This document shows, one piece after another, positions 1-64,000 of a stretch of DNA of 64,000 bases. Under the pieces are notes generated by a model, which saw only the letters and a program-made list of their open reading frames with translations, searched no databases and was not told the origin of the DNA. Origin of the DNA: an uncultured Methylophaga sp. (lineage in GTDB: Bacteria > Pseudomonadota > Gammaproteobacteria > Nitrosococcales > Methylophagaceae); the NCBI GenBank assembly GCA_913055695.1, contig CAJXKF010000002.1, positions 310,001 through 374,000 on the forward strand, given 5' to 3'. Numbering within the stretch: position 1 is the first letter of the stretch; every line of letters starts with the position of its first letter. A program made the position numbers and the translations under genes.

Positions 1-1992
1 AAACTTAACAAAAAGATTCCGCCTGAGGTCATTGCCTCCTTGTCCAGTATCGATGAAATTTCACGCATGGCGGATACTGTCGCTGCGCATATGAGCCTCA
101 AGCTTGAAGACAAGCAGAACCTGCTGGAAATGAGTGATGTGAAGGCTCGTGTTGAAAAGTTGATGGCCTTCCTTGAGGGTGAAATCGATATTCAGCAAAT
201 CGAGAAGCGCATCCGTAATCGTGTCAAAAAACAAATGGAGAAAAGCCAGCGCGAATACTATCTGAACGAACAACTGAAAGCGGTTCAGAAAGAGCTGGGT
301 GAAATTGATGAAACCGCCAATGAAGCGGACGAGCTGGAAGCGCGTATTAATAAAGCCGGCATGCCGGCCGAAGCACGTGAAAAAGCGGAATCAGAACTGA
401 AAAAACTGCGCATGATGTCGCCGATGTCGGCTGAAGCGACTGTGGTCCGTAATTACATCGAGTCACTGCTCGAAGTGCCCTGGAAAAAACGTTCACGCGT
501 AACGCTGGATCTGGACCGCGCCGAAAAAGTGTTGGAAGAAGATCACTATGGTCTAGAGAAGGTCAAAGAGCGCATTCTCGAATATCTCGCGGTGCAGAAA
601 CGTGTCAAGAAACTGAAAGGGCCGATCCTCTGCCTGGTTGGGCCGCCGGGTGTCGGTAAAACCTCGATTGCACAATCCATTGCTCGTGCCACCAACCGTA
701 AATATACGCGTATGGCGCTCGGCGGCGTGCGTGACGAGGCCGAAATCCGTGGTCACCGCCGCACGTATATCGGTTCCATGCCGGGTAAGGTGATTCAAAA
801 TATTTGCAAAACCGAGGTGAAAAACCCGCTGTTCCTGCTCGATGAAATTGACAAAATGGCACAGGATTTCCGCGGCGATCCGGCATCTGCTTTGCTGGAA
901 GTGCTGGACCCGGAACAAAATTCGACTTTTGCCGATCATTATCTGGAAGTCGAATATGACCTGTCTGACGTCATGTTTGTCTGTACAGCCAACACACTGA
1001 ACATTCCAGATGCGCTGCGGGACCGTATGGAAATCATCCGTCTTGCCGGTTACACCGAAGATGAGAAGTTAAATATCGCGGTCAGGTATCTCTTGCCTAA
1101 AGCCATTAAGCAAAATGGCCTGAAACAGGACGAAGTAGAAATCACGGAAGAGGCGATTCTGGAAATCATCCGCCGCTACACCCGTGAAGCCGGTGTACGT
1201 AGCCTTGAACGTGAAATCTCCAAAATTTGCCGCAAGCTGGTCAAGCAGATTCTGCAGGAGAAAAGCAAAGAGAAACTCGTGGTTACTGCCAAGAACATTG
1301 AAGACTATCTTGGTGTTTACCATTACCAATATGGTGTTGCTGAAGAAAGTGACCGTATCGGTCAGGTGACTGGTCTCGCCTGGACAGAAGTCGGTGGTGA
1401 ACTGCTTACCATCGAGTCTGCTGTCATGCCAGGTAAAGGTAAATCAGCTTATACCGGTAAGCTTGGTGATGTGATGCAGGAATCGATTCAGGCCGCGACC
1501 ACTGTGGTGCGTTCGCGCTCAACAGAGTGGGGGATCAGTGAAGACTTCCTGCAGACCCATGATCTGCATATCCATGTTCCGGAGGGCGCGACACCGAAAG
1601 ACGGTCCGAGTGCCGGTATCGGTATGTGTACTGCGCTGGTGTCAGCGATTACCGGTATTCCGGTCAAATCCAATGTGGCGATGACCGGTGAGATTACTTT
1701 GCGTGGTGAAGTGCTTGCGATTGGTGGTCTCAAGGAAAAACTGCTGGCGGCGCACCGCGGAGGGATTAATACTGTATTAATTCCGCACGATAACGTTAAA
1801 GATCTCAAGGAAATCCCGGAGAACGTCAAACAGGGGCTTAAAATCCTGCCTGTTCGCTGGATTAACGAGGTGCTGGAAGTAGCGCTGCAGCATATGCCGC
1901 ATGGTACCGAGAGCAGTGGCGAAGCCGAAGGCGTTATTCCGAGTGAAAAATCCAGTTATCATGAGGTAAACTCTCCTCAGAAACGACACTGA
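1..1992 (+). CDS. lon: ATP-dependent protease Lon, 5' end cut by window edge
   Basis: Cytoplasmic AAA+ serine protease that degrades misfolded and regulatory proteins. The frame is open from base 1, so the N-terminal substrate-binding domain is largely outside the window; an internal TTG at 40 is not the true start. Present are the coiled linker, the AAA+ module with Walker A GPPGVGKT (near 640-663) and Walker B LLDEIDK, and the protease domain with the catalytic serine in DGPSAG (codon 1609) and lysine in LKEKLLAA (codon 1738). The Ser-Lys spacing of 43 residues equals that of E. coli Lon (S679/K722). The C-terminus has a short polar tail of about 30 residues beyond the usual end. The next gene is dedD, 17 nt downstream, rather than the hupB gene often found after lon. 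Confidence 0.97.
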
Positions 1993-2009
1993 TAAACTGG
2001 GAGCAGGTA

Positions 2010-2687
2010 ATGACACTGATTCAGCAACAACGCTTATTAGGCGCGGTACTTCTTGTTTGCCTGATTGGTGTCATTGCCTGGTTTTTGCTGGATAAGGTGG
2101 AGCAAAATCAGCCAGCCAAACCGCAGCAAGAACCGATTGCGTTTGATTCAGTCATAGAACCGATACCTGAAGATATTGAGGTGGTGGAGCCGGCCGAGGA
2201 GGCCATGGTTGATCCGCAGGGTCTGTCCCAGCAAGATGCTGGCACCGACTCCAAGCCAATCGATGAAAAACAACACGCCACTGACGGGTCGATTGAGTCT
2301 GAAACAATGTCTGCATCGGAAACAGAGCCTGCACCTGATTTGACTACTGCGCAAGAACAAAAACCGGAACCAGAATCAGAGCCGCAGCCTATTGCCAAAT
2401 CACAAAAAGAAGCACCGCGACAAGATCAAAGTCAACCTGACGCTGTCGAGCCACAATGGGTATTGCAGCTCGCAAGCTTCTCAGTGCGTGAAAATGCTGA
2501 TGCGCTATCGACTCAGCTCAAGCAAATGGGCTACGATCCGATGATTGAGACTATTTCCAGTGCCGGTACGTTGATTTATCGGGTCAGACTGCAGCCTGTG
2601 ACCGATCGCATCAAGCTGCAGCAGACCGCTGAGACTCTGAGTAATAAACTCAAATTAAATGCCCAGATCCTGCAACATAATCCCTGA
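2010..2687 (+). CDS. dedD: SPOR-domain membrane protein, DedD-like
   Basis: Probable cell-division protein that binds denuded septal peptidoglycan. At 225 aa it has a single N-terminal membrane helix (about residues 9-28), a long acidic Pro/Glu/Gln-rich periplasmic linker (about 30-145) and a C-terminal SPOR domain (about 148-222) beginning with the typical WVLQLASF strand and containing YRVRLQPV. A GGGAG ribosome site lies 6 nt before the ATG. The position before cvpA-purF matches the E. coli folC-dedD-cvpA-purF order, except that lon stands where folC would be. The linker is of low complexity and gives spurious open frames on the opposite strand. Confidence 0.9.
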   Translation: MTLIQQQRLLGAVLLVCLIGVIAWFLLDKVEQNQPAKPQQEPIAFDSVIEPIPEDIEVVEPAEEAMVDPQGLSQQDAGTDSKPIDEKQHATDGSIESETMSASETEPAPDLTTAQEQKPEPESEPQPIAKSQKEAPRQDQSQPDAVEPQWVLQLASFSVRENADALSTQLKQMGYDPMIETISSAGTLIYRVRLQPVTDRIKLQQTAETLSNKLKLNAQILQHNP

Positions 2688-2750
2688 TTTGTGGTCTCAA
2701 CTATCTCTGCAATATTACTGTAAAAATGGCTGGGTTGTTGCCGGTCAATC

Positions 2751-2759
2751 TGTTAGAAT
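2751..2759 (+). promoter_or_regulatory. Extended -10 promoter for cvpA-purF
   Basis: TG-T-TAGAAT forms an extended -10 box 35 nt before the cvpA ATG, with no convincing -35. The 107-nt gap after dedD supports a separate promoter. An imperfect CGCA...TGCG dyad at 2772-2787 lies between promoter and start; it only partly resembles a PurR operator. Confidence 0.45.
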
Positions 2760-2794
2760 TCGCACTTTAAAACGCAGGGTATTGCGGAGTTAAT

Positions 2795-3286
2795 ATGGTT
2801 TGGGTTGATTACCTGATTATCGGGATCATCGCCATCTCGGCCGGTATCAGTATCGTCCGGGGGTTTATGAAAGAGGTGCTCTCGCTGATCAGCTGGATCC
2901 TGGCATTCTGGGTCGCCCTGATGTTTCACTCCCACTTATCAACCCTGTTGGCAAATTACATTTCCACGCCATCAATCAGACTGTTTCTCGCATTTTTTAT
3001 CTTGTTTGCGGTCACGCTGATTCTGGGCGCACTGGTTAATCATCTTATCTGTCAGGTGGTCGAAAAAACCGGCCTGACCGGCACGGATCGCTCTCTGGGC
3101 GTTGTCTTCGGTTTATTACGGGGCCTCGCTATTGTGACAATTTTAGTTTTAGCTGCAGGTGCCACACCGATGCCTGCAGATACTTGGTGGCAGAACTCAC
3201 TGCTTATCGATCACTTTGTGAAACTGGCACTCTGGGTCCGGGAATTTCTACCGGCTGAGATTGCACAACACATCAACTACAACTAA
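2795..3286 (+). CDS. cvpA: CvpA family inner-membrane protein
   Basis: Small polytopic membrane protein of the colicin V production family, implicated in envelope homeostasis; the biochemical role is unsettled. At 163 aa it has four hydrophobic segments (about 5-25, 30-50, 64-86, 103-124), with conserved features such as RGFMKE after the first helix and DRSLGVVFGLLRG before the fourth. The GCGGAG ribosome site lies 5 nt before the ATG. purF follows after 18 nt, the widely conserved cvpA-purF pair, so the two are presumably co-transcribed. Confidence 0.93.
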   Translation: MVWVDYLIIGIIAISAGISIVRGFMKEVLSLISWILAFWVALMFHSHLSTLLANYISTPSIRLFLAFFILFAVTLILGALVNHLICQVVEKTGLTGTDRSLGVVFGLLRGLAIVTILVLAAGATPMPADTWWQNSLLIDHFVKLALWVREFLPAEIAQHINYN

Positions 3287-3304
3287 CTCCTGACAGGGCA
3301 TTTT

Positions 3305-4813
3305 ATGTGCGGAATTATTGGTATTGTTGGTCATTCTGAGGTTAACCAGGCCTTATATGATGGATTGACCGTGTTGCAGCATCGAGGTCAGGATGCCGCC
3401 GGCATCATGACCTGTGACCAGGAAGGTAAGTTTTTTCTGCGTAAGGATAACGGACTGGTCAAGGATGTGTTCCACACCCGTCACATGATCCGGCTTAAAG
3501 GCAGAATGGGGATTGGTCATATTCGCTATCCCACTGCCGGCTGTTCCAGCTCGGCTGAGTCCCAGCCGTTCTATGTCAACTCGCCATTCGGTATTGCCCT
3601 GGCTCATAACGGCAACCTGACCAATACCAAGGTTCTGAAAGAAGAGTTGTTCCAGACTGATCGTCGTCATCTGAACACCGATTCTGACTCTGAAGTGCTG
3701 CTCAATGTGCTGGCACATGAACTGCAAAACAGCAGTAAACTCAAACCGCAGCCCGATGATATTTTCAATGCAGTCAGAGAAGTCCATCGCCGTTGTCGCG
3801 GTGCTTATGCTGCTGTTGCGATGATTTCCGGTGTTGGTGTGCTGGCTTTCCGCGATCCTTATGGCATCCGTCCCGTGGTCATCGGCAAACGTGAAACGGC
3901 TAAAGGCACCGAATACATGGTGGCGTCAGAAAGTGTCGCTGTCGATATTCTCGACTTTGAACTGGTGCGTGATGTTGAGCCGGGTGAGTGCGTGTTTATC
4001 GACACAGAGGGTAACTTCTATTCTCAGCAGTGTGCCAAGAATCCGGTTAAATCACCCTGTATCTTTGAATATGTTTACTTTGCCCGTCCTGATTCGATGA
4101 TGGATGGTATCTCGGTTCATAAGAGCCGAATGCGGATGGGAACCAAGCTTGCCGAGAAAATCAAACGTGATTTTCCTGACCATGATATTGATGTTGTCAT
4201 CCCGATTCCCGACACCAGTCGCAGTGCAGCCTTGCAGCTGTCTTATGATCTTGGCGTGGTGTATCGCGAAGGCTTTATCAAAAACCGCTATATCGGCCGT
4301 ACTTTCATCATGCCCGGCCAGACCATGCGTAAGAAATCCGTGCGTCAGAAACTGAATGCGATTGATCTCGAATTCCGTGGTAAGAATGTGCTGCTGGTTG
4401 ATGACTCGATCGTACGTGGCACCACGTCACAACAGATCGTGCAGATGGCCCGCGATGCCGGTGCTAAAAAAGTCTATCTGGCTTCTGCCGCACCGCCGGT
4501 CCGTTTCCCCAATGTTTACGGTATCGATATGCCTTCCTGCAATGAGTTTGTTGCACACGACCGTAATGTTGATGAGATCGCCAAAGAGCTTGGCGTTGAC
4601 TGGCTGATTTACCAGGACCTGCCGGATCTGGTGGCCGCGATCAACAAGAAGAGTAACGTTGAGCGCTTTGATACCTCTTGCTTTGACGGCGATTACATTA
4701 CCGGCGATATCGATGAAAATTACCTGTATTACATCGATGCGCTGCGCAATGATGCCAATAAGCAATCGAAAGAAAAGGGTAATGCGGTCATCGAGTTGCA
4801 TAACAACGCTTAA
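3305..4813 (+). CDS. purF: Amidophosphoribosyltransferase
   Basis: First committed step of purine synthesis: PRPP plus glutamine gives 5-phosphoribosylamine. At 502 aa it is of normal length. The N-terminal Ntn-hydrolase glutaminase domain starts [10 protein letters not shown], so Cys2 becomes the nucleophile after Met removal; [11 protein letters not shown] and RYPTAG follow. The C-terminal type I PRTase domain has the PRPP loop [14 protein letters not shown] (about residues 363-376). This is the enterobacterial-type PurF without a propeptide. It is the last gene of its unit; a separate promoter for yceD follows. Confidence 0.98.
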
Positions 4814-4841
4814 TGCGGCATGCAGCTTGCTTTGATGCGTT

Positions 4842-4870
4842 TTGCTGTTTAGTCACAATTCTTATATAAT
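4842..4870 (+). promoter_or_regulatory. Promoter of the yceD-rpmF-plsX-fab operon
   Basis: A perfect TATAAT at 4865-4870 with TTGCTG at 4842-4847 and a 17-nt spacer. Transcription should start near 4877, only about 4 nt before the yceD ATG at 4881. Confidence 0.6.
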
Positions 4871-4880
4871 CCCGTCGATT

Positions 4881-5405
4881 ATGCGCCAGTATTTACCTAA
4901 AGAAATTGATCCGTTTCGTTTTGCCAATACCGGGCGAGAGCTGAATGGTGAGGTGGACCTGGCCGATCTGACGCGTCTGGCAGAGTCATTACGTCATACC
5001 GATGGCGTGGTTAAAGTCTGGATGCGGTTTGATATCGATGATACCGGCACACCATTTATGGAAGGCCGTTTTGAAACAACCCTGTCATTGACCTGTGAAC
5101 GTTGTTTACAGGAAATGATATTGCCAATGGACATTGACAGCCTGCTGGGTCTGGTTCGTCACGAGAAGCTGGCTGAAAAACTGTCTGATCAGTATGAACC
5201 CTGGGTAGTTGAAGACTCGGAACTGACTGATCCGGTATCAGTGGTTGAAGACGAACTGATTCTGGCACTGCCCCTGGTGCCAAAGCATGAGGAAAACTGT
5301 TTGCCGGAAGAGGCACTGTTTTCAGGGGATGAAGAAAGCAAAGAGGAAGAGGGTAAACCGAATTCTCCGTTTTCAGTGTTGTCATCACTGAAAACAAAAA
5401 AATGA
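4881..5405 (+). CDS. yceD: YceD (DUF177) protein, 23S rRNA accumulation factor
   Basis: YceD/DUF177 family protein, encoded next to rpmF across bacteria and linked in E. coli to 23S rRNA accumulation. At 174 aa it has the family CxxC-like segment LTCERCLQ (about residues 72-79) and the acidic stretch VVEDELILALPLVP followed by a Glu-rich tail. A TTG at 4842 in the same frame would add 13 residues, but it lies inside the promoter; the ATG at 4881 matches the family N-terminus (short, then IDPFRFA). No ribosome site precedes this ATG. rpmF follows after 33 nt. Confidence 0.9.
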   Translation: MRQYLPKEIDPFRFANTGRELNGEVDLADLTRLAESLRHTDGVVKVWMRFDIDDTGTPFMEGRFETTLSLTCERCLQEMILPMDIDSLLGLVRHEKLAEKLSDQYEPWVVEDSELTDPVSVVEDELILALPLVPKHEENCLPEEALFSGDEESKEEEGKPNSPFSVLSSLKTKK

Positions 5406-5438
5406 TTTGAATTTAATTAAGGATTAGGAGTTTTACTA

Positions 5439-5618
5439 ATGGCTGTTCAACAAAACAAAAAGAGTGCTTCTCGTCGTGGCATGCGCCGTTCACACGATGC
5501 GCTGAAAGGTTCAACGCTGTCTGTCGACGCAACCACTGGTGAACTGCACCGCCGTCATCACGTATCTGCTGACGGTTACTACCGCGGCCGTAAAGTTATT
5601 GCTGACAAGAGCGAATAA
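5439..5618 (+). CDS. rpmF: 50S ribosomal protein L32
   Basis: Component of the large ribosomal subunit. The 59-residue protein starts [17 protein letters not shown], the conserved basic N-terminus of L32, and continues with SHDAL and HRRHHVS. It has no zinc-binding cysteines, so this is the C- (cysteine-free) form. A good ribosome site (GGATTAGGAG) precedes the ATG. It stands between yceD and plsX as in most Proteobacteria. Confidence 0.98.
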
Positions 5619-5632
5619 GGCCTGGATAGACA

Positions 5633-6652
5633 TTGAGCCTGACGATATCTATTGATGCGATGGGCGGGGATCACGGACCTGAGGTTGTGATCCCCGCTGC
5701 CTTATCAGCGCTGAAAAAACATCCCGAGGTCCATTTCATCCTCGTGGGTGACAAAGACACCCTCAGTTACCATTTGCAGCAGCATCATGTGCATGATGAT
5801 CCGCGCATGCAGATTCATCACGCCTCGCAGAAGGTCGAAATGGACGATCTGCCCTCACAGGCACTTCGTGGTAAAAAAGATTCTTCCATGCGGGTGGCGA
5901 TTAATCTGGTCAAAGAGGGGAAGGCTGCGGCTTGTGTCAGTGCCGGTAACACTGGCGCACTGATGGCAACAGCACGGTTTGTTCTCAAAACACTGCCCGG
6001 TATTGAACGTCCGGCTATTGTGTCGGCTTTGCCGACCATGACCGGTCATACCTATGTACTGGATCTGGGAGCCAATGTGGATTCCAGCGCAGCGCATCTG
6101 GTGCAGTTCGCTGTCATGGGCTCGGTTCTGGCCGAACTGGTGGATGGCAAGCCCAAGCCGACGGTCGGCCTGCTTAATATCGGCTCTGAAGAGATCAAGG
6201 GCAACGAGCGGGTCAAAGAAGCCTCCCGCCTGCTGGAACAAACTGATCTTAATTACCAGGGCTATGTGGAAGGTGATGGCCTCTATCACGGTGAAGTCGA
6301 TGTGCTGGTCTGTGATGGCTTTGTCGGTAATGTCGCGCTGAAAGCCAGCGAAGGTGTCGCCCATATGATTCGTCACTATCTGCGTGAAGCATTTACCCGC
6401 AACTGGCTGACCAAGCTGGCTGCGATTATTGCCTCGCCGGTACTTAAACAATTTCGTCGCGATCTGGATCCCCGCGCCTTTAATGGGGCTAATCTGATTG
6501 GTCTGCAGGGGATTGTAATCAAAAGTCATGGCGGCGCCGATGCTTTTGCTTTTGCCAATGCGATTGATATTGCGATTGTCGAAGCCAAAAAAGACGTGCC
6601 CAGAAATATCAGCAAGCATCTCGATGTGCTGCTGGAGGGTCAGGTTCTGTGA
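5633..6652 (+). CDS. plsX: Phosphate acyltransferase PlsX
   Basis: Converts acyl-ACP to acyl-phosphate at the start of phospholipid synthesis; peripheral membrane enzyme. At 339 aa it has normal length. The N-terminal signature [14 protein letters not shown] and the later [16 protein letters not shown] and [11 protein letters not shown] motifs identify it. The start is a TTG at 5633, giving [12 protein letters not shown], which fits the family N-terminus; no ATG is available nearby. Its stop overlaps the fabH start by 4 nt (GTGA), implying translational coupling. Confidence 0.97.
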
Positions 6653-7611
6653 TTTATTCGCGTATCGCCGGCACCGGCAGTTATCTGCCTGAGAAGGTGC
6701 TGACCAATCACGATCTGGAAAAGATGGTGGATACCAGTGATCAATGGATCACAGAGCGTACCGGCATAAAAAAACGCCACATCGTGGCGGATGATGAAAC
6801 GACCACCGATCTGGCTTATCAGGCCGCGCTGAAAGCGATGGAAGCGGCCGGTATCAACAAAAACGATATCGACATGATTATCGTAGCCACCACCACACCG
6901 ACACGTATTTTCCCGAGTACAGCCTCTCTGCTTCAGGAGAAACTGGGCATCGGCGGTTGTCCCGCGTTTGATATTCAGGCTGTCTGTACCGGTTTTGTCT
7001 ATGCACTGACGGTAGCGGACAAATTCATCAAAGCCGGGGGCGTCAATAACGTGCTGGTCATCGGTGCTGAGGCTTTTTCCCGTATTGTTGACTGGACTGA
7101 TCGCAACACCTGCGTGTTGTTCGGTGACGGTGCCGGGGCAGTGGTACTGCAGGCATCAGAACAGCCGGGCATTCTCTCCACTCACATCCATTCAGATGGC
7201 AACTACAATCAGCTGTTACAGGTGCCTACCGGTCCTGGTTCCCGTGACTTCAAAGAAGACACCGCCTACGTTGATATGCAGGGCAATGAAGTCTTCAAAG
7301 TCGCCGTCAAAACACTGAGCACTATTGTCGACGAGACTCTGGAAGCCAACAACATGGATAAAAAAGATGTGGACTGGTTGATTCCACATCAGGCGAATAT
7401 CCGTATCATTGCCGCCACTGCCCGCAAGCTGAATATGTCAATGGATCATGTTGTTGTCACAGTGGACGAACATGGTAATACTTCTGCTGCATCGATTCCT
7501 CTGGCACTCGATGTGGCAGTGCGTGATGGTCGTATCAAACGCGGCGAAACCTTATTATTCGAAGCTTTCGGTGGTGGATTCACCTGGGGCTCAGCACTTA
7601 TTCAATACTGA
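6649..7611 (+). CDS. fabH: Beta-ketoacyl-ACP synthase III
   Basis: Starts fatty-acid synthesis by condensing acetyl-CoA with malonyl-ACP. At 320 aa it has the Cys-His-Asn triad of the thiolase fold: Cys in [12 protein letters not shown] (about residue 113), His in [10 protein letters not shown] (about 247) and Asn in [10 protein letters not shown] (about 277). GTG start, coupled to plsX by a 4-nt overlap. Its presence inside the fab cluster is the enterobacterial arrangement; in Pseudomonas fabH is elsewhere. Confidence 0.98.
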
Positions 7612-7629
7612 TCATTCAGAGGGTTTTTG

Positions 7630-8568
7630 ATGAAATCAGCATTCGTTTTCCCCGGACAGGGTTCGCAGTCGCTCGGCATGCTTGCTGATCTGGCTGCCGA
7701 ATACAGCCTTGTCGGCGAGACTTTTGAGCAAGCTTCACATGCACTGGGCTATGGTCTTTGGCAACTCATCCAGAACGGTCCGGAAGAACAGTTGAATCAG
7801 ACCGATCGTACCCAACCTGCCATGCTCACCGCGGGTGTGGCGGTATGGCGTGTCTGGCAGTCAGTATCCGACTATAAGCCGACTTATTTCGCTGGTCACA
7901 GCCTGGGTGAATACACCGCCCTGGTGGCTGCTGATGCCATCGACTTTGCCGATGCCGTTAAACTGGTCGAAATGCGCGGTCAGTTTATGCAGCAGGCTGT
8001 GCCTGTTGGCGAAGGCGCGATGGCGGCGATTCTGGGGCTTGAAGATGATGTCGTTCGTGCACTTTGCACTGAAGCCTCTGCTCAAGGTGTCGTCGAAGCG
8101 GTTAATTTTAATTCACCGGGCCAGGTGGTCATTGCCGGCAGTACGCCAGCGGTTAAACAGGCTATCGAGCTTGCTACTGAGAAAGGCGCAAAACGCGCAC
8201 TGCAGTTGCCTGTCAGTGTACCGTCGCATTGCGAGCTGATGAAACCGGCCGCGCAACAGCTTGCCTCAGAGCTTGATAAGATTAATCTTCGTATGCCGTC
8301 AACCCCAGTCATACACAATGCCAGTGTGACTGCAGCAAAAGATACAACCGAACTGAAGCAATTACTGGCTCAGCAGCTTTACAGTCCGGTACGCTGGGTT
8401 GAGACGATCCAGTGGTTCGCTGCCCAGGGTGTTGATACCGTGGTTGAAAGCGGTCCGGGTAAAGTGCTGGCCGGTCTCAATAAGCGCATTGATAAAAACC
8501 TGACTGCGCTGCCTGTGTTTGATCCGGCCACACTGGAAAAATTACAACAAGCTTTGGGAGAAGGATGA
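7630..8568 (+). CDS. fabD: Malonyl-CoA:ACP transacylase
   Basis: Loads malonate onto acyl carrier protein. At 312 aa it has FPGQGSQ near the N-terminus, the nucleophilic serine in AGHSLGEYTALVAA (about residue 91) and the histidine in VSVPSHCELM (about 200). The ATG at 7630 is preferred over the in-frame TTG three bases upstream because AGAGGG lies 6 nt before it. The stop codon overlaps the start of fabG (TGATG). Confidence 0.97.
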   Translation: MKSAFVFPGQGSQSLGMLADLAAEYSLVGETFEQASHALGYGLWQLIQNGPEEQLNQTDRTQPAMLTAGVAVWRVWQSVSDYKPTYFAGHSLGEYTALVAADAIDFADAVKLVEMRGQFMQQAVPVGEGAMAAILGLEDDVVRALCTEASAQGVVEAVNFNSPGQVVIAGSTPAVKQAIELATEKGAKRALQLPVSVPSHCELMKPAAQQLASELDKINLRMPSTPVIHNASVTAAKDTTELKQLLAQQLYSPVRWVETIQWFAAQGVDTVVESGPGKVLAGLNKRIDKNLTALPVFDPATLEKLQQALGEG

Positions 8569-9311
8569 TGAGCCTGGAAGGTAAAGTCGCGCTGGTGACC
8601 GGCGCTACCCGTGGTATCGGCCGTGCAATTGCACTGAGCCTGGGTGAGCAGGGTGCTATAGTCGTCGGCACAGCGACATCCAATAACGGTGCTGAAACTA
8701 TCAGTGGCTTTTTGAAGGAAGCCGGTATCAACGGTAAAGGCGTGGTACTGAATGTGACCGATGCCGAAGCGATTGAGTCCGTTGTCTCTGCTATCGAAAC
8801 TGAATTCGGTGCCCCAGATATTCTGGTTAATAATGCCGGCATCACCCGCGATAATCTGTTGATGCGGATGAAAGACGAAGAATGGGACGACATCATCAAC
8901 ACCAACCTGACGCCGATATTCAAACTCAGCAAACGCTGCCTGCGTGCGATGACTAAAGCCCGCTGGGGAAGAATCATCACCATCACATCCGTAGTCGGTG
9001 CCATGGGCAATGCCGGACAAACCAACTATGCAGCAGCCAAAGCCGGTGTCATCGGTTTCAGTAAATCGCTGGCCCGTGAAGTCGGTGCACGGGGTATTAC
9101 TGTCAACTCAGTTGCGCCCGGCTTTATCGACACAGATATGACCAGTGGCCTGGCCGAAGCACACAAAACTGCTTTGTTGGAACAGGTGCCGGTGAAACGT
9201 CTGGGTGAACCGGAAGAAATCGCTGCAGCGGTCACATTCCTGGCCAGCCCAAGCGCCGCTTACATTACAGGCGAAACCCTGCATGTAAACGGCGGTATGT
9301 ACATGAGTTAA
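8568..9311 (+). CDS. fabG: 3-oxoacyl-ACP reductase
   Basis: NADPH-dependent reduction of beta-ketoacyl-ACP. Short-chain dehydrogenase of 247 aa with the cofactor motif TGATRGIG (about residues 12-19), NNAG, and the Ser-Tyr-Lys set ITSVVG...YAAAKAG. Two adjacent ATGs (8565 and 8568) are possible; 8568 gives the usual MSLEGKVALVTGA start and better spacing from GGGAG. A strong terminator overlaps its stop codon, separating it from acpP, which has its own promoter. Confidence 0.97.
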   Translation: MSLEGKVALVTGATRGIGRAIALSLGEQGAIVVGTATSNNGAETISGFLKEAGINGKGVVLNVTDAEAIESVVSAIETEFGAPDILVNNAGITRDNLLMRMKDEEWDDIINTNLTPIFKLSKRCLRAMTKARWGRIITITSVVGAMGNAGQTNYAAAKAGVIGFSKSLAREVGARGITVNSVAPGFIDTDMTSGLAEAHKTALLEQVPVKRLGEPEEIAAAVTFLASPSAAYITGETLHVNGGMYMS

Positions 9312-9345
9312 TCAGCGCTAAGTATTTGATAGCGCTGATTTTTAT
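9310..9345 (+). terminator. Intrinsic terminator after fabG
   Basis: Perfect 11-bp stem (9310-9320 with 9330-9340), 9-nt loop, then TTTATT. The stem begins within the fabG stop codon. Confidence 0.85.
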
Positions 9346-9377
9346 TAACGAGACAATGGCGCCTGCCGGGGTTTAGC

Positions 9378-9406
9378 TTGTCTCCATGGTGCTGGCACTA
9401 TAAAAT
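9378..9406 (+). promoter_or_regulatory. acpP promoter
   Basis: TTGTCT (9378-9383), a 17-nt spacer and TAAAAT (9401-9406), located between the fabG terminator and the acpP ATG. This allows acpP to be expressed separately at a high level, as expected for an abundant protein. Confidence 0.6.
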
Positions 9407-9452
9407 GCCTGCACATTGTTTGATGTATTAACCACCAAAGGAAACATTAGTT

Positions 9453-9689
9453 ATGAGTGATATCGAAGCTCGCGTAAGAGAAATCGTTGTTGAGCAACTG
9501 GGCGTGAATGCAGATGAAGTCACTGCCGACGCTTCATTTATCGACGACCTGGGCGCTGACTCTCTGGACACCGTAGAACTGGTCATGGCGCTGGAAGAAG
9601 CATTCGAATGTGAAATCCCAGACGAAGAAGCTGAGAAAATCACTACAGTTAAAGAAGCTGTTGCTTATATTAACGCTAACCAGTCTTAA
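9453..9689 (+). CDS. acpP: Acyl carrier protein
   Basis: Carries the growing acyl chain on 4'-phosphopantetheine. The 78-residue acidic protein contains the modification site [18 protein letters not shown], with the serine at about residue 37. Length and sequence are typical. It is flanked by a terminator and its own promoter upstream and by a large palindrome downstream, so it is probably transcribed as a short message of its own. Confidence 0.99.
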
Positions 9690-9708
9690 TATAGCTGAAC
9701 GCTTGATG

Positions 9709-9744
9709 ATAGCCGTCTAGTGTGCGCGCACGCTAGGCGGCTAT
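9709..9744. terminator. 18-bp palindromic hairpin after acpP
   Basis: A 36-nt palindrome: all 18 positions pair if two G-T wobbles are allowed, with GTGCGCGCAC at the centre. There is no clear U-run (GTTGTG follows), so it may act as an RNA-stabilising or transcription-end hairpin, or as a cruciform. It lies 19 nt after the acpP stop, in a 214-nt gap that otherwise holds only the fabF ribosome site. Confidence 0.6.
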
Positions 9745-9903
9745 GTTGTGTATAGCAGTGCTCAATCAAGATAATAGTGTTGCTCTGGATAAGTGTGCTG
9801 CAACAGCGCGCGGAGACTGGTTCCAATGAAGCACATCACGGCATTTCAGCTCAGGTGTGACATTCTTATCTTGAATGAGTATAGGTTTTGAGGGGTAATC
9901 CTG

Positions 9904-11145
9904 ATGTCTAGAAGACGTGTTGTGGTGACCGGCCTGGGCGCCGTCACTCCTGTTGGCCTGAATGTCAAAGAAAGCTGGGACAATATTGTTGCCGGCAAAA
10001 GCGGTGTCGCCCCACTGACACTGTTTGATGTGACAGATTTCAGCGTCCGTTTTGGTGCTAATGTCAAAAACTTTGATGTCACCACCGTCATTCCCAAAAA
10101 AGATGCCAAGAAGATGGATACCTTTATCCACTACGGCATCGCCGCAGCGAAAGAGGCTATTGAGGATTCCGGGCTTGAAGTCACAGAAGAAAATGCTGAA
10201 CGTATCGGCGTTGTGATAGGTTCCGGTATCGGTGGTTTACCCGGTATTGAAGCCGGCTATGACAATTATCTGAGCGGTGGTCCACGCAAGATTTCCCCGT
10301 TTTTTGTGCCCAGTAATATCATCAACATGATTTCCGGCAATCTGTCGATCATGTACGGCATGAAAGGGCCCAATACGGCCATCGTGACTGCCTGCTCAAC
10401 CGGCACCCACTGCATTTCTGCAGCTGGACGAATGATTCAGTATGGCGAAGCCGACGTGATGATTGCCGGTGGCGCTGAAATGGCGACCTCAAAAACCGGT
10501 CTGGGTGGTTTCGCTGCCGCCCGCGCTCTGTCGACCCGAAACGAGGACCCGGAAGCAGCCAGCCGTCCATGGGATAAAGACCGCGATGGTTTTGTACTCG
10601 GAGATGGCGCCGGTGTTCTGGTACTTGAAGAATACGAGCATGCGGTCAAGCGCGGTGCCACGATCTATGCTGAACTTATCGGCTCGGGGATGAGCAGTGA
10701 TGCCTATCATATGACCATGCCGTCACAGGGTGGTGAAGGGGCAGCCCGCTGCATGAAAAATGCGATGAAAGACGCCGAATTGAACGCGGACGAAATTGAT
10801 TATATCAATGCCCACGGTACTTCAACGCCAGCCGGCGATGTGGCTGAAACCATGGCGATTAAACAGGCGCTGGGCGATGCCGCCGCTAAAACCGCTGTCA
10901 GCTCAACCAAATCCATGATTGGTCACCTGCTGGGTGCAGCAGGTGGTGTTGAAGCCGTGTTCAGCGTGTTGTCGATTCGTGATCAGGTGGCACCGCCGAC
11001 TATTAACCTTGATAACCCCGATGAGGCCTGTGACCTCGATTATGTGCCGCATACAGCGAGACAAATGCCAATCAATGTCGCTATGTCGAACTCCTTTGGC
11101 TTCGGTGGCACCAACGGTACTGTTATCTTCAAAAAACTGAGCTGA
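9904..11145 (+). CDS. fabF: Beta-ketoacyl-ACP synthase II
   Basis: Elongating condensing enzyme of fatty-acid synthesis. At 413 aa it has the Cys-His-His triad: Cys in TACSTGTH (about residue 164), His in [11 protein letters not shown] (about 303) and His in [10 protein letters not shown] (about 340). The motif [11 protein letters not shown] lies near the end. A strong ribosome site (GAGGGG) precedes the ATG. It follows acpP as in enterobacteria and pseudomonads. Confidence 0.98.
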
Positions 11146-11162
11146 GAATCGAGTAGCGTTCA

Positions 11163-11981
11163 GTGATTCTGATAAACGGCCAACCCGATAACAGAATCCC
11201 TGCCACAGACCGTGGCCTGCAATACGGCGACGGTCTGTTTGAAACGCTGGCTTTTCGTGAGGGCAGGCTCGAATTTCTGAATGCGCACCTTCAGCGTCTG
11301 ATGCTGGGCTGTGAACGGCTCGGTATCCCATTTCCTGACAAACACAAACTGCAACTGGAACTAGCGACGCTTTGCGCACAAACTGCCGAAGACAGCGTGA
11401 TCAAAATCATGCTTACCCGGGGCAGTGGTGGTCGCGGCTACAAAGCTCCGGCTGAGGCTGACCCTCTTCGTATTATTTCCTCTCACCCGATGCCGGATTA
11501 TCCCGACAGCTGCCGGGAAGGTGTCACTGCTCGCTTATGCAGGTATCGCCTGGGCGTTAATCCGAACCTTGCCGGCATTAAGCACCTCAATCGTCTTGAA
11601 CAGGTTCTGGCCCGCAGTGAATGGGATGATGAAGAGATCCGTGAAGGGCTGATGCTGGATATCAACGACAACTTGATTGAAGGCACGATGAGTAATCTGT
11701 TTCTGATTGATAAGGGACAGATAATGACACCTGCAATCGATCAAAACGGCATTGCCGGTATCATGCGCGCCGAGGTGATTAAACTGGCCGCAAAACTCGA
11801 TATTCCTGTCAGCGAAAAAACACTGACTTTCAATGATCTGCAGCGGGCAGATGAAGTGTTTGTCACCAATAGCATTATTGAAATCTGGCCATTAACTCAA
11901 TTAATCGACCCCGAACAGCACTGGCCGCACGGTATATTGACCCGTCGACTGCAATCCGAGCTGGAACAAACTGAACGTTAA
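11163..11981 (+). CDS. pabC: Aminodeoxychorismate lyase
   Basis: PLP-dependent fold-type IV enzyme that releases pyruvate to form p-aminobenzoate for folate. At 272 aa it shows TDRGLQYGDGLFET near the N-terminus, the PLP lysine in GIKHLNRLEQVLAR (about residue 140), and IEGTMSNLF. GTG start, 17 nt after fabF. The next gene, mltG, begins 1 nt after its stop, the conserved pabC-mltG pair. Confidence 0.94.
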   Translation: MILINGQPDNRIPATDRGLQYGDGLFETLAFREGRLEFLNAHLQRLMLGCERLGIPFPDKHKLQLELATLCAQTAEDSVIKIMLTRGSGGRGYKAPAEADPLRIISSHPMPDYPDSCREGVTARLCRYRLGVNPNLAGIKHLNRLEQVLARSEWDDEEIREGLMLDINDNLIEGTMSNLFLIDKGQIMTPAIDQNGIAGIMRAEVIKLAAKLDIPVSEKTLTFNDLQRADEVFVTNSIIEIWPLTQLIDPEQHWPHGILTRRLQSELEQTER

Positions 11982-11982
11982 T

Positions 11983-12990
11983 ATGAAAAAGACCCTGTTG
12001 TTTAAGGTGCTGTTGCCAGCCGCTATTGTCGCCGCTGTCTGTACCTATTTTGCGATGCAGTATCAGCGTTTTCTTACTGAGCCGCTGGCGCTGGATAATG
12101 ATATGAGTTATACGGTCGAGCCTGGCAGCAGCCTGAAATCCATCAGTGAAGATTTGAAGCAGCTGGGGTTGACGGATTTACCGCCCGTGTATCTGCAGGT
12201 GTATGGTCGTTTGACCAATCAGGCCCATAAAATCAAAGCCGGTGAGTACCAGATTGAGGCAGAAACCACACTGCCCGCATTGCTCGATAAGCTGGTCTCG
12301 GGCAAAGTCATAATGAATGCCTTTACAATCATAGAGGGCATGACAGCCAGGGAAATGATTAGCGCATTGCATGCGCATCCCAAAATTGTCAAAACGCTGG
12401 ATACCGACAGTCTGGATAAAGTCATGGCAGAATTGGGCGCGCCTGATAAAAATGGCGAAGGCTGGTTTCTGCCCGAAACCTATCATTTTCCCTCCGGCAC
12501 CACTGATATTGCTTTTCTGCGCCGCGCTTATCGACAGATGCAGCAAACTCTGGAGACTGCATGGCAGGCAAGGGCTGAAGGTTTGCCTTATGAAACACCG
12601 TATGAAGCCCTGATTATGGCTTCAATTATAGAAAAAGAAACCGGTATCGCTGAAGAAAGACCGCAAATTGCCGGAGTTTTTGTGCGGCGCCTGCAAAAGG
12701 GCATGCGGCTGCAAACAGACCCCACGGTAATTTATGGTCTGGGAGAGAAGTTTGATGGTAATCTGCGTAGAAAAGATTTACGCAGTGATACACCCTATAA
12801 CACCTATACCCGGACCGGCCTGCCACCTTCTCCGATCTGCCTGCCCAGTGTCGAGTCAATACAGGCAGCCTTGAATCCGGCCGATGGCGATAGTCTCTAT
12901 TTTGTCGCCACCGGTGAAGAAGGAAGGCACAAATTCTCTGCGACATTACAAGAACATAACCAGGCAGTCAGACGCTACCAGCTCAGATAA
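11983..12990 (+). CDS. mltG: Endolytic murein transglycosylase MltG
   Basis: Inner-membrane lytic transglycosylase thought to release nascent glycan strands. At 335 aa it has one N-terminal membrane helix (about 7-25), a LysM-like region and the YceG catalytic domain with the conserved glutamate in ASIIEKETG (about residue 212) and the motifs RLQTDPTVIYG and PYNTYTRTGLPPSPI. It sits tightly between pabC and tmk, as in E. coli. Confidence 0.96.
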   Translation: MKKTLLFKVLLPAAIVAAVCTYFAMQYQRFLTEPLALDNDMSYTVEPGSSLKSISEDLKQLGLTDLPPVYLQVYGRLTNQAHKIKAGEYQIEAETTLPALLDKLVSGKVIMNAFTIIEGMTAREMISALHAHPKIVKTLDTDSLDKVMAELGAPDKNGEGWFLPETYHFPSGTTDIAFLRRAYRQMQQTLETAWQARAEGLPYETPYEALIMASIIEKETGIAEERPQIAGVFVRRLQKGMRLQTDPTVIYGLGEKFDGNLRRKDLRSDTPYNTYTRTGLPPSPICLPSVESIQAALNPADGDSLYFVATGEEGRHKFSATLQEHNQAVRRYQLR

Positions 12991-12992
12991 AT

Positions 12993-13619
12993 ATGAACGG
13001 CAAATTCATCAGCATTGAAGGTATAGAAGGCGCGGGCAAGTCTACCCAGATCAGCTTTATTCATGACTTTCTGGAATCCCACGGTAAGCGCGTCGTCGTC
13101 AGCCGCGAGCCGGGTGGCACAGAGCTGGGGGAGCAGATCCGTGAATTACTGCTGGCGCCACGTGAGGCGGGTATGAGCGAAGATGCCGAATTACTGCTGA
13201 TGTTTGCCGCAAGGGCTGAACATATTCATCAGGTGATTAAGCCTGCTCTGCAACGCGGTGACTGGGTTTTATGTGACCGATTTGCTGATGCGACCTTTGC
13301 CTATCAGGGCGGCGGCCGTGGTATTGACCGTGACCGTATCCAGGCTATCTCAGACTGGACCTTGAAAGGCATTCAGACAGATCTCACTCTGTTATTCGAT
13401 TTACCGGTGGCGCTGGGTCAATCCCGGGTCATCAAGCGTCAGCAACAAAAAGATCGCTTCGAGCAGGAAAAAGCAGATTTTTTTGAGAAAATCCGTGACT
13501 GCTATCTGCAGCGCGCTGAGGCAGAACCGCAGCGGATTAAACGCATTGATGCCAGTCGCGATATTGCTGCTATCCAGACACAGCTTGCAGACATTCTGAC
13601 GGAGTTACTGGCGGCATGA
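12993..13619 (+). CDS. tmk: Thymidylate kinase
   Basis: Phosphorylates dTMP to dTDP. The 208-residue protein has the P-loop EGIEGAGKSTQ (about 8-18), the DR motif in CDRFADATFAYQGGGRG and a C-terminal lid region with RQQQKDRFE. It overlaps holB by 4 nt (ATGA), so the two are likely translationally coupled. Confidence 0.97.
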   Translation: MNGKFISIEGIEGAGKSTQISFIHDFLESHGKRVVVSREPGGTELGEQIRELLLAPREAGMSEDAELLLMFAARAEHIHQVIKPALQRGDWVLCDRFADATFAYQGGGRGIDRDRIQAISDWTLKGIQTDLTLLFDLPVALGQSRVIKRQQQKDRFEQEKADFFEKIRDCYLQRAEAEPQRIKRIDASRDIAAIQTQLADILTELLAA

Positions 13620-14599
13620 CAAAAGCCGTTGACTACAGCTGGCATCAACAGCCATGGCAGCATCTGCAGACACTCCATCAACAGGGCAGAATGCCGCACG
13701 CCTTGTTGATTTCAGGCATTGCCGGTGTCGGCAAACGGGCTTTCGCCGAGAAACTGGTCGCCAGTCTGCTCTGCAAGCAGCCGGCCAGCGGGTTTCATGC
13801 CTGTGGAAGTTGCCACAGCTGTCAGTTACTGGCGGCTGGCTCGCATCCGGATCATAAAGAAGTCAGTCCGGAAGATGCCGGCAAACAGATTAAAGTCGAT
13901 CAAATCCGTGATTTGAAGCAAAGCCAGACCCTGATGCCCAAGGTTTCGCGTGGTAAGACGGTATTAATTACCGCAGCGGATCAGATGAATATTTCTGCCT
14001 TTAACAGTCTGCTTAAATTGCTGGAAGAGCCGCAGCCGGAATCCGTACTGATTCTGCTTTCGGAAAACAGCCAGCAATTGCCGATCACAATCAAAAGCCG
14101 CTGCCAGACACTAGTGATACCAACCCCGGACAGTCAAGAGGCACTGGCGTGGTTAGAGCACACCGATATGCAGTTTTCAGAGGATGAATGGCTGTCTTTG
14201 CTAAAGCTGAGTCATGGTGCGCCGCTGGCAGCGATGGCGGCTGGAGAAGCCGGCCTGCAACAGAGCCGACAGGTGAGCCAGGATATCGCCTTATTGATGC
14301 AGGCCAAGGCTAATCCGATAGATCTGGCCACGGATTGGCAGCAATTTGATTTGAAATCGGTGTTGTACCAGATTCAGCATATGATGCAGAGCAAGATCAC
14401 TAGTCTGCTGCTGAGCGATGCCCGTGTGCCGGAGATGATCCTGCGCCAATACTGGGCTATCATGGATTGCATCAGCGACACAATAAAGCTAATATCGTCT
14501 CAAAATAATCTGAACAAGATACTGTTAATAGAGGACTTTATGGTGACGGTTATGCAGCATGCTGATCAGATCCATCAGCTCAGGGAAACTTACAGGTAA
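13616..14599 (+). CDS. holB: DNA polymerase III subunit delta'
   Basis: Clamp-loader subunit. At 327 aa it has a degenerate P-loop GIAGVGKRAF (about 34-43), the zinc-binding cysteines CGSCHSCQLL (about 62-71), an SRC-type motif (IKSRCQTL) and the C-terminal collar domain. The ATG overlaps the tmk stop. The pilZ gene follows after 5 nt, the order seen in Pseudomonas. Confidence 0.95.
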   Translation: MTKAVDYSWHQQPWQHLQTLHQQGRMPHALLISGIAGVGKRAFAEKLVASLLCKQPASGFHACGSCHSCQLLAAGSHPDHKEVSPEDAGKQIKVDQIRDLKQSQTLMPKVSRGKTVLITAADQMNISAFNSLLKLLEEPQPESVLILLSENSQQLPITIKSRCQTLVIPTPDSQEALAWLEHTDMQFSEDEWLSLLKLSHGAPLAAMAAGEAGLQQSRQVSQDIALLMQAKANPIDLATDWQQFDLKSVLYQIQHMMQSKITSLLLSDARVPEMILRQYWAIMDCISDTIKLISSQNNLNKILLIEDFMVTVMQHADQIHQLRETYR

Positions 14600-14604
14600 C
14601 AGCT

Positions 14605-14958
14605 ATGGCAATGAATCCACGCAAGGGCATTCTGTCACTCAAAATCACTGATCAGAACATGCTCTACCATTCATACATGCCGTTTCTGAAAAATGGCGGT
14701 CTGTTTATTCCGACCAATAAGAGCTATCAGATCGGCGAGGAAGTCTTTATTCTGCTAACGCTGATGGATGAAGCGGAAAAACTGCCCGTGGCCGGCAATA
14801 TTGTCTGGATTACGCCGCGCGGTGCGCAGGGCAACCAGGCCGCCGGTATCGGTGTCCATTTCAGTGATATCGATGGCGGTGCTTCCGTGGTTCGCGGTAA
14901 GATTGAAAATTATCTGGTAGATAAGCTGAAATCTGACAAAGCCACCTACACCATGTAA
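14605..14958 (+). CDS. pilZ: Type IV pilus PilZ protein
   Basis: Stand-alone PilZ domain of 117 aa, the kind needed for type IV pilus biogenesis in Pseudomonas and Xanthomonas. The RxxxR and D/NxSxxG c-di-GMP binding motifs of canonical PilZ domains are not present: the N-terminus reads NPRKGILSLKI and the later segment NGGLFIPT. It therefore probably acts by protein contacts (PilB/FimX type) rather than by binding c-di-GMP. A 17-nt palindrome (14955-14971) overlaps its stop codon. Confidence 0.9.
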   Translation: MAMNPRKGILSLKITDQNMLYHSYMPFLKNGGLFIPTNKSYQIGEEVFILLTLMDEAEKLPVAGNIVWITPRGAQGNQAAGIGVHFSDIDGGASVVRGKIENYLVDKLKSDKATYTM

Positions 14959-14994
14959 CGCCCGGCGTTACCCAGCAAAACTCAAAAAATTTAT

Positions 14995-15768
14995 ATGTAT
15001 ATTGACTCTCATTGTCACCTCAATATGCTGGCAGATGAGCCGGGCGGTATTGACGCCATGGTCAGCGAAGCCAGCGACAACGGTATTGAACATATCCTTT
15101 GTATCGCCATCGATAAAGCCAGCTGTGCTGAAGTGAAATCGATTGCAGACAGCTTCCCGCAGGTGACGGCCAGCGTCGGCATTCACCCCAATGTCGATCA
15201 GCAGGAACAGTTCACTGTCGAAGAACTGGTTGCTCAGGCATCGCACCCCAAGGTGATTGCTATCGGGGAGACCGGCCTCGATTATTTTCGCAGTGAAGGG
15301 AATCTCGAATGGCAGCGTGATCGCTTCCGGGTCCATATTGAGGCGGCCAAGCAAACACAAAAACCGCTAATCATCCACACCCGCGAAGCACGCGAAGACA
15401 CAATGCGCATTCTTGAAAACGAAGAGGCTGAAAAAGCCGGCGGCATCATTCACTGCTTTACTGAAAACTGGGAAACCGCCAAACGCGCACTGGACATTGG
15501 TTTCTATATTTCCCTGTCCGGTATCGTCACCTTCAAAAGCGCAAAAGAATTGCAGGATGTCGCGAAAAAGCTGCCGCTGGATCGTATTCTGATTGAGACT
15601 GATTCGCCTTATCTCGCGCCGGTGCCTCACCGTGGCAAAACTAATAAGCCGGTCTTTGTTAAACATGTGGCAGAGTTTCTGGCAGAGCTGCGTGGTGATA
15701 CGGTCGAGAATATCGCCGCCACCACCACCGCTAATTTTCAACGCCTGTTTCCTTCGACGGTTCAGTAA
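14995..15768 (+). CDS. tatD: TatD family metal-dependent deoxyribonuclease
   Basis: TIM-barrel hydrolase of the TatD/YcfH family. At 257 aa it has all expected metal-binding motifs: DSHCHL at residues 4-9, GETGLDYF (about 91-98), IHTREA, IHCFTE and ETDSPYLAP. The position after holB-pilZ corresponds to E. coli ycfH, so it may be the YcfH paralogue. A ribosome site is weak. The downstream esterase gene begins 2 nt after its stop. Confidence 0.94.
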   Translation: MYIDSHCHLNMLADEPGGIDAMVSEASDNGIEHILCIAIDKASCAEVKSIADSFPQVTASVGIHPNVDQQEQFTVEELVAQASHPKVIAIGETGLDYFRSEGNLEWQRDRFRVHIEAAKQTQKPLIIHTREAREDTMRILENEEAEKAGGIIHCFTENWETAKRALDIGFYISLSGIVTFKSAKELQDVAKKLPLDRILIETDSPYLAPVPHRGKTNKPVFVKHVAEFLAELRGDTVENIAATTTANFQRLFPSTVQ

Positions 15769-15770
15769 TA

Positions 15771-16397
15771 ATGCGGCTTAAACGCATGCTGGCTTCATGG
15801 CTGCTCATTGTCAGCCTGTCTTTGCTGGCAGCCTGCGACGACAGTGACCGGACATCGCTGCGCAATCTGCCTGAGGATGCCGTCATTCTGGCTTTCGGTG
15901 ACAGCCTCACTTATGGAGCCGGCGCCGATCACCAGACAGAAAGCTATCCAGCGGTATTAGCGGAGCTGAGTGGCCGCACAGTGATTAATGCCGGCATACC
16001 GGGCGAGGTCAGCAGCGAGGGCCTTGCCAGAATGGAAACGCTGCTGGCGCAATACCAGCCACAACTGGTCTTACTCTGTCACGGCGGCAATGACCTAATC
16101 CGTAAGTTAAGTGAAACAGCGCTCAAGCAGAACCTGACTGAGATGGTAAAACTTATTCGCGGACAAGGGGCAGAAGTCGTGATGCTGGCTGTGCCCAAGC
16201 CGGGTCTGTTTCTGAAACCGGCGCCACTATATCAGGAAGTCGCTCAGGCGCTCCAGGTCCCCCTTGAAAGCAATATCATTGCTGATATTGAGTCCGACAC
16301 TGCGCTGAAATCAGACCCTATTCATCCTAATGCTGATGGCTACCGGCTGCTTGCCGAGGGCGTACATAAAATGCTCAGTCATGCCGGCGCGTTCTGA
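15771..16397 (+). CDS. GDSL/SGNH esterase lipoprotein (TesA-like)
   Basis: Multifunctional acyl-CoA thioesterase/lysophospholipase type SGNH hydrolase. The 208-residue protein carries a lipoprotein signal with lipobox LLAAC (Cys about residue 22), the block I motif FGDSLTYG (nucleophilic serine about 45), GGND and the C-terminal DPIHPNADGY with catalytic Asp and His. E. coli TesA is a soluble periplasmic protein, whereas this one should be lipid-anchored; Asp after the Cys suggests retention at the inner membrane. It overlaps no neighbour but is only 2 nt from tatD, so it is presumably the last gene of the operon. Confidence 0.88.
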   Translation: MRLKRMLASWLLIVSLSLLAACDDSDRTSLRNLPEDAVILAFGDSLTYGAGADHQTESYPAVLAELSGRTVINAGIPGEVSSEGLARMETLLAQYQPQLVLLCHGGNDLIRKLSETALKQNLTEMVKLIRGQGAEVVMLAVPKPGLFLKPAPLYQEVAQALQVPLESNIIADIESDTALKSDPIHPNADGYRLLAEGVHKMLSHAGAF

Positions 16398-16421
16398 TAC
16401 CGTGTCAAGGAACTAAAATCA

Positions 16422-16456
16422 CATCCTCTGAGTCCGTTTGATGAAATAAGAGGATG
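16422..16456 (+). promoter_or_regulatory. Hairpin covering the ribosome site of the 16461 gene
   Basis: CATCCTCT (16422-16429) pairs perfectly with AGAGGATG (16449-16456) across a 19-nt loop. The 3' arm is the ribosome binding site of the ATG at 16461, so the fold would hide it. Confidence 0.4.
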
Positions 16457-16460
16457 ACTG

Positions 16461-16829
16461 ATGAGAGTTTTATTCCTGATTGCTTTTATATCGATACTGT
16501 CTGCTACATCGGTGAATGCAGGGCAGACTTTTGGTTTGCTGGCAGATGACTGTTTCAATGAATGGAAAACGCGAGGCTGGGTTATTGGTGAGGACAATAC
16601 ACCAGCCTACCAGGTAGAAAAATTTGCCAATGGCATCAGGAAAATCTGTGAAATCCGTTCACAGATGTTTGCAGTAGACCCTGAGATTTCTCCCTACATC
16701 CAGGGCCGTCTGGCAGAGCTGGCACCTTATGTATTTTCCGGTGATGAGCAGGCTATTCGTGGGTTAATCAGCAAACTCAAACAGCGTCGGCCCGGTGATC
16801 AGTTTTCAGGCAGTTTCATGCGGGATTAA
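16461..16829 (+). CDS. Small secreted protein, function unknown
   Basis: Not recognised. The 122-residue protein has a Sec signal peptide (about 1-20, cleavage after VNA) and a mature domain of about 100 residues with two cysteines (DDCFNEW and RKICEIR), which could form a disulfide in the periplasm. AGAGGA lies 6 nt before the ATG but falls within a hairpin. The 3' end overlaps the convergent chelatase gene by 14 nt. Confidence 0.7.
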   Translation: MRVLFLIAFISILSATSVNAGQTFGLLADDCFNEWKTRGWVIGEDNTPAYQVEKFANGIRKICEIRSQMFAVDPEISPYIQGRLAELAPYVFSGDEQAIRGLISKLKQRRPGDQFSGSFMRD

Positions 16830-17184
16830 CTGCGGTCTGCAGAACCAGGGCAGGCATAGCTGGAGATGCGCCAATATGCTGGCTCAGCACAATACAGACT
16901 TCGGGGTGACGGGGTCTGACCTCGTCCAGGATGGCTGGAATATCCTCGGTTACATGCCGCCCTGAATTGAGAAAGTAGGGAAACACAATGACTTCATTGG
17001 CACCCTGACTGATACAGTGCTCGATACCCTGTGGAATCGAAGGCTCAGCCAGTTCAAGAAAAGCCGCTTCCACCAAATCGAAATCTGCCTCGGGATTGCC
17101 GCGCAGTTGTTCTGCGAGGGCGCTTACTTCCTGGTTGGAGACCTGTCTGCGGCTGCCATGCGCCACAATAAGTAATGCTTTCAT
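16816..17184 (-). CDS. cbiX: Single-domain CbiX/SirB-type sirohydrochlorin chelatase
   Basis: Small class II chelatase of 122 aa, half the length of the two-domain CbiK/HemH proteins, as in CbiXS, which works as a homodimer. The motifs IVAHGSRR (His about 9) and FPYFLNSGRHVTEDIP (His about 73) supply the metal-binding histidines. Likely reaction: insertion of Fe2+ (siroheme) or Co2+ (cobalamin) into sirohydrochlorin. CysI, encoded 4.8 kb away, needs siroheme, which makes an iron role reasonable here; no cobalamin genes are in the window. Confidence 0.85.
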   Translation of the reverse strand: MKALLIVAHGSRRQVSNQEVSALAEQLRGNPEADFDLVEAAFLELAEPSIPQGIEHCISQGANEVIVFPYFLNSGRHVTEDIPAILDEVRPRHPEVCIVLSQHIGASPAMPALVLQTAVNPA

Positions 17185-17282
17185 GACTATCCTTTTTTGA
17201 TTTATCTGTGTATGGGGATATTAATAGCCATTATCGCAGTCTAGTTGCGAACAATGCGTGAAAAAAACAACGGGGTGATCTC

Positions 17283-17588
17283 ATGCAAACCAAACTGATC
17301 CTGGCGGCAGTCGTTACACTGATATTCAGCTCTGCAGCAGCGCTGGCGCAGGACGGCCACAAGCAATGCGGCATGATTGCTTCATTGACCGGCGACTATT
17401 ATGTTCAGCGGCTGGAAGGGAAAAGCAAAGCCCAGATGCAGCAGGAAACGCCGCCGGAGTTCATTAACAGTGAGTTCTTCCGAACGGTTGATTTGGCCAT
17501 TAATCTGGCATTCACTTTTGATGATTCACTGAATGAAGATCAGGTCGAAACCCAGGTCTATGACAGCTGTATCAGTCATCACCCCTGA
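17283..17588 (+). CDS. Small secreted protein, function unknown
   Basis: Not recognised. The 101-residue protein has a clear Sec signal peptide (about 1-22, ending ALAQ) and a mature part with two cysteines (KQCGMIA and YDSCISHH), a pattern like the 16461 gene product on the other side of the chelatase, though the two do not align well. A GGGGTG ribosome site precedes the ATG. Its stop is 1 nt from the end of the convergent 17590 gene. Confidence 0.7.
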   Translation: MQTKLILAAVVTLIFSSAAALAQDGHKQCGMIASLTGDYYVQRLEGKSKAQMQQETPPEFINSEFFRTVDLAINLAFTFDDSLNEDQVETQVYDSCISHHP

Positions 17589-17589
17589 T

Positions 17590-17967
17590 TCAAAGCGATA
17601 AGTGTGAGCGGTGGCGATCACAGCAGGTGATAAGATGACCACCACGGCGAAACTGATGAGCTTCATCACCACAGTACATGCATAGTTGTACTGAACGCAT
17701 CTGTGCCTTTTTGATGATCTCGCCGATATCCTTGTTGCGATTGATAACCTCGCAGGTCAGTTTGCCCATATGTTCCTCAATAAAAATAATCCGGGGTAGA
17801 AACATACGCTGCCGGCGTTTGAGATTGATTTGCTGAGCTACATCCTCTATCTCCGCGCACATCTGATAAACCAGGTCGAACCAGCCATCAGGGACAGTAA
17901 TCTGGTGTTCTCTTCCCAGAGAAATCGGGCAACGGAGTTTGAGGCGGGCTTTCTGAGACGCTTTCAT
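17590..17967 (-). CDS. Putative zinc-finger protein resembling phage hypothetical proteins
   Basis: Function unknown. The 125-residue protein has the layout GWFDLVYQMC, then IEEHMGKLTCEV, then a C-terminal CMYCG...TCCDRH cluster that could bind one zinc ion. I recall the same layout (GW-x2-L-x4-C, then K-x-G-x-L, A-x3-S, CxxCG, and Cx2H) from short hypothetical proteins common in phages and plasmids; this is inference from pattern. The ATG at 17967 is chosen because the longer frame (ATG at 18006) starts inside a terminator hairpin, yet there is no ribosome site before 17967, so the true start is uncertain. Confidence 0.65.
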   Translation of the reverse strand: MKASQKARLKLRCPISLGREHQITVPDGWFDLVYQMCAEIEDVAQQINLKRRQRMFLPRIIFIEEHMGKLTCEVINRNKDIGEIIKKAQMRSVQLCMYCGDEAHQFRRGGHLITCCDRHRSHLSL

Positions 17968-17977
17968 AGTCAGGTCT

Positions 17978-18009
17978 AAAAAAATGGATGGCACAGGGCG
18001 TGCCATCCA
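17978..18009 (-). terminator. Intrinsic terminator after the EAL gene
   Basis: On the - strand a perfect 10-bp stem (18009-18000 with 17994-17985), a 5-nt loop, then seven T (17984-17978). It lies 107 nt after the EAL gene and only 11 nt before the start codon of the 17590 gene. Confidence 0.85.
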
Positions 18010-18020
18010 AAGTCAACCAA

Positions 18021-18029
18021 GATATAGCA
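18021..18029 (-). promoter_or_regulatory. Possible extended -10 for the 17590 gene
   Basis: TG-C-TATATC on the - strand. Transcription would begin near 18014, placing the terminator hairpin at the very 5' end of the message. No -35 box is apparent. Confidence 0.25.
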
Positions 18030-18115
18030 AGGATAAAGATGCTGCTATGGCAAGCAGCACATCATTACTGACAAGCATAACGGTAAAAAATTCACTGGCA
18101 CAGAAATAAATTTGT

Positions 18116-19792
18116 TCAGTGTTGCCAGTGAAAACCATTTTGATGCTGCCTGTGCCAGTCAATGAAATTTTTCTCTGGCACAGGCCGGGAAATAAAATAG
18201 CCCTGAGCCATATCACAGCCAATATCACCAAGAAACTGCATGACTGAGGCATTTTCGACACCCTCGGCAATCGTGGTGAGGTCAATTTTATGCGCGAGAC
18301 TGACAGCGGCTTCAATGATATGGATGGCATCCTGCCCATGTGGCAGGCGGTGGACAAATGACTGATCAATCTTCAGATGGCTGATGGGTAACTGATGAAG
18401 ATACTGCAGCGAGGAGTAACCGGTACCGAAATCATCGACAGCGATCTGAATACCGGCATCGGCGAGCTTGGTCAGCTCCCGTATGGTGTGATTCATATCT
18501 TTTATCAAGGCGCTCTCTGTCACTTCCAGCTCAAGAAACTCACCACTGAGGCCATATTCAGTCAAAAGCTTGAATATATTGTCGGCAAAATCCGGCTGAC
18601 ACAGGTTATGCGCAGAAATATTGACTGCGACTGGAACCGAGATCGATTGCTGCTGAAAATATAGCGCTGTACGGATGGCCTCGGACAGCACGAACTCAGT
18701 CAGCAGATGAATCAATGTGCTGCTTTCGGCACAGGGAATGAAGGTGCCGGGTGGAATACTTCCTCGGATTGGGTGCTCCCAGCGCATCAGCGCCTCAACG
18801 CCATGCAGTTTGCCCGAATGTATATCGATTTTGGGTTGATAATGAAGTTTGAGCTGATTCAGATCAATGGCTTTCATCAGCTCGCCTAACAGCGACAGGT
18901 TTTCCCTGGTGGCCAGTTTAATAGAGGGTTGATATTCGACAAACTCGAGCAGTGAGTCATTGGCCGCACTGAGCGCCGACTCTGCCTGTTGCAGATAAAT
19001 CCCCGGATCATCATGCTGTTCATCAATCGCGACATAACCCATCCGCGAGTTAATATGAACAGGAATACCCTGAAATTCATAGGGCAGTCGTGCCGAACGA
19101 TTCAAGTCCAGCAACAAGTCATTCATATTCTGTGCTTCAATCTGTTCGATCAAAGCACTGACTTCTTCGGTATCTGCCCGGTAAACCTGTCCTCGGTTAA
19201 TCAGCACATGATTGAAACGGTGGGCAGTCTGACGGATGATACTCTCGATGACTTCATGACCGAAGGCGGCCTTCAGTTCCATGGTGCTGTTAACGGACAG
19301 GACCAGCAATATCCTGTTGTAGGATGGCATTCGGACTCGGTCACGCATCACGCTGAGGTCATCCATCAAAGCCAGTCGATTAGGCAGCTTTGTGGCAATA
19401 TCATGGCGTGACATCCAGTGTAGATGACGGATATAAGCTCTGACCGTATCACTGGCAATGCCGCTCAAGGTGCCTATCAGAATAAAAAAGCCAGCGCGGT
19501 AAAGCCAGTTGAGCGTGGCCTGCATTTCGCCTGTGATGACATCTATGGGCATAAAGGGCCCGACTATCAGCCCGCCCAGTACAGCTATGGCAATGCCGCC
19601 TTTGACGCCATAGGCCATACCTGACAGCACGATAGGAACATACATGGAGTGAGAGTAGACATATTTGATGCCGCCGGTCATATAGACAAACAGCCCAACA
19701 GCGGCCACCATCAGTATCAGCAACGGCGCTGCAGAATAATTGATGATCTGCTTGTGGCGGTTAAACCACTGAAAAACATCCACGGTGTGCAT
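18116..19792 (-). CDS. Membrane EAL phosphodiesterase with degenerate GGDEF domain
   Basis: Predicted c-di-GMP phosphodiesterase. The 558-residue protein has an N-terminal membrane region with four or five helices (about 18-120), a GGDEF-like domain (about 130-290) in which the active-site loop reads RADTEE, so it cannot be a cyclase, and a C-terminal EAL domain (about 305-550). The EAL domain keeps the catalytic motifs: EALMRW, NISAHNL, LEVTES, DDFGTGYSS and KIDQSFV. Transcription ends at a strong terminator downstream. The gene lies between the small-protein cluster and cysJI with no clear partner. Confidence 0.93.
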   Translation of the reverse strand: MHTVDVFQWFNRHKQIINYSAAPLLILMVAAVGLFVYMTGGIKYVYSHSMYVPIVLSGMAYGVKGGIAIAVLGGLIVGPFMPIDVITGEMQATLNWLYRAGFFILIGTLSGIASDTVRAYIRHLHWMSRHDIATKLPNRLALMDDLSVMRDRVRMPSYNRILLVLSVNSTMELKAAFGHEVIESIIRQTAHRFNHVLINRGQVYRADTEEVSALIEQIEAQNMNDLLLDLNRSARLPYEFQGIPVHINSRMGYVAIDEQHDDPGIYLQQAESALSAANDSLLEFVEYQPSIKLATRENLSLLGELMKAIDLNQLKLHYQPKIDIHSGKLHGVEALMRWEHPIRGSIPPGTFIPCAESSTLIHLLTEFVLSEAIRTALYFQQQSISVPVAVNISAHNLCQPDFADNIFKLLTEYGLSGEFLELEVTESALIKDMNHTIRELTKLADAGIQIAVDDFGTGYSSLQYLHQLPISHLKIDQSFVHRLPHGQDAIHIIEAAVSLAHKIDLTTIAEGVENASVMQFLGDIGCDMAQGYFISRPVPEKNFIDWHRQHQNGFHWQH

Positions 19793-20140
19793 CGTCCAAC
19801 CTGCTCCCTGTTACTGACCATGCTTTGCTGGCGAGCCTTACCCTGGCACACCATCCTCTAACACACGTAATGCTGATATTACGCCTGACATGTTAAAAAG
19901 CAAACTTTTATTAATTGATTTAAAAGCAAATTTAGCGGAACCCAATGACACATGACGGAGCATTCAACTCACATTCGTTGTCATTGAGAGTGAAAGGGAA
20001 AATCTGAAATGATTAATTGCATCCGGGAATTTGTCTATATTCAATAAAGTTATATTTAAACTCAAAATATATATTTTATATTTATATACAAATTTGTTAT
20101 TTTCTGTGTATGAATCACAACGGTTTGAGACAAATTACGA
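19793..20140. promoter_or_regulatory. 348-nt intergenic region with AT-rich cysJ control segment
   Basis: Divergent spacer between the EAL gene and cysJ. No gene is visible. The stretch 20030-20112 is strikingly AT-rich and contains the perfect 14-bp palindrome AAAATATATATTTT (20064-20077). Control of cysJ (for example by a CysB-type activator) would be expected here, but no site could be assigned. Confidence 0.4.
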
Positions 20141-21937
20141 ATGAATATCAGGTTGGATAATGCACCGCTCACTGATGAGCAGCTGGCACAGCTGAATAAT
20201 CTGTTGCAGGGACTGGAAAGCTGGCAGGTCGAATGGCTGTCTGGCTATTTGTCTGGCTTTCGGGCCGCACAGGAAGCCATGCAGGGACCGATTGTATCGG
20301 TACCTGATGCAGAGCAGACCAATGCGGTGTCACTGACTATTTTGTATGGCTCCCAAACTGGTAACACCGAAGATGTGGCCAGTTTGCTCGCGGAAAAAGC
20401 GCAGGCAAGCGGCATCGAGACCAAACTGGTGGATATGGCCGACTATAAGCCCAAACAGCTCAAGAATGAGGAATATCTGGCTGTACTGTCATCGACGCAC
20501 GGCGAGGGCGATCCACCGGATAATGCCCTTGATCTGTATGAGTTTTTGCATGGCCGCAAGGCACCGGAATTGAAGCAGCTACAGTACAGTGTGCTCTCTC
20601 TGGGCGATTCCAGCTATGAATATTTCTGCCAGACAGGTAAGGACTTTGATACCAGACTGTCTGCATTGGGCGCGACAGCGATTGTGCCGCGTGTGGATTG
20701 TGACGTGGACTATGATGAAGCGGCTGAAGCCTGGATAAATGATTTGATTGAGGCCTTATCAGCGACAGCAGCTATCAGTACGCCGGCATTGAATCTACCT
20801 GCACAAGCAGCCGTAAAAAACGTTTATGACCGTAAGAATCCATTTCCTGCCGAGGTCCTGGAAAAGCAGGTTTTGAGCGGGCGCGGCTCTAACAAAGAAG
20901 TGCTCCACCTGGAACTGTCACTCGAGGGTTCAGGATTACAATATCAGCCTGGTGATGCACTGGGTGTTTATGCGCAGAATGACCCTGTGCTGGTTGCCAG
21001 TCTGATCGAATCGCTGGGATTTGACCCCGATACTCAGATCGATATTGATGGTGAACAGCAACAATTGAGCGAGGTGCTGCTGTACCAGCGTGAGATTACC
21101 TTGTTGACCCGGCCGATGCTGGAACAGTGGGCCACGCTGGCACAGTCTGAACAACTCAATTCGCTGCTGGCCGATAAAGCGGCATTGAATGAATGGCTGG
21201 CCGGAAGAGATGTGCTGGATCTCTTCCAGGCCTATCCCATTAATGATCTGGATGCGAACAGCTTCGTCAATCTGTTGCGCAAGTTGCCTCCCAGAATGTA
21301 TTCCATTGCATCCAGTCAGTCTGCTGTCGAAGACGAGGTCCATATCACGGTGGCGGCAGTTCGTTACTCAGCCCATGAGCGTGAACGCGCTGGTGTTGCT
21401 TCCACCTGGCTCGCCGACAGATTGAGCGAAGACAGCAAAGTGCCGGTCTACATTGATGGCAATAAAAACTTCAAATTGCCGGCTGATGACAATACACCCA
21501 TCATCATGATTGGTCCGGGAACCGGGGTGGCTCCGTTTCGCAGTTTTATGCAGGAACGTGAAGAACGCGGGGCAAAAGGTCGCAACTGGCTGTTTTTCGG
21601 TGATCAGCACTTCCTGAGTGATTTTCTGTATCAGGTGGAATGGCTGGGCTGGCGCAAGTCCGGGTTGCTGACACGGCTGGATGTTGCTTTCTCTCGCGAT
21701 CAGGTCGAGAAAATATACGTACAACATCGCCTCAGACAAAACGCGATTGAGATCTGGAACTGGCTGCAGGAAGGCGCCCATATTTATGTCTGTGGTGACG
21801 CTGACAACATGGCACCGGACGTCAATGAAGCCTTGCTGGATATCATCAGTCAGGAAGGCGGTAAAAACCGTGATGAAGCCAATGAATACCTGCGCCAGCT
21901 CACTCGCGACAAGCGCTATCAGCGCGATGTCTATTGA
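20141..21937 (+). CDS. cysJ: NADPH sulfite reductase flavoprotein alpha subunit
   Basis: Passes electrons from NADPH through FAD and FMN to CysI for assimilatory sulfite reduction. At 598 aa it matches E. coli CysJ. Domains in order are flavodoxin (LYGSQTGNTEDVA about residues 68-80, SSTHGEGDPPDN), the FAD-binding reductase domain (PRMYSIASS about 384-392) and the NADPH domain (GPGTGVAPFRSFMQERE about 453-469), ending in the typical C-terminal RDVY. It is followed after 18 nt by cysI. Confidence 0.97.
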   Translation: MNIRLDNAPLTDEQLAQLNNLLQGLESWQVEWLSGYLSGFRAAQEAMQGPIVSVPDAEQTNAVSLTILYGSQTGNTEDVASLLAEKAQASGIETKLVDMADYKPKQLKNEEYLAVLSSTHGEGDPPDNALDLYEFLHGRKAPELKQLQYSVLSLGDSSYEYFCQTGKDFDTRLSALGATAIVPRVDCDVDYDEAAEAWINDLIEALSATAAISTPALNLPAQAAVKNVYDRKNPFPAEVLEKQVLSGRGSNKEVLHLELSLEGSGLQYQPGDALGVYAQNDPVLVASLIESLGFDPDTQIDIDGEQQQLSEVLLYQREITLLTRPMLEQWATLAQSEQLNSLLADKAALNEWLAGRDVLDLFQAYPINDLDANSFVNLLRKLPPRMYSIASSQSAVEDEVHITVAAVRYSAHERERAGVASTWLADRLSEDSKVPVYIDGNKNFKLPADDNTPIIMIGPGTGVAPFRSFMQEREERGAKGRNWLFFGDQHFLSDFLYQVEWLGWRKSGLLTRLDVAFSRDQVEKIYVQHRLRQNAIEIWNWLQEGAHIYVCGDADNMAPDVNEALLDIISQEGGKNRDEANEYLRQLTRDKRYQRDVY

Positions 21938-21955
21938 TAATTCTTTTAGGTGTTT

Positions 21956-23662
21956 ATGAACGATAAATTACCCGAAGCAGAACTGCTTAAACTGAACAGC
22001 CGTTTTTTGCGTGGCCGTATTGAAGAGGGCCTGGCCGATATGGCGACAGGCTCGATTTCTGATGACGACAACAAACTGCTTAAATTCCACGGCAGTTATA
22101 TGCAGGATCATCGCGATCTGCGTGATGAACGTCGTCATCAGAAACTGGAACCGCTGTATTCATTTATGGTGCGTCTGCGCCTGCCGGGCGGGGTATTAAG
22201 TCCGCAGCAATGGCTGGGGCTGGATGCGATCGCAGATGATTGTTCTAATGGCACATTACGGTTGACCACCCGCCAGACTTTTCAATTTCACGAAATCCTG
22301 AAAAAAGATCTGAAATCCTTCATGCAGCAAATCAACAAACTGCTGCTCGATAGCAAAGGCGCCTGCGGTGATGTGAACCGGAATGTGGTCTCCAGTATCA
22401 ATCCGCATCAGTCCGCCGTGCATGCCGAGGTCTATCAGATCGCCAGAGACATCAGCGATAAACTCTGCTGGCAGTCGGGTGCCTATGGCGAAATCTGGCT
22501 GGGTGAAGATAAAGTCTTCCAAAGCGGTGAACCCGAGGAACCGTTTTACGGTGATGTGTATCTGCCACGTAAGTTTAAAATCGCCATTGCGGTGCCACCA
22601 CGCAATGACTGTGATGTACTGGCCAATGACATCGGCCTGATTGCCATTATCGACAAGGGAAAACTGCAGGGCTTTAATATTGCCGTAGGCGGTGGTTTTG
22701 GCATGTCTTATGGTGAGCCGGCCACTTACCCGCGTCTGGCGACGGTAGCCGGTTTTGTGTCTGTAGATCAGGCGGTATCCGCCTGTGAGACCATCGCGGC
22801 AATACAGCGTGATTTCGGTGATCGCAGTAACCGTGCTCATGCCCGTTTTAAATATACGATCGATGATAATGGCATAGACTGGTTTAAGGACAAATTCGCC
22901 GAATATCACGGTCAGCCATTACAGGCAGCCAGAGAATTTGAGCTTACAGAAAACGGCGATAAATTTGGCTGGACCGAAGGAGACAATGGTCAGTCTCATC
23001 TGACTTTATATATTCCCGGTGGCCGTGTCGCAGACAAGGAGCAAGAGCAGACTCGGACAGGCTTAAGAGAAATTGCCAAAATCCTTCAGGGCGAGTTCCG
23101 CATTACCTGTAACCAGAACCTGATGATTGCCAATATCAGTCCGGAACAACGCGGTGAAATTGCTTCCCTGGTTGAAAAATATCAACTGGATGATGGCAGT
23201 CAGGGTTCAGCTTTGCGTTTGAATGCGATGGCCTGCGTCGCTTTACCCACCTGTGGTCTGGCGATGGCTGAAGCCGAACGTTACCTGCCGGAATTTATCG
23301 GTAAGCTGGAAAAAATCGTTGTGGAAGCCGGTTTGCCGGATCAGTTAATCAACATCCGCATGACCGGCTGCCCCAACGGCTGTGCCCGGCCTTACCTGGG
23401 GGAAATCGGCCTGACCGGCAAGGCACTGGGCAAATATAACCTGTATCTGGGCGCAGACTTCAGTGGGCAGCGCTTGAACCGGCTGTATCTGGAAAATGTG
23501 GACGAGAAAACCATTCTCGATACCCTGAAACCGATGATCGAGCAGTTTGCTGCCGAGCGAAATAAGAATGAATATTTCGGTGATTTTCTGCTGCGGCAGG
23601 GAATTGTCAGTGAAGAGCGGACCCCACAGATGATGCATGAACCGCTCATCAGCCAGAAATGA
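21956..23662 (+). CDS. cysI: Sulfite reductase hemoprotein beta subunit
   Basis: Reduces sulfite to sulfide with siroheme and a [4Fe-4S] cluster. At 568 aa the protein has normal length. The cluster and siroheme ligands appear as CVALPTC (about 425-431) and TGCPNGCARPYLGEIG (about 468-483). The ATG at 21956 (MNDKLPEAELLK) is preferred over a GTG two codons upstream; AGGTG precedes it. The downstream region holds an inverted repeat rather than another cys gene, so cysH is elsewhere. Confidence 0.97.
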   Translation: MNDKLPEAELLKLNSRFLRGRIEEGLADMATGSISDDDNKLLKFHGSYMQDHRDLRDERRHQKLEPLYSFMVRLRLPGGVLSPQQWLGLDAIADDCSNGTLRLTTRQTFQFHEILKKDLKSFMQQINKLLLDSKGACGDVNRNVVSSINPHQSAVHAEVYQIARDISDKLCWQSGAYGEIWLGEDKVFQSGEPEEPFYGDVYLPRKFKIAIAVPPRNDCDVLANDIGLIAIIDKGKLQGFNIAVGGGFGMSYGEPATYPRLATVAGFVSVDQAVSACETIAAIQRDFGDRSNRAHARFKYTIDDNGIDWFKDKFAEYHGQPLQAAREFELTENGDKFGWTEGDNGQSHLTLYIPGGRVADKEQEQTRTGLREIAKILQGEFRITCNQNLMIANISPEQRGEIASLVEKYQLDDGSQGSALRLNAMACVALPTCGLAMAEAERYLPEFIGKLEKIVVEAGLPDQLINIRMTGCPNGCARPYLGEIGLTGKALGKYNLYLGADFSGQRLNRLYLENVDEKTILDTLKPMIEQFAAERNKNEYFGDFLLRQGIVSEERTPQMMHEPLISQK

Positions 23663-23671
23663 TAAGACTTT

Positions 23672-23831
23672 AACCACAGAGGCACAGAGTAATCAATAAA
23701 AACTTATTGAGAATCAAGGTTCTGGCAATAACGTTCACCTGCGTACGCAACTGTGAACCTTAACCCTAATCCTGTGATACGGGCGCTCAGATTAGTGAGT
23801 AAATCTCTGTGAACTCTATGCCTCTGTGGTT
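23672..23831. repeat. 160-bp element with 19-bp terminal inverted repeats
   Basis: The left arm (23672-23690) AACCACAGAGGCACAGAGT is matched by the right arm (23813-23831) on the opposite strand with 18 of 19 identities, around a 122-nt unique centre. It lies between the convergent genes cysI and ettA. Similar ACCACAGAGGCACAGAG motifs are familiar from intergenic repeats in other bacterial genomes, though this was not checked. No target-site duplication is visible. Confidence 0.6.
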
Positions 23832-23839
23832 GTTATTGC

Positions 23840-25498
23840 CTAGCTGATACGGCGGTATTTAATCCGCTCAGGCTGATGATCCTTGCCGAAACGTTTGAAA
23901 TAGTCTTCAGCATAGTCACTGTAGTTGCCTTCAAAGAAGACCACATTGGATTCACCTTCATAGGCGATGATGTGGGTACAGATCCGATCCAGGAACCAGC
24001 GGTCATGCGAAATCACGACTGCAGAACCCGGGAAGGCGAGCAGGGCTTCTTCCAGCGCACGTAAGGTTTCCACGTCCAGATCATTGGTCGGTTCGTCGAG
24101 CAACAGGACATTGCCGCCTTCTTTTAGCAGCTTGGCCATGTGCAGACGGTTACGTTCACCACCGGACAGGTCTTTCACATATTTTTGCTGATCCGAACCT
24201 TTGAAGTTGAAACGGCCGCAGTAAGCACGTGAAGGGGTCTGGTAGTTACCGACAGTAATCATATCGGCACCATCAGAGATTTCCTCGAACACGGTTTTCT
24301 TGCCGTCCAGTTCACGGGACTGATTGACATAAGCAAGCTGGACGCTACTACCGATTTCGATTTCACCGCTATCAGGCTGTTCTTCACCGGCAATCATCCG
24401 GAACAGGGTGGATTTACCGGCACCGTTGGGACCGACAATACCGACGATGGCACCGGCCGGGATCGAGAAGTTCAGGTTTTCAAACAGCAGTTTGTCGCCA
24501 TAAGACTTGGTCACATCATGCAGTTCAATGACCTTGTCACCCAGACGCGGACCCGGTGGAATATAGATTTCCTGGGTTTCGTTACGCTTCTGGAACTCAC
24601 GCGAGTTCATTTCTTCGAACTGTTTCAGACGTGCTTTCGACTTGGCCTGACGACCTTTGGCACCCTGACGCACCCATTCCAGTTCGGCTTCAATGGCTTT
24701 ACGGTGTGACGCTTCTTCCTTGGCTTCCTGTTCCAGCCGTTTTTCTTTCTGTTCCAGCCAGGAAGAGTAGTTACCTTCATAAGGAATACCACGACCACGA
24801 TCCAGCTCCAGGATCCAGCCAGCGGCATTATCAAGGAAGTAGCGGTCGTGGGTAATCGCGACTACGGTACCCGGATATTCCTGCAGGAAACGTTCAATCC
24901 AGGCAATCGATTCGGCGTCCAGGTGATTAGTAGGCTCATCCAGCAGCAGCATGTCTGGGTGATCCAGCAGCAGTCGGCATAAAGCCACACGACGGCGCTC
25001 ACCACCGGACAAGGTGCCGACTTTGGCATCCCAGGGCGGCAGACGCAGTGCATCAGCTGCACGCTCCAGCGCGTTTTCTAGGTTATGTCCGTCTTTGGCC
25101 TGAATCAGGTTTTCGAGCTTGGCCTGTTTTTTAGCCAGTTCGTCAAAGTCAGCATCAGGCTCAGCATAGGCAGCATAAACCGCATCGAGTTCAGCCAGTG
25201 CCTCTTTGACATCGGAGACGGCTTCTTCGACAACTTCCAGTACCGTCTTATTGTCGTCCAGTTCGGGCTCCTGTGGCAGGTAACCCACATTGATGCCGGG
25301 CATCGGTCTGGCTTCACCGATATAGTCCTGGTCCAGACCGGCCATGATTTTCAGTAAGGTGGATTTACCGGCACCGTTCAGGCCCAGCACACCGATCTTG
25401 GCACCGGGGAAGAATGAAAGGGAGATATCTTTGAGAATTTCGCGTTTCGGCGGAACGATTTTGCCGACACGATTCATACTGTAAACGTATTGCGCCAT
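23840..25498 (-). CDS. ettA: Energy-dependent translational throttle protein EttA
   Basis: ABC-F ATPase that binds the ribosomal E site and gates the first peptide-bond step according to the ATP level. At 552 aa it starts MAQYVYSMNRVGKIVPPK, the EttA signature. Two ABC domains carry GLNGAGKST/LSGGERRR/LLDEPTNHLD and GPNGAGKST/LSGGERNR/LLDEPTNDLD, separated by a charged coiled linker (about 245-300). No membrane segments are present. Monocistronic by position. Confidence 0.96.
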   Translation of the reverse strand: MAQYVYSMNRVGKIVPPKREILKDISLSFFPGAKIGVLGLNGAGKSTLLKIMAGLDQDYIGEARPMPGINVGYLPQEPELDDNKTVLEVVEEAVSDVKEALAELDAVYAAYAEPDADFDELAKKQAKLENLIQAKDGHNLENALERAADALRLPPWDAKVGTLSGGERRRVALCRLLLDHPDMLLLDEPTNHLDAESIAWIERFLQEYPGTVVAITHDRYFLDNAAGWILELDRGRGIPYEGNYSSWLEQKEKRLEQEAKEEASHRKAIEAELEWVRQGAKGRQAKSKARLKQFEEMNSREFQKRNETQEIYIPPGPRLGDKVIELHDVTKSYGDKLLFENLNFSIPAGAIVGIVGPNGAGKSTLFRMIAGEEQPDSGEIEIGSSVQLAYVNQSRELDGKKTVFEEISDGADMITVGNYQTPSRAYCGRFNFKGSDQQKYVKDLSGGERNRLHMAKLLKEGGNVLLLDEPTNDLDVETLRALEEALLAFPGSAVVISHDRWFLDRICTHIIAYEGESNVVFFEGNYSDYAEDYFKRFGKDHQPERIKYRRIS

Positions 25499-25546
25499 GT
25501 TTGAATTCCAAAATTCCTGAATTGCCAGAAGCGCAGAATTTTACAT

Positions 25547-25582
25547 CTCCGGCGGCAGGATTGCGAATCTCTGACGCCGGAG
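25547..25582 (-). terminator. Terminator-like stem after dacB
   Basis: A perfect 8-bp GC-rich stem (CTCCGGCG with CGCCGGAG) with a 20-nt loop, just after the dacB stop and before ettA on the same strand. The following sequence is only weakly T-rich. Confidence 0.35.
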
Positions 25583-25589
25583 AAATGCT

Positions 25590-26987
25590 TTATTTCATTG
25601 AATACAGCGACTGATAGAATTTTTTCTCGAAGTTCCTGATTTCACGCTTATCATGACGGTGATAATCCGGATGATGGTAGTTGGTCACCATCTGCACAAA
25701 CAGCAGGGGGCTGCCTGAAGCTGTGGACATCACGCCGGCAAGATTGTAGGTCCCGTAGAGCGTGCCGGTCTTGCCTTTGACTTTTCCTTTGAAGGTATCA
25801 CCCCGCAGGCTGTAGCGGTAGCGAAGGGTACCGCTTTTACCGGCTTCGGCCATCGCTTCCATCAGTTTGAGCTCGGGATGAGCGTAGATATATTGAAATA
25901 CGTCCATGATTTGCGAGGCGGTCACCCGGTTATTACGTGACAGACCCGAGCCGTCGGCGATGACGGCATTGGCGAGATCAATTCCGGCTTTTTCTTTGAG
26001 AATGGCTTTGACCGCCGAGGTGCCGTTATCGAAACTGCCCGGTTCTTCATAATAGCTTCGACCTACTGCTTTGAGCAGGTTGTCGGCAATGAGATTATCG
26101 GAATCCTTGAGCATCTCATCCAGTAACTCTGGTAGTGGCGCAGATTCATGCCGGGCGATAATGCGACCGGATGCCCGGTCATTACGAATCACCTCACCCT
26201 GGAGTTCAATGCCTGCATGTTTGAGCTCACGGCGAATCATTTCAGCGGCATACAGTTCGGTATTCTGAACCGCGAAGCTAAGGAAACGGGGGATTTTATG
26301 ACGCCCCAGACAACCACCCAGCGTATATTGATTGGTGTTGTCAGCCATCAGTTTGAATTTGCAGTAACGCTTTTCCAGACCGTCGGTCAGTTCCAGTTTT
26401 TCAACAATGCTGATGGGGGCATCGCGCGAGATTTCAAAATCAATTTGGGTCTTGTTCTGATCAGTAAACACCATCTTGGCAACGGCGCAGTTATCATCCA
26501 GAGAAATGCTGCTGGAGGGGGCGCTGTAACAGATACCAAGATTATCCCAGGGCAAACCTTCAGCCAGTTCGAAATGATCAAATGCAGCCCCGTTCAGATA
26601 GACATTGCCGCGGATAATTGAGGTCTCACGTTTAAGTGAACTGACCAAGCTGCGAATATCATCACGGCGCAGCGAAGGGTCACCACTGAAACGAAAAATC
26701 ACGTCATTATCTTTGACTTCAATATCAGTATTGAAACGATACTCAGTGCCCAATTGCAGCCGCGCCGCCAGAGCAGTAATCACTTTCTGCACACTGGCCG
26801 GTGGTCGTAAGATGTCGGCGTCATGGCTGTAAACTGTTTTGCCGGTTTTGGGATTGACGACCAGCAGGCTGGCTTCGGCACCGGGCGGTAACTGCGTCAG
26901 ATAGGCTCCGGGACCGGAAGCAGTGTCGTTAGCGATAGCCAGAGAAGAAAAAATAAAGGTGAATAGAATAAAAGGCAGTTTCAACAT
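25590..26987 (-). CDS. dacB: D-alanyl-D-alanine carboxypeptidase/endopeptidase (PBP4 family)
   Basis: Class C low-molecular-mass penicillin-binding protein that trims peptidoglycan cross-links in the periplasm. The 465-residue protein has a Sec signal peptide (about 1-19) and the three active-site motifs: SVQK (serine about residue 65), SDN (about 291) and KTG in GKVKGKTGTLYG (about 405). The domain II/III insert typical of PBP4 lies between the first two motifs. Confidence 0.94.
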   Translation of the reverse strand: MLKLPFILFTFIFSSLAIANDTASGPGAYLTQLPPGAEASLLVVNPKTGKTVYSHDADILRPPASVQKVITALAARLQLGTEYRFNTDIEVKDNDVIFRFSGDPSLRRDDIRSLVSSLKRETSIIRGNVYLNGAAFDHFELAEGLPWDNLGICYSAPSSSISLDDNCAVAKMVFTDQNKTQIDFEISRDAPISIVEKLELTDGLEKRYCKFKLMADNTNQYTLGGCLGRHKIPRFLSFAVQNTELYAAEMIRRELKHAGIELQGEVIRNDRASGRIIARHESAPLPELLDEMLKDSDNLIADNLLKAVGRSYYEEPGSFDNGTSAVKAILKEKAGIDLANAVIADGSGLSRNNRVTASQIMDVFQYIYAHPELKLMEAMAEAGKSGTLRYRYSLRGDTFKGKVKGKTGTLYGTYNLAGVMSTASGSPLLFVQMVTNYHHPDYHRHDKREIRNFEKKFYQSLYSMK

Positions 26988-27279
26988 AATCCGTTTTACA
27001 AAACGATGAAGAAAAGAAATCAGGTAAACCCGCGAATAATTCGAAGGGGCTTTCCGCCAGAGTCTCCGCGTATTAAAACGGAATGTAAAGTGGCCGGATA
27101 GCGACTGAAATGGATTGGATACTGGATCAACTGCTTAGCCTGTTTTCTGTAATCTGTATAAAAGCGCGGCAGCGAGAGTCTCGCGCAAATCTGCGCCACT
27201 ATCCAGAAACGGCCGATAAACTTTACAATGAATTTCGGCTCTAATACTCAAGACATCAGCTTGAGGGAGGTGGCGAATT

Positions 27280-27738
27280 TTGTTGGAAAAGAGCATTATC
27301 ACTCTCGCCCGGCATCGTCTGAAATGGCTGAAAGTGCTGGTTGCCGACAGGCAGGCACCGTCAGTCAAAGTGCAGAATGCCTTTTATGAACTGACCGGAC
27401 TGACCAGCCTGCGATTTGTGCAGGACAACGGCTTATCAGAGAAAACCCGTTACGAATTGGTGTTGATAGATAACCTGGCGATTCTGACGGTCAAACACAC
27501 TCACCCTGAGGTGCTGAAGTTCTTTTCCAAGGAGACGCAGAATCTCGCTGCGTACCTGGATATGCCTGCCAGAGAACTGGTGGATTTAATCTTCAAGGAT
27601 GGCGCCCGTTTTAATAACCAGGAAGCTGTATCCGTCGCCATTCACCGTGGTCTGGTTGAAAACATCAATAATGAATCACAGGCTTATGAAAAGCTGGCAT
27701 CAATTGAGCGCCGACTGGAAGGCAAACAGCAGTCTTAA
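27280..27738 (+). CDS. Conserved-looking hypothetical protein
   Basis: Not recognised. The 152-residue protein has no signal peptide or membrane helix; it begins with a basic helix and includes the hydrophobic strand YELVLIDNLAILTV. The start is TTG, supported by GGGAGG 9 nt upstream; there is no usable ATG nearby. It lies in a divergent arrangement with dacB (292-nt gap without other genes), and its stop codon overlaps that of the convergent GGDEF-EAL gene by 4 nt (TTAA). Confidence 0.7.
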   Translation: MLEKSIITLARHRLKWLKVLVADRQAPSVKVQNAFYELTGLTSLRFVQDNGLSEKTRYELVLIDNLAILTVKHTHPEVLKFFSKETQNLAAYLDMPARELVDLIFKDGARFNNQEAVSVAIHRGLVENINNESQAYEKLASIERRLEGKQQS

Positions 27739-30700
27739 AGATAACCCCGGGAGTAGCCGGCGACGACTTTGTCAGTGTTCAGATCTTCTGCCTGACAGCT
27801 GGCAATGGCTGACAGCATTCTCTGGTAAGCCTGGTTGAGGCTGTCCATTGCCTGCCTGGCCCTGTCGACTTCTTTTTCCTGATACAAAGCAAATATTTCG
27901 CTGGCATTGGCATGGTAGGCATCATGCGCCAGGCTCAGCTCCGACAGGGTGCTGGCCTTGAATAACTGTTCCTTTTGGCCGGCCTCTATCCAGACACCAC
28001 AATGACAGCGGCTGGTATCCATAATCGGCCACTCAATGATGCTGTCAGCGGTGGCATCGAGTCTGGCGAGAAAACGCGCATGCCAGTGCTTGAAGGTCAG
28101 GTTCAACAGGGTGGATTTATTATCCGCCAATGATCGTGTTTTGGCGGCATAATCCAACCAGCTCTGTTCGGGCCGATAACGCTTCAGCCAGCCCGGGAAC
28201 TCTCTGGCCGGCATTGGTCGGGCAATGCCAAATCCCTGCGCCCGGTGACAGCCCATTGCTAACAGCATCAGGCCATGTTGTCTGGACTCGACGCCTTCCG
28301 CGATGACTTTGCGGCTGAAAGACTCGGCCAGACCAATAACGCCGTCAACAATCACATAATCGTTCGGATCATCGAGCATGTCCTGAATAAAACTTTTATC
28401 AATTTTGACCGTATCGGCGGAGAAAGATCGCAGGTGTGTCAGCGAAGAGTAGCCCGTGCCGAAATCATCCAGTGCCACGCTGACACCGAGCCTGTTCTGG
28501 CAGGCGTCGATAGTCTCGCGGATTTTCTTGAGATCGGCGAGCACACTGCTCTCCAGTACTTCCAGTTGCAGATGGCGCGGGTTCAGCTGAGGATATTCAT
28601 CAAGCGAATAGGCCAGTCTGGACACAAAGGAAGCTTGTTGTAAGTGATGTGAGGCGATATTGACACTGATTTCCATCTCAATGCCTTGTGCCGCCCATTC
28701 GCTGAGCTGACGGATGGCCTGGTTGATCACCCATTCGCCGACTTCCACTTCCAGTTCGGTGTTTGAGATCTGAGGCAGGAAATTGAGCGGGGGAGTCAGC
28801 CCTTTTTCCGGATGCTGCCATCGCAGCAGCGCTTCGACGCCGAAGACTTCCCCCGTGCCCATATTAATCTTGGGCTGATAAAACAGCGTTAATTCATCAG
28901 CATACAGCGCTTTTTTCACCTGGTCCTGAACCAGCTGTTTTTCAGTGACGACTTTATCGTGATGGCTGTCGAACAGGTTATAACGGTGCTTGCCGGCGAT
29001 TTTTGCCTGATACATCGCCTGATCCGCGTGACGCAGCAGCGTATCGACATCCTCATCATCACGCGGGTACAGAGTGGTGCCGATCGAGGCGGAAATATAA
29101 TGCGAATGACCGTTGATAACAAAGGGCATTTCCAGCTTGTGCAGAATGCGGTCCAGCGTGCGCATGCACTCTTTTTCGGAGTTGATATCATTCAGCAACA
29201 GGGCAAATTCATCACCACCCAGCCGTGACACGGTATCGTCACCGCGAACGCTGTCCAGCAGCCTTTTGGCGACTTCAACCAGCAACTGATCACCGGTTTC
29301 ATGGCCGAAGTTGTCATTGACCGGTTTGAAGTTATCCAAATCAATAAAGCAGATGGCCAGTAGGGTCTGGTTGCGTTTGCTGTGCATGATTGCCTGGCTG
29401 AAGCGATCAGCGAACAGGGCGCGATTGGGCAGCGCGGTCAGCACATCGTAATGCGCCATCATGCTGAGTTGTTCCTGCTGTTCCTTGCTGCGGGTAATAT
29501 CTGAGAAGATACCAACGAAGAACTCGATATTGCCGAATTCATCTTTCAGTGAAGAAATCGACAACTGCTCAGCATAGATCTCACCATTTTTGTTGCGGTT
29601 CCAGACTTCACCTTTCCAGAAGCCGATGCTCTTTAGCTGGCGCCACATTTCATCATAGAAAGCAGGGGTTTGGCGTCCCGAGTTGAGAATGGAAGGATTC
29701 TGCCCCAGCACATCCTCGCGCTGATAGCCGGTGATCTTATTAAAAGCCGGATTAACGTCAACGATGATGCCGTCCCTGTCGGTAATCATGATACCTTCAA
29801 GGGTGTTTTCAAAGACCTCTCTGGAGAGTCTCAATTCTTCTTCTGCATATTTGCGGCTGGTGATGTCACGACCGATACCAAGCAGGCCGATAATTTCATT
29901 GTCAGCACCCAATATCGGTGTTTTGATAATCTCCAGCACTTCTTCATGGCCATCAGACTCGAAGCGATATACTTCCTCCTGAATGCTGGGCAGGCGCAGT
30001 CTGAGCACTTCCTGATCGTGGATGTGTACCTGACTGGCCCGTTGTGAAGGAATATGATCATGATCAGTCTGTCCCAGGATGTCATACCTGGATTTACCCA
30101 TGAAACTTTCATAACGGCTGTTGCAGTCGAGATAAATGCCCTGCGGATCCTTGATCCAGACAAGATCAGGAATAGCGGAGAATGTACTGCGCAGAAACTG
30201 GTGGCGCTTTTCTATTTCTTTCAGATACTGGGTGACTTTCTGCTCACTGAGCCTGAGTGAATAGTTCTGTCTGGCAATAACCAGCAACAGCACTAGAATC
30301 AGTCCTGAGGCAAGCAGCAGTGCAATGATGAGCCCACTATGCTGCTGCCAGATCTGCATCAGGCTGACATCAGGTTCCACATCAAACGGCGGTAGGCCCA
30401 ATTCACGCATGGAGAGTTCCACCGGCAGATAATCCGCCGGGACGGTGAATCCGGAAATACCGATTTGCTGACTGACAGGATGACTGGGTTCCAGTGCCAG
30501 AATCGCCGAAGCTACACGCCGCGCGGTGGATTCACGCACCTTGGGCAGGGCGACAAAAGGCCATTCCGGATACAGCCGGGTGCTGATAAGGAAAGGGTAA
30601 TCGGACAGACGTTGCTCATTGATGATATCAATCTCATCCAGCGACAACTTGCCTTCAGCTGCCATCTGTTCGAGCGCACTGGTTCTGACGAAGCCGACAT

Positions 30701-31271
30701 CAGCCTTACCTTCCCGCAGGTATTGCACGACTTTATCGTGGGGGGAGCCGGTAAAGACGATGTCCAGTGCTGAGGTATTTATGCCTGCCTGATACAGTTC
30801 ATAAATCGGTGCCTGATATCCGCCCAGAAAGCCCTCACCCGGGGCCGCAATCCGCTTGCCTTCAAGCTCTGCCAGGGTCTTAACTGGCTGGCCGTTTTTC
30901 AGTGTAAAAATAACGCCGCCAAGTGCTGAAACCGGATGATCATTCTCCAGTCTCACCAGCGTACCCAGCGCGCCGGACAAAGGATATTTGCTGCGCATCT
31001 GAATAAAGTGACGCGGATTGGTGAAAACAAAATCAAAGCGGTTCTGCTGAACGCCCTGTTCCAGTTCATCCAGTTCTAAGATATGGAGTACAAAATCAGC
31101 GTTCGGGACCTGTTGTTCCAGGTAGCTTTCAAGGTATTGCCAGCGTTTTTCAATGACTTCTACCGGACGGTAGGCGAAAATGCCGAGGTGGAAGGTTTCT
31201 GCCGCCAGGCTCAGGCCGGGCAGAAACAAAAATAAAAGTAGCAGACCGTGCTTGAGCACACCGGTTTTCAT
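27735..31271 (-). CDS. PhnD-PAS-PAS-GGDEF-EAL-CZB sensory protein
   Basis: Large c-di-GMP turnover receptor of 1178 aa. Signal peptide (about 1-23), PhnD-like periplasmic solute-binding domain (about 25-300), one membrane helix (about 316-340), two PAS domains (about 360-480 and 490-610), GGDEF domain with intact RLGGDEF, and EAL domain with intact VEALLRW, DDFGTGYSS and KIDKSFI. The C-terminal segment fits a CZB zinc-binding domain: HWHARFLARL, then CHCGVWIEAG, then AHDAYHANA give the expected His, Cys, His, His. Both cyclase and phosphodiesterase sites look active. The ATG overlaps the stop of the upstream lipoprotein gene by 4 nt, which implies coupled translation. Confidence 0.93.
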   Translation of the reverse strand: MKTGVLKHGLLLLFLFLPGLSLAAETFHLGIFAYRPVEVIEKRWQYLESYLEQQVPNADFVLHILELDELEQGVQQNRFDFVFTNPRHFIQMRSKYPLSGALGTLVRLENDHPVSALGGVIFTLKNGQPVKTLAELEGKRIAAPGEGFLGGYQAPIYELYQAGINTSALDIVFTGSPHDKVVQYLREGKADVGFVRTSALEQMAAEGKLSLDEIDIINEQRLSDYPFLISTRLYPEWPFVALPKVRESTARRVASAILALEPSHPVSQQIGISGFTVPADYLPVELSMRELGLPPFDVEPDVSLMQIWQQHSGLIIALLLASGLILVLLLVIARQNYSLRLSEQKVTQYLKEIEKRHQFLRSTFSAIPDLVWIKDPQGIYLDCNSRYESFMGKSRYDILGQTDHDHIPSQRASQVHIHDQEVLRLRLPSIQEEVYRFESDGHEEVLEIIKTPILGADNEIIGLLGIGRDITSRKYAEEELRLSREVFENTLEGIMITDRDGIIVDVNPAFNKITGYQREDVLGQNPSILNSGRQTPAFYDEMWRQLKSIGFWKGEVWNRNKNGEIYAEQLSISSLKDEFGNIEFFVGIFSDITRSKEQQEQLSMMAHYDVLTALPNRALFADRFSQAIMHSKRNQTLLAICFIDLDNFKPVNDNFGHETGDQLLVEVAKRLLDSVRGDDTVSRLGGDEFALLLNDINSEKECMRTLDRILHKLEMPFVINGHSHYISASIGTTLYPRDDEDVDTLLRHADQAMYQAKIAGKHRYNLFDSHHDKVVTEKQLVQDQVKKALYADELTLFYQPKINMGTGEVFGVEALLRWQHPEKGLTPPLNFLPQISNTELEVEVGEWVINQAIRQLSEWAAQGIEMEISVNIASHHLQQASFVSRLAYSLDEYPQLNPRHLQLEVLESSVLADLKKIRETIDACQNRLGVSVALDDFGTGYSSLTHLRSFSADTVKIDKSFIQDMLDDPNDYVIVDGVIGLAESFSRKVIAEGVESRQHGLMLLAMGCHRAQGFGIARPMPAREFPGWLKRYRPEQSWLDYAAKTRSLADNKSTLLNLTFKHWHARFLARLDATADSIIEWPIMDTSRCHCGVWIEAGQKEQLFKASTLSELSLAHDAYHANASEIFALYQEKEVDRARQAMDSLNQAYQRMLSAIASCQAEDLNTDKVVAGYSRGYL

Positions 31272-32221
31272 GGCAGGAATCTATCGCTGTAAAGTTGCTT
31301 GCTCAGCATGTCTTGCTCTGGAACGGGGAATAAACCAAGCTGCAGTATATCCCGAGCAACCTCAGTCAGTTGCGGGTTACTGGCAGCAAGCAACTTCTTG
31401 TTATGCTCAATACCGGGCAGTTCGAGGCCCTGATAGAGGTTCATGACGTCACGACTGGGGACATCCAGCCTGTCGGACATTCTATAGGAAGCATCCTGAG
31501 GGTTGGTCAGAAAATGTTTCTGCGCCTTGAAAAAGCCGGACACCAACTGATGCAGCATAGCGGAATGATCCTCGATAAGATCGGTTCTTACAGCTAATAC
31601 ATCGACAATTGTTTCCGGAACTTGACTACTATCGAAAATGACATGACCACCATGGCGCAGGATCTGGCTTGCTGCCGGCTCATAGCTTACGATGGCATCG
31701 GCTTGGCCTTGCCGCCAGAACTCGGCATGCTGATCAATAGTTACCGGTAATAACTTAAAGTCCTGCAATGTCATGCCCGCCGCTTCACTGGCTTTAGCCA
31801 GTAATAGCCGGCCCACAGCGCTTTGTTCCAGCGCGATTGTTTTGCCTTTGAGTTGCTGTAGAGAAGCGATATCTTTTCGCGCGATCAGCTGATCGGCACC
31901 GACCGAGATATCCATCACCAGAATAATGGTGAGATCCAAACCCTGACTTCTGGCAAGCAATACTTCATCCAGCGTCAATGTGGCAGCATCAGCCTGCCCC
32001 TGTTTCAAACGCTCAATGCATTGAGTCGCTGAGCCGGTATCGATGAATGTCACGTTTTGCTGTGGCAGATAAGCTAAGGCTTGACCTAAATGCAGAAACT
32101 CATAGCCAGGCCAGACATGGGTGGCGACGCGAATGGGCGTTTTTTCTCCCTCACAGGCAGTAACTGACACAATCAAAAACAGCAGTAACAAATACTGCGT
32201 CAGATGGGTTAGCGGTTTCAA
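31268..32221 (-). CDS. NMT1/SsuA-type solute-binding lipoprotein
   Basis: Periplasmic binding protein of the aliphatic sulfonate/nitrate/thiamine-precursor (NMT1-like) fold, 317 aa. The lipoprotein signal ends in lipobox VTAC (Cys about residue 23). The mature protein shows VATHVWPGYEFLHLG, the ALEQSAVGRLLL hinge and VSYEPAASQI typical of the family. No permease or ATPase gene is adjacent; instead the gene is coupled (ATGA) to the PhnD-GGDEF-EAL gene, so it may be a ligand-delivery or sensing partner rather than a transporter subunit. The ligand is unknown. Confidence 0.9.
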   Translation of the reverse strand: MKPLTHLTQYLLLLFLIVSVTACEGEKTPIRVATHVWPGYEFLHLGQALAYLPQQNVTFIDTGSATQCIERLKQGQADAATLTLDEVLLARSQGLDLTIILVMDISVGADQLIARKDIASLQQLKGKTIALEQSAVGRLLLAKASEAAGMTLQDFKLLPVTIDQHAEFWRQGQADAIVSYEPAASQILRHGGHVIFDSSQVPETIVDVLAVRTDLIEDHSAMLHQLVSGFFKAQKHFLTNPQDASYRMSDRLDVPSRDVMNLYQGLELPGIEHNKKLLAASNPQLTEVARDILQLGLFPVPEQDMLSKQLYSDRFLP

Positions 32222-32352
32222 ATCAATCCTTTATTTGAGCCTGAGTTAGCATGCCAGTGGCAATCTAGCCTTATCCGAATGCCATTGCATTGATCCAGGG
32301 CAATTATCAGCAAGATCTCGGCCAAAGCCCGTCATTGCCAGCCACAACAAGT

Positions 32353-32378
32353 AACAGGTATTTAATTTACCTGTTTTT
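32353..32378 (+). terminator. Terminator-like hairpin between divergent genes
   Basis: AACAGGTA (32353-32360) pairs with TACCTGTT (32368-32375) around a 7-nt loop, followed by TTTAT. No + strand gene lies upstream, so it may be a leader attenuator for the HPP gene or the end of a small RNA. The rest of the 219-nt spacer holds nothing else recognisable. Confidence 0.35.
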
Positions 32379-32440
32379 ATGGTAATCACGCCAATCGATC
32401 GCTATGATAACGCACCATTGTTGTGCATATAGGTTATTCA

Positions 32441-33418
32441 ATGAGCTTGAAATTGAATCTGAGCGACGCTGCACACTGGCTGGGTATTGAGCGGAATCAA
32501 ACCAGTCATGGTGAAAAACTGATCTCTGCTTTCGGTGCGGCTATCGGCATTGCTGTCACCTTATTGATATCGATGTGGCTGATAAAGCGTCTGGCTTTAG
32601 ACTGGACAAGCAGTTTGCTGATTATCAGTTCTCTCGGTGCTTCGGCTGTGTTGCTGTTTGCCGTGCCGCATGGTGCTCTATCACAACCATGGCCGGTCAT
32701 CGGCGGCCATATGATCTCCGCTTTTATCGGTGTCAGCTGTCAGCAATGGCTGCCTGATGGTTTTTTGACTGCCGGTATTGCTGTCGGGCTTGCTGTCGGT
32801 GTGATGTACTACCTTCGCTGTATTCACCCACCTGGTGGGGCCAGTGCATTGACTGCCGTGATAGGCGGTAATGAGATTGTCGATTTGGGCTATCAGTTTT
32901 TACTTTATCCTTTATTGATCAATGTGCTCGTCATGTTACTGATGGCAATCAGTTTTAATTATCTGTTTTCCTGGCGCCGCTATCCTGCACATATCAATAC
33001 CCGTCATCATACTGAGTACAAAAGCCCGGTACCGACCACAGATTATGTTTTGACCACTGAGGACTTTAATGCTGCCATCCATGAACTCGACTCCTTCGTC
33101 GACATTACCGAAGAGGGACTGACTGAACTGTTGGAAAAAGCCAGACAACATGCTCAGCTCAGCGTCAGTCATCCGAACCGGATTGAACGCGGACGTTATT
33201 ACAGTAATGGCAATATCGGCAGTTTGTGGGGGGTGCGACAGGTCATTGATGATGCTGATAATCACGAGCCGGGACGGGATCTGATTATTTACAAAACAGT
33301 AGCCGGGAAAAGTGCCTATGAAACAGGCTACTGTGATCGCGAGAGCTTTCGTCAGTGGGCTCGTTATGAGGTCATTGAAACCCAGGGCCTATGGGTGAAA
33401 GCCGACAATAAAAATTAG
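32441..33418 (+). CDS. HPP family membrane protein with C-terminal extension
   Basis: Integral membrane protein of the HPP family, named after the motif seen here as CIHPPGGASALTAVIGG (about residues 127-143). Four to five membrane helices span about 25-185. Members have been proposed to transport nitrite or other small anions; the role here is not established. A soluble tail of about 130 residues follows, ending in a segment that reads IYKTVAGKSAYETGYC. The ATG at 32441 is preferred to a GTG six codons upstream because AGG lies 7 nt before it. Confidence 0.88.
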   Translation: MSLKLNLSDAAHWLGIERNQTSHGEKLISAFGAAIGIAVTLLISMWLIKRLALDWTSSLLIISSLGASAVLLFAVPHGALSQPWPVIGGHMISAFIGVSCQQWLPDGFLTAGIAVGLAVGVMYYLRCIHPPGGASALTAVIGGNEIVDLGYQFLLYPLLINVLVMLLMAISFNYLFSWRRYPAHINTRHHTEYKSPVPTTDYVLTTEDFNAAIHELDSFVDITEEGLTELLEKARQHAQLSVSHPNRIERGRYYSNGNIGSLWGVRQVIDDADNHEPGRDLIIYKTVAGKSAYETGYCDRESFRQWARYEVIETQGLWVKADNKN

Positions 33419-33545
33419 CCTGAATCAATAATATAAATATTGTTTAGAGAATTGACATAACCCCATTGAGTTAAACATTTATTTTGTTCTGACTGGCCCA
33501 GTCGCTATGATTGAACGCACATAAACCCCCAAACAAAAGGGCCGG

Positions 33546-34724
33546 ATGAGCACCTCACCAGAGTTAAGCAGACTGAAAGTCATCATTGCCGGTATCAGCG
33601 CACTGATCCTCACTGTTGGCATTGCCCGTTTTGCCTATACACCGTTTCTGCCACTGATGCTGGAGCAGGCAGGGTTGTCGACACTGGCCGGCGGCTGGTT
33701 GGCCACATTCAATTACATCGGTTATTTGCTGGGCGTAATTCTGATTGCCTGGATCAGCGATCTGGAACTCAAATTCAGACTCTACAGGCTTAACCTGGTG
33801 CTGGCTGTGTTCAGTACCTTTGCCATGGGCATGACTAGCGATGTTGTGCTGTGGAGTCTGTTCCGCCTGCTTGCCGGGCTATCCAGTACGGCCGGCATCA
33901 TACTCGCAGCGGGTTTCGTGATGAGCTGGCTCAAGCGACATCAATTTAAAGGCAATCTGGGCCTGCATTTCTCCGGACTGGGGCTGGGAATAGCGATTCC
34001 GGGTATGGCAATTGTCTGGATGAATCATCAGCTCGACTGGGCGATGCAATGGGTAATAATGGGCTTTTTCGGGCTGGTGTTTTTAATTCCGGCCTGGCGC
34101 TGGATGCCAGCACCTGTCAAACACGATCAACAGCAGGACGGCCAGTTCAAAGCGCCAGCAAAAAGCTGGATGAATCTGATGATTGCGGCCTATTTCTGTG
34201 CCGGTGTCGGTTATGTAGTCAGTGCCACCTTTATTGTGGCAATTCTTGAGCATATGCCGGCTCTGGCAGGGCGGGGCGACTGGATCTGGGTCATATTGGG
34301 GCTCACTGCGGTACCTTCCTGTGTGGTCTGGGACAAAATCTCTCATCGTCTCGGTGAGACCCGCGCTTTAATCATGAGCTACAGCATCATGCTGCTGTCG
34401 ATTATTATTCCCGCTATAAGCAACAGCCTCTGGCTTAATGTAGTGGGGGCCATTCTGTTCGGGGGGACTTTTGCCGGTGTGGTCAGCCTGATGCTAGTGT
34501 TTATCGGTCATAAATTCCCGCATAACCCGGCCAAAGCGATGGCCAAGCTGACTATCAGTTACAGTGTCGCGCAGATTACCGCGCCTGCGATTGCCGGTTA
34601 TATTGCCAGCCTGACCGGCAGCTACAGTGGCGCGTTGTGGCTGGCTGCAAGCTCTATGGCGGTCGGTATTGTCTGTCTGTGGCAGATTCACCGCGCTGGT
34701 CACGGCGTGGTAAATGCCGTTTAA
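33546..34724 (+). CDS. MFS transporter, YbfB/YjiJ-like
   Basis: Major facilitator of 392 aa with about 12 membrane helices. The N-terminal sequence GIARFAYTPFLPLML is typical of the YbfB/YjiJ group of uncharacterised MFS proteins, and a conserved turn after helix 2 reads LGVILIAWISDLELKFR. The substrate is unknown. AAAAGGG precedes the ATG. The upstream 127-nt gap holds a perfect TTGACA (33452-33457) without a convincing -10 box. Confidence 0.88.
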   Translation: MSTSPELSRLKVIIAGISALILTVGIARFAYTPFLPLMLEQAGLSTLAGGWLATFNYIGYLLGVILIAWISDLELKFRLYRLNLVLAVFSTFAMGMTSDVVLWSLFRLLAGLSSTAGIILAAGFVMSWLKRHQFKGNLGLHFSGLGLGIAIPGMAIVWMNHQLDWAMQWVIMGFFGLVFLIPAWRWMPAPVKHDQQQDGQFKAPAKSWMNLMIAAYFCAGVGYVVSATFIVAILEHMPALAGRGDWIWVILGLTAVPSCVVWDKISHRLGETRALIMSYSIMLLSIIIPAISNSLWLNVVGAILFGGTFAGVVSLMLVFIGHKFPHNPAKAMAKLTISYSVAQITAPAIAGYIASLTGSYSGALWLAASSMAVGIVCLWQIHRAGHGVVNAV

Positions 34725-34968
34725 ATCGAGTTTGCCTGCAATCCGGCTTCGCCTACAAAGGTCATAGCAATCGCTTTATCTTCAATCAATATCGAATAAA
34801 CTCGAGCTACGCATTTCATGACTCAATGGCATCGCTTCCGTGTCAGATAAAGGAGAACAAGGCGAGAAAAAAGCGAATTACTACAGACTAAAAATTCACG
34901 CTCTGAGTAAAGCAAATCCTGTATATTACAGATACGCAGATAACTGCGGGTTTCTTACAGAGCAAGGG

Positions 34969-35349
34969 ATGTCGCCCCAGCAACAACACTTTATTACCCA
35001 TCACATAGCCGCCCGGCTGTGGGTATTGTGGTTTGCCTTTTTGCTGGCTTTATTGCCGGTTTCATCCTATTCCAACTCAGCCGACAGCCATTCAGACACC
35101 GGCCTGGTATCACATCTCGATGCCCAGACAGTTTGGCATGACACTGGCCTCAGGCTGGGGCTCAAAACTGAACAATCCGGGCAGACTGCCCCCGATTCAG
35201 ACCCGCCTGACTGGCAGGCGCTGCTCGCAGACGGGCTTTTCACTGGTCATGCCGGCTCTCTTGTGTCGAAACCGACTGGCATATTTTCTGTTACAGCCAG
35301 TGACAACCGCTTTCTGCGACCTTATCTAAGAGCACCACCACTGAGCTAA
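34969..35349 (+). CDS. Small secreted or membrane-anchored protein, function unknown
   Basis: Not recognised. The 126-residue protein starts MSPQQQHFITHHIAARLW followed by one hydrophobic segment (about 19-38) ending in SSYSNS, which could be a signal peptide or anchor. The remainder is polar, and the C-terminus ends in LRPYLRAPPLS. A GTG at 34840 would add 43 residues of atypical composition and is less likely. The ribosome site (AAGGG) is too close to the ATG, so the start is uncertain. It precedes secDF by 69 nt. The 34725-34968 stretch holds nothing else supportable. Confidence 0.5.
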   Translation: MSPQQQHFITHHIAARLWVLWFAFLLALLPVSSYSNSADSHSDTGLVSHLDAQTVWHDTGLRLGLKTEQSGQTAPDSDPPDWQALLADGLFTGHAGSLVSKPTGIFSVTASDNRFLRPYLRAPPLS

Positions 35350-35418
35350 TCCCGAAATCTTTTGCGTTGTCAGCATGGCTGATCGCGCATCGTATTCACT
35401 CGATTTTTGAGGATTAGC

Positions 35419-37938
35419 ATGAAATCATTATCAACTCGGGCCATGGTTTATGGCTTGTTAATCGTGCTCGGTTTGCTGAGTGCGCTCCCCAATCTTTTAC
35501 CTGCCAGAATCGCTGCGACGTTACCCACATGGTATAGCGAGAATAGCATCTCTCTGGGACTCGACTTGCAGGGCGGCTCCCATCTATTGCTGGAAGCCGA
35601 CAGCCAGGCACTTATCACTGAGCAATACCAGTCGCTTGCAGATGAGCTGAGTGACCGATTACGTGAGGCGGGTATTTATTACAGCCGGCCAGTCATTACC
35701 CATGACAGTCTGCAAGTCACGCTGAGAAGCCGGGACTCCGTTAAGCAGGCCGTGGCTTTGGTCGAATCGCTGGCCCGTGACAGCAACAGCGGCAGCCGGC
35801 GTTTTAATGTTGAAGCGCATGACAACAGCTTGTTGCTGCGATTAGACAAGGGCTGGATTCAGGCGATATTGACTGATGCTGTTGAGCGCAGTCTGGAAGT
35901 GGTGAGACGGCGTCTGGATGAGAGCGGTCTGGTCGATCCCAGTATTACCCGTCAGGGTGACGCCGGCATATTGGTGCAAATGCCCGGTGTGGCTGATCCG
36001 AGTAAGATACGGCAGTTGCTGGGTACTACGGCCAAAATGCGCTTTCACTGGGATGCGCAAGGGGCAGGAGACGAAGACACATTATCTTTGCCGGGCCAGG
36101 ACGGACAACAACAATTCAGACTGGAAAAACGGGTCGCGATGGAAGGTCAGCACATTCGTGATGCCCAGGCGAGCTTTAACCCGGATAGCGGTGAACCGGT
36201 GGTGACCTTCAAGCTGGATCATGAAGGCGCCAAACTGTTCGGTAAAATGACAGCTGACAATATCGGCCGGCCACTGGCCATCGTGCTCGATGGCAAAGTG
36301 ATTACCGCGCCGGTGATCCGCACTGAAATCGCTGCCGGTAGCGGCGAAATCAGCGGTGGCTTCACCACGGAAGAGGCTGCTGAGCTGGCTTTGCTGCTGC
36401 GTGCAGGTGCTTTGCCCGTACCACTCCTGGTGATGGAAGAACGCAGTGTCGGGCCCGATCTTGGTAGTGATGCCATTGCCATGGGCCTGACCACCGGTTT
36501 AATCGGTGCGGCGCTGGTGATCGCCTTTATGGTCGGCATTTATGGTCGCTGGGGTTTTATTGCCTGCGTCGGGCTTGCCATCAATATCGGCTTGGTGTTC
36601 GGCATATTGAGCCTGCTCGGTGCCACCTTAACGCTGCCGGGTATTGCCGGTATCATTCTGACTTTGGGGATGGCAGTCGATGCCAATATTCTGATTAATG
36701 AACGCATTCGTGAAGAATCGAGGCGTGGCAAATCGGCCTGGAAAGCCCTGCATGAAGGTTTTGACAAGGCCTATACCACCATTATCGACTCCAATCTGAC
36801 CACGCTGATTGCCGTCAGTCTGCTGTTCATGTTCGGCAGCGGACCGGTAGAGGGTTTTGCGGTAACTATCGGTATCGGTCTGCTGACTTCGATGTTTACT
36901 GCCATTGCTGTTACCCGGCTTTTGATGGCGTGGTCAATCAAGGGACGTGAGAAAAAGCCGCTCAGCATCAAAGGCTTCGTCCTGCTTGATAAACTCAGCA
37001 GCCGGAATCTGGATTTTCTGCGGGGGCGCTTTGTGGGGCTCGCTGCATCAGCTCTTTTGTCGCTTGCTGCCATTGTGCTGTTTATTCAACCGGGCCTGAA
37101 ATACGGTGTCGATTTCACCGGCGGCACACTGGTTGAAGTTCATGCCAGCCAGCTTTCAGTCGAAGATTTACGCACAACACTGCAGAATCATGCGATGGCA
37201 CAGGCCAGCATTCAGGAGTCAGGCGAACAGGGTCAGTTTCTGGTTCGCCTGCCAGCTGAACATCAGGCACCGGCGGCGACGGCCGCACAGGTCGATGCGC
37301 TGAAAACAGCTGTACAGAGCGTGCAGGCAGATGCAAGCTTCCCCAAAGTGGATATGGTCGGTCCCAAAGTCAGTAGCGGTTTTGCCGATGATACGATTCT
37401 GGCCATTTTATTCGCTGGTTTCGGCATGCTGGCTTATCTTGCGATTCGCTTTGAATCACACTTTGCCATCGCAGCCACCTTAACGATCGCCCTGGATTTG
37501 ACCAAAACCATCGGTTTTTTTGCACTGACCGGGGTGGAGTTCAATCTGACAGCGGTCGCAGCTTTACTGGCCTTGATTGGTTATTCGATTAATGACAAGG
37601 TCGTGGTGTTTGATCGCATCCGCGAAAATCTGCGAGCCAACCCGGATAAGCCGATGATGACTTTGATGAATGAATCCATTTCATCAACACTGACACGGAC
37701 CGTGTTCACTTCTGTCACGACCTTCCTGGCTTTGTTACCGATGGGTATCGCAGGCGGTTCAGCGGTCGCCAGCTTTGCCTTGCCAATGCTGTTTGGCATT
37801 GTGATTGGCACCAGCTCATCCATCTTTATTGCGGCACCCATCCTGTATTTTCTGGGCCAGCGACGCAGCCGCAAGGGACTGCCTCAGCTTCGACCCAGTG
37901 CCGAAGAAATGCAGCAGCGACTGGCTGAGATTCCTTAA
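35419..37938 (+). CDS. secDF: Fused protein translocase subunit SecDF
   Basis: Single-chain SecD-SecF of 839 aa that uses the proton gradient to help export through SecYEG. The SecD half has LGLDLQGGSHLLLE after the first helix, the periplasmic P1 domain, and membrane segments with GIAGIILTLGMAVDANILINERIREE. The SecF half starts near residue 540 with GVDFTGGTLVEV and contains LIGYSINDKVVVFDRIREN. The ATG at 35419 has GAGGA 6 nt upstream. Most gammaproteobacteria have separate secD and secF after yajC; here the fusion stands alone without yajC or tgt, so it may be a second copy. Confidence 0.94.
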   Translation: MKSLSTRAMVYGLLIVLGLLSALPNLLPARIAATLPTWYSENSISLGLDLQGGSHLLLEADSQALITEQYQSLADELSDRLREAGIYYSRPVITHDSLQVTLRSRDSVKQAVALVESLARDSNSGSRRFNVEAHDNSLLLRLDKGWIQAILTDAVERSLEVVRRRLDESGLVDPSITRQGDAGILVQMPGVADPSKIRQLLGTTAKMRFHWDAQGAGDEDTLSLPGQDGQQQFRLEKRVAMEGQHIRDAQASFNPDSGEPVVTFKLDHEGAKLFGKMTADNIGRPLAIVLDGKVITAPVIRTEIAAGSGEISGGFTTEEAAELALLLRAGALPVPLLVMEERSVGPDLGSDAIAMGLTTGLIGAALVIAFMVGIYGRWGFIACVGLAINIGLVFGILSLLGATLTLPGIAGIILTLGMAVDANILINERIREESRRGKSAWKALHEGFDKAYTTIIDSNLTTLIAVSLLFMFGSGPVEGFAVTIGIGLLTSMFTAIAVTRLLMAWSIKGREKKPLSIKGFVLLDKLSSRNLDFLRGRFVGLAASALLSLAAIVLFIQPGLKYGVDFTGGTLVEVHASQLSVEDLRTTLQNHAMAQASIQESGEQGQFLVRLPAEHQAPAATAAQVDALKTAVQSVQADASFPKVDMVGPKVSSGFADDTILAILFAGFGMLAYLAIRFESHFAIAATLTIALDLTKTIGFFALTGVEFNLTAVAALLALIGYSINDKVVVFDRIRENLRANPDKPMMTLMNESISSTLTRTVFTSVTTFLALLPMGIAGGSAVASFALPMLFGIVIGTSSSIFIAAPILYFLGQRRSRKGLPQLRPSAEEMQQRLAEIP

Positions 37939-37947
37939 GGTGTGCAA

Positions 37948-37978
37948 CAGGAACCGGATTTGTCCGGCTCCTGTTTTT
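37948..37978 (+). terminator. Intrinsic terminator after secDF
   Basis: CAGGA-A-CCGGA (37948-37958) pairs with TCCGG-C-TCCTG (37963-37973) with one mismatch and a 4-nt loop, followed by TTTTT. It ends at the stop codon of the convergent nnrS gene. Confidence 0.85.
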
Positions 37979-39155
37979 ACCGGTCTATTCTGGGCGCAAT
38001 CAGGATCGGCGTGTAGCGAAACAGGAAAAGACCATACGCCATGCTCCATAGCACAATGCTCAGCCACCAGGCCCACAGGCTGTGGGAAGGGCTTATCAGG
38101 ACCAGTCCGACACGGCTTAAAGCAGCCAGTAACACCAGTCCCAGAGCCAGTTTGATTAGCGGCGTGGCAATAATAGGTCGACCGCTATGTCCCAGTGACA
38201 CACGCGACATCATACTCAGGATCAGACCGCCCATCGCACCTGCGGTCAGGGCATGTAAGGCCGTGCTCAAACTGACTGCGAGGCCGGCATAGTGGCAAGC
38301 CATCAATAACAGCCCCAGCGGGATAAACCAGTAGCTCAAATGTAATGACCAGAGCAGCGCATGTTTCGCTGTCGATAAGGGCCGCCACATCGCACAACGC
38401 AGTCCGATCAACGAGGCAGTCACGGCAAACAGAACTGCCAGAAGACTCTCAGCGAGGTATGACTGAAGCTGGAAAATATAAATCGCAACCATACCCCATA
38501 GCAGCGCAAGGCCAGCTTTATCCAGCCATTCGATCCGGGCTCTGGGCGGGATCTGTGTGGTATTACCGGTAAACATGGGAATGACTCTGCCGCCAATCAC
38601 CGTCATCAACAGCGTAATCAGTAAAATCACACTGTGCAGTGCCTGCGTCGCCACTTGCAAATGACCATTCGCCACAGCCAGATGAAACACCACATTATCT
38701 GCGGTCAGCAACAGCAACGCGGCTAGGGCAAAGTAATTGCGACGCTGCTGTTTTTTAATTAAGAGCTGGGCAAGCAGCCAGGCAGCAGCGACCAGAAAGC
38801 CGCTGTCGACCACAGTCACCAGCCACCAGGGTAGCTGAGCGGCGTACCAGACTGCGAGCCGGCCGACCAGCCACAACAGAATCAACAATAACAGGGACTT
38901 GCCGTGAGCAGATCGTAGTCCGGTCCAGTTCTGAACCGCAGTAAGCAGAAATCCGACCAGAATTGCTGCGACAAAACCAAACAGCATTTCATGGCCGTGC
39001 CAGAGCTGACTGTAACCATGATATGCCTCGTTTTGCCAGCCTTGCAGACTGGCGCCCCAAAATAATAAAGCGATGATACTGAATGCCGCGCCCAACAGAA
39101 AAAACGGTCTGAAAGCCAGTTCCAGTAGAGTGGAGTCAGTGTCTTTATTAGTCAT
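37977..39155 (-). CDS. nnrS: NnrS family membrane protein
   Basis: Heme- and copper-containing membrane protein that helps bacteria tolerate nitric oxide. The 392-residue protein has about 12 hydrophobic segments and the conserved start FRPFFLLGA, followed by LWHGHEMLFGFVAAILVGFLLTAVQNWTG. Further signatures are GGRVIPMFTGN and a late HALTAGAMGGLILSMMSRVSLGHSGR. No denitrification genes are in the window, so the role in this strain is open. Confidence 0.93.
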   Translation of the reverse strand: MTNKDTDSTLLELAFRPFFLLGAAFSIIALLFWGASLQGWQNEAYHGYSQLWHGHEMLFGFVAAILVGFLLTAVQNWTGLRSAHGKSLLLLILLWLVGRLAVWYAAQLPWWLVTVVDSGFLVAAAWLLAQLLIKKQQRRNYFALAALLLLTADNVVFHLAVANGHLQVATQALHSVILLITLLMTVIGGRVIPMFTGNTTQIPPRARIEWLDKAGLALLWGMVAIYIFQLQSYLAESLLAVLFAVTASLIGLRCAMWRPLSTAKHALLWSLHLSYWFIPLGLLLMACHYAGLAVSLSTALHALTAGAMGGLILSMMSRVSLGHSGRPIIATPLIKLALGLVLLAALSRVGLVLISPSHSLWAWWLSIVLWSMAYGLFLFRYTPILIAPRIDR

Positions 39156-39167
39156 TGATTGAACCCG

Positions 39168-39214
39168 AAAAAATCAGTGACATCCGGACAGGCTGTTAAA
39201 GCACTGCCCGGATG
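39168..39214 (-). terminator. Intrinsic terminator after the 39221 gene
   Basis: On the - strand a stem of CATCCGG-CAG type (39214-39204 with 39191-39181, one mismatch), loop of 12 nt, then TCACTGA and six T (39173-39168). It lies between the 39221 gene and nnrS. Confidence 0.6.
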
Positions 39215-39220
39215 AGAAAA

Positions 39221-39529
39221 TTATTCACGCCAGTAATTATTGGCAATAGCAATGGTTTTAAATTCGATGGCGACAAGCTCAGCCGCATTCATCAACAAAG
39301 CCGGATCTTCAGCGTATTTTGCTCTGACCCGATGTTTGGCAGCAGTATCTGTCTGAATCGTGCCAATCGTTTTCCGTACGATCTTGATCGCCAGCTGGCG
39401 TCCCTCATAAGGCGTGTCAGTAATCAATGTCGGCATGTAGTTATCACTGGCCGCCATATCTTCAGCACTCGCGGCCTGGGGAAGCCAGATAGTCAGCAGC
39501 AGGGGGAACATATAAATGATTGATTTCAT
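39221..39529 (-). CDS. Small secreted protein divergent from a MarR-type gene
   Basis: Not recognised. The 102-residue protein has a Sec signal peptide (about 1-23, ending AASA) and a polar mature part of about 80 residues without cysteines. The ATG at 39529 has a strong AAGGAG ribosome site 8 nt upstream; a longer frame to 39568 is unlikely. It faces the MarR/OhrR-like gene, and a 14-bp palindrome overlaps its ribosome site, so the regulator probably represses it. Confidence 0.72.
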   Translation of the reverse strand: MKSIIYMFPLLLTIWLPQAASAEDMAASDNYMPTLITDTPYEGRQLAIKIVRKTIGTIQTDTAAKHRVRAKYAEDPALLMNAAELVAIEFKTIAIANNYWRE

Positions 39530-39541
39530 GATATTATCTCC

Positions 39542-39555
39542 TTGTTTGCAAACAA
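39542..39555. promoter_or_regulatory. Palindromic operator candidate for the MarR-type regulator
   Basis: TTGTTTGCAAACAA is a perfect 14-bp palindrome in the 63-nt divergent spacer. It touches the ribosome site of the 39221 gene and lies 37 nt before the regulator gene. Confidence 0.5.
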
Positions 39556-39592
39556 ACCGTTCGCACACTAACGTTATGCCGGATAAATATGT

Positions 39593-40057
39593 ATGTCAAG
39601 TACCTCTTTAAGCGATGTGACCAGGCTGGGCCCGAAATTAGCAGAGCAGGTTTGCTATGCCCTGTATTCCACCAGTGGTGATGTCACTCAGGCTTATGGC
39701 CATTTACTTAAGCCGTATCACCTGTCTTATTCGCAGTTTGTGCTGTTGATGGGCTTGTGGCAGCAGGATGCCGTTTCCGTGACTGAGTTGGGACGGATTA
39801 TCGGATTGAGCAAAGCCACGTTGACGCCAATGCTCAAAACCCTGGAAAAACGTGGCTACCTGCAGCGCAAGCGGGTGCCCGGTAACGAGCGCAGAATGGC
39901 AGTTACCCTGACCCGACAGGGCCGGGACTTTGCCGCTGAAGCTGAACACATCGCGCATCAGGCGCTCTGTGCGACAGGCCTGACAGTAGAGGAAGCAGCG
40001 CAGTTGATTGCGCTGTGCGATAAAATAAAAACGAATCTGAGCGACACACATAAATAA
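39593..40057 (+). CDS. MarR family regulator, OhrR-like
   Basis: Winged-helix repressor of 154 aa. The N-terminal EQVCYALYSTSGDVTQAY resembles OhrR, including the reactive cysteine (about residue 21) that senses organic hydroperoxides, and the DNA-binding region has SVTELGRIIGLSKATLTPMLKTLEKRGYLQRKR. OhrR usually controls ohr, a peroxidase gene; no ohr is present here, and the divergent gene encodes an unrelated small secreted protein. A second cysteine near 125 is also present. Confidence 0.88.
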   Translation: MSSTSLSDVTRLGPKLAEQVCYALYSTSGDVTQAYGHLLKPYHLSYSQFVLLMGLWQQDAVSVTELGRIIGLSKATLTPMLKTLEKRGYLQRKRVPGNERRMAVTLTRQGRDFAAEAEHIAHQALCATGLTVEEAAQLIALCDKIKTNLSDTHK

Positions 40058-40081
40058 CAGGGGAGAGCAAACTCTCCCCTG
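40058..40081. terminator. Bidirectional terminator between convergent genes
   Basis: Perfect 10-bp stem CAGGGGAGAG/CTCTCCCCTG with a 4-nt loop. The - strand tail (TTATTTAT) is T-rich, which suits the CBS gene; it begins at the stop codon of the regulator gene on the + strand. Confidence 0.8.
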
Positions 40082-40094
40082 ATTGACTTGCCTG

Positions 40095-40550
40095 TCAATG
40101 GCGTTGATGCTTAAGCTCTTCACAGGCCTGTTCTCTGTAAATCAGAGCAGACATATCGCGCATCATATTGGAAGACACTTCTATCATGTCATCCATGCTG
40201 AGAATGCCGCACAGGCTGCCATCTGTGGCAATGACCGGAGCCCGGCGTACACCTCGGTGACTCATTTCTTTCATGGTATCTGCAATATCAGCATCTTCCC
40301 TGACGGTCATCAGATCATCACTCATACAGTCACCGACGCTGACGCTGTTTAAATCCACATCGTTAGCGATTAAATCGACGACAATATCGCGGTCGGTCAG
40401 AATACCGAGCGGTTTGTTCTGACCATCGCTTTTACTGATCACTATGACATCACCGACATGATGCTGTTTCATCAGTTTAGCCGCTTGCTGTACTGTTTCA
40501 TTTCTTTCCAGCATGGCGACCTTGTGCGTGCAAATATCCAGAATATTCAT
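40095..40550 (-). CDS. CBS-domain pair protein
   Basis: Stand-alone tandem CBS (Bateman) module of 151 aa. Two repeats: residues about 7-65 (QAAKLMKQHHVGDVIVIS...GILTDRDIVVDLIA) and about 75-135 (IADTMKEMSHRGVRRAPVIA...GILSMDDMIEVSS). Such proteins usually bind adenine nucleotides and modulate partners. The partner here is unknown. AGGTGAT precedes the start. Confidence 0.9.
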   Translation of the reverse strand: MNILDICTHKVAMLERNETVQQAAKLMKQHHVGDVIVISKSDGQNKPLGILTDRDIVVDLIANDVDLNSVSVGDCMSDDLMTVREDADIADTMKEMSHRGVRRAPVIATDGSLCGILSMDDMIEVSSNMMRDMSALIYREQACEELKHQRH

Positions 40551-40941
40551 GGTTCATCACCTCACAGTTGTTAGCATGGAAAATCAGTCAAAAGGACTGA
40601 TAAGAGTCTGAGTTAACAGCCAGTTTTTTTCATTTCAAAACGTATCAGGCTGTCACTTTCAATGGTTTGTGGAGATATCTCTGGCTAGTGCACTGCCAGC
40701 TGAAGATTCTGCTTTCTGTGCCGACCGTGAACTAGTCATGCGTCTCTTGAAAGCACGTATTTATGAACATGGCGCGTTTGTTTCTGTCACATGAAATAAG
40801 CACCACAAACAAACAGTAACAAAGATAAGCGGACACAGCCAAATCATTAATGATGTGGTGAACCTGTCCGGCAAACGGGTTTTGCAGTCAGCTTTTTATC
40901 ATGTTGGGATAAGACAACGATCACAGAGAAAGGAGGCCAAT
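40551..40941. other. 391-nt intergenic stretch, no gene seen
   Basis: Divergent spacer between the CBS gene and the PfpI-like gene. It holds a 7-bp hairpin (40583-40601), a palindrome ATCATTAATGAT (40843-40854), a 7-bp inverted repeat (40801-40807 with 40854-40860) and a GT-containing 7-bp stem near 40860-40882. A GTG-started frame from 40855 runs into the PfpI-like gene, but its extra 29 residues are not typical and the ATG at 40942 has the good ribosome site. Confidence 0.5.
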
Positions 40942-41454
40942 ATGAAAGCCATCATTCTCACGACCGATCATTTTGAAGACAGTGAGGTTACCGAGCCTGT
41001 CAAACAACTGGAACAGGCCGGTATTAAGTGTTATATCGCCTCGCTTCAGATCGGAAAAATCAAGGGTAAAAAAGGTGCTGAGCTTGTTGCGGAGATGACT
41101 CTGAATGAAGTCAATCCGGACAGCTATGACCTGTTACTGCTACCGGGCGGTGAGGCGCCGGCGAATTTAAGAAAATCCCAACGGGCGCTGGATATCGCCA
41201 GACATTTCTTTGCCAGTAATAAACCGGTGGCTGCCATTTGTCACGGACCGCAAATTCTGGTCTCTGCAGATTTGTTACAAGGGCGAAAAGCCACTTGCGT
41301 AGAAAAAATTTCAGATGAACTGATAGAAGCCGGTGCGCACTATCTCGATGCCCCGCTGGTTATCGACGATAACCTGATAACCTCCAGACATCCCGGTGAT
41401 CTGCATGAATTTATCAAAGCGATTTTGACCAAACTGCAACCGTCTAACAGGTAA
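40942..41454 (+). CDS. DJ-1/PfpI family protein
   Basis: 170-residue protein of the DJ-1/PfpI superfamily, members of which act as proteases, chaperones or glyoxalases/deglycases. The nucleophile elbow reads AAICHGPQILVSA (Cys about residue 103, followed by His), with the conserved LLLPGGEAPANLR and the C-terminal ITSRHPGDLHEFI. Start chosen because AAGGAGG lies 5 nt upstream. It is followed after 6 nt by a DUF488 gene, probably co-transcribed. Confidence 0.9.
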   Translation: MKAIILTTDHFEDSEVTEPVKQLEQAGIKCYIASLQIGKIKGKKGAELVAEMTLNEVNPDSYDLLLLPGGEAPANLRKSQRALDIARHFFASNKPVAAICHGPQILVSADLLQGRKATCVEKISDELIEAGAHYLDAPLVIDDNLITSRHPGDLHEFIKAILTKLQPSNR

Positions 41455-41460
41455 TTTGCC

Positions 41461-41826
41461 ATGTCTGCTGAAAACAAGATCAAACTCAAACGGGTTTATG
41501 ACAAGCCGGCTAAGAATGACGGCGTGAGGCTGCTGGCCGACAGGCTCTGGCCGCGTGGCGTCAAAAAAACCGATCTCGACTATGATGACTGGATTAAGTC
41601 CCTGTGTCCGCCGAATGATTTAAGGAAAGCCTGGCATCAGGATGAACTCAGTTATGCCGAGTTTAAAAAACAATATCGTCAGTCACTTAAATCCGAGTCA
41701 GATGCTTTGCAGGAGATTGCAGATTTGGCTGAGAAAAAACAAATCACGCTGCTATCGGCAGTCAAAGATCTGGACCAGTCACATCTGCCTATCCTCAAAC
41801 AGCTCATTGTTCAGGCAATGAAATAA
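41461..41826 (+). CDS. DUF488 family protein (YeaO-like)
   Basis: 121-residue member of the DUF488 family. The conserved block RLLADRLWPRGVKK (about residues 23-36) and the Trp-rich helix RKAWHQDE are present. The family function is unknown. It forms a likely operon with the PfpI-like gene 6 nt upstream. Confidence 0.9.
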   Translation: MSAENKIKLKRVYDKPAKNDGVRLLADRLWPRGVKKTDLDYDDWIKSLCPPNDLRKAWHQDELSYAEFKKQYRQSLKSESDALQEIADLAEKKQITLLSAVKDLDQSHLPILKQLIVQAMK

Positions 41827-41947
41827 GCGAATTTTGCTGAATTGTTCGGGCGATACGATGGTTGTTTGAGCTGTTTCACATCCTTAAGTCTGTAATTGCA
41901 TCAGGCTGGGTGAGCTAGCTGACAGTCATCATTCACCCGAGATTTCT

Positions 41948-42217
41948 ATGACTAACGCAAAAATTCAACAACTGAAACAGGACAAGTCCTATATCAGGAT
42001 CTCGCAGCATTACCCCCATATAGGCAAGAAACTGCTTATTTTCTGGGGCAGTGAATTTTGCGAGCCCTATCTGGACTCGCTGTTTACCGATACCAGAAGC
42101 GGAACACGGAGAGGTTTTCCTCCTGAAGACATGCAGGCTTTACTGAAGCTCAGACAGTTACATGAAACCCTGTTTGAGTTTGAACGCGAACACGATGTCT
42201 GGACTTATCCGCATTGA
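41948..42217 (+). CDS. Small hypothetical protein
   Basis: Not recognised. The 89-residue polar protein has no signal or membrane segment and contains ISQHYPHIGKKLLIFWGSEFCEPYLDSL followed by RRGFPPEDMQALLKL, which has the look of a conserved fold rather than noise. A separate unit: 121 nt after DUF488 and 157 nt before the kinase gene; no regulatory site was resolved in these gaps. Confidence 0.7.
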   Translation: MTNAKIQQLKQDKSYIRISQHYPHIGKKLLIFWGSEFCEPYLDSLFTDTRSGTRRGFPPEDMQALLKLRQLHETLFEFEREHDVWTYPH

Positions 42218-42374
42218 CACCATGACCAGACGGGCACAGCGACCGACTTGACAGCATTGTTACAACGTAGAACACTCTCTCTACTACTTTAGCAGTACAG
42301 AGACACCATCAACGATGATGGCGGCAAACGAGCTTGTGGGGAGCTGACTGCTTAGCGAATAGGTCAGGTTTAAG

Positions 42375-44003
42375 ATGAAAATTCTGTTGCTGTTTCTCTG
42401 TTCTGTCTCATTGTGTCTATCCAGCCCAAGCGCGAGTGCGCAGTCGGCTATCAATCCTTCTAAAAGCATCAAGCTCACTGACGCCGAACAAGCCTGGCTA
42501 AAACAGCATCCGGAAGTCAGCGTCGCTGTCAGTCATGGCTGGGCGCCGGTTGAATTTCTGGGTGAGGATCATCAGTTCAAAGGCATTTCCATTGATTATC
42601 TGAAACTGCTGGAACAAAAGCTGCCGGTCCGTTTTCGTTTCGTACGCTCAGAAGAAGATCCTGCAGAGGAAACCGCTGATTTGCTCTCTGCTGTCGCGGC
42701 CCCCAACAAACTGAATGATTCTGATTACTCAGTCATTGATTCAGCTTTTATGGAAATGCCGTTTGTTATCTTCACCAGGGAAGAAACATACAACATCAAT
42801 GACATAGAAGATCTCAACAACAAAAAAGTCGCCGTATTCCGCTATGGTGCCGCTGCCAGAGCGCTTGAAAAGAATCATCCTCAAATCGAGTTATACAGAG
42901 TGGACATTGCCGATGAGGCACTCGCTGCACTTAACGCCGGTAAAGTAGACGCCTATATGGGTAACCTGGTTGTAATTAACTATGTGGCCAGAAATCTGGG
43001 CTTCGCTAACGTCAAGATAGTCGCTGATACGCCCTACGGGGCCGATCTGTATATGGCCGCAAGGGATGATAAGCCACTACTGCGCTCGATTCTGGCTAAA
43101 GGCCTCAACGCCATTACTCCGCAGGAAAAAAACCTGATCTCCCGTAACTGGGTTGCAGTCACTTATGAGCATAAAACGGATCCAACCCTGCTGATCACCG
43201 TAGCCGGCTCTGCCGCCTGTTTGATTCTGATCTTTGCATTATGGAGCTGGAAGCTGTCCCGCGAAATCCGCTGGCGTAAAGAAGTGCAGGCCGAACTGAG
43301 TATTGCCAGGGAGAGAGCGGAGTCAGCCAACAAAGCCAAGTCCCGTTTTCTGGCCAATATGAGCCATGAGCTCAGAACACCGCTGAATGCGGTTATGGGT
43401 TACAGCCAGCTGATTGACACCAACCCTGAGGGCCATCAGGATGACAAAAAATCCGCCGCCGAGATATTAAAAGCAGGGAAGCATTTATTATATTTAATCA
43501 ATGAGTTGCTTGATCTTTCTAAAGTCGAGTCCGGAAAGATGTCATTGCAGATCAAGGCGGTAGATTTAAATGAGATCGTGAAAGAATGTCTGGTGCTTAT
43601 CGCTCAGTTTGCCGGTGAAAAACAAATTGAAATTCACCACAACAATCAGCAACAGGTGGTGGCTATGGCCGATCAGGGCAGACTGAAACAGGTACTGCTG
43701 AATCTGCTCAGTAATGCCATTAAATACAACCGGCCCGGCGGTAAGGTGTCGATTGATGTCAGCACTCAGGGCCACCATGCCGCTATCGCTATTGCTGATG
43801 ATGGTGACGGTATTGCTGAAGAGCATCTTGAGTTGTTGTTTGAGCCTTTCGAACGTCTCCAAGCAGAAAACAGCAGTATCGAAGGGACCGGTATCGGTCT
43901 GACTATTTCACGCCAGATTGTCGAGTTGATGCGGGGGACAATTTCGGTAGAGAGCAAGTTGGGAGCAGGCAGCCTGTTTGAGGTCAGGTTACCGGTTGTA
44001 TGA
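42375..44003 (+). CDS. Sensor histidine kinase with periplasmic amino-acid-binding-type domain
   Basis: 542-residue hybrid of a bacterial extracellular solute-binding family 3 (PBPb) sensor and a histidine kinase, like a one-lobe short form of BvgS/EvgS. Signal peptide (about 1-23), PBPb domain (about 35-255), one membrane helix (about 273-292), HisKA with H-box FLANMSHELRTPLN (His about 331), and HATPase with N, G1 (DDGDGIAEEH) and G2 (GTGIGLTISRQ) boxes. No receiver domain and no adjacent response regulator are present. Confidence 0.94.
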   Translation: MKILLLFLCSVSLCLSSPSASAQSAINPSKSIKLTDAEQAWLKQHPEVSVAVSHGWAPVEFLGEDHQFKGISIDYLKLLEQKLPVRFRFVRSEEDPAEETADLLSAVAAPNKLNDSDYSVIDSAFMEMPFVIFTREETYNINDIEDLNNKKVAVFRYGAAARALEKNHPQIELYRVDIADEALAALNAGKVDAYMGNLVVINYVARNLGFANVKIVADTPYGADLYMAARDDKPLLRSILAKGLNAITPQEKNLISRNWVAVTYEHKTDPTLLITVAGSAACLILIFALWSWKLSREIRWRKEVQAELSIARERAESANKAKSRFLANMSHELRTPLNAVMGYSQLIDTNPEGHQDDKKSAAEILKAGKHLLYLINELLDLSKVESGKMSLQIKAVDLNEIVKECLVLIAQFAGEKQIEIHHNNQQQVVAMADQGRLKQVLLNLLSNAIKYNRPGGKVSIDVSTQGHHAAIAIADDGDGIAEEHLELLFEPFERLQAENSSIEGTGIGLTISRQIVELMRGTISVESKLGAGSLFEVRLPVV

Positions 44004-44009
44004 GACAGC

Positions 44010-44612
44010 TCAGCTCGATTGCTGAATATCGTCCTTCATGTCAATATCACGAAAAATACCTTCATCCCCGGCTGATATCGAACAAACGTAGGTTTGTGAC
44101 GAGTGGATAATCTCTCTGGCACCGCTATCACCGGTTAATGCCAGAAGTTGTGGCAGAAAGCGGTAATCAAAGCCCACAGGATGACCGCGGCGACCTTCAA
44201 ACTCGGGAAGGGTGATGGCACTCCCTGCGTTCATGGCTGCGAGGCAATCAGCTATCACGCCACGCTTGAGGTAAGGCATATCAGCCAGACCGATTAACCA
44301 GCCGTCTGCATCCGAATTGGCTCTGATTCCGGCGATAAGAGACTGGCTCATGCCTTGATGAGCAGCTGCGGCAGGAATGAGCCTGAGCTGTGAGGATTCA
44401 TCACAGTCTGCCAGCAGACGGAGCAGGGCAGTATTATCCTTTCTCACCACTACGTTGATTTCAGCAAATACCTCAAGCCAGGGCGATAAGGCCTGCAGAA
44501 TCAGAGGTCTGGATTCACTCCGCACAGTCACCGGGTGCAACAGTTTATCGCTGCCGAAACGGCTCGATTGTCCGGCAGCCAGTACAATCGGGGAGATCTG
44601 TTTTACTGACAT
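44010..44612 (-). CDS. mocA: MobA-like nucleotidyltransferase (MocA type)
   Basis: Probable CTP:molybdopterin cytidylyltransferase producing the cytosine dinucleotide cofactor of xanthine-oxidase-type enzymes. The 200-residue protein has LAAGQSSRFGSDK near the N-terminus and LIGLADMPYLKRG and GRRGHPVGFD later. The N-terminal consensus LAAGxSxRxGxxK is intact. It abuts xdhC (stop TAA directly before the ATG) and is last in the molybdoenzyme operon. Confidence 0.9.
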   Translation of the reverse strand: MSVKQISPIVLAAGQSSRFGSDKLLHPVTVRSESRPLILQALSPWLEVFAEINVVVRKDNTALLRLLADCDESSQLRLIPAAAAHQGMSQSLIAGIRANSDADGWLIGLADMPYLKRGVIADCLAAMNAGSAITLPEFEGRRGHPVGFDYRFLPQLLALTGDSGAREIIHSSQTYVCSISAGDEGIFRDIDMKDDIQQSS

Positions 44613-45599
44613 TTAGCCATTGCTGACGGCACGGATAGCCGGCTGCTGCTTTGACGCTTGACTATGACGGCTGAGTTTAACCAGCTCGGCCAGAATTGAA
44701 ACGGCAATCTCGGCCGGGGTTTTACTGCCAATATCGAGTCCGACCGGCCCACGCAGGCGGGCAATCTGCTCAGCGCTCAGGTCAAACAACGCCAGTCTTT
44801 CACGGCGTTTGGCATTGGTCCGGCTGGAACCCAGGGCACCAATGTAGAAAGCATTGGATTTGAGTGCTTCCAACAGAGCCATGTCATCCAGCTTGGCATC
44901 ATGCGTCAGGGTGATAATCGCGGTGTTTTGATCCGCCGCTATTTTCACCACCGCATCATCAGGCATCATGGCCAGTAACTCACCGTCTTCGCGATGCCAG
45001 GTCAATTGCATTTCTTCACGTGGCTCGGCGACCAGCACCTGGTAATCCAGTGCCGACGCCATTTTAGCTAAATAAGCAGAAGTTTCACCGGCACCAATCA
45101 ACAGCAGCCTTGCTCTGGGGCCATAAACAAAGCTGAGTTCCGCATTTCCCTCGCTGACGGGGTCGCTGTGTTGTGCGCGTCCAATACGGCTTTGTCCCTG
45201 ACTCAAATCAAGCCGGCGCTGAATGCGCTGACGCTGTTCAATCTGATTCAAAACCTGACTCACCCAGCCGGCATCAGTCACTTTCTCTATTGCCAGGCGC
45301 AGTGTCCCACCGCAGGGGAGACGGAAACGGTCCCGTTCTTCAACTGATTCGCCATAAGTCATCAGCCTGACGGTCGTTTCAGCTAACTCACCCGATAACA
45401 CCTTGTCTTTGAGGTCATCCTCAATGCAGCCACCGGACACCGAACCGACAACTGCGCCATCGTCTCGGATAGCGCACATCGCACCGGGTTGCCTCGGGCT
45501 GGAACCATAGGTTTTGAGTACTGTGCTCAGCCAGACAGCATGACCGGCTTGATGCCAGCTCAGGATCTGCCTCAGCACCGTGATGTCTGTACTTTGCAT
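44613..45599 (-). CDS. xdhC: XdhC/CoxI family molybdenum-cofactor insertion protein
   Basis: Chaperone that binds and sulfurates the molybdenum cofactor for xanthine-oxidase-family enzymes. At 328 aa it has the XdhC/CoxI N-terminal domain (GSSPRQPGAMCAI...GSVSGGCIEDDL, about 32-61) and a Rossmann-like C-terminal domain (LLIGAGETSAYLA and YIGALGSSRTNAKRRERL). It starts directly after the iorB-like stop codon (TAGATG), which suggests coupled expression. Confidence 0.93.
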   Translation of the reverse strand: MQSTDITVLRQILSWHQAGHAVWLSTVLKTYGSSPRQPGAMCAIRDDGAVVGSVSGGCIEDDLKDKVLSGELAETTVRLMTYGESVEERDRFRLPCGGTLRLAIEKVTDAGWVSQVLNQIEQRQRIQRRLDLSQGQSRIGRAQHSDPVSEGNAELSFVYGPRARLLLIGAGETSAYLAKMASALDYQVLVAEPREEMQLTWHREDGELLAMMPDDAVVKIAADQNTAIITLTHDAKLDDMALLEALKSNAFYIGALGSSRTNAKRRERLALFDLSAEQIARLRGPVGLDIGSKTPAEIAVSILAELVKLSRHSQASKQQPAIRAVSNG

Positions 45600-47885
45600 C
45601 TAGGCCTCCAGCTGATAACGGATAGGCAGATTACGGATGCGTTTCTGAGTCGCTGCGAAGATGGCATTACACAGTGCCGGCGCAATCGGCGGCATACCGG
45701 GCTCACCGATCCCCCCCAGTGGCTGGTCGTAATTATCTGACGGCATCAGATGCACATTGATTCTGGCCGGCGCGCCATCCATGCGGGTGACCTGATAACC
45801 ATCGAAATTATTCTGCACCGCAACGCCATTTTTAAAGCTGATCTCTCCCAGCATCGCCAGGCTGATACCCATAATGCAGGCGCCTTCTATCTGGGAGCGG
45901 ATTCGTTCCGGATTCACCTGCGGACCGCAATCCACGGCGATATCGACCCTCGGCACAGACACTTCACCGTCATCACTGACATCGACCTCAACTACAGCTG
46001 CGACGTAGGTCACAAAGCTGTAATGTGCGGCCAGGCCCTGACCTTGTCCGGCCGGCAGTTGTTTACCCCAGTCAGCTTTCTCGGTGACATGTTCAATAAC
46101 GCGGCGCAGACGGCCGGTGTTAAGCGGGTAGAGCTCGGGTGATTCGCCGTAATTCCATTCATCCTGCAAGCTGCGTGGATCAATCTCGCGATCCGGACCA
46201 ATCAGTTCCAGCAGGACGTCTTTATGATCGCGTTGCTGCTGATGCGCCATTTCCGCAATAAAGGACTGCACCGCAAAAGCATGCGGAATATTGGATACCG
46301 AGCGGAACCAGCCGATACGAGTATGCGCTTCTGCAGCCGGGTTCTCCAGCTGGATATTAGGCACCGCGAAGGGCACATTGACCACACCCATGCCGATTTC
46401 AAAAGCCTGCTGATGAATGGTGCTGGCATCGAAAGTCGAGACTATCGAAGGTGCTACGGTGCGGTGCAACCAGACTTGTGGCTTGCCTTGCTCGTCAAAG
46501 GCGGCTTCGAGATGTTCAAACGAAACGGTGTGGTAATAGGAATGCTGAATGTCATCCTCGCGGGTCCAGACCAGCTTGACCGGTCTGCCATCCATCGCTT
46601 TTGAGGTCAGCGCCGCTTCGACCAGAAAGTCGGGTTTGGATTTGCGACCGAAACCACCGCCGAGCAGGGTGACGTGAATCATCACCCGTTCCGGTTTGAG
46701 CTTCAGCCATTTGGCGACCGTATCCCGACTGACCTGTGGTGCCTGGGTAGGTGCCCAGACATCACAGCTATCGCCTTTGAAATGGGCTGTGGCTACCGGT
46801 GGTTCCATCGGTGCCTGTGCCAGGTGCGGAATATAATAATCCGCAGACAGGCTGGAATGCGCCGTTTCAAGTGCTTGGTAGGCATCGCCCTGTGAGCGCA
46901 GCACTTTGCCACCCTGTTTATTGGCAGCCTGTTTCATCGCTTCACGGAAAGCTTCCGATTCATACTGGCTGTGCGGGCCGCTGTTCCACTCGATTTTCAG
47001 CTTCTCGCGACCTTTGATTGCAGCCCAGGTATTCTCAGCCACCACGACGACGCCGCCCAGCGGATTGAACATCGCCGGCGGCGGACTGGAGGGCAGTGTC
47101 AGGGTTTTAATCACCCCCGGGACTTTCAGCGTTTCCGAGTCATCGTAGGATTTCAGTGTCTCGCCATAGGCAGGCGGGTGCGCCACCACGGCATAGACCA
47201 TGTTATCGAGGCGCACATCCATGCCGTATTCGGTATGACCGGTAGCGATGGCTTCACCATCGATGTTTTTATTACCGGTCTTGCCGATATAACGAAACTC
47301 CGATGCCGGTTTATAGCTGAAGCTGTCACGATCCGGTACCGGCAGTTCCGCTGCAGATTCAGCGAGTTCACCATAGCCCACCCGACGTCCGGAAGGTTGA
47401 TGAATCACTTCGTGGTTCTGCGCTTTGACTTCACTTGCAGGCACCGCCCACATCGCTGCTGCCGCGGTTTCCAGCATCATGCGCATCGCAGCGCCGACAT
47501 TTCGCATCGGCATGAAGAAATGGCGCACACTGCGCGAACCATCGGTGTCCTGATTGCCGAAGCGTTCTTCATCGCCCCAGGCCTGTTCGACCTTGACCCG
47601 ACTCCAGTCGGCTTCCATTTCATCAGCGACGACCATGGGCAGGCTGGTACGCACGCCCTGGCCCATTTCAGAGCGGTGGGCAACAATGGTGACCGTGCCA
47701 TCAGCCGCTATCGATACAAACACCAGCGGATTATCGACCCAGCCATGCGGCATGGCATTGCGGCCATATTGCGGTTCTTCCGTCGCCGCAGAGAGGCCGG
47801 GCAGCCCCACTGCCAGCACCAGGCCACTGAGGGCAAAACCTTTAACAAAATTACGTCTGCTGATATTGACGATATTATCCTTCAT
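45600..47885 (-). CDS. iorB: Molybdopterin-binding large subunit of an IorB-type hydroxylase
   Basis: Large subunit of a two-subunit molybdenum hydroxylase of the isoquinoline 1-oxidoreductase/aldehyde dehydrogenase group, 761 aa. The N-terminus has a Tat signal (SRRNFVKG then a hydrophobic stretch, about 9-32), so the mature enzyme is periplasmic. Cofactor motifs include [12 protein letters not shown] and, near the C-terminus, [10 protein letters not shown] with the catalytic glutamate. It overlaps the iron-sulfur subunit gene by 11 nt. No FAD subunit is encoded, as in other IorAB-type enzymes. The substrate is not evident from sequence; aldehydes or N-heterocycles are plausible. Confidence 0.9.
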
Positions 47886-48345
47886 GACCGGTCTCCATAT
47901 TATTGGCTGCCTGTTTTATGGCATCACGAATACGGGTGTAGGTACCGCAGCGACAGATATTGCCGCTCATCGCAGTGTTAATGTCATCGTCGCTGGGATT
48001 GGGCTTGGAATTAAGCAAGGCGGTGGCAGAAACGATCTGGCCTGACTGACAGTAACCACACTGCGGTACATTGTTATCCAGCCAGGCAGCCTGAATAGCA
48101 CGACCCGCCGGCTGTTCGGAAATTGCTTCAATGGTCGTCAGTTTTTTATTTTCGGCCTGTTTCACCGGGGTGACACAGGAACGTATAGGCTGGCCATCCA
48201 GCAGCACGGTACAAGCGCCGCAGAGCGATTTGCCACAACCGAACTTGGTACCGGTCATACCCAACACATCCCGAAGTGCCCAGAGTATCGGCATATCTTC
48301 TGCGACGTCGACCTGGTGAATCTGTTCATTGATGGTGATTTTCAT
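47875..48345 (-). CDS. iorA: [2Fe-2S] small subunit of an IorA-type hydroxylase
   Basis: Electron-transfer subunit of the same enzyme, 156 aa. The N-terminal plant-type ferredoxin motif reads [16 protein letters not shown]...SC and the C-terminal helical [2Fe-2S] domain has QCGYCQSGQ and GNICRCGTY. No Tat signal is present, so it is exported with the large subunit. The ATG at 48345 (AAGGA 6 nt upstream) is preferred over a TTG two codons earlier. Confidence 0.94.
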
Positions 48346-48381
48346 AATCAATCCTTCAAGTTTGACAATGCGGATTAAGGT

Positions 48382-49329
48382 TTAAGCTGTGCTGGCAGTT
48401 GCATGACGAGAGCGGACATCCTTACTCGGCGGTACACCGAATAAACGGGCATATTCACGGCTGAATTGGGACACGCTGGAGTAACCGACATACATACAGG
48501 CAGTACTGACATCCATCATCCGGGTCAGCATCATCTGTTTGGCTTCATGCAGACGCAGTTCTTTCTGGAACTGGAGTGGTGTCATGCTGGTAACCGTTTT
48601 AAAGTGGGCATGAAAGGCTGACACACTCATATTACTCAGTGTCGCCAGTGCTTCCACCTTCATAGGTTCTTTAAAATGTTCACGGATCCAGCTGATAGAT
48701 TTGGAAATTCTCTGCAGGCTCGAATCACTGGTGGCAATCTGGGCCACCAGTGTGCCGATATCACTGCGTAGCAGTCGAATAAATATCTCATCAATGATGA
48801 GAGGCTGCAGAAATTCGGCATCCTCCGGTTGTGCCAGTAATTCAAGCAGGCGGATACCGGCCTCGACAATCCGGGGATTGGCTTTGCCGATAAACAGGGC
48901 TCTCGGATGCTGAACCCGTGGCACGCCATGGGGAAAGGCTTTCATCGTCAGTTCAGCAAGTTTCTGCGGCTCGATATCAACGATAAGACACAGATAGGGT
49001 TCAGTCTCACTGGCTTTGACAATTTTGGCCGAAACAGGGACTTCGGTGGAATAGACCGCCATCCGTGAATTGTCGTAATCGTAGACATCCTGACCAATCA
49101 ACACCCGTTTTGCGCCTTGCGCGATAATGCACATACCTGGCTTGGTGACGGCACGGGTCGGGTTGGTATCCTTACTGGACGTCCGCAGTAAATGCACGCC
49201 GGGAAGCGGCAGGTCAAACAGGCCGTCATGCGGTGCGTAGCGACTAATCAGCTTGGCTAATGATGCCCTGGCAGCAGCACTGTCATCGCTACTGGCTTTA
49301 AGCTCATCAATTTGGGTTAATTCAGTCAT
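48382..49329 (-). CDS. AraC family regulator with AraC_N domain
   Basis: Transcription activator of 315 aa. The N-terminal AraC_N (cupin-like) domain (about 25-180) includes the stretch PGMCIIAQGAKRVLIG typical of this subgroup; YqhC, which responds to aldehydes in E. coli, belongs to the same domain family. The C-terminal two-helix-turn-helix domain (about 210-305) has ALATLSNMSVSAFHAHFKTVTSMTPLQFQ. The ATG at 49329 is chosen because earlier in-frame codons lie in the promoter region with the shared operator. It is followed after 36 nt by iorA, so it may regulate the molybdoenzyme. Confidence 0.9.
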   Translation of the reverse strand: MTELTQIDELKASSDDSAAARASLAKLISRYAPHDGLFDLPLPGVHLLRTSSKDTNPTRAVTKPGMCIIAQGAKRVLIGQDVYDYDNSRMAVYSTEVPVSAKIVKASETEPYLCLIVDIEPQKLAELTMKAFPHGVPRVQHPRALFIGKANPRIVEAGIRLLELLAQPEDAEFLQPLIIDEIFIRLLRSDIGTLVAQIATSDSSLQRISKSISWIREHFKEPMKVEALATLSNMSVSAFHAHFKTVTSMTPLQFQKELRLHEAKQMMLTRMMDVSTACMYVGYSSVSQFSREYARLFGVPPSKDVRSRHATASTA

Positions 49330-49381
49330 GGTCTTTTTCACCAGTGTGGGCGTGGTAGCATAAGACGGTCTCCAAGCATTT

Positions 49382-49442
49382 ATTGTAGATTCCGGCAGCA
49401 GCAATGACTTGCCTGAAACTACAGCCTTTTTGACTGATACTC
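49382..49442 (-). promoter_or_regulatory. AraC-type operator and promoter upstream of the regulator gene
   Basis: 61-nt element matched by a second copy at 55411-55471 (41 of 61 identical, 30 of the first 35). On the - strand it has half-sites TCAGTCAA (49437-49430) and TCAGGCAA (49416-49409), exactly 21 bp apart, and a TACAAT -10 (49387-49382). Transcription would start near 49375. Autoregulation is inferred. Confidence 0.7.
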
Positions 49443-49495
49443 CAGCAATTGGTCCGGTTTTTTTAAACTCACCGGCTAAGAGAGCGGCACAGTTG

Positions 49496-50917
49496 TCAGC
49501 TTTTTAACTGCCAGCCACCTCCCAGCGCTTTGTAGATAGCAATCAGCTTAAGTACCGCACTGATGTCACTGTTTGCGAGTGTGTCCTCGGTTTCCAGCAG
49601 GGTGCGCTCGGCATCCAGCACATCCAGGAAGTCATCGTAACCTTCATCGAAACGCTGTTTCGCCAGATCAGCAGAATGCTTTGCTGACTTTGCCGCTTGC
49701 TGCAGCTTAGCGCGTCGTTCTTCCTCACGGGCGAAATCACTGACTGCGGTCTGGGTTTCTTCCAGTGCTGCCAACACGGTTTTATCGTAATTGGCCAGTT
49801 GAGCCAGGCTGCGGGCATCAGCCTGATCAATGCGGGCACGAATGCTGTCGCGGTTGAATACCTGCCATTCCAGTGAAGGACCAATCGAGCCTGCCAGGGC
49901 GGTAGTGCCGAAGCTGCCGAGCTTGGTGCCGACAAACCCCAGCGAGCCAAGCAGGCTCACTTTCGGGAATAAATCAGCTACGGCGACGTTGTATGAAGCC
50001 ACACTGGCCGCCAGATTGCGCTCTGCCGCACGGATATCCGGGCGTCGTTTCAATAAAGATTCTGCATTTCCGACGGCGACGGTGACCGGCAGCTCGGGCA
50101 GGGACGCTGTCGCCGACAGGCGGCTGCGTAGGGCATCCGGAACTTGCCCCGTCAACACCGATAAACGGTTTATCGCGGCGGAAACCGCTGCCTGCAGTGG
50201 TGGAATGGTGGATTGGGTCAGGGTCAGCTGGGTTTCAGCCCGCGACACATCCAGCGCTGTGGCGCGACCATTATCCAGCAAGACCTGAGTCAGCTCATAG
50301 GTTTCAGCCTGGTTGCTCTGGTTGCGTTCGGCAATATCCAGCCGGTGCTGGGCGCCGCGAAGTTCGACATAGGCCCTGGCAACCTCTGCTGCAATGGTGA
50401 CATAAATCTGCTGTAAATCGGCTTCGGCAGATTCCGCCAAAGCCTGCTGTGCTTCAATCCTTGATGACACCCGGTTGAACAGATCCAGTTCCCAGCTGGC
50501 ATCAAAGCCGGCCTGGAAACTGTTGTTGCTTCTGGGCAGGTTGGCACCATTCGGGCTTTCCTGTGAATTCAGGTTACGCGAGGCATCGCCGGTGGCATCG
50601 ACAGCAGGCTGCCGGTCATAACCGACTTCACGCCGTAAAGCCCGGGCCTCCTGCAGATTGGCGTAGGCGATCCGCACATCCGGATTGGCATTGAGCGCGG
50701 TGTTGACCAGTTCGGTCAGCAGCGGATCATTGAATTCACGCCACCAGTCAGCAACCGGTTTTTTGTTTGCCTGGAAACGGTCATTTCCGGCTTGTTGCAA
50801 TTCAGTCTCCGACACCGCTTCGGGCGTCTCCGGTGCCTGATAATCGCGAAATGAGGCGCAGCCGCTGGCTGCGATGGAAACGCCGATAAGTACCGTTAGT
50901 AAACGTCGCTTTGTCAT
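49496..50917 (-). CDS. Outer-membrane efflux lipoprotein (OprM/NodT type)
   Basis: Outer-membrane channel of the tripartite pump, 473 aa. Lipoprotein signal ending in the box AASGC (Cys about residue 19). Two OEP repeats follow, with the long helical hairpin motifs ARAYVELRGAQHRLDIAERN and RPDIRAAERNLAASVASYNVA. The start ATG at 50917 overlaps the RND gene stop by one base (TGATG). OprM-type proteins often end with a Gly-Trp-rich tail; here GGGWQLKS. Confidence 0.93.
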   Translation of the reverse strand: MTKRRLLTVLIGVSIAASGCASFRDYQAPETPEAVSETELQQAGNDRFQANKKPVADWWREFNDPLLTELVNTALNANPDVRIAYANLQEARALRREVGYDRQPAVDATGDASRNLNSQESPNGANLPRSNNSFQAGFDASWELDLFNRVSSRIEAQQALAESAEADLQQIYVTIAAEVARAYVELRGAQHRLDIAERNQSNQAETYELTQVLLDNGRATALDVSRAETQLTLTQSTIPPLQAAVSAAINRLSVLTGQVPDALRSRLSATASLPELPVTVAVGNAESLLKRRPDIRAAERNLAASVASYNVAVADLFPKVSLLGSLGFVGTKLGSFGTTALAGSIGPSLEWQVFNRDSIRARIDQADARSLAQLANYDKTVLAALEETQTAVSDFAREEERRAKLQQAAKSAKHSADLAKQRFDEGYDDFLDVLDAERTLLETEDTLANSDISAVLKLIAIYKALGGGWQLKS

Positions 50918-53900
50918 CACACAGACTCCGAAGACAGCTTATCCGAGGGCTTTTTGACCCGAATCAGTGCCAGTTTGCGGCACAACACATAAAACACCGG
51001 TGTGAATATCAGCCCGAATGCGGTCACACCGATCATGCCCGAGAATACGGCCACGCCCAGTGCCTGGCGCATTTCCGCACCGGCACCGGTGGCAATCACC
51101 ATCGGCACGACACCGAGAATGAAAGCAAATGAGGTCATCAGGATAGGGCGTAAACGGAGGCGGGCGGCTTCCACCGCAGCCTGCCACATGTCGCGACCCT
51201 GATCTTCCAGTTCGCGGGCAAACTCGACGATAAGAATGGCGTTTTTGGACGCCAGACCCACCAATACCACCAGACCTATCTGGGTCAGGATATTGTTATC
51301 CATACCGGCGATATAGACGCCGGTAATGGCCGACAGGAGACACATCGGCACAATCAGAATAATGGACAGTGGCAGCGTCCAGCTTTCGTACTGGGCGGCC
51401 AGCAGCAGGAAAACAAACACCACCGCCAGCACAAAGGTGAGAACCGCCGTATCGCCGGTGGATTTCTGCTGATAGGCAATCTCCGTCCACTCATAGCCAA
51501 TGCCATCAGGCAGGATCTGCGCGGCCAGATCTTCCATCGCATTCAGTGCTTCACCTGAGCTGTAGCCGGGGCTGGCACTGCCCATCACACCGGCCGCCGG
51601 ATACAGGTTGTAGCGAGGCACACGGGAGGGGCCAGAGGTGTTTTCCACCGTCGCAAAAGAGCCAATCGGTACCATGTCACCGTGGTTATTTCGCACCCGG
51701 ATGCGAAGGGCATCATCAATGCTGAGACGTTCTTCGGCTTCAGCCTGCGCTGTGACCCGGAAGGTTCGGCCCAGATAATTGAAGTCATTGATATAGACCG
51801 AGCCAATAAAGACTTCCAGCGCTTCAAACACATTATCCACCGGCACGCCCAGACGCTCGGCCTTGTTGCGGTCGATATCCAGATACAGCTGTGGATTATT
51901 GGTATTGAAGAAAGTAAACGCCGCTGTCGTAGCCGGACTGTCAGGACTGTTGGCAGCTGCTGCCATATCTTTGGCTGCCTGTTCCAGCACAGCCAGACCG
52001 CGTCCACCCTGGTCCTGTAACATCATTTTAAAACCACCGGCATTACCGATACCAGGTACCGGCGGTCGTTCAAACACGGCAATCTGGGCATTTTTGAACG
52101 CGCCTGCGACGGCACGCATATTGTCCAGAATGCTTTGATATTCAATGCCTTCAGCAAGACGTTTATCAAATGACTCGAGTGGGGTGAAAATGACCGCCGC
52201 GTTGGATTGCAGCGTACGGGTCGCACCGGAGAAACCGGTAAAGCCCACCGTATTAGCAAGGCCCGGCACCTTCAGCATTTCTTTACTGACAGCCTGCACC
52301 ACCTCATCGGTTTCATTCAGTGACGCCCCTTCCGGCAGGGTAATCGCGACAATCAGCGAACCCTGATCCTGTGATGGAATAAAGCCGGTCGGCACGCGGT
52401 CGAATTGAAATGCAGTCAGCGTCATCAGACCGCCGTAAATCAGCAGCATGATAAAGCCCATCCGAATGGTTTTGCCGACAAACCAGCCGTAACGATTCGA
52501 CAGGCCGCTCATGCCTTTATTAAAGCCATTAAAGAAGGCTTTGATCGGCGATTTGTACCATTTGACCGGCTTGTCATCATGCGGCTCCACCTTCATCAGA
52601 ATGGCGGCCAGAGCAGGGGACAGGGTCAGCGATACCGCTACCGAAATCATGGTGGCCACGGCCACCGTCAAACCGAAGGCCTGGTAGAACTTGCCTGAAA
52701 TCCCCTCCAGGAACATTGTCGGCAGGAACACCGCGACCAGCACCAGTCCCATTGCAATCAGCGCGGAACCAACCTCGTCCATGGTTTTACGGGCAGCATC
52801 ACGCGGCGACAGGCCATTGCGCAGGTTGCGTTCCATATTTTCGACAATGACAATGGCATCATCCACCACGATGCCAATCGCCAGCACTAGCCCGAACAGG
52901 GTCAGGTTGTTGAGCGAATAACCGAGCGCTGACATCACGGCGAAGGTGCCGATCAAAGACACCGGAATCGCCACAATCGGAATAATGGCAGCGCGCCAGG
53001 TCTGTAGAAACACCAGGATCACGATCACCACCAGGAACACGGCTTCATAGACAGTCAGTTCAACAGCTTCAACCGACTGTTCAATAAACTCGGTGGGGTT
53101 ATAGGCAAACTCGTATTCGATACCCGGCGGGAAATCCTTGGCGATATCGGCCATTTCAGCCTTGAGGGCCTTCGTGGTGGCAATCGCATTGGAACCCGGA
53201 CGCTGGAAGATAGGCAGTGCCACGGCGGGTTTTTCACCCAGGTAGCCTTTGGTGACATACTCCTGAGCGCCCAGTTCGATACGAGCCACATCTTTGAGGC
53301 GAACAATCCGGCCGTCCTCGGCTTTAACGATAACTTCGCCAAACTGTTCCGGTGTTTCCAGCCGGCCCTGGGTCTGGACAATATATTCGTAGTAGTTCTG
53401 CTCGGTTTGGGGCGCACTGTTGAGCGTGCCACTGGCAACCTGCACGTTCTGACTGCGCAGGGCATTGATAATATCGCCAGCAGCAATGCCGAAGGACTGC
53501 AGTAGATCCGGTTTTAACCAGATCCGCATCGCATAATCGGCGGCACCAAACACCCGCACCTCACCGACACCTTCAATTCGGCGCAGGCGGTCGCGCACAT
53601 TCAATACACCATAGTTGGCGAGATAATTCTGGTCATAGGTCCCGTCAGGAGAGGACATATTCACCACCAGCATCAGGTCCGGCGTGTTTTTCTTGGTGGT
53701 GACGCCCATGCTGCGAACCACTTCAGGCAGACGCGGTTCTGCAATGGCGACGCGGTTCTGCACCAGTACCTGGGCGGTATCCAGATCCGTGCCCAGTTCA
53801 AAGGTGATAGAGAGTGTCATACTGCCGTCGGCAGAAGCCTGTGAATGCATATAGAGCATGCCTTCGACACCATTCACTTCCTGCTCAATCGGTGTGGCTA

Positions 53901-54087
53901 CCGTTTCCGCCACCGTTTCGGCAGTGGCCCCAGGGTAATTGGCCGAGACCTGGATGGTCGGTGGGGCTACAGAAGGGTATTGTTCTATCGGCAAGGTCAG
54001 AAAAGCCATCGCGCCGACAATCACAGTGATAATCGAGATCACCGTGGCGAATATCGGTCTGTCGATAAAAAACTTGGGAAATTGCAT
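50917..54087 (-). CDS. RND multidrug efflux pump inner-membrane subunit (AcrB/MexB type)
   Basis: Proton-driven hydrophobe/amphiphile efflux transporter of 1056 aa. Hallmarks of HAE1 pumps are the N-terminal FFIDRPIFATVISI helix, GVEGMLYMHSQASADGSMTLSITFELGTD in the porter domain, GIVVDDAIVIVENMERN in helix 4 with the two Asp residues of the proton relay, and the last-helix region ASKNAILIVEFARELEDQG. It is the middle gene of a mexAB-oprM type operon; 9 nt separate it from the adaptor gene. Confidence 0.97.
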   Translation of the reverse strand: MQFPKFFIDRPIFATVISIITVIVGAMAFLTLPIEQYPSVAPPTIQVSANYPGATAETVAETVATPIEQEVNGVEGMLYMHSQASADGSMTLSITFELGTDLDTAQVLVQNRVAIAEPRLPEVVRSMGVTTKKNTPDLMLVVNMSSPDGTYDQNYLANYGVLNVRDRLRRIEGVGEVRVFGAADYAMRIWLKPDLLQSFGIAAGDIINALRSQNVQVASGTLNSAPQTEQNYYEYIVQTQGRLETPEQFGEVIVKAEDGRIVRLKDVARIELGAQEYVTKGYLGEKPAVALPIFQRPGSNAIATTKALKAEMADIAKDFPPGIEYEFAYNPTEFIEQSVEAVELTVYEAVFLVVIVILVFLQTWRAAIIPIVAIPVSLIGTFAVMSALGYSLNNLTLFGLVLAIGIVVDDAIVIVENMERNLRNGLSPRDAARKTMDEVGSALIAMGLVLVAVFLPTMFLEGISGKFYQAFGLTVAVATMISVAVSLTLSPALAAILMKVEPHDDKPVKWYKSPIKAFFNGFNKGMSGLSNRYGWFVGKTIRMGFIMLLIYGGLMTLTAFQFDRVPTGFIPSQDQGSLIVAITLPEGASLNETDEVVQAVSKEMLKVPGLANTVGFTGFSGATRTLQSNAAVIFTPLESFDKRLAEGIEYQSILDNMRAVAGAFKNAQIAVFERPPVPGIGNAGGFKMMLQDQGGRGLAVLEQAAKDMAAAANSPDSPATTAAFTFFNTNNPQLYLDIDRNKAERLGVPVDNVFEALEVFIGSVYINDFNYLGRTFRVTAQAEAEERLSIDDALRIRVRNNHGDMVPIGSFATVENTSGPSRVPRYNLYPAAGVMGSASPGYSSGEALNAMEDLAAQILPDGIGYEWTEIAYQQKSTGDTAVLTFVLAVVFVFLLLAAQYESWTLPLSIILIVPMCLLSAITGVYIAGMDNNILTQIGLVVLVGLASKNAILIVEFARELEDQGRDMWQAAVEAARLRLRPILMTSFAFILGVVPMVIATGAGAEMRQALGVAVFSGMIGVTAFGLIFTPVFYVLCRKLALIRVKKPSDKLSSESV

Positions 54088-54096
54088 AAAAAGTCC

Positions 54097-55263
54097 TTAT
54101 TCCTGTTCCGGCCGTTGCTCAGCAGCTGCGTCATCCGCCTGCACGAGGGTGTCGGGCTCTTGCCACGCCAATTCAACAGGGTTGGGGGTAACGGGCTGGG
54201 CCGCCTGTCGGATCCGCTGAATGCCGTTAATGACCACGCGTTCATTGCCGCTCAGTCCCTGACTGACCACAATCAGGTCGTTATCCAGCAGGTTGCCAAC
54301 CTGCACATACTGCCGCTGTACGGTGTCATTACTATCAACGACATAGACGAACTTTTTGTCCTGGTCGGTATTGATGGCCTTTTCCGGCACCAGAATGGCT
54401 TCGTAGTTGGCTCTGCCCAACAGACGGGCACGGCCGAACAGGCCCGGGTAGATAATGCCGTTGTCATTATTGACGGTGGCAGTAGCCTGAATGGTGCCGG
54501 TAGAGTTATCGACGGCGTTGTCGACAAAGTGCATCTCGCCCTGATGGTAGAACTTATCTTCATCCAGCAGTTTGATGTATATCGGATTCGGCGCGGTATC
54601 GCTGCTTGGACGTTGACCGGCCCGATCCAGACGCAGATATTTGAGCAGATCCGTCTGCGAGCCTTCAAAACGGAAATGAATCGGATTGGTGCTGACGATG
54701 CGGGTTAATACCGTTTCGTTTTCTTCCACCATATTGCCGACATCCACATAGCTGTCGCTGACCTTGCCATCAATCGGAGAGGTGACTTCGGTAAAAGCCA
54801 TTTGCAGACGCGCATTGTCCAGTGACGATTTGGCAATTTGTAATTCCTGAAAGCGGCGATCGGCTTCTTCCTGAGAAATTGCGCGGCTCTCACGCAGATT
54901 CTGGGCGCGTTCCCATTCTTTCTGTGCCAGTTGGTACTGTGCTTTTATCCGCTGTAGTTCATAGCTAAATGGGCGCGGGTCAATGACGTAGAGCACATCG
55001 CCTTTTTTCACCATTTGTCCGTCTTTGAATCTTTTTTCCACCAGGTAACCGGTGACGCGGGCACGTAACTGAACATCGTTAATGGCCTCGAAACGGCCTG
55101 TAAACTCATCCCAGTCGGTCAGCGTATGTTTTAACGGTGTCGCCACATCGACTTCCGGCGGCGGTGGGGGACTTGGAGCAGCGTCGGCATTCTGTGTGGT
55201 ATCGGTGCAGGCTGTGGTGGCCAGCGTTATTAAAAAGACAAAAGCTGAAAATGAAAGTCGCAT
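54097..55263 (-). CDS. RND efflux periplasmic adaptor (AcrA/MexA type)
   Basis: Membrane-fusion lipoprotein of 388 aa. Lipobox TTAC (Cys about residue 20), a proline-rich stretch SPPPPPEVDV, the lipoyl half-motifs around FTGRFEAINDVQLRARVTGYL and a coiled hairpin (about 105-150), then the second lipoyl half with TEVTSPIDGKV. The ATG at 55263 is used; a longer frame to 55302 does not give a signal peptide. First gene of the pump operon, with the AraC-type operator copy about 148 nt upstream of the start. Confidence 0.94.
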   Translation of the reverse strand: MRLSFSAFVFLITLATTACTDTTQNADAAPSPPPPPEVDVATPLKHTLTDWDEFTGRFEAINDVQLRARVTGYLVEKRFKDGQMVKKGDVLYVIDPRPFSYELQRIKAQYQLAQKEWERAQNLRESRAISQEEADRRFQELQIAKSSLDNARLQMAFTEVTSPIDGKVSDSYVDVGNMVEENETVLTRIVSTNPIHFRFEGSQTDLLKYLRLDRAGQRPSSDTAPNPIYIKLLDEDKFYHQGEMHFVDNAVDNSTGTIQATATVNNDNGIIYPGLFGRARLLGRANYEAILVPEKAINTDQDKKFVYVVDSNDTVQRQYVQVGNLLDNDLIVVSQGLSGNERVVINGIQRIRQAAQPVTPNPVELAWQEPDTLVQADDAAAEQRPEQE

Positions 55264-55410
55264 GCTTAAACTCCATGAGAAGGTTGCGTCTGATGAACGC
55301 ATACTTTTATTAAAATCCGGTTAATTGACTGACGCTGACCAGGAAAACCGGCCTGCTGAATGCTGTGCCCGATGTCTCAGGCCGTCATTGGGCTGAGGGA
55401 AGTGATTAGC

Positions 55411-55471
55411 ATTGTAGGTAGAAGCGCGCAGACAAGCTTGCCCAAAACTACAGGCTTGTTGACTGATTCTC
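55411..55471 (-). promoter_or_regulatory. AraC-type operator and promoter upstream of the efflux operon
   Basis: Second copy of the 61-nt element. On the - strand it has TCAGTCAA (55466-55459), TTGGGCAA (55445-55438), the shared CTGTAGTTT between them, and TACAAT (55416-55411). Transcription should start near 55404, giving a leader of about 140 nt that contains a 7-bp stem (CGGCCTG/CAGGCCG). Confidence 0.7.
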
Positions 55472-55540
55472 GTTAACCCTGGCTGTTTGTAAACGGGGTA
55501 CAGTGCCGCTTTGAAACAGGTCAGTGCACGCTTTGTCAGG

Positions 55541-56710
55541 CTATTCAGGCGCATAGTGCACCTTGCTTTTAAACAAATACGGAGTGCCGAATAAGCCAAC
55601 TGCTGTCAGCAAGGCCAGTATGCCTGCCAGCAGAAAGGCCCGGCTCTGAAATCCCGGCAGCAGGGTAATGAATGAAGTCAGAAACTGGCCACTGAAAATC
55701 GCCATGGTGTAATACGACAGGCAGCGGCCCATCTGATCAGGTTTGGCTGCCTGCACGGTCATATGGTTTAAAAGCGGAATGCTTAAGCCAAAACCCAGCC
55801 CGCTGGCAATCAACGCCACCATCAGCAGCGCTAAGTCATTGGCAAGGAAGAACAGCCCATGCGCCAGGGCAAAAAAACCAAATGCCAGCGTCAGTGTTAT
55901 CCTTTGTTTGAGTCGCCTGGCGACCGTTGGCATAAAAAAGGCTGACACCACGGCAACAAGCGAAATAAAAGACAGCAGATAGCCGATACGCGCCTCATTC
56001 ATCCCGGCATCTGCCAGCGATATCGGCAGTACCACGATCAGACTGAAAAAGACTGTCATGGCCAATAATGTGATGGCATAAATCGCGCTGAGCGGCAAGC
56101 CTTGACCGGTATTGGCGTTCAGCGCTTTATCAGCGTGGGGCACGGCGGGTGTCAGGCGCGGCAGATAGCGCACAAACATCAGCAGAAATACCCAGGCCAG
56201 CAGATAAATATTCAGTGGCAGGGCCCAGTAAATCGCTGCCAGCTGGCCACCCAGTAACAGGAAAATCACACCGCCAAGCTCAATGGCCATGCCCTGTTTC
56301 GCGATCATTGCGAGTCGGGCCGTGCCTTGATACCACTGTGATATCAGCATTGTGCAGGCTGCCATCACCAGCGCGGTAGTACCCCCCAGTAACAGGCGGT
56401 CAACATAGACTATCAGCGGTTCAGCAAGCGCACTGACGCCCATACCCAGCAGACCATATAAAAACAGCCCGGCCAGGCAGGCGCGATAGGCGCCAACGGT
56501 ATCAATGATACGACCGGTCAAGGGGGCGAACACAATGGCACCGAGTGCCGGTAAGGTCACCAGCCAGCTGGGATGCGCTGATACATTCAACGCCTCAGCG
56601 ATAGTGACAACACCCGGCGCCACCACCGAGCCAACCATAATGGTCAGGCTGGCGATGCAGAGCAGGGTAAACTGGCCCGCGGTCGATAATGAGGTGTTTT
56701 GAGTCGTCAT
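55541..56710 (-). CDS. MFS transporter
   Basis: Major facilitator of 389 aa with about 12 membrane helices and the helix 2-3 motif FAPLTGRIIDTVGAYR, of the drug-efflux (DHA1-like) kind. The substrate cannot be read from the sequence. Transcribed away from a LysR-type gene across a 141-nt spacer, so it is the probable target of that regulator. The adjacent pump-operon operator lies beyond its 3' end. Confidence 0.88.
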   Translation of the reverse strand: MTTQNTSLSTAGQFTLLCIASLTIMVGSVVAPGVVTIAEALNVSAHPSWLVTLPALGAIVFAPLTGRIIDTVGAYRACLAGLFLYGLLGMGVSALAEPLIVYVDRLLLGGTTALVMAACTMLISQWYQGTARLAMIAKQGMAIELGGVIFLLLGGQLAAIYWALPLNIYLLAWVFLLMFVRYLPRLTPAVPHADKALNANTGQGLPLSAIYAITLLAMTVFFSLIVVLPISLADAGMNEARIGYLLSFISLVAVVSAFFMPTVARRLKQRITLTLAFGFFALAHGLFFLANDLALLMVALIASGLGFGLSIPLLNHMTVQAAKPDQMGRCLSYYTMAIFSGQFLTSFITLLPGFQSRAFLLAGILALLTAVGLFGTPYLFKSKVHYAPE

Positions 56711-56789
56711 AACAGCCGGATTGCAAATAAAGGTGTCATAGCGGCGCGTCTCACTCGCCAGCTGGTGAACAGGCTAACGACAATTCATC

Positions 56790-56817
56790 TATAATAGAAA
56801 TGTTATTTTTATATAAC
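56790..56817. promoter_or_regulatory. LysR gene promoter and T-N11-A operator candidate
   Basis: Perfect TATAAT (56790-56795) preceded by TGAACA (56766-56771, 18-nt spacer) reads toward the LysR gene. Directly after it GTTAT-N6-ATAAC (56802-56817) forms a LysR-type dyad with T and A 11 nt apart, at the expected start of transcription. Confidence 0.45.
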
Positions 56818-56851
56818 TCCTATACGTTTTTATTATGGATGGGTGCTGAAG

Positions 56852-57781
56852 ATGGACATCAAAATGCTCAGAAGCTTCATCAGTGTGGCTGACAGCGGGA
56901 GTTTTTCAGCGGCAGCGAGAGAGCTGCATACAGTGCAACCGGCGATCAGCCGGCATATTTCACAGTTGGAAGAGTCGCTGGGCGTGGCACTGTTCAACAG
57001 AAACTCGCGGGAAGTGCTGATCACATCGGCCGGTAGACAGTTGCTGGTCGATGCCAGAAACATTCTGGCGCAGCTGGAGCAGGCGAAAGTGAATGCCCAA
57101 CGGGCAGATAAAGGCGAAATCGGCAGCCTTAAAATTGCGCATATGCCTTCGGCCTGTCTGCCCTTCATGGCGCGGCTGGTGAGCAGTTATCTGGAAGATT
57201 ATCCCAATGTCCATATCAGCCTGTTTGAAATGACAGTCACCGAACAATTGCAGGCTTTTGAGGAAGACAGAATCGACATTGGCTTCTCTCGGCCGATGCC
57301 GGCTACCTTAAGTGATGCCTTTGTCAGTCATGATATCTATATCGATCGGCTGGTCGTGGTGGTCAATGAGCAGCATCCCTTTGCTGACAGGCGGTCAATT
57401 GAGCTGGACGAACTGCAGAATGAGGATTTTATTCTGTTTAACCGGGAGGAAGCCGTAGGCCTGTTCGATGACACCATATTATTGTGCCGGGAAGCCGGTT
57501 TCTCACCTAACATTATCAGTCAGCCCCGACATATGCAGACGTTACTGACTGAGGTCGCCGCCGGCCTTGGTGTTGCCATCGGCCCGGAATGCATCAGAAA
57601 ACAGCACACGCTGGGTTGTCATTTCCTCAGCATTGAAGGGGTCGACAAAACCATCCCGTTACAACTTCACTTCAAAAAAAGCAATCATGCCGCCACCGTT
57701 AAACCCTTTGTAGACAACACTTTAAGACTTAAACCTGAAGTTGTTCGCAGTATGGAAAATCCCCGCTTAACAGATTTGTAA
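56852..57781 (+). CDS. LysR family transcriptional regulator
   Basis: 309-residue regulator. The N-terminal winged helix has MLRSFISVADSGSFSAAARELHTVQPAISRHISQLEESLGVALF, followed by a type 2 periplasmic-binding-like effector domain (about 92-295). It resembles the BenM/CatM group of aromatic-compound sensors, but the effector is unknown. The ATG at 56852 is preferred over a GTG three codons upstream. The divergent MFS gene is the likely target. Confidence 0.92.
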   Translation: MDIKMLRSFISVADSGSFSAAARELHTVQPAISRHISQLEESLGVALFNRNSREVLITSAGRQLLVDARNILAQLEQAKVNAQRADKGEIGSLKIAHMPSACLPFMARLVSSYLEDYPNVHISLFEMTVTEQLQAFEEDRIDIGFSRPMPATLSDAFVSHDIYIDRLVVVVNEQHPFADRRSIELDELQNEDFILFNREEAVGLFDDTILLCREAGFSPNIISQPRHMQTLLTEVAAGLGVAIGPECIRKQHTLGCHFLSIEGVDKTIPLQLHFKKSNHAATVKPFVDNTLRLKPEVVRSMENPRLTDL

Positions 57782-57789
57782 AGCCATCT

Positions 57790-58767
57790 TTAGAAACCTT
57801 GACGGCCATGCGGCTGATCCAGATCCAATAATGGCCCGGCGGGCACAATACCCGTCGGGTTGATGGTGCCGTGACTGCGATAATAATGCTGTTTGATATG
57901 GGCCATATTGACTGTGTCCGAAACGCCGGGCCACTGATACAGTTCACGCAGATAGCCTGACAGCTTCGGGTAATCCGCAATACGTTTCAGATTGCATTTG
58001 AAGTGGCCAAAATAGACAGCGTCAAAGCGGAGCAGGGTTGTAAAAAGTCGCCAGTCCGCTTCTGTCAGCTCGTCACCAAGCAGATAGCGTTGTTGTGACA
58101 GTCGCTGGTCAATATTGTCCAGCGCTTCAAAGAGCGGCATGACGGCTTCTTCGTAGGCAGCCTGAGTGGTGGCAAAGCCTGCCTTGTAAACACCATTATT
58201 GATGCGGTCATAAACATAAGCATTGATATCATCAATCTCGGCTCGTAATGCCTGAGGGTAAAAGTCAGCGTTTCTGGCCCCCAGTTGATCAAAAGCCGAG
58301 TTGAACATACGAATAATCTCGGCGGATTCATTGTTCACAATCCGATTCTGTTGTTTGTCCCACAATACCGGCACGGTCACACGGCCGGTGAACTCCGGCT
58401 CGGCAGCGGTATAGATCTGATGCAGAAAATGCGCATCATAAACCGGGTCTGCAATGACGCCATCATCAGCCGCGAAGGTCCAGCCGTTTTCGCCCATATA
58501 AGGGTTCACCACCGACAGCGAGATCATCGATTCCAGCCCCTTGAGTTTACGGAATATGAGAGTCCGGTGTGCCCAGGGGCAGGCCAGCGAAACGTAGAGA
58601 TGATAACGGTTTTTTTCAGCCGAGAAGCCACCCTCACCGCTGGGACCGGGCTTACCATCTGCGGTTACCCAATGCCGGAATTTAGACTCATCGCGTTTGA
58701 AGCGACCCTGATTTGAGGCCGTGTCATACCAGCGGTCATGCCAATGCCCGTTAATAAGCAGTCCCAT
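57790..58767 (-). CDS. yqjG: Glutathionyl-hydroquinone reductase
   Basis: Xi-class glutathione transferase that removes glutathione from glutathionyl-hydroquinones. The 325-residue protein has the catalytic motif SLACPWAHRT (Cys about residue 63), VVNPYMGENGWTF, the strongly conserved DPVYDAHFLHQIY and VPVLWDKQQNRIVNNESAEIIRMFN, as in YqjG/ECM4 proteins. It ends 9 nt from the convergent LysR gene. Confidence 0.94.
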   Translation of the reverse strand: MGLLINGHWHDRWYDTASNQGRFKRDESKFRHWVTADGKPGPSGEGGFSAEKNRYHLYVSLACPWAHRTLIFRKLKGLESMISLSVVNPYMGENGWTFAADDGVIADPVYDAHFLHQIYTAAEPEFTGRVTVPVLWDKQQNRIVNNESAEIIRMFNSAFDQLGARNADFYPQALRAEIDDINAYVYDRINNGVYKAGFATTQAAYEEAVMPLFEALDNIDQRLSQQRYLLGDELTEADWRLFTTLLRFDAVYFGHFKCNLKRIADYPKLSGYLRELYQWPGVSDTVNMAHIKQHYYRSHGTINPTGIVPAGPLLDLDQPHGRQGF

Positions 58768-58916
58768 GACTGTCTCCTGTCACTATCTGATGGCTATTCT
58801 GGCTGTTTAGAGACCACAAGGTTCCAAATCCCCCCAGTCATGAAGGGTTTACTGTCAATCATCGATTAGGCAGAGTGAGCATGATTGCCTGAGCTGAATT
58901 GGACATTGGATACCGC

Positions 58917-61349
58917 ATGAAAAAAAGCCTGATTACGCCGCTGTCGTTAATTGTGTTGGTGGCCGCCCTGTGCCTGGTTGCCAGCTATTACATCAAGGAC
59001 TTCCGCTTTGATGCCTCGGAAGACACGCTGGTTGCCGAAGGCGATCCCGATCTCGCTTATTACCGGGATATCAACGAACAGTTCGGTGGGGAAGGGTTCC
59101 TGGTACTGACCTATAAGCCGACGCAGCAGCCTTTGCTCAGCCCGGCAAGCATTAAGGACTTGCAGCAGTTAGTTACCGAGCTGGAACAGGTAAAAGGTGT
59201 CAGCAACGTGGATTCGGTGCTTGAAGCGCCACTGCTGCAAAGCCCGCCCGTGCCGGTCTCGGAGCTTGCGACCGGTTACCGCACGCTGCTGTCGGATGAT
59301 GTTGATCTGGCGATGGCGAGAAAAGAACTCAGCAACAGCCCGCTGTTCCGGAATTTGTTGATATCCGACGATGGTCAGACGACGGCTATTCGTATTCAAC
59401 TGGAACAGAATCAGCAGCTCGCCCAGGTCAGACAGGAGCGTCGGCAGCTTCGATCCATTGAAAACCCCACAGCTGAACAGGAACAGAAGCTGACCGCAGT
59501 TGAAACACGCTATCAGCAGGTTTATAGCCAGCATCTGCAGGACAGAGAGCAACTGATCGCAGATATCCGCGCGATTCGTGACGATCTGAGTGATGAAGTG
59601 GTCGCCTATCTCGGCGGCATACCGATGATTGCCGCCGACATGATCAGCTACGTCAAACAGGATGTGGTGATGTTCGGCACGATAGTCATTGCCATTATTT
59701 CAGTCATGCTGTTCTGGCTGTTTCGGCAGTTACGCTGGGTGCTGTTCCCGCTGGCGAGCACCGCTGTCACTATTTACCTGACCACCGGCATACTGGGCTT
59801 TTTACAGCAGCCGACCACGGTTATTTCATCCAATTATATTTCGCTACTGACTATTTTCAGTATTTCCTTTGCCATACATCTGATTGTCCGTTACCGGGAA
59901 CTGGCTGCTAAAAACACCGATATGAGTCATCAGGCTCTGGTCCTGGAAACCATGAAAGACAAACTCGCACCTTGCATCTACATGGCATTGACCACCATGG
60001 TCGCCTTCGGCTCACTGGTCACCAGCGATATTGTGCCGGTGATGGACTTCGGCTGGATTATGAGTATTGGCATTCTGCTCTCATTTCTGATGACCTACAT
60101 CTTATTTGCCGGCATTCTCTTGCTTCTACCCAGAGGTGGCGACCGCGCCAGCCTGCATGATGAGCCACGCATCACGCGCTTATTGAGCGCACTTGCCGTG
60201 AAACGTAGCGGGCTGGTGCTGGGGCTGATGCTGATTGGCTTTGTCATTGCCTCGCTGGGGATCAGCCGGCTCAGCATGGATAACCGTTTTGTCGACTATT
60301 TCCGTGACCATACCGAGATCCATAAAGGGCTGGAATTTATCGATAAAAATCTGGGTGGCACCATGCCGATGGATATCATTCTGCAATTCCCGCCCTATGA
60401 AGAACCGGATGAAGCAGAGGCCGAGTTTTTCAGCACCGGTGCCGAGGATACCAACGCCAGACTCTACTGGTTCACGCCTACCAAGATTCAGTACCTTCGG
60501 GAAATGCATGAGTATCTTGAGAGCAAGGAAGCGGTGGGCAAAATCATTTCACTGGAGAATCTGGAACAGGTCGCTCAGACCTACAATAATGGTGAACCAC
60601 TCGGACCTGTTGAACTGGTCACTGCACTCAAGGCCATGCCTGAACGTGTCTATCAGGATTTGATTGAGCCGTATGCCTCACCTGAAAGTGGCATGATGCG
60701 GATTAGTCTGCGCCTGCACGAGACGGTGCCCGATTACACCATCGAGGGCCTCATAGCTGATATCAAGCACCATGCCGTTAATGAATTGGGCTTTGAGCCT
60801 GAGAATGTACAGATAACCGGCATGGCAGTGCTGTTCAACGGCATGCTGCAGCATCTGTTTGATTCCCAGACTTCGACACTGCTGTTTGTCATTCTGGCTA
60901 CCCTCATCATGTTCGTTCTGCTGTTGCGGTCGCTGACACTGGCAGTGCTGGGACTGATTCCCAATGTGCTGGCTGCCGCGACTGCACTGGGGCTGATGGG
61001 CTATCTGGGCATACCGCTGGATGTGATGACCATTACCATTGCAGCCATTATTATTGGTATCGGTGTCGATGATGCGATTCATTATCTGCATCGCTTCAGG
61101 AAGGAGTATGCTGCCAGCAACAATGTCAGAAAAGCTGTCAGTCTCAGTCATCAGAGTATCGGTAATGCGATTTACTACACCTCGATTACGGTGATCATCG
61201 GCTTTTCGGTGCTGGCCTTTTCCAACTTCATCCCCAGCGTCTATTTTGGTCTGATGACGGCACTGGCTATGCTGCTGGCCCTGTTGGCCAATCTGACCAT
61301 ATTGCCGGGCTTGTTGATCCTCGCTTATCAGTCAAAAGATAAGCAGTGA
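58917..61349 (+). CDS. MMPL/HpnN-type RND superfamily exporter
   Basis: RND-family protein of 810 aa with 12 predicted membrane helices in two halves, each with a large periplasmic loop. Distinguishing motifs are SEDTLVAEGDPDLAYYRDI in the first loop, SLLTIFSISFAIHLIVRYRE in helix 4 and IAAIIIGIGVDDAIHYLHRFRKEY in helix 10. Its size and its MlaC-like partner resemble the HpnN-HpnM pair that handles hopanoids, but no hopanoid synthesis genes are nearby. The ATG at 58917 is used; a TTG at 58899 is less likely. Confidence 0.9.
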   Translation: MKKSLITPLSLIVLVAALCLVASYYIKDFRFDASEDTLVAEGDPDLAYYRDINEQFGGEGFLVLTYKPTQQPLLSPASIKDLQQLVTELEQVKGVSNVDSVLEAPLLQSPPVPVSELATGYRTLLSDDVDLAMARKELSNSPLFRNLLISDDGQTTAIRIQLEQNQQLAQVRQERRQLRSIENPTAEQEQKLTAVETRYQQVYSQHLQDREQLIADIRAIRDDLSDEVVAYLGGIPMIAADMISYVKQDVVMFGTIVIAIISVMLFWLFRQLRWVLFPLASTAVTIYLTTGILGFLQQPTTVISSNYISLLTIFSISFAIHLIVRYRELAAKNTDMSHQALVLETMKDKLAPCIYMALTTMVAFGSLVTSDIVPVMDFGWIMSIGILLSFLMTYILFAGILLLLPRGGDRASLHDEPRITRLLSALAVKRSGLVLGLMLIGFVIASLGISRLSMDNRFVDYFRDHTEIHKGLEFIDKNLGGTMPMDIILQFPPYEEPDEAEAEFFSTGAEDTNARLYWFTPTKIQYLREMHEYLESKEAVGKIISLENLEQVAQTYNNGEPLGPVELVTALKAMPERVYQDLIEPYASPESGMMRISLRLHETVPDYTIEGLIADIKHHAVNELGFEPENVQITGMAVLFNGMLQHLFDSQTSTLLFVILATLIMFVLLLRSLTLAVLGLIPNVLAAATALGLMGYLGIPLDVMTITIAAIIIGIGVDDAIHYLHRFRKEYAASNNVRKAVSLSHQSIGNAIYYTSITVIIGFSVLAFSNFIPSVYFGLMTALAMLLALLANLTILPGLLILAYQSKDKQ

Positions 61350-61413
61350 ACTCCGAGCCGTGAAAACTGACTTATTGATAGAACTATTCTCATCGGAAAA
61401 GGAAAGAATATTT

Positions 61414-62061
61414 ATGCGTCAAGCGACTTTTTTCCAGCTGGCTTTCATGTCACTGCTGCTCTTCACACTACCAGCCAGTGCCCAGCAGGACAGCGACAAT
61501 CCCAGAGAAATAATTCAGGAGTCAACCAGTGAAGTGCTGGATGTTATCAGAGAACATCAGTCACTGGATGAGGGCCAGATGACTGAGGCCATGGCCGATG
61601 ATTTGTTCAAAGTCCTCGAACCTGTAGTCGACTTCGATGCGATTGCCCGCGGCGTAATGGGTCAGCATGGCAAACAGGCAACACAGCAGCAGAAGCAGGA
61701 GTTTTCCGAAGCCTTTAAACGCAGCCTGTCAAAACTGTATATGAAAAGCTTCCAGACTTTTGAGGTCAAAAGCATTGAAGTGCTGCCACTGCCTGACGAT
61801 TTCAATGCGCAAAGCGATAACCGGGCTTATATCAAAATGAAAGCCCAGACTGCCAATAACAAGATTTATTCGATTGACTATGCCATGGGTAGAAAAAACA
61901 GCGAACAGCCCTGGCAGGTCCATAACATCATTCTGGACGGCGTAAATCTGGGGCTGGTTTACATGAACCAGTTTGACGGTGCAGTGAACCGTCATGGCAG
62001 TGTAGAGGCCGCCATCAACAACTGGTCTTCAGATGAGATCAAGAGCGTCGACGAACTCTAA
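61414..62061 (+). CDS. MlaC/Ttg2D-family periplasmic lipid-binding protein
   Basis: Soluble periplasmic protein of 215 aa with a Sec signal peptide (about 1-22, ending ASA) and the MlaC fold: PREIIQESTSEVLDVIRE, the conserved FDAIARGVMGQHGKQAT and YIKMKAQTANNKIYSIDYAM, and WQVHNIILDGVNLGLVYMNQF. Such proteins carry phospholipids between membranes. AAAAGGAAAG lies before the ATG at 61414. It follows the RND gene by 64 nt and converges on pqiC. Confidence 0.9.
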   Translation: MRQATFFQLAFMSLLLFTLPASAQQDSDNPREIIQESTSEVLDVIREHQSLDEGQMTEAMADDLFKVLEPVVDFDAIARGVMGQHGKQATQQQKQEFSEAFKRSLSKLYMKSFQTFEVKSIEVLPLPDDFNAQSDNRAYIKMKAQTANNKIYSIDYAMGRKNSEQPWQVHNIILDGVNLGLVYMNQFDGAVNRHGSVEAAINNWSSDEIKSVDEL

Positions 62062-62075
62062 TCCGGGTAGCCAGC

Positions 62076-62101
62076 CAGCAAATGCTTCAGGGCATTTGCT
62101 G
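62076..62101. terminator. Hairpin between convergent mlaC-like and pqiC genes
   Basis: Perfect 10-bp stem CAGCAAATGC/GCATTTGCTG with a 6-nt loop, spanning the pqiC stop codon. No U-run follows on either strand, so termination is unproven. Confidence 0.45.
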
Positions 62102-62668
62102 CAGCTGCTCACTGATCTGCGCCGACAGTTTATCCAGATTTTCCCCCAAGGCTCTGACCAGAGCAGGGTAGCCGGACTGTTTCAGTTCAGTCTGTAACTC
62201 AAAGCGTTTAATCTTTTCAATATCGCCTTTCTGATTTTTCAACTGCCACTGCCCGCTGGTCAGCGCCAGGCCATCATAACGGCCGTGAAAGGCATGAATA
62301 TCCAATGATAAACGCAAGGCCGCAGCGGTCTGTGATCCCACCACCGTATAAACCTGTTGCTGCTGGTTCAGGCGCGCCTGCAGCCCTCGGCTGATCTGGC
62401 GGCGTAAATCTTCCGCCCAGACATGATTTTTCGCCTGATTGAGGGTGATGTCATCGAGTTGCAGTACCAACCCGGATTTATCCAGAAAATCCGCCAGCTG
62501 CACATCGCTTAATTGCAACAGATTTTTTGTCTCGGGCGTATTCACAAGCTCAGGCTGGCTGGCCGCTTCAGGCAGGAAATAATGCTGTTTGTCTACGTTC
62601 GGTTTGGCACAGGAAGACAGTGCCAGGATCAGCAGAGCAAAAAGAGAAGGTCTTAATTTCATCACCAC
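62087..62668 (-). CDS. pqiC: PqiC/YmbA-type outer-membrane lipoprotein
   Basis: ABC-type transport auxiliary lipoprotein of the YmbA/PqiC family, 193 aa, proposed to anchor the PqiB channel at the outer membrane. The signal ends in lipobox LSSC (Cys about residue 20). The mature part has VQLADFLDKSGLVLQLDD and NHVWAEDLRRQISRGLQARL, which are family features. GTG at 62668 is kept because GGGAG lies 7 nt upstream; ATG at 62662 is an alternative. It starts 14 nt after pqiB. Confidence 0.88.
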   Translation of the reverse strand: MVMKLRPSLFALLILALSSCAKPNVDKQHYFLPEAASQPELVNTPETKNLLQLSDVQLADFLDKSGLVLQLDDITLNQAKNHVWAEDLRRQISRGLQARLNQQQQVYTVVGSQTAAALRLSLDIHAFHGRYDGLALTSGQWQLKNQKGDIEKIKRFELQTELKQSGYPALVRALGENLDKLSAQISEQLQQMP

Positions 62669-62682
62669 AGCACAGCTCCCGA

Positions 62683-64000
62683 TTAAGGTCTGGCCGCCGG
62701 CGGCTGCGGATCATCACTGGCCGGCGGGTTAAAAATCAATGCGTTAGGCTGCTCACCTAAAGTGCGTGCGAGCGGCTGCAGGTCGCGCAGCAGGGTATCC
62801 AGGCTTTGCAGCGTCTGGTTCAGTTCCTGATAAGTCTGGGATTCCGGCGACAGGCCCTCAATTGCTTTACGGATATCGTTGAGGGTCTGGTTGATATTTT
62901 CCGGCATCTGCTGCAGCTCAGGATTATTCAGCATGTCCTTGATACTGGATGTCAGCTCGCGCACCTCACGCAGCAGTGCTTCCGATTGCTGCATATTCTG
63001 CTCCATGCCAGCCACAATCGGCTCGACCTGCAGCGCGTTGAGCTTGTCGAGCAGACTGGATACTTTCAGCTCGATTTGTGCCAGCCCGGTCGGCGTGGTT
63101 GGGATCACCAGCCGGTCTTCAAATTTTTCAGCAACGTAGTCATCGTTATTGTCGGGTTTGAAATTCAAATCCACAAACAATGCCCCTGTCAGTAGGTTAG
63201 CTGACTTCAACGTCGCATGCAGGCCATTGCTCACAATATTCTTCAATCGCTCATTCCACGCTTCCAAGTCGATTTTTTCCTGACCATCCAGTCGCTGCGG
63301 TTCAATACTAATCAGCACAGGAATGGCAAAATTATCGCGGATGCGACGCTCTGGAGAAGTGAATCGCCAAGGCACTTCTTTGACAGTGCCGACACGAATG
63401 CCGCGAAACTCGACAGGGGCGCCTTTAGCCAGTCCACGTACCGTGTCCTCTACCAGCAGCACAAACTCAATCGAGTCACTGAACATGCCCTGACGCGCAC
63501 TTTCCTCATTGGCAAACAGCTTGAAAGTCTGCCCGGGTTCTACCGGGGTTGGCGGTAACTCTTCCATCACACCAAAGGTGACACCACCACTTATCAAGGC
63601 TTCTAGTGATGCGATATCAAGCTTAAAGCCGCTGGCACCCAGTTCCAGATTAACCCCCTTGGCTGACCAGAAACGGGTATTGGTTTTGATCAGGGTATCG
63701 TAGGGTTTTTGGATGAATAACTGATGATGCACTTGTTGAGTGCTTTCCTTGAATTCGGTCGTTTCCACCCGGCCGACTGTGTAGCCCTGATAAGTCACAG
63801 GATCACCCACCCGAAGCGAATTACCCAACTGGCTGATGAGTTTAATCCGAAGGCCTTCTTCACCATCCAATGCGACAGGTGGTTGCTCCAGAACCTTAAA
63901 TTCACGCTGTGGTTCTTCAGACTCACCGGGGTAAAGCTGAATATAAGCGCCGGATAGCACGGTCCCGAAACCACTGATGCCTTCACGACTGATCCGCGGT
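62683..64000 (-). CDS. pqiB: PqiB family MCE protein, 5' end cut by window edge
   Basis: Inter-membrane lipid-transport protein. The frame stays open to the window edge and the codons before 63960 read PRISREGISGFGT, so the GTG at 63960 is not the start. The visible part includes a conserved ending of the first MCE domain (LSGAYIQLYPG), two further MCE repeats (SQLGNSLRVGDPVTYQGYTVGRV and FVLLVEDTVRGLAKGAPVEFRGIRVGTV) and a C-terminal coiled stretch rich in Leu heptads (about residues 310-410). The N-terminal membrane anchor and pqiA would lie beyond 64000. Confidence 0.93.
   Translation of the reverse strand, partial: PRISREGISGFGTVLSGAYIQLYPGESEEPQREFKVLEQPPVALDGEEGLRIKLISQLGNSLRVGDPVTYQGYTVGRVETTEFKESTQQVHHQLFIQKPYDTLIKTNTRFWSAKGVNLELGASGFKLDIASLEALISGGVTFGVMEELPPTPVEPGQTFKLFANEESARQGMFSDSIEFVLLVEDTVRGLAKGAPVEFRGIRVGTVKEVPWRFTSPERRIRDNFAIPVLISIEPQRLDGQEKIDLEAWNERLKNIVSNGLHATLKSANLLTGALFVDLNFKPDNNDDYVAEKFEDRLVIPTTPTGLAQIELKVSSLLDKLNALQVEPIVAGMEQNMQQSEALLREVRELTSSIKDMLNNPELQQMPENINQTLNDIRKAIEGLSPESQTYQELNQTLQSLDTLLRDLQPLARTLGEQPNALIFNPPASDDPQPPAARP

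Follow-up and report, generated by a model that had tools for sequence, protein, structure and literature searches.

At araBAD, AraC acts on direct half-sites of 17 bp (araI1-I2) that are set 21 bp apart, the downstream one lying at the -35 position. YqhC of Escherichia coli is also an activator, and glyoxal and furfural activate the yqhD promoter to which it binds (PMC5297802); gSELEX identified the yqhC-yqhD spacer as its only binding region (PMC8249747). The yqhD promoter elements are given as -35 TTGAGA and -10 CACAAT in PMC6115493, which cites Lee 2010. No printed YqhC motif was found in the literature searched, and PMC8464067 mentions a supplementary figure on YqhC sites. Within the yqhC-yqhD spacer we find CTGGAGAAATAGGCAAG-N4-TGGCAGAAATGAGCATT, a 21-bp repeat followed by 21 nt to CACAAT; the -35 TTGAGA overlaps the end of the second half-site and the -10 begins 21 nt after it. 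In Pseudomonas aeruginosa, the AraC-family electrophile regulator CmrA raises MexEF-OprN under glyoxal, methylglyoxal and cinnamaldehyde, by way of MexS and MexT (PMC10333786).

In the 64,000-nt stretch of Methylophaga DNA analysed here (the window), a YqhC-type activator of paired operator-promoters very probably drives directly both its own molybdoenzyme operon and a MexEF-OprN-like pump. The regulator is encoded on the minus strand at 48382-49329, as are the genes of both operons described below, and combines an AraC_N domain (PF06719, 2.9e-44) with the AraC-type HTH (HTH_18, 2.7e-18). It shares 34% identity over 265 aa with E. coli YqhC (E 1e-40), including the MSVSAFH of the first HTH recognition region, and the SQFSRE region is also conserved. 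Its likely start is the ATG at 49329; the mechanical open reading frame begins further upstream, at the TTG at 49404, but this longer frame overlaps the -10 box and an ortholog has a stop within the N-terminal extension. Thiol sensing through a conserved cysteine was considered and discarded, the alignment having no invariant cysteine.

The regulator gene is followed by the putative genes of a xanthine dehydrogenase/aldehyde oxidoreductase-family enzyme. These comprise a [2Fe-2S] subunit recognized by profile matches (47875-48351), a molybdopterin-binding catalytic subunit (45600-47885; MoCoBD_1 and MoCoBD_2, with a Tat-like RRNF leader read off the sequence), a predicted XdhC/CoxI-family maturation factor (44613-45599; the nearest NCBIfam model, below its cut-off, is the XdhC-family aldehyde oxidoreductase maturation factor) and a MocA-like molybdenum cofactor cytidylyltransferase (44010-44612; again the nearest model, below cut-off). 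The pump operon encodes an RND periplasmic adaptor (54097-55263), whose nearest NCBIfam equivalog is MexE at 308 bits against a cut-off of 714, an RND (HAE1) permease (50917-54087; ACR_tran, 1100.9 bits) and an outer membrane efflux channel of the NodT family (49496-50920; profile matches). The adaptor likely starts at the ATG at 55263, at a lipoprotein signal; in the adaptor ortholog of a related genome (G050) a TGA lies inside the N-terminal extension. The search revealed no terminator-like site separating the pump genes from araC, so read-through from the pump into araC may strengthen the regulatory loop.

Upstream of the two operons, the minus-strand blocks 49442-49382 and 55471-55411 align without gaps over 61 nt, with 41 of the 61 positions identical, 30 of them within the first 35, and TACAAT closing both. 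A recount gave the same figures as the first-pass annotation, and the similarity is far above chance (binomial tails of 1.9e-11 for 41/61 and 2e-13 for 30/35). When the araC block was compared with every position of the window on both strands, the runner-up after the pump block reached 32/61. Across the source genome the checks consisted of pattern searches. The proposed scan for two half-sites 21 bp apart, run as TYAGNCAA-N13-TYNGGCAA-N21-TANNNT, returned exactly two sites in the 2.61-Mb genome at zero mismatches, those of araC and the pump; one or two mismatches gave no match in the same genome, and three gave 28 matches against 32 in the control, which is background. The longer pattern GNAGNNTYAGNCAAN7GNAGNNTYNGGCAAG, allowing up to three mismatches, again retrieved only the araC and pump sites of this genome, and the control gave 0. 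Taken alone, an identity of 41/61 within one genome would also fit a decayed duplication; that the blocks are merely a recent duplication or shared repeat with no regulatory role is nevertheless scarcely credible, as the identity is concentrated in the -10 and the half-sites, these elements reappear at fixed spacing in E. coli and other divergent genomes, and the source genome holds no further copies.

The 8-mer TCAGTCAA occurs at 49437 and 55466, and TCAGGCAA or TTGGGCAA begins exactly 21 nt later. The first-pass annotation had proposed 8-bp half-sites 21 bp apart; the spacing is exact in both copies, but the length was too short. In the araC copy, CTGGAGTATCAGTCAA and CTGTAGTTTCAGGCAA match at 13/16 positions as a direct repeat with lag 21, while every other lag from 15 to 27 gives at most 6/16, and for this reason the true unit is taken as two half-sites of about 16 bp, CTGNAGNNTYAGNCAA, with a 21-bp period. 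The 8-mers are the 3' part of this unit, and the element begins 8 nt before TCAGTCAA. About 16 bp is the half-site length expected for an AraC-type subunit with two HTH motifs. The araC-operon operator thus defined consists of half-site 1 (CTGGAGTATCAGTCAA, 49430-49445), which is kept in orthologs, and half-site 2 (CTGTAGTTTCAGGCAA, 49409-49424). In the pump operator, half-site 1 (AACGAGAATCAGTCAA, 55459-55474) is placed by the block match and the genome pattern, and half-site 2 (CTGTAGTTTTGGGCAA, 55438-55453) by the block match and the spacing; the full-length repeat at lag 21 is weaker there (7/16), with GAG/TAG and CAA still in register. All four half-sites lie on the minus strand, as do the two TACAAT boxes (araC operon, 49382-49387; pump promoter, 55411-55416). 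Each box begins 21 nt past the second half-site, as previously noted, and at neither one did the search turn up a sigma-70 site whose -35 is good, which agrees with the earlier description.

The layout closely resembles that of E. coli YqhC at yqhD/dkgA, where an AraC_N regulator likewise has tandem half-sites of about 17 bp placed 21 bp apart with the second at -35, and the -10 follows the second half-site by exactly 21 nt. It also resembles AraC at araBAD in its direct half-sites with 21-bp spacing and in the -35 location of the downstream one, but the effector domain here is AraC_N (PF06719) and the half-site sequence differs. In contrast to E. coli YqhC with its single target region (PMC8249747), the regulator described here would act on an RND pump and on the operon of a molybdenum oxidoreductase, and it would read its own promoter in cis instead of lying divergent to a reductase gene. 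No yqhD/dkgA gene adjoins the regulator; relatives carry a yahK-like gene instead. The operator pair is of a known, YqhC-type kind with an unusual set of targets.

To derive a motif independently of the family, we took 26 AraC_N homologs from outside Methylophagaceae, roughly 29-43% identical and including E. coli yqhC, and collected 250 nt of upstream sequence from each. The commonest 7-mer found de novo was AGGCAAG, the core of half-site 2 of the araC operator, present in 11 of the 26 regions; across 200 shuffles no 7-mer exceeded 9. AGGCAAG served as the seed of a 61-column matrix, which was refined solely on the homolog regions, free of any Methylophagaceae sequence, and used to score the 128,000 positions of the window's two strands. 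The pump site (55495, minus strand) ranked first at 16.1 bits, followed by the araC site (49466, minus strand) at 16.0 bits, with a small margin over the third-ranked position at 15.3. Taken singly, the scores barely exceed the shuffled maxima of 9-15 per strand, and it is the two ranks together that carry the weight; that the top two of 128,000 positions would by chance be the sites named beforehand is very unlikely. Both sites have tandem AGGCAAG-type half-sites 21 bp apart with a -10 box 21 nt downstream, an arrangement derived here and not taken from a published definition. The earlier proposal of one regulator shared by both sites is supported by the matrix, built from distant homologs yet placing both at the top, and by a -10 position equal to that of E. 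coli yqhD.

A pattern scan of 369 gammaproteobacterial genomes gave 8 matches beyond the source genome against 4 in the control, and only one of them (L134) adjoins an AraC_N gene; a Pfam search of 75 genomes found such genes to be few. A near-perfect CTGCAGGATCAGGCAAG site directed toward a divergent short-chain dehydrogenase is seen in a distant gammaproteobacterium with five AraC_N homologs (G418, L163/L134).

Conservation was followed through 57 genomes of Methylophagaceae, the family of the source Methylophaga. The site is seen in eleven other genomes, before the orthologous regulator, the pump or a yahK-like gene. It lies 5' of the orthologous regulator in G044, G050, G034, G010 and G055 and 5' of the pump in G050. 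In G049 and G032 it precedes a yahK-like zinc aldehyde reductase gene at the head of the pump operon, in G034 a separate yahK-like gene, and in G036, G042, G052, G053 and G054 a yahK-araC pair. Of 16 Methylophagaceae promoters, 15 have the -10 at 21 nt past half-site 2 and the remaining one has it at 22 nt; part of these sites were gathered with a filter on the -10 position, and those gathered unfiltered give the same spacing. The suggestion that an operator of the adjacent AraC_N regulator stands before both operons gains from this pattern, the site being kept upstream of orthologs, of the pump and of the yahK-pump operon. One might suppose that the operators are real but belong to another AraC_N-type protein, with the adjacent regulator merely a target, and a second such protein is in fact encoded on contig C2, at about 488 kb. 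We consider this very unlikely, since this paralog shows a weak relationship (about 58 bits) and lacks a strong site beside it, and since in relatives it is the adjacent regulator that the site accompanies and the motif occurs beside that regulator's distant homologs.

The family comparison also indicates how far each connection extends. No pump site was found in G034, G055, G010, G036, G052, G053 or G054, where regulator and pump are both present; because of these pumps without the site, the link to the pump is lineage-specific and not universal in the family. Conversely, at one locus of the close relative G044 (L089, 5726-7864) the pump, MFS and LysR genes are missing between the regulator and a GST-type gene, and since the araC-type operator is kept there, the autoregulatory site survives at this locus without the pump. 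At another locus (L074 of G049, 6155-18679), one operator is followed by an apparently continuous yahK-adaptor-RND-OMF-araC-FeS-MoCo-XdhC-MocA series; a separate araC site was not found at this locus.

As to mechanism, two regulator subunits would bind in tandem on the half-sites, the second close to the place of the -35, and would recruit RNA polymerase to a promoter that has no good -35 of its own. Through the araC copy the regulator would activate both itself and the FeS, MoCo, XdhC and MocA genes of the molybdenum oxidoreductase operon, and through the pump copy the MexEF-OprN-like pump operon. The assignment of the sites from sequence is strong; from it we infer binding, activation, the direction of control, the inducer and the substrates. 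The system may be likened to CmrA and MexEF-OprN, in that an AraC-family regulator would be joined to a pump whose adaptor is nearest to MexE, though below cut-off; it differs from the CmrA route via MexS and MexT in that the operator here lies directly before the pump.

A LysR gene is located at 56843-57781 on the plus strand by the MFS and pump genes; placed like MexT, it may encode a second regulator. It stays beside these genes in G050, G034 and G055, and in Pseudomonas mexEF-oprN is raised through MexS and MexT (PMC10333786); accordingly, the AraC_N protein could be a repressor or act mainly on its own promoter while the LysR protein controls the pump. Such an arrangement is improbable, given that half-site 2 at the -35 position, a good -10 and a poor -35 make up an activator layout, that YqhC activates from this same layout in E. 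coli (PMC5297802), and that the pump copy of the site is kept in G050. With direct activation by the AraC_N regulator as the preferred reading, we predict that in some methylotrophs chemical stress switches on a multidrug-type pump directly and not via a LysR cascade.

The first-pass annotation had included neither the full half-site length nor the YqhC kinship, nor a likely stimulus. Most homologs that share the operator adjoin carbonyl reductases, which makes a reactive carbonyl or electrophile the likely inducer (glyoxal, furfural, formaldehyde or a quinone). Next to the site-bearing homologs, the divergent genes encode carbonyl reductases (SDR, AKR, Fe-ADH and Zn-ADH) and one ABM-domain protein, which is the gene complement of carbonyl/electrophile detoxification. 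A close yahK homolog is missing from the source genome (best 37%), which has the molybdenum oxidoreductase in its place, and hence the aldehyde link at this locus would come from the molybdoenzyme family and from the relatives. Formaldehyde is an unavoidable intermediate in methylotrophs. If the regulation holds, defence against chemical stress would be linked to drug-pump expression in the methanol-eating Methylophaga.

We lean slightly towards a broader, joint reading, in which a YqhC-family carbonyl-stress regulator of Methylophaga came to control an RND multidrug pump directly, along with a molybdenum oxidoreductase, the operator apparently passed from a lost yahK-like gene to the pump, and AATAGGCAAG-type tandem sites are the operator code shared across the widespread AraC_N family. 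The yahK-like gene at the head of the pump operon in G049 and G032 is consistent with the transfer of the operator. The code proposed for AraC_N/YqhC-type regulators, often found beside carbonyl reductases, would consist of two GNAGNNTYAGGCAA half-sites with a 21-bp period and a -10 at +21, and as a general rule it may prove the more useful result.

Two further features of the window may be mentioned. A lone TCAGGCAA half-site (58858-58913, minus strand) lies before a GST-type, glutathionyl-hydroquinone reductase-like gene (57790-58767); it was considered as a third target (58913, minus strand) and dropped, since it has three mismatches to the full element, a level that occurs at background frequency. 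In addition, the plus strand encodes at 42375-44003 a histidine kinase whose sensor domain is solute-binding-like; its gene is convergent with the molybdoenzyme operon and is kept in G044.
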